This document shows positions 1 to 64,000 of a stretch of 64,000 bases of DNA, piece after piece. The notes beneath the pieces were generated by a model that was not told the DNA's origin, searched no databases, and saw nothing but the letters and a program-made list of their open reading frames with translations. The DNA comes from Serpula lacrymans var. lacrymans S7.9 (taxonomy: Eukaryota; Basidiomycota; Agaricomycetes; Boletales; Serpulaceae). The stretch's first letter is position 1; each line of letters starts with the position of its first letter. The DNA lies in the NCBI RefSeq assembly GCF_000218685.1, contig NW_006763290.1, positions 2,798,694 through 2,862,693 of the forward strand, read 5' to 3'. The position numbers were made by a program, and so were the translations under genes.

Positions 1-470
1 CACCTCTCACCCTTGAAATGCAAATTCATGTGAGTAATATCACATGAAGGAAATACGACAAAATCTCCCTCATTCAGTTGCAACCCCAATCCAAGTTCCA
101 CCCGGTATAGTTCCCCCCTTTTGTGCTTACCCTGTGTGAGCATAAAGTATATTTTTTTGTCCTTTGCATAATAGTGAGCTTTGATTCCAACATTGGCATT
201 GACCATTAAGCCAATGAAAGGGTAGACAGCAGAGGGATTGTTTGCAGGTGAAATATTGGCTGTCTTACTGAGTATGGCATATTCTTCAGGAAGGTAAGCC
301 AATAGCTACATAAATCCATCAGAACATATCTATATAACTAATAATAAATGAAAAAAAATACCATATTATTGATCCATTCAAACAAGTCTGAAAATATGGT
401 TTTGAGATGTTGGTACATGGACTTCTCAATCATTGTGACCACTTTATGTTACAGCTAAGAGAATGGGCAT
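1..470 (-). pseudogene. TET/JBP-like 2OG-Fe(II) dioxygenase fragment 1 (cut by window edge)
   Basis: Two exons are readable on the minus strand: about 470-362, with the motif FEWINNM, and 305-1. A 56-base GT-AG intron at 361-306 keeps the frame. The second exon reads through LPEEYAIL, AHYYAKD, RGELYRVELGLGLQL and FPSCDITHMNLHFKG. The order of an HxD-like site, a GGEL-like strand and a distal H in THxN matches the double-stranded beta-helix of TET/JBP-like dioxygenases that are expanded in basidiomycetes (family knowledge; the assignment is mine). The metal-binding HxD reads HYY here, so this copy is probably inactive. It is paralogous to the gene at 60930-62900, where the matching exon junction is FEWISNV/MEHFLPAEY. 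The 3' end lies outside the window. The substrate cannot be told from sequence; oxidation of a methylated base would be the family expectation. Confidence 0.5.
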
Positions 471-969
471 CCTGTTATGCCATCCAGCACAATGGTTGAA
501 GCAAATAGTGGTACTTTTGCCAACCAGCTCTGAACTGGATCACATGTTTGAAAATATTAATAGAGGTCTTATCTAGAGTAACACCCTACTCATGGGGATA
601 TTGCCCTAGACCCACCTGACAAATACTTATTAATAGATTATTCTCCCATGAGCTACTTAATCATTACAAGTTGTACAATATTTATTCTTTTTCCTATTGG
701 TTAACTATACTCTCAGACCACTTTTTCTTTTTTCTCTTTTGGTCTGAGGAGACAGACAATTTGCTATAAAAGACCCTACATATCCATGTATCATTTTTTA
801 GCTTTTTATTACTTGAATTACCTGTTCTACTCCACATCAGAAAACTCTAAGTCTAAAACCTGTCCTTGACTTGCAATAATCCTCACATCTATCATACTCC
901 AGACTTATTGTACCTCCTCCTCTCTAAAAGGTAGAGAGATAGGTTGTGTTTTTGTTTAACATTGCCTCA
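434..969 (+). repeat. Dispersed repeat R1, left copy (possible degenerate LTR)
   Basis: About 540 bases align by eye with 63260-63815 in the same orientation. Shared blocks include ACCACTTTAT near the start, GAGCTGGTTGGC on the complement, CTCAGACCACTTTT, a TATAAA-like box (GCTATAAAAGACC here, CTATATAAAGTC in the other copy) and the end TTGCCTCA. A TG start, CA end, promoter-like TATA and length are compatible with an LTR. No matching target duplication was found, so the exact borders and the class are uncertain. It overlaps the upstream exon of the dioxygenase fragment. Confidence 0.45.
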
Positions 970-1144
970 TAAAATGTGCATTATATCAATTTATAGTAAC
1001 ATATTGATTTATAATGATTATAACATGTAATAAGAAATAATCTTTTATCTCCTACTAATATTACCAGATTGTTTGGTATGTAAAATTGCTAGTCCAATTG
1101 TTGAGTAAAAATGTAGAACATACCTCTGTTTTTTCTGTATGCTA

Positions 1145-3000
1145 GGTTTTTGGCCATTCCACCTCGGGCCCAGTAATAGAAATAAGTGGGCAGCTTTGGC
1201 ATATAGTGCCCAATGAAACAATATCACCAGGTGTAACTTCATTTGATTGAAAAACTGGCTTTGTTAGCATGTACATATTATGATTTTTCCCAGGGTTTCT
1301 GAACATCTTATACCACTCCACATAAGCTAAAGGCCCCTTGGACCAAAATTGTAGTGTTATATTGTAAGAGTAGATCATTTCAGGACATGAGAATATAACT
1401 CTCAACCTCCCAACCTTTGTGCCTATGATAATTGTAACAACCAAAAAAATTATACTCTGGTGCACAACAAGACAAGCAGAGAGGGGTGAGTAGAGGAGGG
1501 GATAATCTCCCTTATGGTAGAACTATGTTTGTTATGGGTAAATAACAGGAGGACTTGCTGAGGAGTCTCCTTGATCTATTGGGGTATTTATACTATTACA
1601 GGCTATTTGTACACGTGTACTATACAGTTGATAAAAGCAGTGGCTGATGATGTCATAAGGCACAGCCCATGTGACCAGCTCCACTGCGTGAGAAACTTGT
1701 ATCTAAGAATAAAGGAAAGCACAAGAAAGTGGAGTTTGAACAAAATGAAAAGTGCTGCATGGCACAGTGTGTGAAAAACTATGAAAGAAAGTTAAAGTGG
1801 AGAATGAAATTTAAAGGTCCAAAAATTGTGTATTGTAACAATAATGTAGTGAGCAATAAGATGTTAAACTGATAAAAATACATGATGCACCTTGTAAACC
1901 TGTCATCTTAGTATTATCAGTGTTTGCTACTGTGACAGTGTCAAATCTCCCCTTCTTTCCCGCCTTACCAAGCTTGTCCTTTATAGCATCCAAATTCTTG
2001 ATGTCATCTACATCATTTCCCAAACTATTGAGTATAAACTTAAGTGAATGTCAGATATCCATTCTGTTAAAGGGAAGCTGAGAAAATAGGAGCTGAGACC
2101 TCGTAATAGTGTTTCCTCTGCCCATAAATTGATCAAGAAAAGTGTGTAAATGATATGAGAATGATGAACAGCTGTATGTTATTTGAATAATGTTGAGTGA
2201 GTAGGCATGGCAGTGATGACATATTGGCAGAAATAGGATAATTGTGAGGATAATACTAAAGTGTCTACATCTTCTTGTGTTTCTTGCTCCCTATTCTCCT
2301 CTCTCTTCTAATTGCTTAGATAGCTTTCAACCATGACAACTATTTCTTGCCTGCTATTCCATTGCATCATTTGAGGGACCCTTATTATAAAATTTTGATG
2401 CCCTCCAGTCTTCCTTTGCAAAGTCTATACAGAACCTTTCAAACATTTCTGTATTATAGTTGTTGGTTGTGCCAAAATTACAAAAATTTTCTGCACAGTA
2501 TAACATAGAATAAAATTTGGGAATATTAAGGTGTTCCCCCATACTCAAGTAACGAGGGAGAAAAACATGTCTGCCGGCACAACAAAGACCCGGAGAACCC
2601 AAGATACCAAATTGTGGTGTCATTGTGAATGAAGTTGAGGAGTGCCCTATAACACATTATAACCTGAGAGGGAGTTTTTCCAACTATACATATCAGTAAA
2701 ATCCTTTCCATATTTTTTTTCTCTGTCCCAGATATTTGGGATAGGATAGTTATGATCCTGCATGTTTGAAGTGTTGTACACCAAAGTAGGGGGGAAGTTT
2801 GTGTATACAGTCATCAAGCTCTTTGTTAGTTATTAAGCTAGAATTAAAGCAAGTGTTTTACAACACCCTGATAGAATTGATGGAGCGGAGCACATCAGGA
2901 GTTATAGCCATGTGGATATTACAGTGAGAAAAAACCTCCCAAAAAGGACGATAAACACCCCCAGACACATTATAAGCCTTGTATCTCTCCTGGAAATTGG
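1145..3000 (-). pseudogene. Plavaka-like (CACTA superfamily) transposase, C-terminal part
   Basis: Minus-strand frames match the C-terminal half of the Plavaka transposases common in agaricomycetes. Reading downstream one finds YRPFWEVFSHCNIHMAITPD, then HKLPPYFGVQHFKHAGS, NFGTTNNYNTEMFERFCID with FAKEDW, and GRFDTVTVANTDNTKMTGLQG split into blocks. After the solo LTR at 1433-1840 the frame resumes with VGRLRVIF, GPLAYVEWYKMF and ICQSCPLIS. There are several stops and frame changes, so it is dead. The N-terminal half is missing upstream of about 3000, where Copia sequence begins. In life such a protein would cut and paste CACTA-type DNA transposons with short TIRs; no TIR was identified. Confidence 0.65.
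1433..1840 (-). mobile_element. Solo LTR, Gypsy family A, inserted in the Plavaka pseudogene
   Basis: It runs TGTAACAACC to ATTGTAACA (408 bp) and is homologous to the LTRs of the Gypsy A elements at 8002, 22365 and 52093. It is flanked by a perfect 5-bp duplication, ATAAT, at 1428-1432 and 1841-1845, so it is a single insertion reduced to a solo LTR by LTR-LTR recombination. Confidence 0.9.
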
Positions 3001-3006
3001 TGATAG

Positions 3007-4600
3007 ATGTTGCAATTACTTTGGCCTTTGACCTTGGATATTGTTGTTATTGGTGAGGAGCTCAAGCCCTCACCAGGAAAGCCCACCTCCTCGGAGGACG
3101 CTGAGATTGTCTGGATATTTAAGGATGAAAAGGCACATGGAATCATCCAGGACCACATCTCTGATGCCCTCCTAATGAGAACTGGAGACCTCACCAGCTC
3201 CAAGGAGTTATTTGACAAACTTGTTTCACTCCATCAGACGTCCAACATTGCCCCGGCCTTCTATTCATTCCAGCAACTCACCAAATTGTCCTGGGATGGA
3301 ACATCACCTATCTAGGACCACATTGTGAAAATCCAGACAATTGATTCACACCTCTCTGGAATGAAACCAGGAGTCAATACCAAACTCATGGCCTTTGCTC
3401 TTCTTCAATCTCTCCCAAAGTGAAAGGAGAAACACAAGGATAGCTTACCTTGTGTCGGAACCTGATAAGACCAAAACAACAACATTGACTCCAGAGCAAC
3501 GTCTCACATAGTTCCTCACCACTCCTGGTTTAAGCCAGGAACATACCAGTTTCTGAACCCTCTAAGGATAATCAGTTTTGGGGATGAATCCTCTGTAAAT
3601 GCCATTGGAATTGGGACAGTGATCCTATAAGCAACTGTTGGAAAGAAGAATTACAATATTGCACTGTCAAATGTCTTACTTGTGCCAAACTTCACTTTAG
3701 CACTCGTCTTTGTCCATAGATTGTCTAAAACAGGGTTATCAACACTCTTTCGTTCAGAAAAAGAAGGAATTCATTCTCACTGCTTTACACAAGTGAGGAC
3801 TGTATCACATCCAAGCAAAACCCAAAATCAGCTTTTGCAGCAGTGGATGTAAATCTATTGCACAGGAACATGGGATACATTGGAATGGATTGCTTACAAT
3901 AAATGGTTGAAAAAGGACAGCTCCAGGACACCCTTACTGGAACCCCGGAGTTTTGTGAACCTTGTGCTTTATGAAAGATGAAGAAATTACCTTTCAAGTC
4001 CACTGGAGGAAACCGAGCCAAGCACCCCATATGAATTGTGCACACAAATGTTGGAGGATCAATCAAATCAACCTCCAGGGAGGGTTTTCTGATACTAGGT
4101 TATCAATGTAGACAATTTCTCCAAAATTCCATGGATATACTTCCTAAAACACAAAAGTGAAGCACTGGAACAATACAAGCAATGGAAAGAAAATGTACAA
4201 ACATTTTTCCGAATTCATTTGAGAGAACAAAACTTCACTACACTGTATACAGAATCCCTCTGGAGCAATGGGGGAGGAGAATATACTAGCAATGCATTCA
4301 AGAATCAACTCCAAGGAGATAATGTCCTCCAAGAAACTACAGCTGCAGATACTCCAGAACAAAATAGCATTGCAGAACACATGAATCAGGCATTGGCTAC
4401 ATTAGCAACCATACTCCATGATTCCAAGCTCCCACACTATGAATCTGGTAGCAAGTTATTTCCACCAGAAAACTTGATTATATAAGAGATTCGCTTGACA
4501 CCTGGGTGACACTATAGCACAGGGTTATGGTTGGGCAAAATACCATGCAAGCAGGTGATATTCCACTTTCAATATAAGGAATAAATCACCGGTATAGATT
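3007..4600 (+). pseudogene. Ty1/Copia gag-pol remnant
   Basis: Plus-strand frames show three Copia blocks in order. At 3007-3420 is a UBN2-type gag (WIFKDEKAHGIIQDHIS, then LFDKLVSLHQTSNIAPAFYS). At about 3790-4000 is the GAG-pre-integrase region (LHRNMGYIGMDCLQ, then EFCEPCAL). At 4219-4485 is the integrase core (LWSNGGGEYTSNAFKNQL, then TPEQNSIAEHMNQAL). The core keeps the acidic residues of GGGEYT and IAEHMN. The protease is lost and stops interrupt all parts, the frame ending near 4485. No LTRs were recognised on either side, so this is an old truncated copy. Confidence 0.75.
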
Positions 4601-4658
4601 GGGTGACAAAAAACTGCTACAAATATGGATATCATCAATTTATGTACATCAAAAGTAG

Positions 4659-7262
4659 TCATAAGGTATACACAGCTCGGGCAAGAGTGCCACTTCTATC
4701 AATAATGGCCCATCTCTGCCCATACTTCACTCTGCCTACTGCACATTGAATACAAATAATGTCTACTACTTTTAGCGGCCCCAATTTTGAATAATATGGA
4801 ACACCAAGAGTGTTCACCCCTTCTAAAACACATGTTTTGACTGCAGGTTGCACAAGAGTGAGTAATGTGATCATGGGAAGCGGGACTACAACAGCATATT
4901 GCTGCTGGGGAAAAAAAGTCTTTAATTTGTATTCAGGAGTCCAATGGCGCTGGCAAGTGTATTTATCAACTAGACTCTGGTACTGGACAGGGGTGAATAT
5001 CCTGTTGCTTGTTAGATTAAGTGGGCACTCACTCGGACAAATGATGCATCTCTTGAATCATCTTGGGTCTTCACCATTTCTGCTGCAGATATAGTATCTC
5101 CACCCTCGAGACACTATATTTTACCCCATAGAGTAATGGTATTGACCGTTATATATGGTTGGATGGTAGAAATGGAAATGTCAAAGTGTGTGGCCAATGC
5201 CATACAGATCTTGTTTAAAAGATAATTGTCAATTTCACCTACTTTGTGAGGAGGCAACAAGATACATGTGGGGTCTGAAGGCCAAGTTTAATGCAGACCT
5301 TATGAATATTTAGGTCACTTACAAGATTTGTCCCTAAGATGGAGTGATGCATTTACATTTTGTGGCTTTTAAAGGAGCAATTCCTGCCGCAAGTTGTGGA
5401 TGAGCTGTACTTGGGTGAGTCTTGCATCGGGATACCAACAACTTCTCACTGAAGGTTGTAAGAGTCCACAAAACTGTTCTATGGGAAAGGCCCAGGATGT
5501 CCAGACAGGACCTGTGACCTCAATGCTGTCAGCAATGTGTAGTAACCTATGCACCGTAACAGGGCAAGCACTGAGTTGGTCTGGAAGTAACTAATAGTAA
5601 AATCTGGGGAAAGTCTATGTGTAAGAAGTTATGCCGAGAGATGGTGGCTGTATACATACTCTCCGTAGGATTCCAACCAGTGTATAAAGCCTGGATGCAG
5701 CATGTCGATGTCGTCTCTTAATAGCTCAAATTGAAGATGGGATTGTAGCTCCAGACATAGCAGTAGCTTCACCAATTACTTCCCAGACTCTTTTTTTGAG
5801 CAGATACAAACCTACCTTTATAGTCACCTGTCCACAAAGAAATGAGGTTAGATATGACATTGTCCCAGATTAAATGCATAAAATCATAAGGAAAGGAAGC
5901 AGGAGATGAAAGAGAATGCAGGCAGCTTAGCAGTGGAAGGCCATTTACTGTATAGCTTTGCAAGATAGGCTGATTGTGTAGGAGTCAATACTTACTGAAC
6001 CTCTTTACCTTGCAAGAGAACTTTGGTGTGGCTTCACACAGGGAGGTTTCTGGGATCAAGCTTTTTTACCGCTGAGACTACATCTCAGGTATTTGGGTGC
6101 TGGCTCCAACCTAGAGGGACATAATGAGCTGTACCCCGAGAGCTAGGAATTTGGAGGCCATTAATCTTGCAAGCATGACACGGTGTGAACCCATTGTGAC
6201 CCTTTGTCTTCATCACCATTGAAAATAGCGGGTATATCACCAGATACAATGATTAGATATGCACAAAGAGCAAAAATAGCGGCCTCTACAATGTTGTATA
6301 TGCAAACTCCAATGGCTAGCTTAAGCATCTCCTCTACAAATGGCCATATAAATGAGCCAAAATCTTTTGGCTTCTTTGAACCAGGTACAACACCCAAGCA
6401 CATGATATAATTCTTTAAGAATTGAATCTCTGGGGGAGAATTGTAGTTGTATACAATGAGAGGCCAGGCTGTTTTTTTGCGGTGGCAGAAAGGAACAAAA
6501 GCATCAGTAGAGAGCCCAAGGGCGATGTCACGCGGATCTGAGAGATAGTTGTGGGGTAGCGCTTGTTATGGACAAATACTTAACTTCCTAGCAGATTACA
6601 ATACACAGTGCCATCTGTGACATTGTTGAAAGTGTGTGTGCTTTCAATTTGTTCACGGCCTCAATACTTCATCTTTTCCAGCATTGTTGGAGAGAGCAAC
6701 AAGGCATGGTATTAATAGTATGTAAATAAACCTATTTCTTGGATGTTTGTTTATAGCGGGGAGAGTTGCAATGTGGACACTTGTTGAGTAGAGTGTTTGG
6801 TCCAACATAGCAACAGCATGAATTGATGCAACAATCATATAAGACTGGCTCAATCGCCAAAAGAAATGCTACATGCAAAGTAGTCTCCTTCCTAGGGACT
6901 GGTCCTGAAATATGAGAGGCAACTTATTGAAGGTGTTATCTATCATGTGGGATTTGACTTTGAGTGCAAAAGCTATGAGTATTAGTTTGTAGCTTTTGCT
7001 CAGATCATTGGCTAAGATATTTTATTAGTACAACTTCTATAGTCATTGATTGAAAAAAACACTTGCCTATGGTAGCAAGATCATGCTCAAGGGTCTCTCG
7101 TAGCTTATCCCATAAAGACAACCCAGACAAGCCTAAAAACAACTCATTGTCATCCTCTGGCTGTCCACCCTTGTTGCCAAATATACTGCCCTCTTCAGAG
7201 TCATCATTTCCTGAGTCACTCAAATCCTCATTTTCTTCAACCTCGCTGCCTAACTCCATTTT
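4659..7262 (-). pseudogene. CACTA Tnp2-type transposase pseudogene 1
   Basis: A nearly collinear Tnp2 transposase can be read on the minus strand in short frames. An acidic N-terminus at 7259-7005 (ELGSEVEENEDLSDSG) is followed by NRFIYILLIPCLVALSN near 6700, then FCHRKKTAWPLIVYNYN near 6480. The family core (CLGVVPGSKKPKDF, then FVEEMLKLAIGV) is at 6400-6161, and FPYDFMHLIWDNVISNL at about 5880. VTGPVWTSWAFPIEQFCGLL is at 5520-5450, and VVDIICIQCAVGRV with RWAIIDRSG at 4770-4680. Each frame is interrupted, so it is non-functional. Family members mobilise CACTA elements with CACTA-ending TIRs and 2-3 bp duplications; I did not find the TIRs. Confidence 0.8.
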
Positions 7263-8001
7263 TTAAGAGCAGCTGACATGGCATTCTTCACCACCCTGGC
7301 ATCTACGTCTGATGTCTGACCATCACTGATGCCTGTGTCTTAAATGCCACAAGATGCTAGCGCTGGATCATGGAGTCATGTAGAAGGATGATTGCTATTG
7401 ACATTCATATTATGACTAGGATCATTGATGGAGTCCAAATGTTTTGTCATGCTCTTACATTGTGTAATATTTCTAGTCCAATGTCCACCTGGTAGTTAAT
7501 ATGGGGAGTTTGCAATGATTATAGGAGGGGCCTGCAGCATCCAATGCCTATACTCTGTACTTGCACTAACCAATTGACTGCAACAGAAGTATAATTGCTT
7601 CACTTGTGAAGATTTGTGTGGCGTTGGTGTCAATAATACTGTGGACAATTTGGTCAGATTATGCAGATAGATGGCCCAGCACCTACATGTAATACCTATA
7701 GTATAATAGACCAGACTTCCAGGCTAGAATGTCTCTATTAGATCAATGTCTGAGTCTGCTGAAGCATATAATAACAGCAAGAGTAGGAAGTGATGAGTGT
7801 TGAGCTTGAGGTCATGGTTAAATAATTCAAGGCATCCACATGGCTTGCCACATGGACTGGAACTCTCAGACTCTTGCTACCTTGGCTGACTAATAGTCTA
7901 TCTGTAGAGAATAACAAATATAGCAACTAGGAACATCACAGTAAGTAGACACATTGTATACTCACTTTCCTCCTCAGTCTCTCATAATACATGCTAGATA
8001 T
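7263..8001. other. No recognisable gene
   Basis: The stretch between the Tnp2 pseudogene and Gypsy A copy 1 has only short chance frames. No known domain, TIR or strong repeat was seen. Confidence 0.5.
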
Positions 8002-8415
8002 TGTAACAATACACAATTTTTGGATCTTTAAATTGCATTCTCTACTTTAACTTTCTTTTGTAGTTTTCACACACTATACCATGCGGCACTTTCCATTTTG
8101 TTCAAACTCCACTTTTTCACGCTGCACTGCTTTCCTTTATTCTTAGCTACAATTCTCTCACACAGTGGAGCTGGTCACAGGGGCTGTGCCCTATGACATC
8201 ATCAGTCATGGCCTTCATCAACTGTATGGTACACACGTACAAATAAGTCTGTAGATGTATATAAAAACCAATAGATCAAGGAGACTCCTCAGTGAGTCCT
8301 CCTGTTGTTTACCCACAACAAACTTGGTCCCATCTTAAAGGGTAACCACTCCCACTCACTTCACTCAAAGCTTGTTTGAGTTGTGCGCCAGAGTATACAA
8401 ACTCTTGGTTGTAAC
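8002..8415 (+). repeat. 5' LTR of Gypsy A copy 1
   Basis: It runs TGTAACAATACACAA to GGTTGTAACA (414 bp). A TATA-like box (TGTATATAAAAACC) lies near 8256 and a CRE-like TATGACATCATCAG near 8190. The end carries the imperfect palindrome CCAGAGTATACAAACTCTTGG, whose mirrored arms are shared by all A LTRs. Confidence 0.85.
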
Positions 8416-8957
8416 ATGAGGACTCGCTCTCTATTACTCTCTCGCACTTTGTGCAAACCCGGACCACAGGGTTAAGTGGAAGTCTTTCAAACAGTAAGAC
8501 TTGGGTACAAGTCTGGTGTTGAGCATTTGATAGCCAGCAAAAACCAAGTGTGTGCCTCAATCCTGCAGGTGCGCTCCTCAGGATGAGGCACTAGAGAGAA
8601 TTAAACCAAACTATACATGGCCCCAGTGTTAAGGGGAGTACTTTAGCTCAGCAGTTGGTGTGGAACCACTGTTAATGAGATTTAGATACAAATTTCTTCT
8701 TCGCTTTCCTCTGACCAGGCTGGGCACTTGCCTCTGCCAGTTGGAGAAGGGCTGACAGCTTAACAAGTGGACCACCCCCTGACAACCATTTGGACCAGGG
8801 TTTATTATGTTTACATTTTTACATACCTTTTATTTACTATAGTATGGGTAGTCAGGGATTGAGACCCGTTACTCAGCTGGGAAGAGGTAGATCCACAGAT
8901 AGCAAGTGGGGACCCCCAGTTACACTTTTTTTACATTTACAAAGAGAACGAGATAAC
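8416..8957 (+). other. 5' leader of Gypsy A copy 1
   Basis: This is untranslated sequence between LTR and gag, homologous to the leaders of copy 2 (36539-37047) and copy 3 (58997-59338 plus 57449-57623). It contains the shared blocks CAGTTGGTGTGGAACCACTG and CAGTTGGAGAAGGG. The first bases after the LTR do not look like a standard TGG-starting tRNA primer site. Confidence 0.6.
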
Positions 8958-9981
8958 ATGTTGTTGCAACCACAACCCAATGTCAACACTCTGTTACACA
9001 ACATGCGTGTACAGATTTTGTTATTGCCCACACAGCTCAGCGAGCTTCAAACAAACCCCCCTGAAGCAGTTAAGCAAAAATTCAACAAGAAAGTTGAAAT
9101 TGTCACTGACCCCGGCACTTTTGAAGGAGACCGGGCTAGATTTGCCAAATGGTGGATCAAGCTTCAAATTTGGATCAAGGCGAACTGGGTTGTATTTGCT
9201 GATGATTTCAAGATAGCAACAGCTGTACTATCAAGACTAAAAGGACCTGTGGCAGGTCAATACACCGAAGTACAACTCCAGGAGTGCTCCACGGCCAATC
9301 ACTGGCTTACCTGGGACAATCTCAAGGGGGAGATTGAGAAATATTTCAAACCCCAAGCTGAGTGTGATTGGGTGCGCCAGCAAATCTGTTCCTTCAAACA
9401 AGGAAACATAAGGACAGATGATTTTGTAACCCGGTTCCTGGCCCTCTCCATCCAAGGGGGTCTAGGTAATAAACATGCAGTAGAGCTCCTAGAACGCAAT
9501 GTGAACCCCCACATTGCAGAACAGCTTTATCTGCAGGATATGAGAAACAAGAACCTCACGCAAGCAGCAGAAGAAGTTCGCAAAGTAGGTAGGGCCATTG
9601 AGCTCTACAAAATGCAATTCAGTGGTGGGTCCACCAAAAACAACTATTCCCAGAGGTGCCCTGGGTCATCAAACCAAAATAAAAATCATTCTCACGGGTT
9701 TAAGCTGTTCGGGCTGCAACCAGGGCAGGGAGCCCCTATGGATATTGGTGTGGTCCAAGGCGGACAGATGTGCAGATTCAAAGGGAACTGCTACAATTGC
9801 GGCCAAGAGGGACACATGTCCTGAGACTGTGAAAATGGGGTGCAGGCTGCCCAACAAAAAAATAACCAAGGGCGCCAGATGCGCCAATTAGAAACAAAAA
9901 AGCCAGACAATCAGAAATCCAAGCCTTTTTTTACGACCAACAGGTCGCTGAAATGAAATCTCAGGGAAAAGAGTTTGGAGC
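8958..9981 (+). pseudogene. Gag of Gypsy A copy 1
   Basis: Gag forms the capsid-like particle and packages element RNA. The start chosen (MLLQPQPNVNTLLHNMR) matches the starts of copies 2 and 3; the open frame extends further upstream but only through leader. The capsid core has WWIKLQIWIKANW and FKQGNIRTDDFVTRFLAL. It ends in a CCHC zinc knuckle (CYNCGQEGHMS) that is cut by TGA at 9822-9824 exactly where copies 2 and 3 read HMARDC or HMAQDC. The lost residue is Arg in copy 2, so the stop fits a CGA-to-TGA change. A frame-shifted tail continues to about 9981. Confidence 0.8.
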
Positions 9982-11260
9982 TTAGGTCACTTGGGTGCCT
10001 TCACTCCTCTTAACAATGAAGTAAACCACAACAAGGTGGCCCCTGCTCTGGGGTGTTGCACAAGCAATAAAGGAAAGGGGGTGGCTCCACAATTTGTAAA
10101 TAAATTTCTAAATTTACTATCTGAAGTATGTCCTTGTATGAAGAATTGTGACTGTAATATTTATGATATCACCACTGCACCAGTGTCTCCCCAGGAGCAT
10201 GGCCCTGGCAAAACAAACACTAGAGTGCTTGATTCTGGTAAAAATAAAAATAAAAATATAGAAAAACCTAAAGTAGAAAAACATATTCCTTTTAATTTTC
10301 TTCTTCTTCTTCTCTGGAGCCACTTTCCAACCAAATCCCAAGGCGTGTGTTGATGCACACAGATTTACTCCAAAGAGAGATCTGTTTAGATGTTGGTGTG
10401 GAAGACCTTGCCTGGGGCATAGTACACCCAACCAGCGGCATCTTCATAGATCAGGTCTGGGTGGAGCACGTCGGACTCCTCATTGTAAAATTAGATGTAT
10501 CTATTCCCGTCTATAACATTGACAGTATGCTTAACGCAGGTGGCTACATTACACACAAATGTTCTTTTGTTGTTGTTGAGTATCAAGGACACAGGGAACG
10601 AGTCACCACTGAAGCTACCCAACTAGGGGAGATTAATTTAATTGTAGGTTGGACCTGGCTATTGAAACACGATCCTGAGATCAACTGGCAGACAGAGGTT
10701 GTCACATTGTCACGTTGCCCTCAGAAGTGTCATAACTTGGGTAAGATTGATGATGACAATCATGAGGTGAAACCTGAGGAAGAGATTAAGAGGCTGGTAC
10801 CTCCAGAGTACCATGACTTCTGCAAAGTCTTTTTAAAACACAGATTAGAGCGCTTCCCAGGGGCTAAGCCTTGGGACCATGCTATAGATTTGAAGGACAC
10901 CTTTAAACCCCGAAACGGACACATGATTCCCCTCTCTGCTCCAAAAGAGATAAGGTATCTAGTGTCAAAGATAAACAGCTAAGGAAGAGTTATATTAGAC
11001 CTTCCAAGAGCCCTTTGACATCCCCGGTGTCCTTCATTCCTAAAAAGGACGGTAAGAAGTATATGATTATGGACTATTGTTATCTAAATGAGTACATGGT
11101 TAAAAATGTGTATCTGTTGTTTTTGGTCTGTCAGTTAGTAGACAAGTTGGCTGGTGCCAAGACCTTGACAAAGGTGGACCTCTGATGGGAGTACAATAAT
11201 GTACACATCAAAGAAAAAAATGCTTGAAAAGCCCCTTTCACGTGCCTCCAAGGATCCCTC
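9982..11260 (+). pseudogene. Protease and early RT of Gypsy A copy 1, truncated
   Basis: The main open part is 10347-10982. The retropepsin region reads GIVHPTSGIFIDQVW where copy 3 reads GIVHPTSALLDSGANGIFID, so about 8 residues including the catalytic Asp-Ser-Gly are deleted. Downstream come the linker RLVPPEYHDFCKVF and the RT entry (AIDLKDTFKP), then broken frames with SFIPKKDG-like and YLNEYMVKNVY-like segments to about 11190. RT ends abruptly after the part corresponding to KMDLRWGYNNV, and integrase follows near 11260. Confidence 0.8.
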
Positions 11261-12400
11261 AAACCTCAAATCAAATAGATATGATTCAGTAATGGTGGTT
11301 GTGGATTGCTTCTCCAAAGAAGTGGTATTCATTCCCACCAATAAAATTATTACAGCGACTGGTGCAGTAGATTTATTTTGAGATTTTGTATGGTCTACCC
11401 ACAGGTTGCCAGAAAAGGCTATCTCCAAATGGAGGCCTTCATATGCTAGCAAATTTACAAAAAATCTATGCCGGATGCTGGGCATCAAACCTAAATTATC
11501 AATGGCATTCCATCTGCAAACAGATGGACAAACGGAGAGGCTCAACCAGGAGTTGAAGCAATACCTTCGTCTATTTATTAATAACAGAGAGATGGATTGG
11601 GTGAAGTGGCTAAAGATAGCCCAGTTCTTATACAATATCAAACAGTTATCGGCTACAGGGAAAGCACCATTTGAGGTTACAAGGTTCTACCTCCCCAGAA
11701 TGGGTGTAGAACCTGGAAAAAGCAAGAACAAAACTGCTGAGAACATGGTCAAAGACATGAAGTCTGCCTTAGATGAAATGCATAAGGCACTATTCAAAAC
11801 TGCAGAGCAGATGAAAGACAGGGCAGAGCGTAGACACTCTAAGGCCCCTGACTACAAGGTCAGCAACCTTGTCTGGTTAGATACCAACCACTTAAAAATA
11901 AAAGATTAGTCTAGAAAACTGACCAAAAAGTGGATCGGGCCTTACCAGATTAAGGAAGTCAAACCCAACATACTTGAGCTAGAACTCCCAAACAAAATGA
12001 GGGTAGTTCCCACGGTCAATATTAGCTGTGTGAAACCCTACAAAGGGCTGCTGCTGGAACAGCATGTAGACAGGCCTGGACTGGTTGTAGTCACCTAGGA
12101 AGGTGAAGAAGAATTTGAAGTAAAACAGGTGGTGTATGCACACTTGAAGCATGGAAAATTAGAGTTCCTGGTCCTATGGAAGGGCTATGGAGACAAGGAC
12201 AGAAAGTGAGAACCAGAAGCCCATCTGGACAATTCCCACAACGCTGTTCAACAATTTTATTCTAAGAATCCCTCAGCTCCTAGGAAGCTTAGAGGCATGG
12301 ATTCAACCTTTTTCAATTCCCTTTTCTAACCTATGCACAAAAATATCACTACTACCTCCAGTACTTGGTCTTTCCTGGAAATCAAGCCTTAGAAGGGGGG
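11261..12400 (+). pseudogene. Integrase and chromodomain remnant of Gypsy A copy 1
   Basis: The frame starts inside the integrase core (NRYDSVMVVVDCFSKEVVF). It continues at 11406-11909 with a degraded second catalytic region, FHLQTDGQTERLNQELKQYL, and the C-terminal APDYKVSNLVWLDTNHLK. The zinc-binding N-terminus and first catalytic Asp are missing because of the deletion. The C-terminal chromodomain (LKHGKLEFLVLWKGYGD) is readable near 12140-12200 and is followed by a stop. In intact relatives the chromodomain directs integration into heterochromatin. Confidence 0.8.
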
Positions 12401-12403
12401 TAG

Positions 12404-12816
12404 TGTTACGATACACAATTTTTGGACCTTTAAATTTCATCCTCCACTTTAACTTTCTTTTGTAGTTTTCACACACTATGCCATGTGGCACTTTCCATTT
12501 TGTTCAAACTCCACCTTCTCGTGCTGCGCTGACTTTCTTTATTTTTAGCTACAAGTATCTCACGCAGTGGAGCTGGTCACACAAGCTGTGCCCTATGACA
12601 TCATCAACCACTGCCTTCATCAACTGTATAGTACACATGTACAATTATCCTGTAGATGGATATAAAAACCAATAGATCAAGGAGACTCCTCAGTGAGTCC
12701 TCCTGTTGTTTACCCACAACTAACTTGGTCCTATCATAAGGGGTAACCACTCTCACTCACTTCACTGTAGCTTGTCTGAGTTGTGCGCCAGAGTATACAA
12801 ACTCTTGCTTGTTACA
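12404..12816 (+). repeat. 3' LTR of Gypsy A copy 1
   Basis: It runs TGTTACGATACACAA to TTGCTTGTTACA (413 bp). It differs from the 5' LTR at many positions by eye, so the insertion is not recent. Confidence 0.85.
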
Positions 12817-15213
12817 GACAATGTGTTCTAGTTTGGTGGAACCTTTTGTTCTTTCTGTTGGCCACACTCCCAAAGACGCAAACAAAGAGTGATACCACCA
12901 TCCATATTGTCTAAAGTTGTAGCTTAATTGTGTGTTAGAGAAAATAGACAAAAGTGAATAGTACATAAGATATGGCATTGCATAGGTCACACATAGTAGC
13001 ATCGACAAATCCCATCCATAAACTATATGCTTCTTCACCAAAATGCTAATCAGTCATTTTCCTATAACTCTCATGCATGCCCTCTCTTTCTATCATACAA
13101 ATGTGCCAGGCATCACAACACAAGTTGTGATGCATGAGAGCCTGAACGGCTGCCAATGCAGATATTGTGTCCATTGTTTGGGGGGGCTTTATGATGTCCT
13201 GTTATGGCTAATAGAATTGGTAGGGGACGCATGAAAGGACTAATCATGAAAATGCTAGTAAAGTAAAGTGGTAAGTTGCGGTTGACGTTGGCAGAGGCTT
13301 GAATATAAGCATTGATGTGTGTGGCCAACTTAAACATCACTTTACTGTTAACATTATCAAGTGATAGACGATGAGAATGCTAACAGTTGAAACTCTTTAC
13401 TGGGCCAAACTATTAGATAATCATGTAGCCAAGCTCACACTATCTCAACTTTACAGCACTGGTTTACTTCATCAATTTGTACCATCAGAAGTGCTATAGA
13501 AAGTCTTTATAATCATGAACTAGGGGTATAGTTGGATTGTATGATAGCTGCCCATAGATACTGCACAGAACAGTGATACCATGTGGATTCTGATTTTCAT
13601 ATTGACGTTTAATTGTAGAACATTATCTGAGCCTGCTTTTGTATCATGGAACGCTCACCAGTGGTTTGTCCACCTTCAAATTCAGAGAGCCTTCAAGAGC
13701 CTTCATAAAATATGTAGACAATACTGATTTGTGTGAAAGGAACAAAGTCACAAAAGCAGGGGAAAATACCAAGACAAGTCCACTATGGATGATAATTTTT
13801 GTGAGGTAACTATACAGTGTCTATGAAAATTTAGTATATATATCAACATCAAGGTGATACTCTTACAATGAAGTGATGCAGTCTGTGTTCCCGTTTAGTG
13901 ATATGTGTAACACAACATATGGGTACTAGTAATGGCTATAGTGTCCTCGGTAGTTACAAAAACACGGGTATCTATGAGACCAAATAATAATCAGTGGATT
14001 TGATAGAGGTAGACTTCAATATATGCAGTATTTCAAGTTACTGGTGAACATACACCATTTATATGTAATGAAAGAGCTGGTACTGTAGATTTGAAACAAT
14101 ATCAGATATAATGGAGGTGATCAAGCAAAATGAAACAAAGGAAAAAGGGAATGAAAAGAAGAAGAACACGAGGATGTAATATAATAACAGGAATGGAAAG
14201 GGCAGAGGAAACGGTCAGTAAAAAAGCAAAAAAGAACAATGTAATACATAACCAGCATTGTTCTTGCAGATTGTCTACAATGTTTTCTTAGTACCCAATT
14301 CACTACACAACTTTAGAGAGTAGATTGGAATAACCCACAGGACCTTTTGGTTGCTTCTTGGGTCTGAATATCTGTATGGTGCATTTGCGTTGATACTGTG
14401 GGTATCCCGGAGGTGTTACTCGAGTATTCATTCCTTGTTTGGTTTCTCTACTCTTTGTGCAAGTGTTGATCTTTTAATATGTTAGGCAAACAGGACAGTA
14501 CCTGGCTTTGGATAGGGAATAAATGAAAACTGCACAATAGAGCAGTAGCATTCTATGACCACTCATGACCAATACAGAATTATGAGTCTAATATTGCAAT
14601 TACAGAACAAGAAACAATAATTGCTTTTTGTTAGTGTTATTTCTTGTCCTTTTCCAGTGTAATGAGCTGAAATGTTCAAATATTCCATCTTGCAGGTGCA
14701 CCACCATTGTCAATCCCACAATCACACTTCTTGTTAACTAAATGCAATGCCTAACTGTTGGATATTCCAGCCACTAACACGAGATGTGAGTGGTTGTAGC
14801 TCAATATATATAAATGTTTCTCACAGATAAACTATAGATGTCTGAAATAAAGCTCAAATGCTGGTTTTATGCAATGATGCATAGTAAACCCTGTCTTGCC
14901 AAGATCACCACCTGTACCACAAGTTTGGCCCAACACCCCAATAGATACCTCTATGCCAAATAAATGCTTGGAATGCAACTACACAACCTTATATCCACCA
15001 TTGTGTGGTTCATGTTCACGAAGGCTGCCATCTACATTGATTCACTATATTTTACAAATGGCACTGTTATCTCCCAATGAATATGTTGGTATTACATTTG
15101 AACCAAGGTGCAAAGTCCGTTGGGGATCTTCTAGTCATGAGGATCGGAGCAAAGGGTAATTTAGTTGTTAACATAAGGGAGTGAATTATAGTCATATCAG
15201 ACATCAGTGCAGT
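12817..15213. other. 2.4 kb without a recognised gene
   Basis: Only short AT-rich chance frames are seen on both strands. I recognise no domain, RNA gene or repeat matching other parts of the window. Confidence 0.5.
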
Positions 15214-15625
15214 TGCAACAACCAAAGTTTGTATACTCTGGTGCACATCAAAGACAAGCAAGGAGGGTGAATGAAGGAGAGGATAATCTCCCTCAGGTAG
15301 GACTGAGTTTGTTATGGGTAAATAACAGGAGGACTCGCTGAGGAGTCTCCTTGATCTATTGGGGTATTTATACTACTACAGACTATTTGTACATGTGTAC
15401 TATACAGTTGATGAAGGCAGTGGCTGATGATGTCATAGGGCACAGCCCGTGTGACCAGCTCCACTGTGTGAGACTTGTAGCTAAAAATAAAAGAAAGCAG
15501 TGCAGCACAAGAAAGTGGAGTTTGAACAAAATGGAAAGTGCTGCATGGCATAGTGTGTGAAAACTACAAAAGAAAGTTAAAGTGGAGAATGAAATTTAAA
15601 GGTCCAAAAGTTGTGTATCTTAATA
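15214..15625 (-). mobile_element. Solo LTR, Gypsy family A
   Basis: About 412 bp from TGCAACAACCAAAG to GTGTATCTTAATA, full length and homologous to the other A LTRs, for example the GAGGAGTCTCCTTGATC block near 15341. Both ends are mutated and the flanks (GCAGT and GTGAT) do not form a clear duplication, so it is older than the solo LTRs at 1433 and 32071. Confidence 0.8.
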
Positions 15626-16043
15626 GTGATCAATAGAAACATCAAGGGCAGAGGGCAGTTGCCAGTTGTCTTAGTCTTTCATAAGGCAATTGGCTGTTCT
15701 TTTCAGGTTCACCAGACTCGTGGGACAGTAGATCAAGTATAATCAATTACAGTACAAATATTTTTGTAGACTATTATCTAAAGACTACTCCCATTGTCAT
15801 AGTAACCTTTGTAATCACTCCTAAATGATAATGTCTCTGAAGTTATTGTTAAAACAACCTTACTTCTGCTGCTACTACTGTTTTCCTCTAACAGTGACAC
15901 TGAGCTAAGCTCTCCTATGTGTTTGGCACAAATACACACTGTGGAAGGAACTTTTTGCAAATAAAATCCTATTCTCCCATCTTCAATAACAACAGGAACA
16001 AAGGAGAGACTTCAAACTTGGGATGATGCCATAATGAGAGCTC
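15626..16043. other. No recognisable gene
   Basis: A spacer between a solo LTR and a foldback MITE. Only short frames are present and no known motif. Confidence 0.5.
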
Positions 16044-16046
16044 TTA

Positions 16047-16324
16047 CACAGCAAGCATAACCAACTTTTGTCACACCCAAAATCAATGAAAAAGTCTGAA
16101 AGTAGTTAAAATGTTCAATTGCATTTTGGACCTACAAGACTTTATCAGAATAGTGTATTTTTGTTAACATATTTCTACATATTCACACAAAAATATAGTA
16201 TTTATAGGAATATGTCAACAAAAAGACATCATTTTGTAGGTCCAAAATGCAATCAAATATTTTAGCTACTTTCAGACTTTTCCATCAATTATGAGTATGA
16301 CAAAAGTTGGTTATGCTTGCTGGG
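16047..16324. mobile_element. Foldback MITE, 278 bp
   Basis: The two ends form long inverted arms of roughly 95 bp. The left arm starts CACAGCAAGCATAACC and carries AAGTCTGAAAGTAG and TTGCATTTTGGACCTACA. The right arm is the reverse complement with few mismatches and ends GGTTATGCTTGCTGGG. It is flanked by TTA at 16044-16046 and 16325-16327. Long TIRs, no coding capacity and a TTA duplication suggest a non-autonomous PIF/Harbinger-like element; the superfamily is an inference. Confidence 0.7.
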
Positions 16325-16435
16325 TTACATCAAAATGAGTCCTTTGGTGGATAAAGTGTTTAGTCACCAAAGGGCTGCAACGTGGAGGAATAAGATGTGC
16401 AGATAACAATAGTGACTGGGACAATGATCTGGAAT

Positions 16436-16690
16436 TGCATTAGTTTTGGTGATTCTGCACCTAATAGTGCCATTTATATTTTTACCTATTTCCATTCATT
16501 TAATACTAATTGTGTTCTCTATTATTTTGCCTCTGTGGCTCATTTGTTTACCTTTGTTAAAAAAAATTTAGACAGTACTGTATACTCCTATGCATCCTAT
16601 TCTCTAGTTACTCACATTGGACTCTAGTCTCTGATAGCTCTTATTAAGTGGCTAGACATTTCTCTTAAGGTTTGTTCTTAATAAATTTGT
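16436..16690 (+). repeat. Dispersed repeat R2, copy 1
   Basis: It aligns with 21091-21255 plus 21657-21706, that is, R2 copy 2 opened by a B-family LTR. Shared blocks are TTAGTTTTGG, TGTGTTCTCTATTATTTTGC, CTCTGTGGCTC, TTGGACTCTAGT and TTTGTTCTTAATA. No coding content. Confidence 0.55.
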
Positions 16691-16884
16691 CAAATACATT
16701 AGAATGCATTTTTGTAAGTAGAGCTGGCTTATTATGGCAATAGCCTTATGTGATTCCAGATGGCTCAAGATCTGGGGATTGATGTGGCACTCTTAGTATG
16801 GTGCTCTAATGCACAATAGTGGTTCTGCACTATTGTACCACATATCACCCTATCCAGAAGTATATACTGCAAAACAACTACAGT

Positions 16885-17008
16885 ACAATACCTCATAGTG
16901 CATAGCATCATAGTGCATCAGACCTCATAATGCATGATCAGACCTGGAAACCACATCTGTCCCTGCCAAATTATGCATAAAATCTCTTATTCCATAATGC
17001 ATACTAAT
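16885..17008 (+). promoter_or_regulatory. Subterminal repeats at the 5' side of the pogo element
   Basis: The decamer CATARTGCAT occurs four times in about 120 bases (two CATAGTGCAT and two CATAATGCAT), just upstream of the pogo transposase. Such clusters often serve as transposase binding sites near element ends. The matching 3' end was not found, so the role is inferred. Confidence 0.4.
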
Positions 17009-17099
17009 TTGGGGAGTTATTATGTACTACCATATTAGGAAAACTGGGGGGGTATCAGTATAACTACACATGGCTAGCTTGCCCCAAGCCATATAACGG

Positions 17100-18655
17100 T
17101 GCTCCAAAACCCCCAATCCCATTGAACAGTCAGCACCACCCAAGAAATCTGCCATCACGCTGCAGAAGCACTCTCATCACAATCCTACACTCAGTGATTG
17201 GCTGGTTATTGTTGCCTATCACAATAAACACCAGCCTATCTCCCAAGAACATGTTGTCAAACACTTCACAAATAAAGAAGATGGTGCCCTAATTTTCACT
17301 CAATTAGCCTTATCTTGTCACTTGTCTCAGAAAGGCTGTGAGGAGGATAAAAGACAGCTGAACTCAAATCCAACTGCATTGTCAGTCAAACAGATCCATG
17401 TGGTGACTCACCCTGATGTTGATGGGGCCTTTTTCAAATGGGTCAGGCATATAGAAGAAAAGGGGGAGCATGTTAGTGGTCCAATGCTGATTGCAAAGCG
17501 CAGGAATTTGAGAATGTGTTAGAGGTGCCAAAGGATGAGAGATAAACTTTGATGAGTTGGGCCTATTTGGCTTGTAAAGAATTTAAACTTGAAGCAGAGT
17601 TAAGAAAGCTAACTCCCCACAAGTGCCCCTCCTGATCATGAAATTGCATCAAAACAGATGTCAGGAAAAAAATCCCGAAAATTTTGCATCACTGTGGGAT
17701 TCATGTGCAATGCAAAGGGAATGGAAAAATGGCCAATTTTCAACATTGGCAAGTCAAAGCAGCCCTGCTATTTTGGAAAGAAATTGCCAGCAGAGCATGG
17801 GTTCTGGTACCGTAACAATAAAATAGCATGCATGACCTCTGAAATCTTTGAGGAGTAAGTTTCATATTACTTGAACGAGGCCAAAAATGACTGATCTGTT
17901 AAAAGGTGGATAAAATATTATGACAAAGTTTTCAGAGATCAAAAGTAGAAGGTCTGTCTATGGCTGGATAATTTTTCCGGGCATGCAATTGCATACAAGC
18001 CAACCAACATCTGCCTTGAGATGTTTGAACCTGACATGACCTCATTTGTTCAACCACTTGACGCTGGCATTATCCGCTGCTTCAAGGCCCATTACAAATG
18101 CATGTTCTGTCTTCGCACAATTGAACTTGATGAGGCGGGTAAAGATGACATCTACAAGATTAATCTACTCAAAGTAATGTTTATGGCACAGGAAGCATGG
18201 GCCAGTATCAGTGCTGATACCATTAAAAATTGTTGGGAGCACGCTTTTGCAATGTTGTGTGTATTTTATTTTTCTCAGATATTTTCCCCCTGCTAAACAC
18301 GATTAAGACAAGTGACATTGCAGGAAAGGACTTGGATGATCTGACCTGTGATCCTGCAGCATGGTTAATTATTCTCAAGTTCACAAATAGCACCATCAGC
18401 TCATTACCAGAGATCAAAAACCTCCTTCATGCCCATCTTGGGGCCTGCTTCAATTTCTCCCAGTGGAAACTGGCCATTGACACAGTCATGGCAGCTGTTA
18501 CAGCTGCCAATGAGTTGCAGCAGAAGGCACTGATTCCCAGTGAAAACAGAACATTTCCCGCTGTCCCCATGTCACACCTGTTGCACCCTGAACTCAGTCA
18601 GGTTGTGTCTGAGTTAATGCAAATAGTGGTGCTGAGTTTGGTATGGAGGAATTAA
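17100..18655 (+). pseudogene. Pogo/Tigger-type (Tc1-mariner superfamily) transposase
   Basis: Frames in order show an N-terminal helix-turn-helix region (LSDWLVIVAYHN at about 17190), a CENP-B-type DNA-binding region (VTHPDVDGAFFKWVRHIEEK, then GPMLIAKR), and the DDE nuclease. The nuclease contains ITVGFMCNAKGMEKWPIFNI, HGFWYRNNKIACMT, CLWLDNFSGHAIAYKPTNI with the second Asp, and MTSFVQPLDAGIIRCFKAHY with the third. It ends in an alpha-helical tail to about 18650. At least five stops or frame changes separate the blocks. In life it would excise and insert at TA dinucleotides. Confidence 0.85.
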
Positions 18656-19290
18656 CTGAGAAGTGGAGATGAAGTGCAGAGAAAGGACAGGTGTTGTGTA
18701 AACAAGCAGTAATGCTGATGTTTGCTCCATTCTGTTGTGTGGTTTTAGACAAGGGGATATGGATGGTGAAAAAATTTGTGCTGTTGGTTAGACAGCGGAA
18801 AGGGACAAGGAGTATCAAGTAGGATACATGTTCCTGTGCATTGAAGGATGTGGTGGAGGGGATGATAAGTTTTCCCAGTCTGCAAGAAAAGAGGGTGAGG
18901 AAAAAAAAAGAGGAGGGGAGTAAATTTTGCAACCTGCAACAAGACCAAAAGGTGACAATGGCAACTGCGCAGACAGCAACATCAAAGGTATCATTGAGGT
19001 TCAAGCCATATTGCAGAGTAGAGAGGGCCTCTGAGGTCAATGGTGGCTACTTGGCACATTTGGAGCTGATGGGGACTCGAGTTGCCTCAAGAGGAGGCTT
19101 GTAGAGTATGAACACCCTCCTAATGGGATGGAGGAGTTGTGGGTGAGGATTTGAGTGGAGTAGGAGAAGATAGCAGTTGCAGAGTGTTGCAACTTAATTG
19201 AAGCATGCCTAGGAGGATTCAGGCAGTGCTCAAGGCAAAAGGAGGCTATACCAAGTACTGATATTCTCTAGATATCTCTTTTGATACCAA
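18656..19290. other. No recognisable gene
   Basis: The region downstream of the pogo tail has short frames on both strands without family resemblance and no convincing TIR for the pogo element. Confidence 0.45.
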
Positions 19291-19497
19291 ATGCGAAAAA
19301 TCTGTTGCAATGATATCGCTGTTTTGAAATTGACATATCTCCACAGCCACTGGGCTAAATCATATGACCCAGGAATAATTTCGTAGCCAAGACCAAGTAC
19401 TTTTGTCAACCCCACAAAAGCTAAGCAAAATTTCCACACCTGTTGCATTTAGGCCCAACATTGCAACAGTTTTTAGAGTCACTGTATCTTGCAACAG
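19290..19497 (+). mobile_element. Small MITE-like repeat R3, copy 1
   Basis: About 200 bp align with 60108-60320. Inner ends form the inverted pair CTGTTGCAATG and CATTGCAACAG, and the right end continues TTTTTAGAGTCACTGTA. Shared inner blocks are TCTGTTGCAATG, GACATATCT, ACCAAGACCAAGTAC and TTTCCACACCTGTTG. A TA border with CAGTGACTC-like termini would fit a Tc1-mariner MITE; the left terminus is eroded. Confidence 0.5.
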
Positions 19498-19544
19498 TAT
19501 ATGGACCCCAGTAGATCAAGAAGACTCCTCAGCAAGTCCTCCTA

Positions 19545-19723
19545 TTGTTAATGTGAGCAGGCAGTGTCTGTGAATATTCAAGTAAACTCTGGCTGCCTTA
19601 GTAAAGCTGAGGAAGTCAGATGTGTGGTCCAATATTTCTACACTATGTGGCTGTGCATATTATTAAGCAAGAAGCTGGAAATATTACCGAGTCTATGTAA
19701 GTGATTGTTGTAACTCAAACACT
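19545..19723 (-). repeat. Degenerate Copia LTR (family C-like)
   Basis: It lies directly 3' of the Copia RNase H fragment and follows a purine tract on the minus strand (ATTGAAGAGGAG before TGTTTGAG). It resembles LTR C in parts such as the CAGACACT and GCTCACATTAA region. Its limits are approximate. Confidence 0.45.
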
Positions 19724-19729
19724 CCTCTT

Positions 19730-20705
19730 CAATCATATCATAGTCCTATTATGTTGACAAATATCTTATGTTTGACTCTAGGTAGGGTTTTAGTTAATAG
19801 ATCAGCTATCATCTCATCTGTGGGACAGAATAATAGAGTGACTTGATCATTCTCTACAGCCTCTCAAATTAAATGGTAACAAATATGTGTGTGCTTTGTT
19901 TGAGGGTGGAGTTTGTTGTTCTTTGATAGTGCTATGGCACTTTGTGGTTTCACCTGTGGGTTATCAATTTTTGCCTATGAGGCTTTGCAGCCAGAAGATG
20001 CCTTTAATAGCATGAGTGGCTACTATGTACTCAGCTTCAGTACTCAAAAGAGCAGTTATGGACTGTTTCTTTTGTGCCCCAGACAATTTGGAGACCTGCA
20101 TAAAATAATACATATCCAGAAATGGAGTGACAGTGTCCCTGCAAAGTGTGATCTGCATTAATATATTAACAGGATGGGTTTTTCACCCTTGATTGACTTC
20201 AGAGTCAATTCACAAGTTCCCTTGAGATACCGGATGACTCATTTTACTTATTCCCAGTGAAGTTTACCCGGATTCTGGTTGAACTGAGCCAGGATGTTCA
20301 TAGTGAAGGCTATATCTGAGTGTGATCCAAGTGCTATCCATGTGAGGCATCCTACAGCCCCTTAGTATGGGACGTTGCACATTTCATCATATTGTTTAGG
20401 CATGGCTAGTGATTGGTCATTTCCAAGCATCATCCCAGGTTCTAATAATGTGGTTACTGGTTTTGCATCAGTGAGTCCAAAATGTTTGACCATAGCATCA
20501 ATATATGCTGTTTGCAATATTGAGGTGATGCTGGATTCCCGTTTGTAGTCTATCTTAAGTCCTAGTAGCCATTTAATCTCACCCAAATCAGATAATCTGT
20601 TGACACTAAAAGCACAGTGTTGTTGCCTGTGTGGTGGCAATAAAATATTGCATGCTCAACAGCTGATTTTGTGAAGCCAATTTCTAGGAGGGTTTTTAAT
20701 AGTGT
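19730..20705 (-). pseudogene. Ty1/Copia RT-RNase H fragment
   Basis: The minus strand shows the RT C-terminus (LSDLGEIKWLLGLKIDYKRE, then QTAYIDAMVKHFGLTDAKPV) at 20640-20362. RNase H follows (CLTW-like, then LLSTEAEYIVATHAIKGIFW) at 20158-19964. These are close to the Copia element at 27321-39879 but clearly diverged. Stops interrupt each frame. At its 5' side the fragment is cut by the A-family LTR at 20711. Confidence 0.75.
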
Positions 20706-20710
20706 CTGAT

Positions 20711-21070
20711 TGTAACAACCAAAGTTTGAATACTCTGGCGCAGACCACAACAAGCAAAGAGGGTTGATGGAGGAGTAGATAAACCCTTTAGAGTAGGACC
20801 AAGTTAGTTGTGAGTAAACAACAGAAGAAGTTACTGAGGAGTCTCCTTGATCTATTGGGGTATTTATACAACTACAGACTATTTGTACATGTATACTGTA
20901 CAGTTGATGAAAGTATAACTAAAAATAAAAGGAAGCTATGTAGTGTGAGAAAGTGAAAGTATAAGTGGAATTTGAAATAAAAGGAAAGTGCCACATGTCA
21001 CAAATGTCTGAAAATCATAATGAAAGTTAAAGTAGAGAAAGAAAGTTGTAAGTCTGAAAACTGTGTGAAT
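20711..21070 (-). mobile_element. Solo LTR, Gypsy family A, degenerate
   Basis: It starts TGTAACAACCAAAGTTTG and keeps the GAGGAGTCTCCTTGATCTATT block. It has lost about 40 bp in the middle, and its right end is too eroded to fix. It breaks the Copia RT frame. Confidence 0.75.
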
Positions 21071-21090
21071 TGGTTGGTGAGTTGTTCTTC

Positions 21091-21255
21091 TGTTAGTTTT
21101 GGTAATTCTGCACCTTAGTGCTTTCTACTTATTTTCATTCCTTTCCCTATTTATTCCTATATCATTTAGTATTGGTTGTGTTCTCTATTATTTTGCCTCT
21201 GTGGCTCCTTTGTTGGACTCTAGTTTCTAGTCCCTAATTGCTCTCAGCTAGTGGC
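21091..21255 (+). repeat. Dispersed repeat R2, copy 2 (left part)
   Basis: It matches 16436-16640. The repeat resumes after the solo LTR at 21657-21706 (TAGATACTTCCCTTAAT, then TTTGTTCTTAATA), so the LTR inserted into a pre-existing R2 copy. Confidence 0.5.
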
Positions 21256-21656
21256 TGTTACAATTGACGTACCAGTACCTACTTACGCTTCACTTTTTGC
21301 ACTTTTACTTTTATTTTTCCAAGTCACATGACCAGTCATGTAACCATTTACTTTACTTTACATTTTCGACTTTTTATAGTCACATGACCAAGTCATGTGA
21401 CACAACACCTGACCAATGCCTAGACTCATCATGTGACTGGTCACATGCTAAACATCGGACTTTAAACTATATTTACAACTGTACAGTACCTCATGTATTT
21501 TACATGGGGAAGGACTCAGCGAGTCCTTCTGTTGTCTACCAACAATTAACTTGTTCCTACCAAATGGGTAACCACTCCCACCTCTTCCTCTTCTTTTGAG
21601 TGTTGTTTTCATTGTGCTCCAGTGCCTTAAGACTGTGTCTTGTTGGTGTTGTCACA
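21256..21656 (+). mobile_element. Solo LTR, family B
   Basis: It runs TGTTACAATTGACG to GTGTTGTCACA (401 bp) with a perfect duplication GTGGC at 21251-21255 and 21657-21661. The upstream half carries repeated CACATG/CATGTG motifs, several as inverted pairs such as TCATGTGACTGGTCACATG. No B-family internal region is present in the window. Confidence 0.85.
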
Positions 21657-21706
21657 GTGGCTAGATACTTCCCTTAATCTTTGTTCTTAATAGGTTATGA
21701 GCCCTA

Positions 21707-22359
21707 AACTCTAGCCATCTTCCTGACCTCACATCTCAACATCCAAGTGTCCTACTGCTTATCTATTTAAACTCTTGTCTTCTGGGACTCTGATTAACCC
21801 ATCTATTATCTCAGATTACTGGTCTTATCTCTTGCATCTCTTCCAACAACTGCTTGTTGTCTGTTACCGCTATTTTGGACACCTTTTTGGTCTTATTTTT
21901 GCCATATCTCACCCAATCCTTATTTAATTGTCCTCAAACTTTTACCATTGTGTTCCACGGCCCTAATAGCCCTAGGAGACATATCAGGGCAATTGGATTT
22001 GAGCTGGATCTGCCTGTGTGCCCTTATCATCATTTGATCCCCTATCAGGCCTTTATTGCATATCTCCACTTCCTGTGCTTCACTTCCTGTGATATTTGAG
22101 CCAGTATATTTCTGGTGCCCATACCTCTGATTTGGTGCCAATCCATTCATCCCATCTGTCTCTGCTTCATTTTCAAATTTTTGCCCTATTTTTCACTTTT
22201 TGGCATATCTGGTGTGTGCATAAAGCTCCAATCTTCTCTGCTCTGTCCATTATCAGATAAAACAAGCCTATAGACTGTGAAGCTTGCCTGCATTGCCTCA
22301 GTTTGTTATTGCCTAGAGCCTCTCTCAGTCTGTGGTGTTTTGGGAGCTTAAGTTACTTT
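21707..22359. other. No recognisable gene
   Basis: A pyrimidine-rich plus strand with short frames and no family resemblance seen. Confidence 0.45.
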
Positions 22360-22364
22360 GTTGA

Positions 22365-22760
22365 TGTAACCAACAAGAGTTAGTTACTCTGGCGCACAAC
22401 TAGAACCAAATAGAGATGATGATGAGAGAGTGGTTATCCTTTAGACTTCAACAAGTTAGTTGTGAGGATACAACAGGAGGACTCGCTGAGGAGTCTCCTT
22501 GATCTATTGGGGTATATATACTACTACAGGTTTGTTTGTATATATGTACTATACAGTTAATGGAGGCAGTTGCTGATGATGTCTAAGGGTGTAGCCCGTG
22601 AGAGACTTGTATCTAAGATAGAAAGAAAAGCAGTGCAGCACGAGAAAGTAGAGTTTGAACAAATGGGAAAGTGCCACATGGCACAGAGTGTGTGAAAACT
22701 ACAGTAAAAGGTTAAAGAGGAGAATGAAATTTAAAGGTCCAAAAATGTGTTATCGTAACA
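22365..22760 (-). repeat. 3' LTR of Gypsy A copy 2
   Basis: A 396-bp LTR from TGTAACCAAC to ATCGTAACA. It shares subfamily differences with the LTR at 36148-36538, for example the ATACAAACAAACCTGTAG block and AACCTTTTACTGTAG on the complement, which supports that both belong to one element. Confidence 0.9.
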
Positions 22761-22779
22761 CTACCCCCCCCCCCCCCCA

Positions 22780-24217
22780 CAAGGCTCGACTTCCAGGCTC
22801 GACCAGATATCGGAGGTGGTAGTTAGATTTTTGGGCATATGTTGAAAAAGGGAATTAAAAAGTTTAGAATCCATGCCTCTAAGCTTCCTAGGAGCTGAGG
22901 GATTCTTAGAATAAAATTTGCAAACAGCGTTGCGGGAATTGTCCAGATGGGCTTCTGGTTCCCACATTCTGTCCTCGTCTCCATAGCCCTTCCAAAGGAC
23001 TAGGAATTCTAATTTTCCATGCTTCAAGCGTGCATCCACCACTCGTGTTTGACTTCAAATTCTCCTTCACCTTTCTGGGTGACTACAACCAGTCCGGGCC
23101 GGTCTACGTGTTGTCCCGGCAGCGGTCCTTTGTAGGGTTTTACCCGGCTAATGTTGACCGTGGGTACTACCCTCATTTTGTTTGGGAGTTCTAGCTCAAG
23201 TATGTTGGGTTTGACTTCCTTAATCTAGTAAGGCCCAATCCACTTTTCGGTCAGTTTTCTAGACTGCCAATCTTTTAATTTTAAGTGGTCGCTATCTAAC
23301 CAGACCAGGTTGCCGACCTTGTAGTCAGGGGCCTTAGAGCGTCTACGCTCTGCCCTGTCTTTTATCTGCTCTGCAGTTTTGAATAGCGCCTTGCACGTTT
23401 TGTCTAAAACAGATTTCATGTCCTTGACCACGTTCTCAGCAGTCTTGTTCTTGCTTTTGCCAGGTTCTACACCCATTCTGGGGAGGTATGATCTTGTCAC
23501 CTCAAATAGATATCCGGAGGTATTGCTTCAATTCCTGATTGAGCCTCTCTGTTTGTCCATCAGTCTGTGGATGGAACACCGTTGATAATTTGGGTTTGAT
23601 GCCCAGCATCCGGCATAATTCTTTTGTAAACTCGCTAGCAAATTGTGGTCCCCTATCGGAGATAACCATTTCCCGTAATCCATGGATAGACCATACAAAA
23701 TCCTTAAATAAGTCTGCTGTACCGGCGGCGGTAATAGTTTTATTGGTGGGAAGAAATACTACTTCTTTGGAGAAGCAATCTACTACCACCATTACTGAAT
23801 CATACCCGTTTGACTCAGGCAGATCTGTCATAAAATCAATCGATATATCTTGCCAGGGACCAGCTGGTATCGGACTTGGCATAAGTTTCCTGGCCGGTGG
23901 TTGATGTGAGTTTTTAGCCATGGCACATCTTAGACAGAATTTTACGTATTCCTTACGTCTTTGACCATGCCAGGCCACATGTAGTTTCTGGAGATCAACT
24001 CCATTGTTCATTGCGGGTGCCCAGCCACTGGAGTGTTGTGATGTCTATCTATTGCCTTGATCCTTGCAGACTCAGGCACATAGATTTTTGTCTTTAAAAC
24101 GGAAGAGCCCGGCTTCCCATAAATAATTTTCATTGCTGTCAAGGCGCGCCTTCTCTTCTGAGGAGATGTCTTTCTTGAAGACTTCCAGAAGATCAGAATC
24201 CTGCCCAATTCTAACAT
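22780..24217 (-). pseudogene. Integrase with chromodomain, Gypsy A copy 2
   Basis: The integrase would insert the cDNA. Visible parts are the core at 24011-23502 (ISIDFMTDLPESNGYDSVMV with the first Asp, VISDRGPQFASEFTKELCRM with the second Asp, DGQTERLNQELKQYL with the Glu) and the C-terminal SH3-like part at 23500-23225 (APDYKVGNLVWLDSDHLK). The chromodomain is at 23042-22780 (LKHGKLEFLVLWKGYGDED). The catalytic triad is kept, but stops and frame changes separate core, SH3-like part and chromodomain. Confidence 0.85.
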
Positions 24218-25245
24218 TGGCTACCCTTGATTTGTCTATCAGGGTCACACCTTTGTTATCATCTTCTATGCCGTTGGCATGATCCTCTTTTCTGGACAAA
24301 GTGTCCGCTTTCCCCATCAAAGTTCCCGGTTTATGAATTAATTTATAATTAAACCTGGACAAGTACACTGCGTAGCGAGCCTGTCTTTGGTTCAAGTCTC
24401 AGGCCGTCATAAAATACTCCAGATTTTTATGATTGGTCCAAATTTCAAATTGGTGCCTAGCACCTTCTAAGTAGTGCCGCCAGTGCTCTAAAGCTCTAAT
24501 GATGGCCAGCATCTCTTTATCGTAAATTTGATAGTTGCGCTCTGTGAGCAACAAACTATGTAATAAATAGGCACAAGGCCTCCAAAGATTGTCAGCGCAT
24601 TTAATTGATAAAAAAGCTCCAGTAGCAAAATCAGAAGAGTTGGTTTCTAGCCGGAACTCTTTGTCTAATTCTGGAAATGCTAATACGGGCTGTTGTAAAT
24701 GCCTGCTTAAGCTTATCAAAAGCTTCTTGTTCTTTGGCACCCCAGTGCCAAAAAATGTCTTTTTTTGTGAGATTGTTCAACGGTCTTGTTATTTTTGCAA
24801 AGTTTTCAATAAATATTCGGTAGAAACTGCCTAAGCCAAGGAAGGCCCTAACTCCTTTGACAAGAGTAGGTTCTGGCCAATCCAATATAGCTTGAACTTT
24901 CCCAGGATCCATCCTGATTCCGTTCTGGCCAATTATTATACCGAGGGAGTCTACTTCCTTCACTTTAAAATTACATCTTTCGGGTTTGACGAATAGGTCC
25001 CATTCCTGTAAGCGTTGAAGGACTTCTTGCACGATCCTGTCATGCTCAGCCTCATTGTCCGACTTCGTAAATATTAATAAATTGTCAATGTAAATGACAA
25101 CACAATTCTCCATATCTGCAAAGATCTCGTTCATCATGCTCTGGAAGGTTGCCAGTGAATTGGTCAACCCAAAGAACATAACGAGGGGCTCAAAGGATCC
25201 TCGGTGGCACGTGAACGCAGCCTTCCAAGCATCTTTTTCTCTGAT
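24072..25245 (-). pseudogene. RT (C-terminal part) and RNase H, Gypsy A copy 2
   Basis: RT copies RNA into DNA and RNase H removes the RNA. The frame 25179-24631 has MFFGLTNSLATFQSMM and the catalytic box as YIDN instead of the usual YxDD, so the second metal-binding Asp is replaced by Asn. RNase H follows at 24740-24399 (LETNSSDFATGAFLS, then ICDKEMLAIIRALEHW-like), and the linker with LIHKPGTLMGKADTLSR is at 24395-24072. The 24944-25245 part lies in a tract identical to copy 3. Confidence 0.85.
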
Positions 25246-26537
25246 TCATACATTATTGTACCCCCATCGGAGATCCATCTTTGTTAAGATCTTGGCACTA
25301 GCCAATTTGTCTATTAGCTGACTAATCAAAGGCAGCGGATACACATTTTTAACCGTGTACTCATTCAAGTAACAATAGTCCATAATCATACGCTTCTTAC
25401 CATCCTTTTTAGGAATGAAGAACACTGGGGATGTCATAGGGCTCTTGGAAGGTCTGATGTAACCCTTCCTAAGCTGTTTGTCTATGAAACTAGAAACCTC
25501 ATCTCTTTCTGGAGCAAAAAGTGGTATCATGAGTCCTTTTCTCGGTTTGAAGGTGTCCTTCAAATCTATAGCATGGTTCCAAGGCTTAGCCTCTGGGAAG
25601 TGCTCTGACTTATGTTTTGAAAAGACTTTGCAGAAGTCATGGTACCCGGGAGGTACCAGCCTCTTAATCTCTTTCTCAGGTTTTACCTTGTCATTGTCAT
25701 TATCGATCTTTTCTAAAGATCTGAGCTCATAAACGTGGCCAGTGTTTATCTTTTCAAGATGCTCAGTTTGACGGACGTGACTTGGCTTACCCAAGTTCTT
25801 ACACTCCTGAGGACAACGTGACAATGTGACAACCCCTGTCTGCCAGTCAATCTCAGGATTGTGTTTAAATAGCCAGGTCCAGCCTAAGATTAAATTAATA
25901 TTCCCTAGTTGGGTAGCTTCGGCAGTGACTCATTCTCTGTGTCCTTGGTACTCGACGACAAAAGAACATTTATGCGTAATACAGCCACCCACGTTAAGTG
26001 TACCGTCAATGTTATAGACGGGAATAGATACATCTAATTTTACAAGGGGGAGTCCAACTTGCTCCGCCCAGACCTGATCTATGAAGATGCTGTTTGTGCC
26101 TGAATTAAGCAGTGCGCTAGTTGGGTGTACTATGCCTTGGGCAAGGTTTTCCATGCCAACGTCTAAACAGATCTCCTTTTGGAATAAATATGTGTGCATC
26201 AACACACACCTTGGGATTTTGGGAAAGGGTGGCTCCGAAAAAGAAGAAGTATCGAATGAAACATGTTTTTCTATTTTATTTTTACCAAAATTAAGCACCC
26301 TATTGTTTGTCTCACCAGGGCCACGCTCCAGGGGAGACCCTGGTACAGTAATGGTATTGTAAGTATTTCTAGCATCAACTCTTTCATCATCTTGACCCTC
26401 TGAATTAGCGCTCAAAGCAGCTATATTGTCAGGTGGGTCCAAGACGAATCCACAGTCACAGCTTTGTATATAAATACATACTTCAGATAACAAATTGAGA
26501 AGTCTATTTACAAATTGGGGAGCCATCCCCTTCTTTC
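25246..26537 (-). pseudogene. Protease and RT N-terminal part, Gypsy A copy 2
   Basis: The protease frame (26526-25930) reads HPTSALLNSGTNSIFIDQVW, where the catalytic Asp of LLDSGA is Asn. The next frame (25824-25246) covers the linker and early RT (YIRPSKSPMTSPVFFIPKKD, then NEYTVKNVYPLPLISQLIDK) and ends at TGA (25246-25248) after GYNNV. The downstream reading IREKDAWKA suggests that the stop replaced Arg (CGA to TGA). Element E interrupts the frame at 26537, just upstream of MAPQFVN. Confidence 0.85.
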
Positions 26538-27320
26538 CATCAGGAAAAATGGGGGTAGCTATATATAGCTCTATAGCACTATAAGTACTTATAAAGCTAT
26601 TATAGTGGTCAAACCTGTTATAGAACCTCTGCCATCTATAAAGTCTTATATAGCTCTATAAATGCTCTTATAGATGTTGGAAATTGTTGTGTGGCTGATT
26701 GAAAAAAATTAACACAGACAGGATCTGAACTCTCAATCTGCTAGTCAGCTCTTGGGTGACTAAGCAACCTATAGCTACACATCACATTTATCCACTACAT
26801 CATGAGAGCTTATAAAATGTATCATACAGGTGTTATATATTGACCTTTCATGGACTTAGATTTATTTTTTTACTCATTGTCACTACTTATATTTGGATAA
26901 ATCATTATTCTTATTTTGTGAGTATCAGGGATACAAACTACTATTTCACTAATATAGGCTACATAATTGATTAATACTGGATGATTTATTAGCCCTTTTA
27001 AGCACCTTGAACTATATTATAACTATGACCTTTACAGCTATAGGAGCTATGTAGGCTGCTATAGGCTATAAGAGCACTTATAGTATCTTGCCTATAATAA
27101 TATACTTGACTCTAAACACTTTTGGCCTCTTTCTATTATTGAACAAGTTTATTAGATTAATCCAGAGTTTGAAGGAATTATAGATATTTCTCCCCTTGGT
27201 TAAACTTTTGCCTACTACTGAGCTATGATTACACTGATAGTACTATAGTTTCTATGAATGTATTTATATATATAGGTGGTGGCTATATAGCGCTATATAG
27301 CAAAAGGGTTTTTCCTGATG
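26538..27320 (-). mobile_element. Element E, copy 1 (783-bp MITE-like, inversion breakpoint)
   Basis: It starts CATCAGGAAAAA and ends TTTTTCCTGATG (12-bp perfect TIR, extended imperfectly by GCTATATAG). It is 783 bp, the same length as copy 2 at 38425-39207, and differs from it by only about three bases, all near one end. It is AT-rich, has no coding frame, and is dense in TATAGC/GCTATA palindromes. An internal tRNA-like stretch is described under copy 2. Its left flank is Gypsy A and its right flank is Copia RT, which cannot come from one insertion event. Confidence 0.85.
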
Positions 27321-28018
27321 ATTATGCATGTTGTCAACCTTTTTGGGTGTGCTGGGTGATTGTTTAGAGCTGTAGTTTGCACCTGGTTCTAGTGGTGTGG
27401 AAACTGGTTTTGCATCATTCAGCCCGAAGTATTCAACCATTGTGTCAATGTACGCCTTCTGGGATATGGACAGTGCATGTGATTCTCGTTTGTATTCGAT
27501 GCTGGATCCTAATAACAATTTTATGCTTTGTAGATCGGACACTTCATATTGTTTGGCTAGTTGTTCTTTGAGCAATTTAATGGTTTGTTTGTTATTTGCT
27601 GTTACAACAGTGTCATCAGTTAATACTGAGAATACGGCTGATTTGTTTGGTTTGTGGTAGTCAAACACTGTGTGATCAACCATTGATCTCATGAATCCTA
27701 TGTTACAGAGTGTTTTGTACCATTTGTGACCGGCTTGTTTTAACCTGTATAGGCTTTTTCTCAGCTTGCAAACTTTGTTCTTGTCTTCTGGTTTTAGATA
27801 TCCTGGTGGTGGTTTTATGTATACGTTCTCTTTCAATTCTGCATTGAGATAAGCATTTTTGACGTCCACTTGATGTATGTGCCATCCTTGACTTGCGGTG
27901 TTGGCTAGTACAGTTTTTACGGAAAGTAGTTTTGCAACAGCTGCAAATATTTCATTGAAGTCAATGTCTTTATGTTGTGCATAGCTCTTTGCCACCAGTT
28001 TCGCTGTCATGCACCAAA
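27321..28018 (-). pseudogene. Copia element 1: reverse transcriptase
   Basis: The frame reads KLVAKSYAQHKDIDFNEIFA, VDVKNAYLNAELKENVY, YRLKQAGHKWYKTL, TDDTVVTANN (the catalytic Asp pair kept) and KAYIDTMVEYFGLNDAKPVS. It stops at MHN next to element E. Its continuation VPYQEATGCLTWI is at 39208 on the plus strand, beyond the second E copy. This part is otherwise open, so damage is mostly structural: an insertion at its 5' end (28019-29824) and the inversion at its 3' end. Confidence 0.9.
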
Positions 28019-29824
28019 GTTGATTGGTAGCATGGACAGGTGTCAATAACAAAGTGAATATTCAAAAAGACTCGCCTTTGCGCCACACAGGCACAGTGTC
28101 GCATGGAATAGTAATTAATATTGCCTTTTTCAATCTTGTGGCTGATCAGCACCACCTCTATTAGGAAATCTAGTCGCGCTCACCTTTGCTTTCCATTCAG
28201 TACTTTCCGTGTTTTGGCATTTCGGCAAATTTCCGTGTTGCCACTGGCTACACATTGCATTGCGCCCTTGCCTTCATCGTTTCCCTTACTCCCCTTCCTT
28301 TGCCTAGCCCCACCATGGGCCCCTTCCTCTCCTTTTTATTCTCACCTGACGGTCGTTTCTGGATCCCCATTCTAATCCACCTCTTTGTCACCTCCAGCCT
28401 CCTCCTCCTCATCTTCTTTGCTCCCCCACCATTTCTGATGTCACCACTTCCTATCTGCTTCCGTCACCGATCTGTTGACTACCATGTGCCACTGCTGATA
28501 TCAGCAAAGCCCCGGTGGCCGGTCCAAATAGGGCAACAAGTCCATCTTCATGATGTTGATCTGCCATCATATACTATCAAAACATCAGTCGCTCGTCTTG
28601 CCTGGTTGGAGTGTGGGTGGGTAGTTTTTGAGCTGGAGAAGGTTCATCCCTTTGCGTTTCCCATGTTCATTGCTGTCCCATTCACTTGGGTACACTTATC
28701 TTTTATCCATTGTATTTGCTACAGCTACACCTATCACACGCTGCCTGGGACTCACTTGTTCCAAATTGGAACTACTCCTCTCCCTCCCTCGTTTGTCCAG
28801 GTGGTCCAACACAACCAGTCCATTGGTAAGGCCATAGAACCGTCGGATTTGGACTAGGTGGTGGACTGGTGGCTCCAGTTTTTTTTTTTTCAGCAGAACA
28901 TTCATTTGCAGTGCAATTATTTTGATTTTTGAATCATTTTTATGGACACATATTTTTTAGAATGCCTGACTGACAATAAAGGAACTGTGTTGATACTAAT
29001 AGTGTTTTGCCTTGCCCTTTTTTTACTGCATCTTCCCATGACATCATGACTTTCCTGCTCTCTTTTTGCTATTGGACTTTACTTTATGGCTGTACAAACC
29101 AGTGACATTACTCACAGCATTCATTGTTCTATCCCTTTCTTTTCCTTTTTTTGACAATCTTATCCTGTACTACCTATGCAGGATTTGTCAGCGTACATTC
29201 CTTCCTTCATGTCCTTTCTCATTCTTTTTGCACAGCTATACTGTGCATAGCCTACTTTTCTTTTACTATATAAACCCCTATATTCTACCTTGTAAAAAAA
29301 ACAAAAAAAACAAGAAATCCAATCCAGACTTCTTCTCTAAATCTCAAGTTCACTGCTCTGCTACTTGTTATTCAGTGTGGTCACAACACTTCCCACTGTT
29401 ACTACTATTGACTGCTGTCATTGTCACTCGTCACTTTTGAAAGTGATTATCATTTTTTTTGGTTAGAGTCCTTCTGAGCACTACAGTTTGTGCATCAGGA
29501 GCCTGCTATCACTGGGAACCTTGTTAGCTTGTCATTCTCAAATCTACCTTGTGCTAAGATTAGCAAGGTAGTGCTCATCCTATATTCATCTCAAAAAGCC
29601 CCTATCTTCTATAGTACAACTATCCCTCCTCCTCAAAACCCACACCCATACATCTCTGGGTTTTACTTTGAAGGATCGTCATACATACCACCCCACGAAC
29701 AACCAGAGCACCCACTGTTCTAGGAGGCAAAACCCATAAACAAGTTCCGTGGAATCTGGGAGGATTGTGTGTTAGTTTGTTTTGTGTGTGGTTTTCTAAC
29801 AACAGTTCTCATCATCGACATTGC
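28019..29824 (+). mobile_element. 1.8-kb unidentified insertion inside Copia RT
   Basis: The Copia frame reads YKA at 29824 and resumes with AKLVAKSY at 28018, so about 1.8 kb has been inserted between adjacent codons. At most 2-3 bases (GC) are duplicated. The ends (TGTCATGCACC on the left, CGACATT on the right) give only a weak inverted match. It holds a 223-codon plus-strand frame, a T-rich stretch and no known transposase motif. Confidence 0.6.
28186..28857 (+). CDS. Uncharacterised 223-residue open frame carried by the insertion
   Basis: I do not recognise the family. The frame is the longest in the window without resemblance to a transposon protein. Residues about 25-90 are strongly hydrophobic with Leu-rich runs (LFVTSSLLLLIFF), consistent with one or two membrane segments. 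The middle part (PRWPVQIGQQVHLHDVDLPS, then TSVARLAWLECGWVVFELEK) looks like a compact soluble domain. A second Met at residue 43 (MGPFLSFLF) could be the real start. No intron signals were needed. It could be host DNA captured by a transposon or a chance frame in pyrimidine-rich DNA; the latter is quite possible. Confidence 0.25.
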   Translation: MLSIQYFPCFGISANFRVATGYTLHCALAFIVSLTPLPLPSPTMGPFLSFLFSPDGRFWIPILIHLFVTSSLLLLIFFAPPPFLMSPLPICFRHRSVDYHVPLLISAKPRWPVQIGQQVHLHDVDLPSYTIKTSVARLAWLECGWVVFELEKVHPFAFPMFIAVPFTWVHLSFIHCICYSYTYHTLPGTHLFQIGTTPLPPSFVQVVQHNQSIGKAIEPSDLD

Positions 29825-30078
29825 CTTATATCACGTGATATTGCTATTTTTGCTGTGCTTGGTTCTGAGGATGAAGTGTGATTTGATTATGTTAGTGTTA
29901 AGTGGCGGCTCTACTATGTTCCAGGTGTGTAATTGCTCTATGGCTGTTATCTCGTTGCTTATTGTTTGGCACCATTTCTTAGTGTTTTGTCCTTTTAGGG
30001 CTTGTGCAATGGTTGGCGAGTTAACATCATATGATGCAAGTGCTTGATGGATGATGAGAGCAAACTCTTTATCTTTGT

Positions 30079-30276
30079 TATCATAACACAATGGGATCCG
30101 CACCCGTGTACAGTGATTTTGGACCTTCTGGGCATGCAACCAATCAGTATGCTTTCCAAGTACGCCTTGGTAGCTTAGTTGGTAAAAAGCACCAGACCAT
30201 GAAAGCTGAAGTCCCAGGTTCAAGCCCTGGCCAATGCATGTTTTCTCATACTATAAACAAATGTCATAATTTGTCA
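30079..30276 (+). mobile_element. tRNA-bearing short element S, copy 1 (SINE-like)
   Basis: A 198-bp unit runs from TATCATAACACAATGGG to CATAATTTGTCA, flanked by the 5-bp duplication TTTGT (30074-30078 and 30277-30281). It is homologous over its full length to 41461-41656 on the other strand. The tRNA-like part begins about 85 bases inside the unit rather than at its 5' end, which is unusual for a classical SINE. It has no A-rich tail. Confidence 0.75.
30164..30237 (+). tRNA. tRNA-like sequence within element S copy 1
   Basis: It has a D-arm-like TAGCTTAGTTGGTAAAAAGC (box A like) and a perfect T arm (CCAGG, TTCAAGC, CCTGG; box B like). The acceptor ends GCCTTGG and CCAATGC pair only partly, and the anticodon arm is irregular. 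It is probably a derived pol III promoter, not a working tRNA. Confidence 0.5.
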
Positions 30277-31604
30277 TTTGTTGTGAGTGTTTTGTGTTGC
30301 CTCATCTGCATCTCTATTTATCCATGCAGTTGTTGCTCTTTCACCATGGTTTAGAGCAGCATAGTAACCAGGAGGAGGTTGTGTATGTTGGAGACATTTG
30401 TTGGGTGGATTGCTTGGTTCTGCAGGTTCAGTGGGTTCTGGTTGATTTGATGAGGTTGGTTCATTTGGTGAGTCATTTGTGTCATTTTATATTTTTTGTG
30501 TTCAGCATTGACATGGTTGTTAGTCATATTCTCCCTTTCAAGCATAGTAATGCTGGGTAAGTCTTCTTTGTCAGGTTTGAGTTGGACTTCATGTTCAACA
30601 CCCTTTGCTGTGTTTGCTGAAGCCTACAAATGTAGCTTCCTGGGCCTTCGCTTCAAATTTTGGTGCATTTTCTGTTTTTATAAAAGTTATGCATCCAAAT
30701 CTGTGAACATTTGATAGATTGGGTTTCTTTTTATTCACCACTTCATATGGCATTTTTTCAAGTAGGGCTTTAGTTGGAGGTCTGTTTTTCAACCATGTAG
30801 CATGACTTATCACTTCTGCCCATTGTTTTAGGTAGATTTCCTTTAATCAATATGGCACAGGGGTGTTCGACAATTGTGCGGTTCAGTAATTTGGCTATCC
30901 CATATTGTTTGGGTGTGTTGTGAACTGTCCGTTCATGATTGATTCCAAGTTTATCTAGGTAATTCTCAAATTCTTTGCCTACAAATTCTCCACCACCATC
31001 TAATCTGAATCGTTTTATTTTGCAGCTGTCATATTGTGTATTCAGGAATTTCACAAATTTTTGAAATGCAGGTAATGCTTCATCTTTTACATTCATGAAG
31101 TAGACTGTAGATCCTCATGAAAAGTCATCTGTAAATAATATATAGTATTGTTTTTGTCCCATTGTTTCTATTTGTGCAGGTCCCCAAACATCTGAATGGA
31201 TGTGTTTGCCATATATTTTTGCTTTGGTATATGTATTTTTTGGGACTGGTAGTCTGGACATTTTTGCTTTGACGCATGATTCACAGAATTCCTGTTCACT
31301 TGATTTGTCCAGGGATATTACATCTACTATTCCTTTGGATACGAGCATCTTTGTGATTGGGTAAGCCATGCAGCCCATGCATTTATGTAGGTATGTCAGT
31401 GACATTTCTCTTGTCTTTGTGGCTGCATTTGCTGCTTGCTCTTTTGCAGTTATGCTGTATAAGCCACCTGACATAGGTACTTTGGCTATGATGGTACCTT
31501 GAGATGTTGTAATGGTGTATGATCTCTTGGTCATTAGCAACAATATTCTGGCCTTATCAATCTGGCTTGTGGCAATGAGTAATTGACTCATGTTCGGTAC
31601 ATAT

Positions 31605-32031
31605 TGCTACAATTGACATACCAGCACCTACTTATGCTTCACTTTTTGTACTTCTACTTTTCATTTTCCAAGTCACATGACTGATCATTAACCATTAACT
31701 TTACTTTACGATTTCGGACTTTTCATAGTCACATGACCAATTATGTGACACATCACCTGACCAGTGTCTAGACTCATCATGTGACCAGTCACATGCTAGA
31801 CATCGGACTTTGAACTTCATTTACAACTGTATAGTACCTCATGTATTTTAGTATATATACTGGAGCAATACATGGGGAGGGACTCAGCAAGTCCTCTTCT
31901 AGTGTATACCAACATTAGTATGACAATCTCCCTCCTTTGATAGGTTGTACACTTCCTTTTCCTCCACTGAGTTGTTGTTGTTGTTATTGTGCTCCAGTAC
32001 CCCAAGACTGTGTCTTGTTGGTGCTGTCACA
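31605..32031 (+). mobile_element. Solo LTR, family B, nested in Copia element 1
   Basis: It runs TGCTACAATTGACAT to GTGCTGTCACA (427 bp) with a perfect duplication CATAT (31600-31604 and 32032-32036). It contains a TATA-like TATATATACTGG and the CACATG motif cluster. It interrupts Copia between protease and pre-integrase region. Confidence 0.9.
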
Positions 32032-32070
32032 CATATAGGGTGTCTTTTAGCATGACCTTGGTTTGCTTAT

Positions 32071-32484
32071 TGTAACAACCAAGAGTTTGTATACTCTGGC
32101 GCACAACTCAGACAAGCAGTAGTGAAGTGAGTGAGAGTGGTTACCCCTTATGATAGGACCAAGTTAGTTGTGGGTAAAAAACAGGAGGACTTGCTAAGGA
32201 GTCTCCTTGATCTATTGGGGTATATATACTACTACAGGTTGTTTGTACACATGTACTATACAGTTTGATGAAGGCAGTGGCTGATGATGTCATGGGGCAC
32301 AGCCCGTGTGACCAGCTCCACTGCGTGGGATACTTGTAGCTAAAAATAAAGAAAGGCAGCACAGCAGAAAAAGGTGGAGTTTGAACAAAATGGAAAGTGC
32401 CGCATGGCACAGTGTGTGAAAACCACAGAAGAAAGTTAAAGAGGAGAATGAAATTTAAAGGTCCGGAAATTGTGTATCGTAACA
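32071..32484 (-). mobile_element. Solo LTR, Gypsy family A, nested in Copia element 1
   Basis: It runs TGTAACAACCAAGAG to GTATCGTAACA (414 bp), flanked by a perfect CTTAT duplication (32066-32070 and 32485-32489). It lies only 40 bp from the B-family solo LTR in the same Copia element. Confidence 0.92.
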
Positions 32485-32489
32485 CTTAT

Positions 32490-33530
32490 GGCCGTTTGGT
32501 AGTGCTATTTGGACATCTCATTTGCCTGTTGCTTCAATGTTATGTCTGTCTGCTATGCTGATGGATCAAGGTGTGATAGTAGTGAATGTCTTGAATTTAG
32601 ACTTGTCAGGACAGAAGTGTGATATAGCACCAGAGTTGATGACAACGTCACTGTGGTCTTTCTCTGTTGAGGCATTAGGTGTTATTTTGAATGATGAGAA
32701 GGCATATTTTTGTTCATCAGGTGGGTATTGAGCTGTGTTTGCTCTTTCCTTTGTCTTTTGTTGACAAGGGCATTGGCCTTCTTTTCCACCCCCTTTTCTC
32801 CAGCATTTGTCTATGGTATGTCCTTCCCTCTTGCAGTTGGGGTTGGAGCATTTTTGTTTGACCTTTGCTGTTCTAGTTTTCCTTGCTTCTTTTGGATATT
32901 TAAGGCTGACTTGTTTGATTGTTTACTGGTAGTCCAAAAATCAGCCTCTTCTTTGATGTGAGCTATTAACTCTCACAATATGAGGGGACTTTTGGATACT
33001 CGAGCAGCAGCTGTAATTGAGGAAATGATTCATCAGTAGGATATGGGGAGAGATGACATTATCATTGCACTGAAGTTTTTGTTTTTGGCAGGTGCACCCA
33101 TTCTAGCCAATTCTTCTCAAAGTTTCAGCATTTGGGATATGTGACTCTTAGTGTCATCATCTTCTTTGCATTGCATGTCCTGTAGCCATTTTAGGGTGTT
33201 AATTTGTACAATCTCACTTTTGTTCTTGTGCATGTGGCATATTTCTGTCCATGCATCTGCAGCAGTTGGTAGATTTTGGATTTGGTAGTGGACACTTCCA
33301 TGGATAGTTGCATATATCTGTTGCAGTATCATTGCTTCCTTTTGCAGATACATGTGCTTTAAGGGAGAGCTGTTGGAATAATTATGCAACCATGTAGGTG
33401 ATGTAGGAGGCCTTTGACTAATATAGTCATGGTAGTCTGAGACTTCCAGAACATTCAATTTGATTCCATCCTCATTTAGTTTTGGTATAGTGTATATACC
33501 AGATGTGGCTGTCAGAGCAGTGGTATTTGC
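32490..33530 (-). pseudogene. Copia element 1: gag and protease
   Basis: The gag start lies just after LTR C. The frame 33458-33117 reads NVLEVSDYHDYISQ, LQQIYATIHGSVHYQI and AADAWTEICHMHKNKSEIVQ, a UBN2-type gag. A zinc-knuckle-like CKREGHTIDKCWRK follows near 32800. The protease at about 32640-32490 reads VINSGAISHFCPDKSKF, where the expected catalytic Asp-Ser-Gly is Asn-Ser-Gly. Stops separate the parts. Confidence 0.75.
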
Positions 33531-33753
33531 TGTGGTTATAACCTGTGAGCTGGAAAACTAGGCAAAAGTAATATACTGGAAAACTATTAATGAGATGTTT
33601 CTATAGTGTCTGCATAACTGTTGCTCACATGTTAACTAAAGCTAAGGCAGTTAATCATGTGATATGATGTTTCTATGTGAGTGGCGGTGTAGATTTGTAA
33701 TGAAGAAAGCGGAAATCTGGTGAAGTTCTATATATGATTATTATGTTCTAACA
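33531..33753 (-). repeat. LTR C: 5' LTR of Copia element 1, abutting Copia element 2
   Basis: About 223 bp; on the minus strand it starts TGTTAGAACATAATAATC and ends CAGGTTATAACCACA. It is homologous to the LTR at 39880-40098. On its outer side the minus-strand sequence ends in GGGAG, like the polypurine tract GAAGGGGAG before the LTR at 39880. So the same LTR also sits where the 3' LTR of Copia element 2 should be. Confidence 0.75.
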
Positions 33754-35800
33754 CTCCCTGTGTAAACTTTTTAGGCCACTGAGATAAGATCCAGCTCATC
33801 CTGAGAGAGACAAATATTGATGTGAAAACAGCTATCTGTAATCCTGAAGATTTGCTTAGGTTCCTGAGTATTACTTGAAGGTCCTGATAAAATAGCTTCT
33901 GGGTCCAGAGCATCAATTGCAAAATAATGGCTATAGTCAATTACATTAAGTATATCCTTTTTTATAATATCCTAGAGTAATATGACTAAGTAGAACAGCA
34001 GCAGGTGGCTTGTCTACTTGTAGAAGAGTGTTAAACAGAATATCAATTTTTACTAGTTGTCTTCTAAACTGGGTCCAAAGTCTTGCCTTATACATTCCAT
34101 GGCAGCTAGGGGGTGACTTGCCAGACAAGCACGGTTCACAGACAGGATCAGGAACAGCCTTGAAATCCAGTGTAAGCCCAGTAACCAGATCTCTCTGTAT
34201 CAGTCTCTTGACATCACCATGATGGTGGTGAGCCAATCTGCAATGCCAGAGCGTCAAATCAAGTGGTATAGTTGCAAATTCAACACAAGCAGCAGTAGAT
34301 CCATCAAGGAATGCTGCATTGTTGTCATTGATAGCTGTAGTGAATAGGAGAGCATTGCCACACATAAAAGACATGGAATAAGACGAGATGATGATATTGA
34401 AGCCACTTTCAAGAGCTAAATACAAGACTGACAGGAGATTATTTCAAAGATCTGGCACATAGAGCACTATAAAGAATTCCACAGCCCTTGCCACTTTGCC
34501 ATTGATCACAGGATTAAACACCACAAAACCAAAACCAGTTGAATAGACGACAGTGTGATCAGCCAGCTTGATTGGCACTCGATATGGGGTATAGTGGTGA
34601 ACTCAATAACAATGAGGTGTCATATGAGAAGTGGTGCTTGTGTCTGTATTTCAATCAATGTTAGCATCAACTTGGAGAGGAAAGTGACGATCAGAGGGAT
34701 AAATGGAATAAAGACTTGCATTTTGAGCTGATTCAGTGACCACAGTAAAGGAATTGGCATTGTTGGGCAAAAATTTGCACTGCTGAGAGTTATTCTGAGC
34801 ATTGTTGGAGCTTGCCTGAGCCTTATTGCCATGCTTGTAGTGATTAAAGTACCCTCCACCACCTGTTTGTGACTAGCAATGTATCTATGGCATTTATCCT
34901 GGGTATGATCAAGTAAACCACGGAAATCACATTGAACATGAGTAGAGGTAGTGGATTGATTGCAATGATGGCAGATAGGATGGGTGCAGGTGCTATTGAC
35001 AGTGGTAGATGAAGAATGCAAGGCAGAATAAACTTCAGCACAATGACAACAATTAGTCTCTTCAGCAGGAAAAGCAACCCTGAGCTGGGTCTGATTAAGG
35101 TACTTAGAAGCAGTAGAGACAAAGTGAAGTGGGCATATTCATCAGAACGTGTCCTAATCATGGCCATGCATGTCAGTTTATTGTCCAATTTGGCTAATAT
35201 AAAGCAAGTAGGACAGAGATTTTGCCTTCATCAATCCTGGTCACACGAGACTGCAGGGATTTGTTTTCTTTTTTTCTGATAGAGAAGAAGTTGTTATAGG
35301 CATTGAATCTTGTCCCAGGCTTCTTAGTGATGTGCACAATAGCCAGTTTCTCCCAAATCTTGACAGGATCATGAATAATACTATCAAGATAGATACACTG
35401 CTTTTTGGTGACATTGAGGTATAATACACCATCAGCCTTTTCAGCTCCCAACTTCCATTTTTTTTGTGCTTCAGCATCACAGGGCACTTTTCAGTGCCAG
35501 AAACAAGCCTCCACAATCCCTTGGTCATCAACTAAGCTTGCATTTCACTACTCCACTGGGGGTAGTTAGTGCCAGACAAGGGATTGAGCTTGGGATCAGA
35601 GTCAGACATGATTGGTGTTGTATAAGAAGATAGAGCAAAAATAAATGATGTAGGAGATGGATATAGGTGATAGAACAGTGGCAAAGACAATGGGGAATAG
35701 TAGGAGGCGAGCAAATAAGATGGTGAGGTGGTGGAGAGGGGATATGGAGAGGGTCCAAAAGCATAAGGATAGGTCCAATTATGGTCCACAAAACATCCAA
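33754..35800 (-). pseudogene. Copia element 2: gag and start of integrase (truncated)
   Basis: On the minus strand gag starts near 35610 (MSDSDPKLNPLSGTNYPQWS) and continues with LYLNVTKKQCIYLDSIIHDP, then VTRIDEGKISVLLA. A Cys/His-rich stretch follows near 34950-34900. The pre-integrase region at 34425-33946 reads LDLTLWHCRLAHHHHGDVKR and DPVCEPCLSGKSPP. The frame fades soon after VDKPPAAVLLSHITLGYYKK, so most of integrase and all of RT and RNase H are missing. It is a different Copia lineage from element 1. No 5' LTR was found to its right. Confidence 0.75.
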
Positions 35801-35859
35801 AAAGTGATCTAAGAGGATGATAGGGCTTCCTAGTGCTGCAACAGGGTTACACCTGTGTT

Positions 35860-36054
35860 TGTTACAATTAACATACCAGCAACCTACTTGTGCTTTACTT
35901 TTCTATATTTTTACTTTGCATTTTTCAAGTCATGTGACTGATCACATGATCATTTACTCCTCCTTTGATAGGTTGTACACTTCCTTTCCCTTCATTGAGT
36001 GTTGTTGTGTTGTGCTCCAGTGCCCCAAGATAGTATCTTGTTGGTGTTGTCACA
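35860..36054 (+). mobile_element. Solo LTR, family B, with internal deletion
   Basis: Both ends are intact (TGTTACAATTAAC to GTGTTGTCACA) and the flanks are a perfect GTGTT duplication (35855-35859 and 36055-36059). Only 195 bp remain, against about 400-427 bp in the other copies, because the middle is deleted. Confidence 0.85.
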
Positions 36055-36147
36055 GTGTTCCCCTTTTAATACTAAATACTACACTAATATTAACAGAGAC
36101 ATTGCCTTGAGACAGTGTTGGTTGACAAGGCTTATATATAAGTCAAC

Positions 36148-36538
36148 TGTTACAATAATACATTTTTGGACCTTTAAATTTCATTCTCCTCTTTAACCTT
36201 TTACTGTAGTTTTCACACTCCGTGCCATATGGCACTTTCCCTTTTGTTCAAACTCCACTTTCTCGTGCTGCACTGCCTTTCTTTCTATTTTAGATACAAG
36301 TCTCTCACGCAGTGGAGCTGGTCACACGGGCTGCGCCCTCGGACATCATCAGCCCCTGCCTCCATCAACTGTATAGTACATATATACAAACAAACCTGTA
36401 GTAGTATATATACCCCAACAGATCAAGGAGACTCCTTACAACTAACTTGTTGAAGCCTAAAGGGTAACCACTCCCTCATCATCCTCTCTATAGCTTGTCT
36501 GAGTTGTGCGCCAGAGTAACAAACTCTTGGTTGTTACA
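36148..36538 (+). repeat. 5' LTR of Gypsy A copy 2
   Basis: A 391-bp LTR with TATA-like TATATATACCCC. It has lost about 25 bp of the CAGCGAGTCCTCCTGTTGT block seen in sister LTRs. Its outer flank TCAAC (36143-36147) pairs with GTTGA at 22360-22364 as an inverted target duplication. Confidence 0.9.
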
Positions 36539-37047
36539 TTAGGACTTGCTCTGTTTACTCTCTTGCACATTGTGCAAACCCAGACCCCAGAGTTAAGGGG
36601 ATAGTGTTATTGTTTAGGGATATCCCATATAGCAGAAGGGTGCACTCTTTGTGACGGCCCCGTAGTGCTCTGGGAGACAGGACAAACACATTTTTTTTGA
36701 TACACGGCCCCCAGTGTTAAGGGGAGTACCTTGGCTCAGCAGTTGGTGTGGAACCACTGTTGATTAGTTTTAAAATACAAAAACCTCTTCTTCAAATACC
36801 TCTGACCAGGCCGGGCACTTGCGTCTGCCAGTTGGAGAAGGGTTGACAGCTTAACAAGCGGACCACCCCCTGACAACCGTTCAGACCAGGGTTTCCCACA
36901 CCCACCCCCTATATACCCCCCAAATACTATAGTGTGGGTAATTGGAGATTGTGATCTGATACTCAGCTAGGAAGAGGTTAATCTGCAGTTAGCAAGCGGG
37001 GACCCCCAGTTACCTTTTTTTTACATTACCAAAGAGAACAAGTCGAC

Positions 37048-38091
37048 ATGACGTCGCAACCAGATATGAACAGTCTTCTGCACAGCATGCGTGCGCAGAT
37101 TCAGGCATTGACAAGTCAGCTCGCTAAGATTCAGGCTGCCCCAGCAGCGGAACCTACAGTTGAGCGAAAGTTCAACAAGAAAGTCGAGATCATTGCTGAC
37201 CCCGGTGCTTTTGAAGGAGACCGGGCTCAATTTGCCAAATGGTGGATCAAGCTCCAAATTTGGATCAAAGCAAACTGGGATGTGTTTGCTGATGATTTTG
37301 AGATAGCAACTGCCGTACTATCTTGACTAAAAGGACCTGTGGCAGGTTGATACGCCCAAGTTAGAATGCAGGAGTGCTACACTGTGAGAGTGTGGCCTAC
37401 CTGGGATGATCTCAAAGTCAAGATTGAAAAATACTTCAGACCCCAAGCTGAGCATGACTGGGCACATCAGCAAATCCGTACCTTCAAACAAGGAAACATG
37501 AGGACGGACAACTTTGTTACCTGGTTCCTGGCCCTCTCCATCCAAGGGGGTCTAGGAAATGAACATGTAGTAGAGTTGTTAAGGGGCAATGTATCACCGG
37601 CCATTGCACGACAACTTTACATACAAGATATGCGGAGCAAGAACCTTGCAGCAGCTGCTGAAGAGGTTCAAAAAATTGGTAGGGCCATAGAGCTCTACAC
37701 TATGCAGTTCGGTGGCGGGACCACCACCAAAAACAACTATTCCCAGAGGAGCCCTGGTTCATCAAACCAAAAACAAAATCACTCTCATGGGTTCCAACCA
37801 TTTGGGTTGCAACCAGGATGGGGTGCTCCTATGGATATCAGCGCGGTCCAGGGCGGACAAAAGTGCAGATTCACCTGCTTCAGCTGTGGGCAGGAGGGGC
37901 ACATGGCCCGAGATTGTACAAATGGAGCGCGGGCCGCTCACCAAAAAAATAACCAAGGACGCCAGGCGCGCCAATTAGAAGCAGAGAAACTGTACGATCG
38001 GCTCCAGACTCTAGCCAGTTGTTTGTACGACGAGATCCGAGCTTTTTTCTATGACCAACATGTCAATGAAATGAAAGCTCAGGGAAAAGAG
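37048..38091 (+). pseudogene. Gag of Gypsy A copy 2
   Basis: It starts MTSQPDMNSLLHSMRAQI. The capsid region has FAKWWIKLQIWIKANWDVF, and a TGA at 37324-37326 after ATAVLS interrupts it, at the same codon as in copy 3; copy 1 reads Arg there. The frame resumes at 37366 with KIEKYFRPQAEHDWAHQQIR, and ends with an intact CCHC knuckle (CFSCGQEGHMARDC) and a basic, Gln-rich tail. Apart from the stop it is well preserved. Confidence 0.85.
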
Positions 38092-38318
38092 TGATAAAAT
38101 TGGATATTGACCAGACCAGGGATTGAACCTGGAACCTTCTGGATACATGCCAGCTGCTCTACCAATTGAGCTATATGGCCAAGGTTATACAATATAGGAT
38201 CTTAAACATGACATGCAACCATGGATGTCTTACACAGAATAGCTGCTGCATACTGGGCTGGCTTACAAATCAGAGGTATTATCCTATGGAGTATTGGTAT
38301 GTCAGAGTATATTCTAAC
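38092..38318 (-). mobile_element. tRNA-bearing short element, copy 3 (divergent)
   Basis: A 227-bp insertion in the gag-pol spacer with duplication AAAGAG (38086-38091 and 38319-38324). On the minus strand it ends AATTTTATCA, like the AATTTGTCA end of element S, and its tRNA-like part is likewise internal with a leader of about 140 bases. The rest does not align well with S, so it is a related but distinct family. Confidence 0.65.
38109..38180 (-). tRNA. tRNA-like sequence, Thr(UGU)-like fold
   Basis: These 72 bases fold into a near-complete cloverleaf: acceptor GGCCATA with TCTGGTC (mostly paired), D stem GCTC/GAGC around AATTGGTA, anticodon stem GCTGG with CCAGA (one mismatch), and a perfect T arm (CCAGG, TTCAATC, CCTGG). 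The loop CATGTAT would place UGU as anticodon, but position 33 is A instead of U. It lies within a mobile insertion, so a pseudo-tRNA or pol III promoter is more likely than a functional tRNA. Confidence 0.5.
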
Positions 38319-38424
38319 AAAGAGTTTGGAGCTTAGGTCACTTGGGTGCCTTCACTCCTCGAAACAATGAAGTAAACCACAACAAAGTGGCCCTGCTCCG
38401 GGGTGTTGCAAGAGCAATAATGAA

Positions 38425-39207
38425 CATCAGGAAAAACCCTTTTGCTATATAGCGCTATATAGCCACCACCTATATATATAAATACATTCATAGAAACTAT
38501 AGTACTATCAGTGTAATCATAGCTCAGTAGTAGGCAAAAGTTTAACCAAGGGGAGAAATATCTATAATTCCTTCAAACTCTGGATTAATCTAATAAACTT
38601 GTTCAATAATAGAAAGAGGCCAAAAGTGTTTAGAGTCAAGTATATTATTATAGGCAAGATACTATAAGTGCTCTTATAGCCTATAGCAGCCTACATAGCT
38701 CCTATAGCTGTAAAGGTCATAGTTATAATATAGTTCAAGGTGCTTAAAAGGGCTAATAAATCATCCAGTATTAATCAATTATGTAGCCTATATTAGTGAA
38801 ATAGTAGTTTGTATCCCTGATACTCACAAAATAAGAATAATGATTTATCCAAATATAAGTAGTGACAATGAGTAAAAAAATAAATCTAAGTCCATGAAAG
38901 GTCAATATATAACACCTGTATGATACATTTTATAAGCTCTCATGATGTAGTGGATAAATGTGATGTGTAGCTATAGGTTGCTTAGTCACCCAAGAGCTGA
39001 CTAGCAGATTGAGAGTTCAGATCCTGTCTGTGTTAATTTTTTTCAATCAGCCACACAACAATTTCCAACATCTATAAGAGCATTTATAGAGCTATATAAG
39101 ACTTTATAGATGGCAGAGGTTCTATAACAGGTTTGACCACTATAATAGCTTTATAAGTACTTATAGTGCTATAGAGCTCTATATAGCTACCCCCGTTTTT
39201 CCTGATG
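38425..39207 (+). mobile_element. Element E, copy 2 (other inversion breakpoint)
   Basis: Reverse complement of 26538-27320, same length (783 bp), about three differences. Its left flank is Gypsy A and its right flank is Copia RNase H. A tRNA-like stretch at about 38937-39035 has a box A-like GATGTAGTGGATAAATG and a box B-like GAGTTCAGATCCTG about 70 bases apart, without good stems. The flanks after restoring the inversion suggest a short 2-3 bp target duplication (AT at the Copia site). Confidence 0.85.
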
Positions 39208-39879
39208 ATGTACCCTATCAGGAAGCAACTGGATGCTTGACCTGGATATCCCTCAGCACACGACCTGATGTTGCATTTGCTACAAACACATTAGCTCAGT
39301 TCACTCAGAACCCAGGTAAAAGCCACTAGGAAGCAGTAAAAAGAATCATACACTATCTGAAAGGAACCCGTGAACTATCCCTCAAAAATGGTGATGTACA
39401 TGGGACCATAACATCATACACTGATGCAGATTATGCATCCCAAACTCACTGTCACTCCCTATTCGGACACATATCATTCTTTGCTGGACTGCCAATCACC
39501 TGGGGCACCAATAAACAACCCATAATTGCACTATTGAGTATCAAAGCGGAATACATTGCAACCACTCATACACTAAAGGATATATTTTGGTTGCAGAGTA
39601 TAATTGGCAAAATCAAATCTCCAATCAACAAACCAACAATCCTATATTGCAACAACCAAGGAGCAATAGCTCTGTTGAAGAATAATAAATTTCATCCCAG
39701 AACAAAACATATAGACATACACTACCATTTTATCCAAGAAGCGGTTGACAATAACAGGATCACATTATCTTACTGTCCCATAGACGATATGATTGCAGAC
39801 ATCTTCACCAAGGCACTCCCTAGGGTAACACACAAGAAGTTTGTCAATATAATAGGCCTATACTATAATTGAAGGGGAG
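39208..39879 (+). pseudogene. Copia element 1: RNase H and 3' end
   Basis: It continues the Copia RT frame broken at 27321: VPYQEATGCLTWISLSTRPD, then one stop after NPGKSH, then YTDADYASQTHCHSLFGHIS. The long open part 39534-39872 has IKAEYIATTHTLKDIFWLQS, TILYCNNQGAIALLKNN, FHPRTKHIDIHYHFIQE and the standard Copia C-terminus MIADIFTKALP. The purine tract GAAGGGGAG precedes the LTR. Confidence 0.9.
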
Positions 39880-40098
39880 TGTTAAAACAGAACAATCATA
39901 CATAGAACTTCACCAGATTTCTGCTTTCTTGATTACAAATTTACACAGCCACTCACATAGAAATGTCACATCACATGGTTAACTGTCTTAGCTTTAGCAA
40001 GCCAGTTAATATGTGAGTAACAATATGCAGACACTATAGAAACATCTTATTAATAGTTCTCCAGTATATTACTTCTGTCTAGTTTGCCAGCTCACAGG
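39880..40098 (+). repeat. 3' LTR of Copia element 1 (LTR C, end truncated)
   Basis: It starts TGTTAAAACAGAACAATC and aligns with the reverse complement of 33531-33753 to CAGCTCACAGG. The final dozen bases (TTATAACCACA in the other copy) are replaced by unrelated sequence. Confidence 0.75.
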
Positions 40099-41399
40099 AA
40101 GTGGTCCCCAAGATATTGCAATCATCATAGTGGCTTCAATATTTGTGGGCAGATGTTTCAATTATGGCTTTTGGCTGTCTTCTTGCAAGAAATGGTTTTG
40201 TGTACACTTAGGTCACATCAACAACAACACTGTTGATTTGAGGGCTGCAAAGACATAGGTGAAAAGTATGGTTATGAACAAAAAATCCACCAAGTTTTTG
40301 GTGTGTAGTGACCAAGTTGCTGGGGGAGTTATGCTATTGTGGTTTTAGATTATTACATGGTGGGTTCTTGTTTAACTTGACTAATATCTAGCTCACTCAT
40401 CACACTAGTGTATGCCCATAAAGAATATTGTATTTTATATTTGTATAATTGAGATTCGGTTTATATGTAAATACATGTTGCCTGTTTGTCTATATGAACT
40501 CTTTATGAGTTCTTGATATGTTCTTTATGTTTCTTACTATTAACTATTATTATGAGCACTTGTGCAGATAGGTAAGTAGCCCAAATAAGGATAGTTTGCC
40601 TGACCATATACCTGATTTGGTTAGATCAGCATCAGGCAACAAATATTACATTTCAAATTTACTCCCACTTTATCCTTCACTTTTTCCTTTACTTATCAAA
40701 CTATATTCCTTTATCTAGTGATTATCATTCACCACTATCTATTCTTGCTATTTCCCCTAGGATACTCCTTTTGGACTACAAACCTCTTGCCCTTGACCCT
40801 GGAGGTCTTTACACTATTGGCTCTTACTTACAAACCCAGCTTGGAGCTGAGCTTGGATTCACTACCTATTCAGTATATAAACACCTGTATAACAGTAGGA
40901 TAGAACAAGTTGGGTCTACTCTACATTCCATCATTATTAAAGAGCAGCCAGAATATTTAATTTAGTCAATGTGAAATCACTTCAAATTGTTTGAAATTTG
41001 ACGGAAAGTTTTCTAGCTCTACAAAATTTGATATTTTAACAAATATAACCGCAAAACCAAAATATCTCATTTTCTATCTTATTTTCTGATATTGGAAAAA
41101 TAGGTATTTTAATGGCCGTTTAAGGAAGGGCCAAAATAAGATATTTTGAGACACTTGAAATGCATTGCCCACTTGTCGCCCAATCATCGGCCAATAGTCG
41201 TTCGCTCACTGGGTATCTGTTGGCCCTACAATCGCTCCATACGACAGATAGATACACCTACCTGGACTGCTGTAGAATTCAATGCCTGAGAAATACGTGT
41301 CAAAGTGTGCTCAATAGATTCAGATAAGAGATAGGTGTTTCAAGGAATTAGACATGGTTATATTATATCACTCGCAACAAAAACAAAAGCCCCACATGA
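40099..41399. other. 1.3 kb without a recognised gene
   Basis: AT-rich sequence. A 64-codon plus-strand frame at 40771-40965 (YKPLALDPGGLYTIGSYLQT) has protein-like composition but no family I recognise. The remainder shows short frames only. Confidence 0.4.
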
Positions 41400-41460
41400 C
41401 AGATAGATACATCTAAGCATAAGCATCAATACTAATACCATTTACTACCTGTGAGACTAC

Positions 41461-41656
41461 TGACAAATTATGACATTTGTTTATAGTATGAGAAAACATG
41501 CATTGGCCAGGGCTTGAACCTGGGACTCCAGCTTTCACGGTCTGGTGCTTTACCAACTAAGCTACCAAGGTGTACTTGGAAAGCATACTGATTGGTTGCA
41601 TGTTCAGAAGTTCCAGAATCACTGTACACGGGTGTGGATCCCATTGTGTTGTGATA
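41461..41656 (-). mobile_element. tRNA-bearing short element S, copy 2 (SINE-like)
   Basis: 196 bp, about 90-95% alike by eye to 30079-30276, with a perfect 5-bp duplication ACTAC (41456-41460 and 41657-41661). It lies in the same orientation as the J-domain-like pseudogene and supplies an alternative ending to its frame (ITTQWDPHPC onward). Confidence 0.8.
41500..41571 (-). tRNA. tRNA-like sequence within element S copy 2
   Basis: D arm GCTTAGTTGGTAAAGC with a perfect 4-bp stem, and T arm CCAGG, TTCAAGC, CCTGG. The acceptor ends ACCTTGG and CCAATGC pair at five of seven positions. The anticodon loop has an extra base, with GTG in it. Best read as a tRNA-derived promoter module. Confidence 0.5.
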
Positions 41657-42425
41657 ACTACTGTGAATAAATCAAGTAAAGATTCCCTAAGAGCTACACC
41701 AGGAACACGAGCCAGTTGTGCTACCCATCTATCAGGATGGTATTTTAATTGTACATTTCTCACTAGTTTTTCGAAATCATTTGGAGTGAGAACACTGGCG
41801 TGAGTGAAAAAGGCCTCAATGGTATCCCACCGTATATTTTGAGGCATTGTGGAGCTTGGGTGGGTAAGGACAGGCCAAGGAGCTTCCGCAGCAAAAGGCA
41901 GGGTCTTTGAAGGAACAAAAAATTGCCATATGTCCATGAAATGGAGAACAGCGTGAGAGTTGTCCCATTCCCTGTCTAAGCCTCCACACAATATTCGCTG
42001 ATTTTCCAAGTCAACTTGTTTGAGCTTTTCTGACCTCTGACACTCCTGCTCCCTTGACACTCCTGCTCCCTCTGATACTCCTGTTGAATTTGGGCATTGT
42101 TTTTTTCAAGCTCTACTTGCGCAGCAGCTGCCAAAGACTCTTCCATCACTTCCACATTGTTGAACCTGGACTGCTTAACTTCCATATTTTCCCACCTTAC
42201 AGTTCAAGCTTTCCTCAAGGATTTCTGACATTTGTAAGCCTCTCGAGATAACTTCTGTAGTATGTTGCTAGGTGAGAGATCACGTGCCCGTTTGTGACTG
42301 CAAGGGGTAAATGTGCTCTTCAATTTCCTTTTATTACTGATATTAACATCAAATTTGCCCTCAATGTCTGATGCTATCACTGGGTGCATAGCCAAATATA
42401 TCCATGAGAAAAATCTGGAAAAAAA

Positions 42426-42627
42426 GCTTGAAAAAAAAATTTTTCAAGATATTTCTCCCATGTCAATTTTTTGCTTTTCAAATGGAAGTGTTCAGCATTT
42501 GGTCAAACTCCTGCTGGTGCCTCCAACTCACTTCAGTCTCCAAATCTATCAAATGCTGAACACTTCCACGTGAAAAACAAAAAATTGTTATGGGAGAAAT
42601 ATCTTGAAAAAAATATTTTTTTCAAGC
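42426..42627. repeat. Hairpin (inverted repeat with about 80-bp arms) at the left edge of the gap
   Basis: The left arm starts GCTTGAAAAAAAAATTTTTC and includes GATATTTCTCCCAT and GGAAGTGTTCAGCATTTG. The right arm is its reverse complement and ends exactly at the first N. The loop is about 40-50 bp. It looks like a foldback MITE or a structure that stopped assembly. Confidence 0.7.
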
Positions 42628-42727
42628 NNNNNNNNNNNNNNNNNNNNNNNNNNNNNNNNNNNNNNNNNNNNNNNNNNNNNNNNNNNNNNNNNNNNNNNNN
42701 NNNNNNNNNNNNNNNNNNNNNNNNNNN
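42628..42727. other. Assembly gap (100 N)
   Basis: One hundred N bases, a conventional placeholder for a gap of unknown size. Its true length and content cannot be known from this window. Confidence 0.99.
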
Positions 42728-42732
42728 GGTAT

Positions 42733-43160
42733 ATGCATAGAGATATATTGCTGGGCTATTCTTGAGCAACAGTACATGATGAGGGACTCTGGCCCGAGTA
42801 ATCAATCTCAATGGGCTAGCACAACTGGCAATGGGGAGTGCAATGTCCATCAACGAATATATGCCAAATGGACCTAACAGTGGTACATGCAGCAAGTTGG
42901 GTATGCACCCAGTGTATGGAGCAACTGAGTAATTACACAATTAGAGTAGAAGTATCACTTACTTTTCCGCTTGGGTGCACACAAAACTTGCAGTATTTTG
43001 CTTGTACCACTGTTAGGTCCATTTGGCATATATTCGTTGATGGACATTGCACTCCCCATTGCCAGTTGTGCTAGCCCATTGAGATTGATTACCCGGGCCA
43101 GAGGCCCTCATCATGTACTGTTGGCTCAAGAATAGCCCCAGGAATATATCTCTATGCAAT
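42733..43160. repeat. Large inverted repeat (about 155-bp arms) at the right edge of the gap
   Basis: 42733-42887 reappears as reverse complement at 43004-43160 with few differences; shared cores include GATTACTCGGGCC/GGCCCGGGTAATC-like ends and CATTGCACTCCCCATTGCC. The spacer is about 116 bp. The left arm begins five bases after the gap, so an assembly artefact must be considered. Confidence 0.75.
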
Positions 43161-43797
43161 ATTACCAGAGGTAAACACTTCAAGGATGATCCCCTTCCAG
43201 TTATTCTCCCGCCCCTTGAAAACAGTGTCTCCACTGTTAGCTGTGAACTCATTGTAATCTGCAAATACCAGCCTTGAATAAGGATGTTGGAGCAAGCGCA
43301 AATGTTGTGATGGATTGATGATGCGGGGGCAAGGACCATAAAGTGATCAAAGATTTATCCTTGAGGACATAATTGTAATCAATTTGTGATGTGAAAACAC
43401 TGCAGATTGGAAAGGTGATATTAGTAAATCACTAGTGCATGGCACTAGTGAGCGCTAGAAATAAAGTTAATACAAGAGTGGAAGGGAAGCAGATCCTAGT
43501 GTGCTGCACAGGAAATGCTAAGCAGGAGAGTGAGTGAATAGGGGGGAGGACAGTATAAACCACTTGATGTTTTTATGACTGGAGACAAAAGACACCCAAT
43601 TATGGCATTAGGGCATTATGAATGATCAATGCTCTACATCTACATAAACCTAAGAGAAAGGTCGGGGAATCAATTGTAACCCTAACCAAATGGAGGTCAG
43701 AGCCAATGAGAGCTTAATCTTGATATAAACAATCAGTACAATAGTACTATAGAATAGGCAAAAGTACACATGAGAGAGAGAGAGAACAGCGATGAGA
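43161..43797. other. No recognisable gene
   Basis: Short frames only, and a GA microsatellite (GAGAGAGAGAGAG) near 43773. Confidence 0.5.
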
Positions 43798-45636
43798 TCA
43801 GATCTCATCTCCAAACTTGTGATTGGTGGGGAGTTGCTGAAGTATACCTATAAGGCGTTCAAAGGGGAAACACCACCAGGAATGAACAGGACCAAAAAGT
43901 AATAAAAAGTCAAATATATGAAGTGCCGTGTGCCCATTTATATGGTTATTGACATGTGGATATAAGCTAGCCAGTTGTGACACCTACAATGCCATATGTC
44001 TGCAATATGCTTCTGCCTGGGAACATGTTGTTGTCCACATACAAGCCAACAATATAGCACAAATAAGATCCATTGTGTGGTCTAAGACATGACAAAACTG
44101 CAGGGCAGCAGTATGTGATGGATCCGCCTTCAAAGATCCAGCAGCAGCCTTGCCAAAATTATGTGGTACCGAGTTAACCCAAGCTGGGACTGACATATTG
44201 TTAATGACATCTCAAATATGTTGCATGACCTCAGGTTTACACATTTGTGGAGGCTGTGGTTTGTTCAACTTTAGCGGCATTTGTTTACGCTTGAGATACA
44301 AGTTAGTTGTGTTACGCATGAAGTGCTTAACAAAGTCTGAGGGTTCGTCGAGGTTTATAAAGAGACTTATCCGAAGACAAGTTTGAGAACATAGTTCTGA
44401 GTGGAGGTCTTCCAACGGGAGTTGGTCTTCTTCTGAGTAGAAGTCTGATCTTAGGAGTCTAGCTTTGTAAGCGTAAACTGCGTAGAATCGTATTAGAGAA
44501 TACTACTGCTGTTACATGGTATTTATAATGGAAAGGAATCGGTGATAGGAGTTAGGTCCTATCTAGGGCAGGTCCGTCCATTGAGGACTAAGTACTATAA
44601 TAGGTACTGTAAATGCGAGAGGAACGGAAGTATACGTGAAGGAAATGAAACATTGGTCCAATGGTATAACTGATGAGTAAAAGGAAATGAGTAGTCCTTA
44701 AATGTCCAATAGAAATTGTAACAAGTTGACAATATGCAATTTATGTAAAAGGCTTACCCATGTTACAAGGCTCCTTGCCCAGTCAATCTTTCTTGGATTG
44801 TTCCTCTCTGTGCATGGTACTTGACAGAGATCCTTTCCTAAGAGAACTAAGGCATTCAGATTTTTTGTCATTAGACAACTCTGCAAAACGCTGAACTCCA
44901 CTTCCAATTCAGCAGGTGTCTGTCCAATTATGGGCCTTGTGAGAAGGTTGTGTATGTCTTTCACTTGCTTGACTTCTTTGACACTCAGGGATCCAGGAGA
45001 GTCGGTGCTGGGCTGTGCAAAATTGTGCTTAAATGCTGTGATAAATTTTGGTGTGGACTGTTACAATTGACATACCAGCACCTACTTACACTTCATTTTT
45101 TGTACTTTTACCTTTCATTTTCCAAGTCACATGACTGATCATGTGACCATTTACTTTACTTTACATTTCAGATTTCTCATAGTCACATGACCAATCATGT
45201 GACACATCACCTGACGAGTGTCTAGACTCATCATGTGACCAGTCACATGCTAGACATCGGACTTTGAACTTTATTTACAACTGTACAGTACCTCATGTAT
45301 TTTAGTATATATAGTGGTGTAATATATGGGGAGGGACTCAGCGATTCCTCTTCTAGTGTCTACAAACATTAGTATGACAAGTTCCCTCTCTTAATGAGTT
45401 GTACACTTCCTTATCCTCCATTGAGTGTTGTTGTTGTGCTCCAGTGCCCCAAGACTGTGTTTTGTTGGTGTTGTCACATGGACTTTGCAGAGGCACTGGT
45501 GAGACAAAGCACATCACAGACATGGAGTTGGGCTAGGCCTTTGAAGAGACAATGCATTAGATCGGCAACAAGTTGACGGGCAGGGTTCCAATACAATAGT
45601 CTCCAAAAGTCAGACCACCGTATCCCATATTGCTTC
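43798..45636 (-). pseudogene. CACTA Tnp2-type transposase pseudogene 2, C-terminal part
   Basis: Downstream half of a Tnp2-type transposase that continues at 50551-51020 beyond the Gypsy D insertion. Next to the insertion it reads GIRWSDFWRLLYWNPARQLV and ADLMHCLFKGLAQLHVCDVL, then LTSASAKS up to the solo LTR. Beyond the LTR it continues VKDIHNLLTRPIIGQTPAEL, DLCQVPCTERNNPRKIDWAR. Near 44280 is LNKPQPPQMC with EVMQHI, stop, DVINNMSVPAWVNSVPHNFG, then HTALHIFDFLLLFGPVHSWW and CFPFERLIGILQQL (43900-43830). Several stops make it dead. It is a different lineage from pseudogene 1. Confidence 0.8.
45059..45478 (+). mobile_element. Solo LTR, family B, inserted in Tnp2 pseudogene 2
   Basis: It runs TGTTACAATTGACAT to GTTGTCACA (420 bp) with a perfect TGGAC duplication (45054-45058 and 45479-45483). 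The transposase frame reads through on both sides. Confidence 0.92.
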
Positions 45637-45975
45637 TGTTACGCTTGGAATGTGCAAGTCTGGTAACACTGGGTTTCTGATGGATAGATGGTTTCTGATA
45701 AGCTCATCGTAGACGAGTTTGAGACATATTCTGATGATGAGGGTTTCAGCTGATGAATACCAAGTTACACTGTTGAAGCGTACAATTGTATTGGAGATAG
45801 TAACTACAATACAGGCTTATATATATAGTGTCTACTTTAGGGTAGGTGTTTGTGTTGAACAAACAAGGACGGGTGGTACCGTAACAGGCAGTGTGTGTGG
45901 GAAAGTATAGGTAAGTAGCAGAGCGTAGCTACTTGTGAAGAGAAATAAAGTCTATGGTGAATACAGTTCGTAACA
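45637..45975 (-). repeat. 3' LTR of Gypsy D
   Basis: TGTTACGCTTGG to AGTTCGTAACA, 339 bp, with a TATA-like TATATATAGTG on the plus strand near 45820. About 98.5% identical to the 5' LTR by eye. Confidence 0.95.
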
Positions 45976-45984
45976 TTACCCCCT

Positions 45985-46473
45985 TTTTAGGTTTAGACTG
46001 CTCCAAAGTCTCCTAGTTCTCCGTCTACATTGTATCATGAGTCTTTGTCAAGATTGTTGTGCTTGTCATCCAATCCCCAAGAGTCTGCCACAAAAGGTAA
46101 ATTGTGTTGTCGGTTGCACTCATTAGCTCGGTGTATGTGCGCATCTAAACCACACGTAGAGCAGGTATGGTATCAGCAGTAGATGGCACGATGGCCATAT
46201 TCTTGACAGGCATAGCAATGTTGGGGACGAGGGCGACAGCGTCATTCAGAAGAGGATTGCAAATGATGAAGATTAGAGTGATCAGAGCGGGGTGAGGGTC
46301 CTTTGCTCCCACGCGGAGAAGCCGAGGTGGTTCCCTCATTGTTCCTCAATGGTCTTCCAACCTGAGGTGACTCGTTGCTCGACGTGGGTGTTGACCTCTT
46401 GTTCGATTCCAGAGAGCGATTTGTGTGAGCGGGTGTGTGCCCCAAAGGGATGAGGAGTACCCGCTCTGGGTGC
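45985..46473 (-). pseudogene. Zinc-knuckle tail replacing the integrase end in Gypsy D
   Basis: In place of the rest of integrase, the minus strand encodes a Ser/Pro/Arg-rich linker (SPQVGRPLRNNEGTTSASPR) and two Cys/His knuckles: CYACQEYGHRAIYC (CX2CX4HX4C) and, after one TGA, CSTCGLDAHIHRANEC. Such paired knuckles occur in nucleic-acid-binding gag-like proteins. The tail frame differs from the integrase frame, so a fusion protein would need a frameshift. Its source is unknown; capture from another element's gag is the simplest reading. Confidence 0.65.
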
Positions 46474-47076
46474 TGCCCCCTTTGTAAGGCCGTGGTCCAC
46501 CACGACCATGAGGCTGTCATATCCATTGCTTTCTGGCAGATCTGTGATGAAATCAACGGAAAGGTTTTTGAATGGTTTGGTAGTTTTTGGGCCCAAAATT
46601 GGTTGGATGGGTATTTTGATCGGATTGGTAATCACCTTGCTTTGTTGGCATGTGGCACATCCTGTGATGTAGTCTTTGATTATTTGTGTCATACCTGGCC
46701 AGTAGTAATATCTGGTTACTAATTGGGTTGTCTTCAGTTGTCCAGGATGTCCGGCTGTTACTGAATCGTGTTGTTGTCGAATACATGTTTTTCTCTCGGG
46801 TCTGATGGGAATATAACGGCGGTTCTTGTAGAACACATCATCATTTTTGATGGTCCAATCTTTGGGATCTGAGTGCATTGGTAATTTGTTCCCTTCGTGT
46901 AAACTGTTTTGTATGTTGGTGAAAAATGGATCTGTGGTTGCTACTGCGGCGAAGACGGTTTTTGGGAGTAGCGGCGTGTCTTGTTCTTCTTCTTCTGTGT
47001 ACAGGTCTGGTCTTCTGGATAGATTGTCCGGGATTGTCATTTGTGTTCCTGGTATGTGTTTCAGGGTATAATTGTA
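46474..47076 (-). pseudogene. Integrase N-terminal part, Gypsy D (truncated)
   Basis: The frame 47040-46336 includes the RNase H/integrase linker (TIPDNLSRRPDLYTEEEEQD) and the HHCC zinc domain (QQHDSVTAGHPGQLKTTQLV, then GCATCQQSK). The core begins with SVDFITDLPESNGYDSLMVV and the first catalytic Asp. It is cut after DHGLTKGA at about 46474, so the second Asp and the Glu of the DDE triad and any chromodomain are absent. Confidence 0.85.
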
Positions 47077-47988
47077 CTAGGAGAGTAGAAGTTGCCAGCG
47101 TCTTTGTCGTGGTGTCAATTGTCTGGCTTCTTGCCAGTATGTGAGATTTTTGTGGTCGGTTAGTATCTCCGTTGTGTGGGCACTGCCTAGGATATAATGT
47201 TTCCATTCTTCTAATCCTCTGATGACAGCAAGTAGTTCCTTGTCGTATATTTGGTAGTTCTTTTCAGCTGGGGACAACATTTTGGAGAAGAAAGCACATG
47301 GATGCCACACTCCATTGTCATCTGGCTGGTTTAGTACCGCCCCAGTTGCGTGTTTGGATGCGTCTGTCGCGATTTGGGACAGTTTGTTCGGATCGGATAT
47401 CTGAGTGACCGGTGATCTGCTAAAGCGGTATTTTAACAGCGCAAATGCGTCTTCTTCGGTTTTTGTCCAGTTGCAAGTTCTTCCTTTTTCCAGTAAGGCA
47501 TTGAGGGGTTTAGCGAGTTCCGAGTAGTGGCCAATGAATTTGCGGTAGAAGTTGCCAAATCCGAGGAACTTTCGCACTTCATGGATGTTGGTCGGCGTAG
47601 GCCAATTTTGGATTCCAGCTAGTTTTACTGGGTCCATTTGCACCTGGTTGTGACGGATGATCATGCCGAGATATTTGATTTCGGCTACATCAAACGTGCA
47701 TTTTTCTAGTTTCAGGTATAGGTCGTTTTCACTTAGGTGTTGCAATACTCTTTTTGTCCGCAGGCAGTGTTCTTCTGGTTCTTTGCTAAATATGAGCATA
47801 TCGTCCATGTATATGATAAACCATCCTTCGTCTATCATGTCTGCGAAGAGGTCATTCATCATGCATTGGAAGGTGGCCCGGGAGTTGCACATGCCGAAGA
47901 ACATCACTGTGGGTTTGAAGAGTCCTTTTCGGGTTTTTCCACGGAGTCGGTCTATGGGGTCGGGGATCATGGGTAGTGGGTAGGGATC
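47077..47988 (-). pseudogene. RT and RNase H, Gypsy D
   Basis: The open frame from 47970 is 297 codons long. RT shows MFFGMCNSRATFQCMMNDLF and the intact catalytic box IIYMDDMLIF, then FLGFGNFYRKFIGHYSELAK. RNase H shows the catalytic ATDASKHATGAVLNQ, IYDKELLAVIRGLEEWKHYI and LTDHKNLTYW. This part has no internal stop and appears catalytically competent by motif, but the upstream half of RT carries three TGA codons. Confidence 0.88.
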
Positions 47989-49107
47989 TCAGATTGTTTG
48001 TTCATTAAGTTGTCGATAGTCTTGGCATGGTCACAAAGATCCGTCCTTTTTGTCTATGTAAAAGAAGGGGGAAGCCATCGGAGATTTGCTTGGTCTAATA
48101 TATCCTTTTCAAAGGTTGTCGTCAAGGAATTCTTCTAGTGCAGTGTTTTCTTTTGGCAATAAAGGATAGATTTTACAATCTTTTGGTTTAAACTCCGGTT
48201 TTAGGTTTATGGCGTGATCGTAGATCCTTCTTTTGGGAAGTCTTTCCAAAGCCGTTTTGTCAAAGACCTGTGCAAACTCTTTGTAGGTTTCGGGTAGTTC
48301 CGTTATCTTTTTTCCAATGTTATTCTGGATAGCTAATTCCATTGCCATGTTGGTTTTTGCAAAGATCCATGTTTCGTGTACGTAGTTGATCAATAGTTCT
48401 GGTCAATCGATTGTGATGGTGTGAATCATGGATCGGTCGGAGAGTGATTGGATGGTGCGGATGGCGTGGGTATCCATGCTTTTTGATGTCCAGTCTATTG
48501 TGGGGTTTACCTTGTGGAGCCACGGGTATCCTAGGAGAATGTCTTCTCCTCCTAATCTGGTGATGAGGAATTTTCACATGGCATTCTTTCCTCCTGCTTC
48601 AATTCATTGATATGTGTAATGGGTGATTTTTCCTCCGTTGTTTATGGTTCCATCTATGTTTTTGCACGTGATGGGTGTTTCCAGTTTGTTGAGTGGTAGG
48701 CGATGTTTGATTGCGAATTTTGCGCCCATGAAGTCGTCTGTCACTCCCGAGTCTATTAACGCTTTTGTTCCAATGGTTTTTTTGTCGTAACATGGTATCA
48801 ATTTATAAAGAGTTTGAATTGATTGCGGCTATTGTTACAACGGCTATTTTGGACGGTACCAACATTGGTGTGGGTCGTCCTTTCAAAAACCCTCTTTTTC
48901 CAATTTGTCAATGGTGCTAGCTTGATCTGCTTCGTTGAGTTCTTTCCACATTTCGAGGATGTGAGAAATTCCTCTTCCGTCTTCTACCACCGTTTCGGCT
49001 TCATCCTTTTCAACTTCTGCCATTCTGATCCTTCGATCTGGTTGTTTTCCTTTCTTCTTTTCCGGACAGAACTGTGAGATGTGTCCCTGTTCTTTGCATA
49101 TAAAGCA
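47989..49107 (-). pseudogene. Gag knuckle, protease and early RT, Gypsy D
   Basis: After the gag stop the frame has the knuckle CFICKEQGHISQFC. The protease has KALIDSGVTDDFMGAKFAIK with its catalytic DSG intact (about 48740). The linker and RT entry are LERLPKRRIYDHAINLKPEF and KGYIRPSKSPMASPFFYIDK. In-frame TGA codons are at 48604-48606, 48574-48576, 48109-48111, 48031-48033 and 47989-47991. At the last three the family residue is Arg (LRKGYIRPS, SLRPCQDYR, TIRDPYPLP), fitting CGA-to-TGA changes. Confidence 0.85.
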
Positions 49108-50244
49108 TCACCCTTCTCTTTTGAGCGAGTCTTCTTCATCTTTGGATAAACATTTTGTCGAGGATGATTGGCTTCTTCCTCCTTTCTCCCCTTTCTTCTT
49201 TTCTCCTTTCCTTCCCCACTTTCCTTTGCTGATGCTGTTTGAGTTTGTCCAGTTGGCGTCTAGGCCAGCAACTGTGCTCATCCATCCTGCAATATTTTTG
49301 GGTTGTGTAGAGGAGTTGAGTACATTTTGAAGAAGGTATGGGCGTATGGAGCTTTTGTATACCATGATTAGTCCTTCGTCGTTTAAGCTGCTCTTTCCTG
49401 CGTCTACCATGAAACAGGAGTTGAACTTTACTGCCGTTTCTCCTGTTTCCATTTTCATCGTCATAAGGGCCGCACTGGCTGCTCCCTTTACGTCCGCGGT
49501 AATGAATGTTCCGTTGAAGTCGGTTTTGAAGTCCGCCCATTTTGGGTATTTGCCCGATCCGGTGTATTCCTTTAGTTTGGTCTCTTTCCACGCTAGGGCG
49601 GCTCCCTCCTTCATGTAGGAGAGGGCTTTGAAGACCTTCTTTTTGTCGGAGTCGTAAATGGCGTTGTTTATGTCAAAGTATGCTTTGGCTGACAACATCC
49701 AGCCATTGGCTCGGTCGGGCATTCCATCAAAATCGTCTATTTGTCCAAACTTGGTGGGTTTGGATGCTGTGGTGTTGGACATGATGCTAGTTGGTGGAAT
49801 GGGAGATGGGTTGGGTGCAGGGGGAAGTATCTGAGGTGTGGGATGTGGTACTGGTTGGCCTTCTGCGGCGAATTCTTCAAAGTCTTGTTTGTTGTAGATA
49901 TCTTCTTCCGAGACCAGGGGATCGTGTTGGGTTCTGGGTATTAGCTGCGGGTGACTTCTCGCGTAATACTGCAACCAACGTGTTCTAGCTTTGATGAATG
50001 TGTCTGCTTGTTCTCTGGTATGAAGTCTGGTGATGTCAGGTTGGGGAAAGGGGGGTGATGCTGCTATTCTTTCTTGTCTTGACGATACTGGGGGTGTGGC
50101 CGTCTGAGTAGGTTCTGCTCTGTAGTGGGTCTTCTTCCTTGCGACATTTTGTCGTCTTTTTCGTCCCTTCGCTAGAAAGCGTGGGAATGACGGTGTGGAA
50201 TACAATTGTTTTGTTACGCTTGGAATGTGCAAGCCTGGTAACAC
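49108..50244 (-). CDS. Gag polyprotein of Gypsy D
   Basis: A 378-codon frame, the longest intact gag here. The first ATG lies 33 bases inside the 5' LTR (MLPGLHIPSVT), then a basic stretch (AKGRKRRQNVARKK), a Pro-rich linker and an alternative start MSNTTASKPTKFGQ near residue 175. The capsid core follows (FDGMPDRANGWMLSAKAYFD, EGAALAWKETKL, FKTDFNGTFITADV, YKSSIRPYLLQNVL). It ends at TGA (49108-49110) directly before the CCHC knuckle, which then lies in the next frame segment. The stop may be a decay mutation or a gag/pol boundary. Confidence 0.75.
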   Translation of the reverse strand: MLPGLHIPSVTKQLYSTPSFPRFLAKGRKRRQNVARKKTHYRAEPTQTATPPVSSRQERIAASPPFPQPDITRLHTREQADTFIKARTRWLQYYARSHPQLIPRTQHDPLVSEEDIYNKQDFEEFAAEGQPVPHPTPQILPPAPNPSPIPPTSIMSNTTASKPTKFGQIDDFDGMPDRANGWMLSAKAYFDINNAIYDSDKKKVFKALSYMKEGAALAWKETKLKEYTGSGKYPKWADFKTDFNGTFITADVKGAASAALMTMKMETGETAVKFNSCFMVDAGKSSLNDEGLIMVYKSSIRPYLLQNVLNSSTQPKNIAGWMSTVAGLDANWTNSNSISKGKWGRKGEKKKGEKGGRSQSSSTKCLSKDEEDSLKREG

Positions 50245-50550
50245 TGGGTTTCTGATGGATAGATGGTTTCTGATAAGCTCATCGTAGACGAGTTTGAGAC
50301 ATATTCTGATGATGAGGGTTTCAGCTGATGAATACCAAGTTACACTGTTGAAGCGTACAATTGTATTGGAGATAGTAACTACAATACAGGCCTATATATA
50401 TAGTGTCTACTTTAGGGTAGGCATTTGTGTTGAACAAACAAGGACGGGTGGTACCGTAACAGGCAGTGTGTGTGGGAAAGTATAGGTAAGTAGCAGAGCG
50501 TAGCTACTTGTGAAGAGAAATAAAGTCTATGGTGAATATAGTTCGTAACA
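50212..50550 (-). repeat. 5' LTR of Gypsy D
   Basis: 339 bp, TGTTACGCTTGG to AGTTCGTAACA. The LTR contains the presumed gag start codon on the minus strand. Confidence 0.95.
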
Positions 50551-51020
50551 GCTTCACTAGTTTTTCACGCTCCACTGCGGTTGAGGAATCTCTCTAGTCC
50601 TCCACAAAAATCATATCATACTTTTGTCTCGTGGACACTAATCAGAGTAGTCAAAATTGGTCCTCCCGAGCGTCGACTTGTGGAAACAGTGGCAAACTGT
50701 GCAATAATGATGAATGGTAAATCCTCCAAGCTGGGACAGCTTTCAAGCAGCAGGAAGGTCACAAACAGCATTCACAATAGTGCTACAAGTTATTTTACCA
50801 TCTGGTCGTATATTGTCTATAAGGGTATGGATGAAGTGATTGAGCTGGTCCAGTGAGGGTTCATTGGGTCCCGCAATGGTTGCAGCGAGATACATGTACT
50901 CAGGCTTGTAGCGTATATTAGCCGGAAGCTTGAGACATGCACAGGATATTATTCCACACAATGTAGAAGCACCAGTAGAGTCTGTTGTAGCCGCTTTTAT
51001 TGGGGTTGTGAAAGCCTATA
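50551..51020 (-). pseudogene. Tnp2-type transposase pseudogene 2, upstream part
   Basis: Minus-strand frame: AATTDSTGASTLCGIISCAC, LKLPANIRYKPEYMYLAATI, AGPNEPSLDQLNHFIHTLID, then the hallmark VCDLPAA near 50750 and a Cys-rich IHHYCTVCHCFHKSTLGRTN-like stretch. It connects through the GCTTC target site to KQYGIRWSDFWRL at 45631. A TGA separates DLPAA from KLSQLGGF. Confidence 0.75.
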
Positions 51021-51179
51021 TCAGTAGAATCTCTCTGCTGACTGATCTACCTGTGGGTGTGAGTATCCAGTGCAGGTGGTATGTGTAAGTATATATTGTA
51101 CACTCTTATATTTGATTGTAGCACTGATGAATGGTTATGCTAAAAATGACCAAGGTGTAGGGGATGGAGTGGAGATAGC

Positions 51180-51914
51180 TGTTACAATACAAAATTTTTG
51201 GACCTTTGACTTTCATTCTCCGCTTTAACCTTCTTTTTCAGTTTTCACACTATTGTGCCATTCGGCACTTTCCTTTGGTTCAAACTCCACCTTCTAGAGC
51301 TGTGTCTCTCACACAGTGGAGCTGGTCACACAGGCTGTGCCCTATGACATCATCAGCCACTGCCTTATTAACTGTATAGTACAACATGTACAAACAACCT
51401 GTAGTAGTATAAATACCCCAATAGATCCAGGAGACTCCTCAGTGAGTCCTCCTGTTGTTTACCCACAACAAACTCAGTCCTACTTAAGGGAGAATATCCT
51501 CTCCTTGTTACGAACTGTGACTTATATGAACTTTATTTCTTCTTTGAGTAGCTACCTACCACTACTCGTTACTATTTCCCACACTTGTTACTCGTTATAG
51601 TTTTTCACCCGTTGTCGTTTGTTCAACACAAACACCTACCCTAAAGTAGGACAGTATATAGCCACTTGTATTGTAGTTAACATCTCCAACACAATTGCAC
51701 GCTTCAACAGTGCAACTTGGTATTCATATTGAAACCCTTCAGCTACTTCAGAATACATCTCAAACCCGTTGTCCATGGGCTTATCAGAAACCACTTCCAT
51801 ATCCAGAAACCCTTTTGTTACCAAGCTTGTACATCACAAGCGTAACACTCCTCCACTCACCACTCTTTGCTTAGCCTTATTGTGCGCCAGAGTATACAAA
51901 CTTTGGCTGTTACA
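51180..51914 (+). mobile_element. Solo LTR, Gypsy family A, split by an LTR D
   Basis: The outer LTR runs TGTTACAATACAAAA to TTGGCTGTTACA. Without the nested LTR and its duplication it would be about 388 bp. The flanks ATAGC (51175-51179) and TTAGC (51915-51919) match at four of five positions. Confidence 0.85.
51506..51847 (+). mobile_element. Solo LTR, family D, nested inside the A-family solo LTR
   Basis: 342 bp from TGTTACGAACTGTG to CATCACAAGCGTAACA, the reverse orientation of the LTR D at 45637, with a perfect CTCCT duplication (51501-51505 and 51848-51852). It is clearly more diverged than the two LTRs of the full Gypsy D. Confidence 0.9.
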
Positions 51915-52092
51915 TTAGCTGTCATGCAAAAGGCAGTGGAAATGTTGTCCGAGGATGTCTACCTGTTTAAAGGTGACATGTATAGCTATGACTATCAGCA
52001 GCTCAACTTGCAAGACATGACTTTGCCACCCTCTCAGTTATGTGACTTTGAAACCACAGGGATTATACAGTATGTCCTTGGGAGAGAGTGTG
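51915..52092 (+). other. Coding-like segment of unknown origin, part 1
   Basis: The plus strand reads AVMQKAVEMLSEDVYLFKGD, then YQQLNLQDMTLPPSQLCDFE with TTGIIQYVLGREC without a stop. Upstream of the solo LTR the same frame can be read from about 51125 (LMNGYAKNDQGVGDGVEIA), preceded by an intron-like GTATGTGTAAG to TTGATTGTAG stretch. It resumes after Gypsy A copy 3 at 59755. I recognise no family. Confidence 0.3.
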
Positions 52093-52507
52093 TGTAACAA
52101 CCAAGATTTTGTTACTCTGGCACACAACTCAGACAAGCTATAGAGAGGATGATGAGGGAGTGGTTACCCTTTAGGCTTCAACAAGTTAGTTGTGAGGATA
52201 CAACAGGAGGACTCGCTGAGGAGTCTCCTTGATCTATTGGGGTATATATACTACTACAGGTTTGTTTGTACATATGTACTATACAGTTGATGAAGGTAGT
52301 GGCTGATGATGTCCGAGGGCGCAGCCCGTGTGACCAGCTCCACTGCATGAGAGACCTGTATCTAAAATAGAAAGAAAGGCAGTGCAGCACGAGAAAGTGG
52401 AGTTTGAACAAAATGGAAAGTGCCACATGGCACAATGTGAGAAAACTACAGTAAAAGGTTAAAGAGGAGAATGAAAATTAACGGTCCAAAAATGTGTTAT
52501 CGTAACA
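52093..52507 (-). repeat. 3' LTR of Gypsy A copy 3
   Basis: 415 bp, TGTAACAACCAAGATTTTG to GTTATCGTAACA; next to it on the minus strand is the purine tract AGAGGGGGGTAG. Confidence 0.95.
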
Positions 52508-52517
52508 CTACCCCCCT

Positions 52518-54537
52518 CTAGGGCTTGACTTCCAGGCAAGACCAGATACCGGAGGTGGTAGTTAGATTTTTGGGTATAGGTTGAAAAAGGGAATTAAAAA
52601 GTTTAGAATCCATGCCTCTAAGCTTCCTAGGAGCCGAGGGATTCTTAGAATAAAATTTGCAAACAGTGTCGCGAGAATTGTCCAGATGGGCTTCTGGTTC
52701 CCATGTTCTGTCCTCATCTCCATAGCCCTTCCATAGGACCAGGAATTCTAATTTTCCATGCTTCAAGCGTGCATCCACCACCCGTTCAACTTTGAACTCT
52801 TCTTCACCTTCCTGGGTGACTACAACCGGTCCGGGCCAGTCTACGCACTGTCCCGGCAGCGGCCCTTTATAGGGTTTTACACAGCTAATATTGACCGTGG
52901 GTACTACCTCATTCCTTCTGGGAGTTCCAGCTCTACTGCATTGGGTTTGACTTCCTTAATCCAGTAAGGCCCAATCCACTTTTCGGTCAGTTTTCTAGAC
53001 TGCCAATCTTTCAATTTTAAGTGGTCGGTATCTAACCAGACCAGGTTGCCTACCTTGTAGTCAGGGGCCTTTGAGTGTCTATGCTCTACCATGTGTTTCA
53101 TCTGCTCTGCAGTTTTAAATAGCGCTTTGCGCGTTTCGTCTAAGACAGATTTCATGTCTTTGGCCAAGTTCCCAGCAGCCTCGTAGCCAACGACTGTTTG
53201 ATATTATAAGAGAACTGGGCTATCTTTAGCCACTTGGCCCAATCTGTCTGTCTGTCGTTAATAAATATACGGAGTTATTGCTTCAATTCCTGATTGAGCC
53301 TCTCCGTTTGTCCATCAGTCTGCGGATGGAACACCATTGACAATTTAGGTTTGATGCCCAGCATCCGGCATAACTCTTTTGTAAATTTGCTAGCAAATTG
53401 CGGTCCCCTATTGAAGATAACCGTTTCCGGCAATCCATGGATAGACCATACAAAATTGTTAAATAGATCTGCCGTGCCAGCGGCGGTAATGGTTTTGTTG
53501 GTGGGGATGAACACCACTTCTTTGGAGAAGTGATCTACTACCATCATTACTGAATCATACCCGTTTGATTCGGGTAGATCTGTTGTGAAATCAACCAATA
53601 TATCCTGCCAAGGGCCAGCTGGTATCAGATTTGGCATAAGTTTACCGGCCGGTGGTTGATGCGAATTCTTTGCCATGGCACATCTCAGACAGGATTTTAC
53701 ATACTCCTGTACGTCTTTGACCATGCCAGGCCACATGTAGTTTCTGGAGATCAACTCCATTGTTCGTTGCCACCCAGGGTGCCCAGCCACTGGAGTGTTG
53801 TGATGTCTATCTATTGCCTTGATCCTTGCGGACTCAGGCACATAGATTTTGTCCTTAAAATGGAAGAGCCCGTCTTCCCATAAATAGTTCTTATTTCCAT
53901 CAAGGCGCACCTTCTCTTCTGAGGAGATGTCTTTCTTGAAGACTTCCAGAAGATCAGAATCCTGCCCAATTCTAACATTGGCAACCCTTGATTGGTCTAT
54001 CAGGGTGACACCTTTGTTGTCATCTTCTATGCCGTTGGCATGATTCTCTCTTCTGGATAAAGTGTCCACTTTCCCCATTGAAGTTCCAGGCTTATGAATT
54101 AATTTATAATTAAACCTAGACAAGTACACCGCATAGCGAGCCTGTCTCTGGTTCAGGTCTTGGGCCATCATAAAGTACTCCAGATTCTTATGATTGGTCC
54201 AAATTTCAAATTGGTGCCTAGCACCTTCTAAGTAGTGCCACCAGTGCTCTAGAGCTCTAATGATGGCCAGCATCTCTTTATTGTAAATTTGATAGTTGGG
54301 CTCTGTGAGCAACAAACTATGTGATAAATAGGCACAAGGCCTCCAAAGATCATCAGGACATTTAATTGATAGAACAGCCCCAGTAGCAAAATCAGAAGAG
54401 TCGGTTTCTAGCCGGAACTCTTTGTCTAATTCTGGAAATGCTAATATGGGCTGTTGTAAATGCCTGTTTAAGCTTATCAAAAGCTTCCTGTTCCTTGGCG
54501 CCCCAATGCCAAACAATGTCCTTTTTTGTGAGATCAT
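52518..54537 (-). pseudogene. RNase H, integrase and chromodomain of Gypsy A copy 3
   Basis: The open frame 54537-53275 is 420 codons. RNase H is first (LETDSSDFATGAVLS, then NKEMLAIIRALEHWWHYLEG), then the HHCC zinc domain (HHNTPVAGHPGWQRTMELIS, CLRCAMAKNS) and the integrase core with VDFTTDLPESNGYD. The second catalytic Asp is Asn (VIFNRGPQFASKF where copy 2 reads VISDRGPQF). TERLNQELKQ is followed by a stop. The SH3-like part is at 53167-52904 (APDYKVGNLVWLDTDHLK) and the chromodomain at 52781-52518 (LKHGKLEFLVLWKGYGDED). Confidence 0.88.
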
Positions 54538-56335
54538 TCAACTGTCTCGTTATTTTTGCGAAGTTTTCAATAAATCTTTGGTAGAAATTGCCCAAGCCGA
54601 GGAAGGCCCTAACTCCTTTGACGCGAGTAGGTTCGGGCCAATCCAATATAGCTTGAACTTTTTCAGGATCTATCCTGATTCCGTTCTGGCCAATTATTAT
54701 ACCAAGGGAGTCTACTTCCTTCACTTTAAAATTACATCTTTCGGGTTTGACGAATAGGTCCCATTCCTGTAAGCGTTGAAGGACTTCTTGCACGATCCTG
54801 TCATGCTCAGCCTCATTGTCCGACTTCGTAAATATTAATAAATTGTCAATGTAAATGACAACACAATTCTCCATATCTGCAAAGATCTCGTTCATCATGC
54901 TCTGGAAGGTTGCCAGTGAATTGGTCAACCCAAAGAACATAACGAGGGGCTCAAAGGATCCTCGGTGGCACGTGAACGCAGCCTTCCAAGCATCTTTTTC
55001 TCTGATTCATACATTATTGTACCCCCATCGGAGATCCATCTTTGTTAAGATCTTGGCACTAGCCAATTTGTCTATTAGCTGACTAATCAAAGGCAGCGGA
55101 TACACATTTTTAACCGTGTACTCATTCAAGTAACAATAGTCCATAATCATACGCTTCTTACCATCCTTTTTAGGAATGAAGAACACTGGGGATGTCATAG
55201 GGCTCTTGGAAGGTCTGATGTAACCCTTCCTAAGCTGTTTGTCTATGAAACTAGAAACCTCATCTCTTTCTGGAGCAAAAAGTGGTATCATGAGTCCTTT
55301 TCTCGGTTTGAAGGTGTCCTTCAAATCTATAGCATGGTCCCAAGGCTTAGCCTCTGGGAAGCGCTCTGATTTGTATTTAGAAAAGACTTTCCAGAAGTCA
55401 TGATACTTGGGAGGTACCAGCCTCTTAATCTCTTCCTCGGGTTTTACTTTGTCATTGTCATTGTCAATTTTTTCTAAAGATCTGAGCTCATAAACATGAC
55501 CAGCATTTATCTTTTCAAGACGCTCAGTTTGATGGACGTGACTTGGTTTACCCAAGTTTTCACACTCCTGAGGGCAACGTGACAAAGTGATAACCCCTGT
55601 CTGCCAGTCGATCTCAGGATTGTGTTTAAACAGCCAGATCCAGCCTAAGATTAAATTAATCTTCCCTAGTTGGGTAGCTTTAGCGGTGACTTGTTCTCTG
55701 TGTCCTTGGTACTCAACAACAAAAGAATATTTGTGCGTGATACAGCCACCTGTGTTAAGCGTCCCGTCAATGTTATAGACGGGAATAGATACATCTAATT
55801 TTACAAGGGGGAGTCCAACTTGCTCCGCCCAGACCTGATCTATGAAGATGCCGTTAGCGCCTGAATCAAGCAGTGCGCTAGTTGGATGTACTATGCCTTG
55901 GGCAAGGTTTTCCACGCCAATGTCTAAACAGATCTCCTTTTGGAACAAATACGTGCACATCAACACACACTTTGGGATTTTGGGAAAGGGTGGCTCCGAA
56001 GAAGAAGAAGTATTGAAAGAAACATGTTTTTCTATTTTATTTTTACCAGAATTAAGCACCCTATTGTTTATCTCGCCGGGGCCAAGCTCCAAGGAAGACG
56101 CTGGTACGGCAGTGGTATAGTAAGTCTTTCTAGCATCAACTCCTTCATTATCTTGACCCTCTGAATCAGCGCTCAAAGTAGCTATATTGTCAGGTGGGTC
56201 CAAGACGAATCCACAGTCACAGCTTTGTATACAAGTACATACTTCAGATAACAAATTTAGAAATTTATTTAGAAATTGGGGAGCCATCCCCTTCTTTCCA
56301 TTATTGCTCATGCAACACCCCAGAGCAGGGGCCAC
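54392..56335 (-). pseudogene. Protease and reverse transcriptase of Gypsy A copy 3
   Basis: The frame 56335-55007 (442 codons) holds the gag-pol spacer (MAPALGCCMSNNGKKGM), the protease with intact catalytic LLDSGANGIFIDQVW, a linker (EEEIKRLVPPKYHDFWKVFS) and early RT (YIRPSKSPMTSPVFFIPKKD, MDYCYLNEYTVKNVYPLPL). It ends at TGA 55007-55009 after GYNNV. RT continues at 54940-54392 with MFFGLTNSLATFQSMM and the altered box YIDN. Bases 54705-55338 are identical to 24944-25577 of copy 2, including the stop and YIDN. Confidence 0.9.
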
Positions 56336-56404
56336 TTTGTTGTGGTTTACTTCATTGTTTTGAGGAGCAAAGGCACCAAAGTGACCTAAGCTCCGAACTC
56401 TTTT

Positions 56405-57448
56405 CCCTGAGCCTTCATTTAGTTGACCTGCTGGTCATAGAAGAAAGCCCGGATCTCGTTGTACGAACAACCAGCTAGAGTCTGGAGCCAATTGTCCAGT
56501 TTCTCTGCTTCTAATTGGCATGCCTGGCGCCCTTGGTTATTTTTTTTGGTGAGCGGCCCACGTTCCATTTGTGCAATCTTGGGCCATGTGCCCCTCCTGC
56601 CCACAGCTGAAGCAGGTGAATCTGCGCTTCTGTCCACCCTGGACCGCGCCGATATCCATAGGAGCACGCCGCCCTAGTTGCAACCCGTATGGTTGGAACC
56701 CGTGAAAGTAATTTTTATGTTGGTTTGATGACCCAGGGCTCCTCTGGTAATAGTTGTTTTTGGTGGTGGTCCCGCCACCTTGATGCATTTTGTAGAGCTC
56801 AATGGCCCTACCTATTTTTTGTACCTCCTCCGCTGCTTGGGAGAGGTTATCACTCCTCATATCCTGCAGGTAGAGCTGTTCTGCAATGTGGGGGTTCACA
56901 TTGCGTTCCAGCAGTTCCACTGCATGTTCATTACCTAAGCCCCCTTGGATAGAGAGGGCCAGGAACCGGGTTACAAAATCATCCATCCTCATGTTCCTTT
57001 GTTTGAAGGAACAGATTTGCTGATGCACCCAGTTGCGCTCAGCTTGCGGTTTGAAATATTTCTCAATCTCTACTTTGAGATTGTCCCAGGTGGGCCACAC
57101 TCCCGCGGTGTAGCACTCCTGCATTCTAATTTGGGCGTATTGACCCGCCGCAGGTCCTTTTAGTCAAGATAGCACTGCAGTGGCTACCTGTGAATCATCG
57201 GAACATGCATCCCAGTTTGCCTTGACCCAAATCTGGAGCTTGATCCACCATTCAGCAAATTGCACTCTGTGTTCTTTGAAGGCGCCAGGGTCAGCGACGA
57301 CTTTGATTTTCTTGTTGAATTTCTTCTCAACTGAGGGGGCTGCTGCAGGGGGGTTTGCCTGCAGCTCGGCAAGTTCCATGGTTAACGTCAAGATCTGTGC
57401 ACGCATGTTGTGCAACAGAGTGTTGACGTTGGTTGGTTGCAATGACAT
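56405..57448 (-). pseudogene. Gag of Gypsy A copy 3
   Basis: It starts MSLQPTNVNTLLHNMRAQIL at 57448 and runs to a TGA at 57164-57166 after ATAVLS. It resumes at 57124 with VEIEKYFKPQAERNWVHQQI and FKQRNMRMDDFVTRFLALSI, then the CCHC knuckle CFSCGQEGHMAQDC near 56590. A frame change follows, and a tail reads KLDNWLQTLAGCSYNEIRAF to about 56419. The stop after ATAVLS is shared with copy 2. Confidence 0.85.
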
Positions 57449-57623
57449 GTCAACTTGTTTGCTTTGTAATGTAAAGTAAAAAACGTAACAGGGGGTCCCC
57501 GCTTCCTATCTGCAGATCTACCTCTTCCTTGCTGGGTATCGGATCTCAATCTCCGACTACCCACACTATAGTATTTGAAATTGTATATAAAAGGTATTTG
57601 TAATAAACCCTGGTCCGAACGGT

Positions 57624-58996
57624 GTCCTGTTGATAAAGTGTTTGGTATGGGATAGCTACCAAAGCTTCTTTATCCTAGGGTTACCAGAAGTTTACAACCT
57701 AAGCTGGACAACGGGTAATAACCTAGTTCGTTTGTGGGGTGGAAGTTAATTATCCCTTTTGTTGTGAGTCTGTCAATAGTCGTCGTGCTCTGAAAGACTA
57801 ATATGACAATGGTAGATATGTCCTTGGTGATATAAAGGACAAGTGGTAGTATGTGAATAGAAGTGTGAGGGTACGTGTGAGTTTGAAGTGTTACGTAACT
57901 AGCTTCAAGATATAGCCAACACTAGGTGTGACAATGATAGTCCTCACTTGTTGAGAGGCTAATAGGATAAAGATAATAGTGTCCTACACTTGATAAAGGA
58001 CAAGCTATGATACACTGATGGTCAATAGAAGGGTGAAGCAATACTTGACTATGCTTCAGTGACTGACTGCAGATGAGCTTACACCAGATCAATAGATGAC
58101 TGATATAAGTTTGAGATAGACTATAGAATACTAGAGCTACTTGTGGCAAATAATAAACAATCACAGACTGTAATCACACTTGGACTACTGTTATCTGTGA
58201 CAGATGTGACTTGACGACTAAGCTTCCTAGGGTGGGCAACACCTCTTGTATGCTTCCTAGGCGAAAGCTAGTTGACTTCTGAGTGGTTGTCCACTTATGT
58301 GGGGACTGCTTGTAAGTAAAAGTTTTTTTTTTATTGGGTGGAAAGTTGGCCTCCTTATATACCTTTTGGCTATAGGGGCTCCTTCCTAGTTGGTAAATAC
58401 AAATGGTAGTACCAAAATATCTAATGGAAATTCAAAAGGCCAGAATCATCTATTGGGAATCTAGATGATTCTAGAGTGGTCTTTTTGAGACTAAGAATAG
58501 AAAAGCAATTTGAAAATGTGGAGCAAAACATGACTCAGTCAGGCACAGTGTTCTATTTATAAGAAAAAAATGCCAATTCAGCCTTCTCCACAGTAAAACA
58601 AGAATTTTGGAGAATTTCCTTATTTGGAAGCCCTCCAAAAGTATCCAGACTGATGGGGGGGTGAAAGTATTACCTACTCCCCAAAAACCGGAGTGATTGG
58701 TGAAGTGGTTGTTGAGAAAAAGGCAGATTATGTTGTGGGAAATTCACTTTCCCTTTTTCAGAAACTGACCATGTGCAAGCCATATGGTCAGATTTCAGTG
58801 TGGCTGCCAGTGGCTGACAGTAAGTGTGATACAAACATTCTTGTTTGGCTCATATCTCCAGAACTAGTGGTCATCAAAATATAAAACTTTGTGACATAGT
58901 ACTTTGGAATGTGTGCTTTAAGATGAGGTACTTTTTTCAGGGTACAATATGTCGTGGAATGCCATGTCCATACATAAAACATTTTTCATGTATCAC
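57624..58996. mobile_element. 1.37-kb unidentified insertion in the leader of Gypsy A copy 3
   Basis: The leader sequence continues exactly across it, with the 6-bp duplication AACGGT at 57618-57623 and 58997-59002; copy 2 has the uninterrupted site at 36876-36890 on the other strand. The insertion contains no long frame. Its ends are GTCCTGTTGATAAAG and CATGTATCAC, with no obvious TIR. Inner features are an imperfect hairpin near 57640-57670 (TTTGGTA and TACCAAA) and a T-run at 58323-58332. Class unknown. Confidence 0.65.
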
Positions 58997-59338
58997 AACG
59001 GTTGTCAGGGGGTGGTCCGCTTGTTAAGCTGTCAACCCTTCTCCAACTGGCGGAGGCAAATGCCCGGCCTGGTCAGAGGTATTCAAAGAAGAAGTTTTGT
59101 ATTCTAAAACTAATCAACAGTGGTTCCACACCAACTACTGAGCTAAAATACTTCCCTTAACACTAGGGGCCGTGTATCAGGAAAACATGATTTGTCCTTT
59201 CTCCCAGAGCACTACGGGGCCGTTGCGAAGAGCGCACCCTTCTGGTATATGGGATATCCCTAAACAATAACACTATCCCCTTAACTCTGGGGTCCGGGCT
59301 TGCACAACGTGTGAGAGAGTAAACAGAGCGAGTCCTAA

Positions 59339-59754
59339 TGTAACAACCAAGAGTTTGTTACTCTGGCGCACAACTCAGACAAGCTATAGAGAGGATGATG
59401 AGGGAGTGGTTACCCTTTAGGCTTCAACAAGTTAGTTGTGAGGATACAACAGGAGGACTCGCTGAGGAGTCTCCTTGATCTATTGGGGTATATATACTAC
59501 TATAGGTTTGTTTGTACATATGTACTATACAGTTGATGAAGGCAGTAGCTGATGATATCTGAGGGCGCAGCCTGTGTGACCAGCTCCACTGCGTGAGAGA
59601 CTTGTATCTAAAATAGAAAAAAAGGCAGTGCAGCGCGAGAAAGTGGAGTTTGAACAAAAAGGGAAAATGCCGCATGGCACGGAGTGTGAAAACTACAGTA
59701 AGAGGTTAAAGAGGAGAATGAAGATTGAAGGTCCAAAAATGTGTTATTGTAACA
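59339..59754 (-). repeat. 5' LTR of Gypsy A copy 3
   Basis: 416 bp, TGTAACAACCAAGAG to TGTTATTGTAACA, about twenty differences from the 3' LTR by eye, several of them C/T or G/A. Confidence 0.95.
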
Positions 59755-60104
59755 GTGTGTTCTGAGAGATTCAAGCAGTGGTTATCATGGGCATGAGGAC
59801 AGGGCAGTACAATTCTGGTAGCAATAATAGAATCATGGCCAAGAAGTCTCAGTTGTCTACCAACGCACCTATTCCTACCAGTTCCACTCTCAATTTCATC
59901 ATTTCGCCAAGATGGGCCCTGATATCAGTTTTGTTGGTACATCATAGATCTTGGAGTTTTCTACACAGATCCACTTGTACAACTTCACTTTTTTGCTCAT
60001 AATACCGAGTTCCTCTCTAGAAATTCTGTGGTGTATAAATGCCACAGACACAGAGGATTGATTGATGATATCATATTATTGTGATCTCTGCTTCCAACTC
60101 AAAA
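59755..60104 (+). other. Coding-like segment of unknown origin, part 2
   Basis: Beyond the GTGTG duplication the plus strand reads FREIQAVVIMGMRTGQYNSG, then NNRIMAKKSQLSTNAPIPTS, possibly continuing the frame at 51915-52092. No family is recognised, and the resemblance to protein may be accidental. Confidence 0.25.
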
Positions 60105-60107
60105 GTG

Positions 60108-60320
60108 AAAAAACTGTTGCAATGGTATTGCTCTTTTGAAATGGACATATCTTCACAGCCGCTGGGCCAAATCACATGACCCAGCAACCATTTTGTAACC
60201 AAGACCAAGTACGTCTGTCAACACCACCAGAGCTGAGCGATATTTCCACACCTGTTGGCGGTGCACTTTGCACACCGCATTTAGCCCAAACATTGCAACA
60301 GTTTTTGGAGTCACTGTAGT
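60108..60320 (+). mobile_element. Small MITE-like repeat R3, copy 2
   Basis: It aligns with 19290-19497. Inverted inner ends are AAACTGTTGCAATG and CATTGCAACAGTTT, and the right end is TTGGAGTCACTGTA. It contains an extra CGGTGCACTTTGCACACC palindrome not present in copy 1. Confidence 0.55.
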
Positions 60321-60384
60321 ACAATTTTTGGACCTTTAAAGTTTATTCTCCACTTTAACTTTCTTTCGTAGTTTTCACACAACC
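60317..60384 (+). repeat. Fragment of an A-family LTR
   Basis: ACAATTTTTGGACCTTTAAA through ACTTTCTTTCGTAGTTTTCACACA matches the first 70 bp of LTR A. The rest is absent, so it is truncated. Confidence 0.7.
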
Positions 60385-60929
60385 ATGGCTGTAGCTTTCT
60401 TCTTTGCTATAAGTATCTTAAGAAGATCATCATCCTTCTTGGAAAACCCTTTATTTGTTTTCTTAAATGCAGCCTATATTTTGCCATGCCATTAATGTCA
60501 GTACATGTACTTGTTTGAGAAACAAAATTAAAATTACCTTTTTGCCAGTAGTTGGAGGCTGTGTAGAAGGTGGGGGAGAAGGGCAACTTGAGGGTGTTCT
60601 GTTGACTGCCCTTCAACTTCTGGTGTTATGCTGAGAGGTTGACATAGACCTTGCCATGAAAAATATTAAGTAGAAAGGAGATGAGGTACAGGATATGTAT
60701 GTAGAAGAACTTAGATGCACTAAGTAGATATGCACCAGGTTAATGTAGACCTGGTGGTCAGTGGAAAATTTGACTGCTGTGAACAAGTAATACCACATAG
60801 GGACCTACAAAAACACAGAAACAGATATGAGAACATATAAAGCAATAGTCTACATGCAATACAATGATACTAAAACCTATAGAGTAAATTTGAAAGAAAC
60901 AACTATGTAAGCCAGCTAAAATATCTATT

Positions 60930-62900
60930 GTTTTCCAACCATTCCTATCATTTACCCAACTCCCAAACCCTCCATCTATATGTAAAACTAATGGTACTCT
61001 ATTGCCCTGATAATTCAAGTTAAAATGAGTAGTCTCCTCTGAGCGAAAAACTGCAAAGTCCCAACAACCCATCTCAAAAACTAACTCTTGGTCATGCAAG
61101 ACAAGTCCTCCACCTGTAAAATCCCCTAGAGGTAAAACAAACAGAGATTGTTATCCTTACTATCATGATGTGCATTGGTGCAAACATTGATATTGATAAC
61201 CATGGAAAGAAAAGGGCTGACTGTGGAACCTGGTTTGGCTGGCAGAGTATCGATAATCTGGACAAGATTATTGTACTCTGCAGGTAAAAAATGTTCCATC
61301 TACAAACTCACATTAGCTGTGCACAATATGATACATATAGCACTCACCACATTAGAAATCCATTCAAAGACTTCTCCAAAAGTGTTGGTTGTAACTACAA
61401 GCTCTTGGGGATGCACGTCAATAGGTGCCCCATGTCCCTTGCAAAATTATCATTTCTGTGGGAAAAAACAGAAACAAAAAGAAGAGAATATGCACCATTT
61501 TCCCATAGCAATTCCACCATAAGAAGTGGAGACACTGGAAAGGAGCTCTGCCAGCATTGTTGTTGAAGATGGGCAGACCATCAAAATAGGCCTTGAGGTT
61601 CAACATCAGGTTCATCTTCATATATTGAGGCATTGAAGGGCATATAAAAGCCATAAGGGTCCTATTGTTGTTGCAAATGTTGATGGCAGATGGGACACAG
61701 AGCATAGGGACTCTGAGGTAAGAATCCTCAGCCTTGCATCCATCAATGTAGTATGTAGATAGCTGTAGTACATGTCAGTAGAGCAAAGAAAAAGAAAAAA
61801 AAGCTCACCTTTGATATCAAGTCTGGAAAACCTAATACAGTAGGAGTTTTGATGGTAATTTTGAGAATCAGTCCACTCAAAGTTCTCCTTGTGTCTGTGA
61901 CTTGTGGGAAATTGGCAATTGGTGGTGCTATGGCGGTTATACAATGTCAAATTTGTATAAGACATTGGTAGGGCAGTATAGTCAACCCTAGTGTTGGTGG
62001 TGTTGGTGGTGTTGTTGTTGGCATCATTGCTATTGGTGTCCTCATTATTGGTGTTCCGCTGAGGGGTAAAGGCTGAAGGAGAGATAGTGACATTGAGGGG
62101 ATCTTCTAGGCATGGTCTGAGTGCCTCCTTCCATGGCAATTGCAAGTGTCTTGGGAGTTAAAAATTGCTGAGAAAAAGCATAAGCAACATGAGATAATAA
62201 CAAGAAATGACTTACTTGAGGTGGACACTGCCAAAGAGTCTGTCAGAATCCTTCAAGGACATGCAATTGAAGGATAATTTGAGCAGGAAGTGCGGAAATA
62301 AGAGTGGCAGTAGTGTGTGTAAGTGAGTAATAGTGGGGATAATTGGGTTGCACATGAGCAATCCAGGGCCTACAAAATGGGGAGAAAAGTGAGTATAACC
62401 TAAGGGGAGTAACAAAAACTCACCCTCATTTATAGGACACCTGAGAAGCTTCCCGACTTCCCAAGGCACCCTTGCATTAACCCTGCTCAGCATCCACCAA
62501 AGATCCAACCCGGCAACAAGCACTAGCAGGTACACTGACCCACTTGCAGCTAGTTGCAGGTACTTCCAGCCAGCCTCTACCCACTGGTAGAATATTCTCT
62601 CGCTGGGGTGCACCCTGGAATAGGCTGCACCCTAGTCCTATAGATGCTCTTGATGTTGCCAAAAGAACCAGCAGGGTTGATCAAGCTATAAAACAAGGTA
62701 TTTAAATGTTAATACAGAATCAATAAAGAGCTCACCTATGCAACATTACAGCCTGATGGATCCTACTCAACATCAACAAGAAAGACACCCCAACCTCGTG
62801 CCCAGTCAAATGAATATCACATATTGATTGTCCACTCAAGGGAAGCACCTTTTCACATAATTTCATTGGCAGCCAAGGACAACTGTATTTGCTGGACCCA
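60930..62900 (-). pseudogene. TET/JBP-like 2OG-Fe(II) dioxygenase gene 2 (multi-exon, frameshifted)
   Basis: Minus-strand exons from about 62900: YSCPWLPMKLCEKVLPLSGQ, then SICDIHLTGHEVGVSFLLML. A 50-base intron (62735-62686) keeps the frame into LINPAGSFGNIKSIYRTRVQ. Later exons contain TISPSAFTPQRN, a Thr/Asn-rich linker, VPMLCVPSAINICNNNRTLM and LNLKAYFDGLPIFNNN. After FEWISNV and a 48-base intron (61347-61300) comes EHFLPAEYNNLVQIIDTLPA, then the catalytic fold: NAHHDSKDN (HxD), PLGDFTGGGLVL, FRSEETTHFNL (distal His) and GNRVPLVLHIDG (Arg for 2-oxoglutarate). A one-base loss near 61135 shifts the frame between NNLC and VLPLG. Family members are known in basidiomycetes, often near transposons; the assignment rests on motifs only. 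Confidence 0.55.
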
Positions 62901-63259
62901 GGTTGCTGGGTTTTGGGAGATAGACTAGAAGTGAGCTGTGGAGAGGGAGGAAATGATAGTGTCAGATGAAGCCAGGGAAGTACATATTATATTTTTCCCA
63001 AGTTTCCCCAGCAACTAACAGCACTTTGTTTCTAGGACACGCTCCAGCTACTGCAGGGTACACTGCCAGTTTGATCTTTCTGGACTTGGCTATGAAATTC
63101 TGACAAGTTGTTCTGGTAGTGTAAGGACCGTTTTATCATTTTCTTATCTTCTCTATGTCTTGGTTCTCGAACACTTTTCCCATTACACCTCTGGCTCTAG
63201 GGCTAGAGGTATCATTTGCCATTTTACTTCTCATAGCCCTCACAGACTTTCTTAACCAT
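62901..63259. other. No recognisable gene
   Basis: A short spacer upstream of the dioxygenase-like gene; possibly its promoter, with no clear motif. Confidence 0.4.
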
Positions 63260-63815
63260 TGCTACCACTTTATATCACAGATCAGAGACTGGGTATTGCT
63301 CCCAGCCAGCCAGCACACTGAGTAGGGACTGGTAGTAGGCATCTCGCCAACCAGCTCCAAGCCCCAGTAAAGCCTGGATATATTAATAAACACCTTGTTC
63401 AGGATCGTACCTCATCATGAGGATACGGTTCCTGAACACGCGTAACAAACCTCTATTATTAGTACAAAACTCTCACCTGCTGATTAATCAAGTTAAAAGT
63501 CGTACAATAGTTGTCCTCTCTTTTTCTTATTGGCTGATTGGTTTCTCAGACCACTTTTCAATTATTCTCCTTTCGGTCTGAGGAACGAACAGTTCACTAT
63601 ATAAAGTCTTACCTATTCATGTATAGCTCCTTAGTTTTCTATTACTGAATTTACCCGTTTTACTCCTCAACAAAAACCTTTGAAGCTTACCTCTCAAAGT
63701 CCTCTACTCGCTATATTTACTAGTGTCTGTCAACCTCAAGCTCATCGAACCCCTTACTCCCTGCAAGTGCAGAAGGAGACAGGTTTAGTTTTTGTTATAG
63801 TTTATCGTTGCCTCA
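63260..63815 (+). repeat. Dispersed repeat R1, right copy (possible LTR)
   Basis: It pairs with 434-969. It includes the near-perfect palindrome CGTACCTCATCATGAGGATACG (63403-63424, split here as CGTACCTCAT and CATGAGGATACG), the block CTCAGACCACTTTT, TATA-like CTATATAAAGTC, and the end TTGCCTCA. As at the left edge, it lies upstream of a dioxygenase-like gene that faces away from it. Confidence 0.5.
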
Positions 63816-64000
63816 CAGGTAGGAGGGTTGGTAGGAGGTGGGGGAAGAGGAAGTGATGGTTGTCAAAGCATATTGCAGCCTAGTGGTGATCTATGAAAGG
63901 TGTATTGCAGCTTCTTCTTCAGTGTGTTTCTAATGGCTGCTGGCACATTTTTGAGGTGTGAGCTTGCTGTTTGGCACATGTGGCGGGGGTGGGCGGGAGG

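What the first reader, a model, noticed from the sequence alone, without database searches (positions are those of the whole stretch)
26538..39207. An 11.1-kb inversion between two inverted copies of a 783-bp element, proven by split retrotransposons
E copy 1 (26538-27320) and copy 2 (38425-39207) are inverted, equal in length and almost identical. Outside and inside them lie mismatched halves: Gypsy A 3' half | E | Copia RT (minus) ... Gypsy A 5' half (plus) | E | Copia RNase H. Flipping 27321-38424 joins both Gypsy halves (AGCAATAATG to GAAAGAAGG) and both Copia halves (NMHN to VPYQEATG). The two outer Gypsy flanks, GTTGA at 22360-22364 and TCAAC at 36143-36147, then become one 5-bp direct duplication. 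That is independent confirmation. A small non-autonomous element thus served as substrate for ectopic recombination that split two retrotransposons.
Basis: seen in the sequence. Interest (0 to 1): 0.92.

Follow-up and report, generated by a model that had tools for sequence, protein, structure and literature searches.

The report
Inversion between two converted transposon copies
In a fungus, probably the dry-rot species or a close relative, two nearby and oppositely oriented copies of a small transposon appear to have recombined and flipped the 11 kb between them, cutting two retrotransposons in half, and a wider comparison suggests that such copies often overwrite each other's sequence when they lie close together.

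Summary
Two inverted 783-bp copies of element E (26538-27320, 38425-39207; 2 mismatches) bound an 11,104-bp segment whose ends are swapped halves of one Gypsy and one Copia retrotransposon. The Gypsy 5-bp duplication (GTTGA) fits the flipped order.

New here: E is an ~800-bp non-autonomous DNA transposon (110 genomic matches to its 5' end). E1 and E2 are 99.7% identical; other copies average 94%. Their two mismatches lie in the first 29 bp. Among 74 copies (2,701 pairs), 9 of 19 pairs within 50 kb share an identical run of 276-754 bp, against 0 of 2,682 others. In 6 of 11 linked pairs checked, the partner is not the closest copy outside the tract. This points to distance-limited gene conversion. 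E1/E2 alone has crossover flanks among six readable converted inverted pairs.

Inversion by recombination between MITEs is known (DAIBAM). The main open rival is a misoriented assembly segment; only reads can exclude it.

The parts
26538..27320 (+). E copy 1: 783-bp non-autonomous TIR element (ends CATCAGGAAAAA... / ...TTTTTCCTGATG), left inversion breakpoint
38425..39207 (-). E copy 2, inverted, 2 mismatches to copy 1 (element positions 13 and 29), right inversion breakpoint
27321..38424 (.). Inverted segment between the E copies (11,104 bp), made largely of nested retroelement pieces; not searched exhaustively for host genes
22365..26537 (-). Gypsy A 3' half (pol and 3' LTR 22365-22763); its inner end maps to 56298 of the uninterrupted copy 52093-59754
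   Evidence: RVT_1 and rve
36148..38424 (+). Gypsy A 5' half (5' LTR 36148-36538, gag with zinc knuckle); reaches 56299 of the same copy plus 2 extra bases (E's target duplication)
   Evidence: zf-CCHC
22360..22364 (+). GTTGA, outer flank of the Gypsy A 3' LTR; one half of the 5-bp target duplication
36143..36147 (-). TCAAC on the + strand (GTTGA when flipped), outer flank of the Gypsy A 5' LTR
27321..33758 (-). Copia 5' part: 5' LTR 33542-33758, gag_pre-integrs ORF 31115-31606, RVT_2 ORF 27264-28061 (its frame runs 57 bp into E1); holds later insertions
39208..40098 (+).
   Evidence: the ORF 39330-39872 itself had no Pfam hit
52093..59754 (-). Gypsy A copy 3, uninterrupted at the breakpoint: the yardstick for the Gypsy join
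7999..12816 (+). More distant Gypsy copy, also uninterrupted at the breakpoint (within 3 bp)

Best explanation
E is a high-copy, about 800-bp non-autonomous DNA transposon. One copy inserted in a Gypsy element and another, in opposite orientation, in a Copia element about 12 kb away. The two copies later paired. Homologous repair converted at least 754 of their 783 bp to one sequence, and a crossover within that tract inverted the 11.1 kb between them, splitting both retrotransposons. Shown: the swapped halves, the crossed duplications, the near-identity, and a genome-wide link of such identity to distance under 50 kb. Inferred: that conversion and crossover were one event, that the host's homologous recombination did it, and that the inversion exists in the organism and not only in the assembly.
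For: Both halves of Gypsy A meet base to base on copy 3, and the Copia halves do so on 5 of 10 relatives. The outer Gypsy flanks are GTTGA and TCAAC. E's 2-bp duplications are missing in place; crossed, one is exact (AT/AT) and one has one of two bases (TC/TT). E1 and E2 share 10 variants found in none of 38 other copies, yet their only two mismatches lie in the first 29 bp (about 0.005 under uniform placement), and in that stretch the partners rank 55th and 52nd of 72 in similarity. Genome-wide, 9 of 19 E pairs within 50 kb have an identical run of at least 276 bp against 0 of 2,682 other pairs; the mean run of the 19 is 312 against a mean of 83 and a maximum of 149 in 10,000 permutations. 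Control: the flanks of converted copy L029 are contiguous in other copies of the repeat it sits in, with exactly a 2-bp overlap at 22 places (counted), so an E insertion without inversion looks different.
Against: No reads or second strain were available, and the assembly has N runs (100 N at 42628-42727; another 100 N near converted copy L024). The crossed E duplication at the Gypsy site is imperfect. The Copia LTR flanks match at 4 of 5 bases (GGGAG/GGAAG). The two Gypsy A LTRs are 91.9% identical, but the 5' LTR is closer to both LTRs of copy 3 (94.6-94.9%), which is not what a simple single-element history predicts. Mismatch clustering is not significant for L028/L128 (0.09), L029/L035 (0.14), L087/L122 (0.17) and L023/L032 (0.82), and for L044/L100, L087/L122 and L023/L032 the partner stays the closest copy outside the tract (first or second for L029/L035), so some linked identity may be local transposition or older conversion.
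Confidence: 0.72

Rival explanations
1. The segment between the E copies is misoriented in the assembly; in the organism both retrotransposons carry an E insertion but are not split.
Against: There is no N run at either E. A 783-bp repeat is short against ordinary read pairs (general knowledge; the sequencing method is not known to me), and its flanks differ by about 8% or more from their relatives. The wider conversion pattern does not depend on this one join.
Confidence: 0.15
2. The near-identity comes from local transposition: one E copy is a recent daughter of the other, and recombination then inverted the segment.
For: Local hopping would also favour linked copies (recalled). Three linked pairs look related over their full length (L044/L100, L087/L122, L023/L032), and four pairs show no significant clustering of mismatches.
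Against: A daughter copy should differ evenly along its length. In E1/E2 the mismatches cluster (0.005), as in L036/L042 (0 of 5,000 trials), L039/L040 (0.0002), L044/L100 (0.0016) and L033/L119 (0.0044). Outside the tract the partner ranks 32 and 3 of 72 for L036/L042, 21 and 40 of 73 for L039/L040, 36 and 12 of 73 for L033/L119.
Confidence: 0.1
3. The inversion was made by breakage and end joining, or by an aberrant transposition using E ends, not by homologous recombination within E.
For: Transposon ends can cause inversions (recalled).
Against: Both breakpoints keep a complete E and target sites with no loss or extra bases on the closest relatives, as expected for crossover inside the repeat. 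No E transposase was found, though only 2 loci were looked at.
Confidence: 0.03

Closest known systems
DAIBAM MITE inversions, Drosophila virilis group (PMC6278893: listing, abstract and passages seen)
   Same: A small non-autonomous element at the breakpoints; ectopic recombination between oppositely oriented copies inverts the segment between. The abstract says DAIBAM was involved in eight of nine inversions.
   Different: Those are chromosomal inversions compared between species. This one is 11.1 kb in a fungus, unverified by reads, and is read from split retrotransposons and a conversion tract.
Galileo inversions, Drosophila buzzatii (Delprat et al. 2009, seen only as cited in PMC6278893)
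   Same: Ectopic recombination between transposon copies; exchanged target duplications as the signature (this signature is recalled, not read).
   Different: A different element and host; those inversions are much larger (recalled).
Transposable element-mediated rearrangements in human genomes (PMC9675761: abstract and passages seen)
   Same: All TE-mediated inversions there had TEs in opposite orientation, and 73% had breakpoints consistent with homologous recombination; size about 2.5 kb in the passage seen.
   Different: Alu and LINE-1 in humans. No conversion tract analysis was in the passages seen.
Distance-dependent ectopic gene conversion between paralogs, Drosophila (PMC3924832: passages seen)
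   Same: Conversion falls with physical distance; palindromic pairs such as Hsp70 and Amylase convert.
   Different: Gene duplicates, not a dispersed transposon family. Here the fall is from 9 of 19 pairs within 50 kb to 0 of 2,682 others.

Membership tests
MITE / non-autonomous TIR DNA transposon | Terminal inverted repeats | tested here: met
   CATCAGGAAAAA at both ends; 110 matches to the 22-bp 5' end with up to 2 mismatches, 0 for the control pattern read backwards
MITE / non-autonomous TIR DNA transposon | Fixed-length target-site duplication | tested here: met
   2 bp in 39 of 59 full copies, permutation mean 4.7; exact 2-bp overlap of the L029 flanks at 22 other places
MITE / non-autonomous TIR DNA transposon | Short, no coding capacity, high copy number | tested here: met
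   Full copies about 780-810 bp; no listed ORF of 150 aa or more lies inside either copy, two only run into the ends of E1; 110 places match the 5' end, at least 8 of them only distant relatives
MITE / non-autonomous TIR DNA transposon | Related autonomous transposase source, hence superfamily | tested here: inconclusive
   Two loci with long sequence after an E-like 5' end (L135, L136) showed no transposase that I could recognise by eye; no family search of them was run
Inversion by ectopic recombination between TEs | Same element, opposite orientation, at both breakpoints | tested here: met
Inversion by ectopic recombination between TEs | Target duplications and flanking sequence exchanged between the two copies | tested here: met
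   Gypsy and Copia halves crossed; E duplications AT/AT exact, TC/TT one of two bases
Inversion by ectopic recombination between TEs | Ancestral order seen in another strain or species | not testable with these tools
   The own genome is stated to have no relatives held
Ectopic gene conversion | Tract of identity with background divergence outside it | tested here: met
   6 of 11 linked pairs checked: E1/E2, L020/L024, L028/L128, L036/L042, L039/L040, L033/L119 (the first three with only 29, 86 and 28 sites outside). Not met for L044/L100, L087/L122, L023/L032 and doubtful for L029/L035, where the partner is also first or second outside; L078/L079 has only 5 sites outside

The most novel reading that the evidence does not exclude
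In this fungus, dispersed copies of one MITE family frequently overwrite each other by ectopic gene conversion when they lie within about 50 kb, mostly without crossover, and now and then resolve as an inversion. The family would then be a built-in, countable record of crossover against non-crossover outcomes, and the 11.1-kb segment here, bounded by repeats identical over 754 bp, may still be flipping.
Probability: 0.5. Interest if true: 0.65.

Novelty: new member of a known kind. Interest (0 to 1): 0.5.

Why it matters
Here two disrupted retrotransposons, several target duplications and a conversion tract fix a TE-mediated inversion at base level, and the whole element family gives a background to measure it against. 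A sharp distance limit of conversion would bear on how repeats keep their identity, and thus their power to rearrange, in fungal genomes, and on the dating of transposon copies by divergence, which conversion would mislead for linked copies. An inverted pair identical over 754 bp is also a candidate for recurrent, polymorphic inversion that a simple PCR could show.

Tried and rejected
Segmental duplication as the cause of near-identical linked copies: BLAST of the flanks (mostly 200-500 bp) of 17 of the 20 pairs within 60 kb (the three involving E1 or E2 were left out) gave hits for L023/L032 only, not in register with the element's edges. For E1/E2 the flanks are Gypsy and Copia, which differ. 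That the two Gypsy halves come from different elements: BLAST gave 82% between the LTRs; in a multiple alignment, gaps left out, they are 91.9% identical, like the 3' LTR to copy 3 (90.4-91.6%) but less than the 5' LTR to copy 3 (94.6-94.9%), so LTR identity alone does not settle it; the base-exact join and the 5-bp duplication do so better. Relics of old family polymorphism as the source of the two E1/E2 mismatches: at position 13 E2 alone differs (38 of 38 other copies have E1's base), and at position 29 none of the 38 has E1's base (34 have E2's), so both are private changes, lying outside the converted tract or made after it. Autonomous partner of E: two loci with E-like 5' ends gave ORFs that look like retroelement proteins, not an assignable transposase (judged by eye); not pursued. 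Inversion in the other converted inverted pairs: L039/L040 keep both own duplications, L020, L028 and L036 keep their own on one copy, and L029 has contiguous flanks in other copies, so these five look like conversion without crossover; L044/L100 is uninformative. A 2-bp match can be chance (1 in 16). Host: RPB2 gave 4,929 hits of which the best 120 were listed, the best named ones Marasmius, Mycena and Agrocybe at 93-95%, the best unnamed 97%; a 182-aa ORF gave two hits, both Serpula lacrymans (S7.3, S7.9), 86-88% identity over 16-19% of the query. I take the host as Serpula lacrymans or a close relative; this is inference from thin evidence. Excess of inverted pairs: 7 of the 9 long-run pairs are inverted against 4 of the other 10 within 50 kb (Fisher p 0.17); not significant.

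Limits of the sample: 100 of 110 pattern matches were listed, so 10 were not seen, and 2 of the 100 listed were not fetched. 74 copies of at least 600 bp were compared: E1, E2, 38 first picked by likeness to E1 and 34 from the pattern list; shorter pieces were dropped. Distances depend on the assembly. Literature searches showed no paper on conversion between linked MITEs in Serpula among the listings seen; many subscription papers are not held, so this is no proof of absence.
Full report
What was checked. The window lies at G000:C1:2798694-2862693 of a 42.6-Mb assembly in 29 contigs. The finder of inverted repeats gives the same pair as the longest in 26300-39400.

Swapped halves. I mapped each half separately onto uninterrupted relatives and did not rebuild any element. 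The Gypsy piece that ends at E1 reaches base 56298 of copy 3, and the piece that ends at E2 begins at 56299, with two extra bases next to E2; on a more distant copy they end at 10075 and 10070, 3 bp short of expectation. The pieces carry RVT_1 and rve on one side and gag with a zinc knuckle on the other. The outer LTR flanks are GTTGA and, in the inverted half, TCAAC. The LTRs of this element are 91.9% identical where aligned; the 5' LTR is somewhat closer to copy 3, 94.6-94.9%. For Copia, the RT piece (RVT_2) and the piece right of E2 are neighbours in the genome's other Copia elements. Of 10 distinct relatives that matched both pieces (12 loci, two pairs of them overlapping), 5 (L050, L060, L061, L066, L067) leave exactly the spacing expected once 2 bp are subtracted, 3 (L062, L063, L064) are off by 13, 18 and 2 bp, and 2 (L065, L069) have larger indels (arithmetic). 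The Copia LTRs are at 33542-33758 and 39875-40098, 87% identical, with possible 5-bp flanks GGGAG and GGAAG.

What E is. 110 genomic places match its first 22 bp with up to 2 mismatches and none match the control pattern; at least 8 of the places fetched are only distant relatives. Full copies run about 780-810 bp, share the ends CATCAGGAAAAA/TTTTTCCTGATG with few changes and make 2-bp target duplications of varied sequence (39 of 59 full copies against 4.7 expected). A clean case is L029: the 500 bp on either side match other copies of one repeat, and at 22 places the two matches overlap by exactly 2 bp (counted; each search listed its best places only). No autonomous partner or superfamily could be named.

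Crossed duplications. In the present order E1 is flanked by TC and AT, and E2 (in element orientation) by AT and TT. Neither copy has its own duplication. Crossed, AT pairs with AT and TC with TT, so the Copia site is exact and the Gypsy site has one change.

Conversion. E1 and E2 share 10 variants absent from 38 other copies, so the common sequence is an old, private one; yet they differ at only 2 sites, both in the first 29 bp, each private to one copy. With uniform placement that clustering has a probability of about 0.005. I compared 74 copies of at least 600 bp. Of 2,701 pairs, the nine longest identical runs (276-754 bp) all join copies on one contig 2.8-46.9 kb apart; seven are inverted and two direct. 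By distance: 9 of 19 pairs within 50 kb have such a run; 0 of 13 at 50-100 kb, 0 of 37 at 100-250 kb, 0 of 192 at 250 kb-1 Mb, 0 of 259 beyond, and 0 of 2,181 on different contigs. Shuffling copies among positions 10,000 times never reached the observed mean run of 312 (permutation mean 83, maximum 149).

Tract tests. I checked 11 linked pairs (the nine, plus L033/L119 and L023/L032) for how the partner ranks outside the longest run. It is not the closest copy for E1/E2 (55, 52 of 72), L020/L024 (24, 22 of 72), L028/L128 (54, 58 of 72), L036/L042 (32, 3 of 72), L039/L040 (21, 40 of 73) and L033/L119 (36, 12 of 73); the first three leave only 28-86 sites. It is still the closest for L044/L100, L087/L122 and L023/L032, first or second for L029/L035, and L078/L079 leaves 5 sites. 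Mismatches cluster more than uniform placement predicts for E1/E2, L020/L024 (0.035), L078/L079 (0.013), L036/L042, L039/L040, L044/L100 and L033/L119, but not for L028/L128, L029/L035, L087/L122 and L023/L032. Tract conversion explains the first groups; the rest may be older conversion or local copying.

Crossover or not. Among the seven converted inverted pairs, E1/E2 alone has lost both own duplications and gained a crossed one. L039/L040 keep both, L020, L028 and L036 keep theirs on one copy (the partner being truncated or changed), L029/L035 is shown uninverted by relatives, and L044/L100 cannot be read. That is one crossover among six readable pairs, a count too small for a rate and one that rests on 2-bp matches for four of them.

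Mechanism. The simplest course is a break in one E, repair from the nearby inverted copy, conversion of nearly the whole element, and a crossover that inverts the 11.1 kb. The unconverted first 29 bp lie at the border with unlike DNA, where pairing ends. That conversion and crossover were one event is inference.

Artefact. An assembler faced with two repeats identical over 754 bp could misorient the segment, and every sequence argument here would then hold just as well. N runs exist, one 3.4 kb from E2. I give this 0.15. The genome-wide pattern is less easily an artefact: the nine pairs show graded divergence (1 to 28 mismatches) and tracts in different parts of the element. Still, the 50-kb limit is near the size of large-insert clones (recalled), so a finishing effect should be tested on a long-read assembly.

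Known context. Inversions through a MITE are described for DAIBAM in Drosophila (PMC6278893, abstract and passages); the human TE-mediated inversions of one study lay between opposite TEs and 73% were consistent with homologous recombination (PMC9675761, abstract and passages); and conversion between paralogs falls with distance (PMC3924832, passages). Serpula is reported as rich in Gypsy and Copia for its genome size (PMC4905642, passages), and a table seen in part lists MITEs in the Boletales compared, S. lacrymans S7.3 among them (PMC5689174, passages). The event is therefore a new member of a known kind; the distance-limited conversion within one transposon family is the part most worth following.

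Noticed in passing
window 42628-42727, flanks 42426-42627 and 42734-43158: A 100-N run with near-palindromic DNA on both sides (about 79% and 86% self-complementary), perhaps why the assembly broke there.
   Followed up: no
window 30077-30276 (+) and 41461-41658 (-): A 200-bp inverted pair, 94.5% identical, each holding a tRNA-like match: probably a tRNA-derived SINE family, one copy inside and one outside the inversion. The 41557-42105 ORF over one copy had two hits, both Serpula proteins.
   Followed up: partly
window 38093-38318: A stretch in Gypsy A without a match in copy 3 that carries a tRNA-Thr gene-like sequence (38107-38181, minus): perhaps an insertion of another tRNA-bearing element.
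   Followed up: no
window 28002-28060: A 59-bp stretch at the far end of the Copia RT query matches dozens of genomic places at 88-100% (best candidates only): probably the end of a very abundant repeat inserted in the Copia element.
   Followed up: no
L082, L088, L092, L098, L111, L124, L125, L126: Eight E-like 5' ends match E only over about the first 116-142 bp at 76-80% identity: a second subfamily or a longer relative of E.
   Followed up: partly
L078 and L079 (C1:1953355 and 1985630): A direct pair 32 kb apart with one mismatch in 706 aligned sites, the strongest direct-orientation case; a crossover there would delete the interval.
   Followed up: partly
window 1433-1843, 15213-15623, 32071-32486: LTRs of the Gypsy family with no internal region seen next to them: apparently solo LTRs, 81-86% like the Gypsy A 5' LTR.
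   Followed up: no
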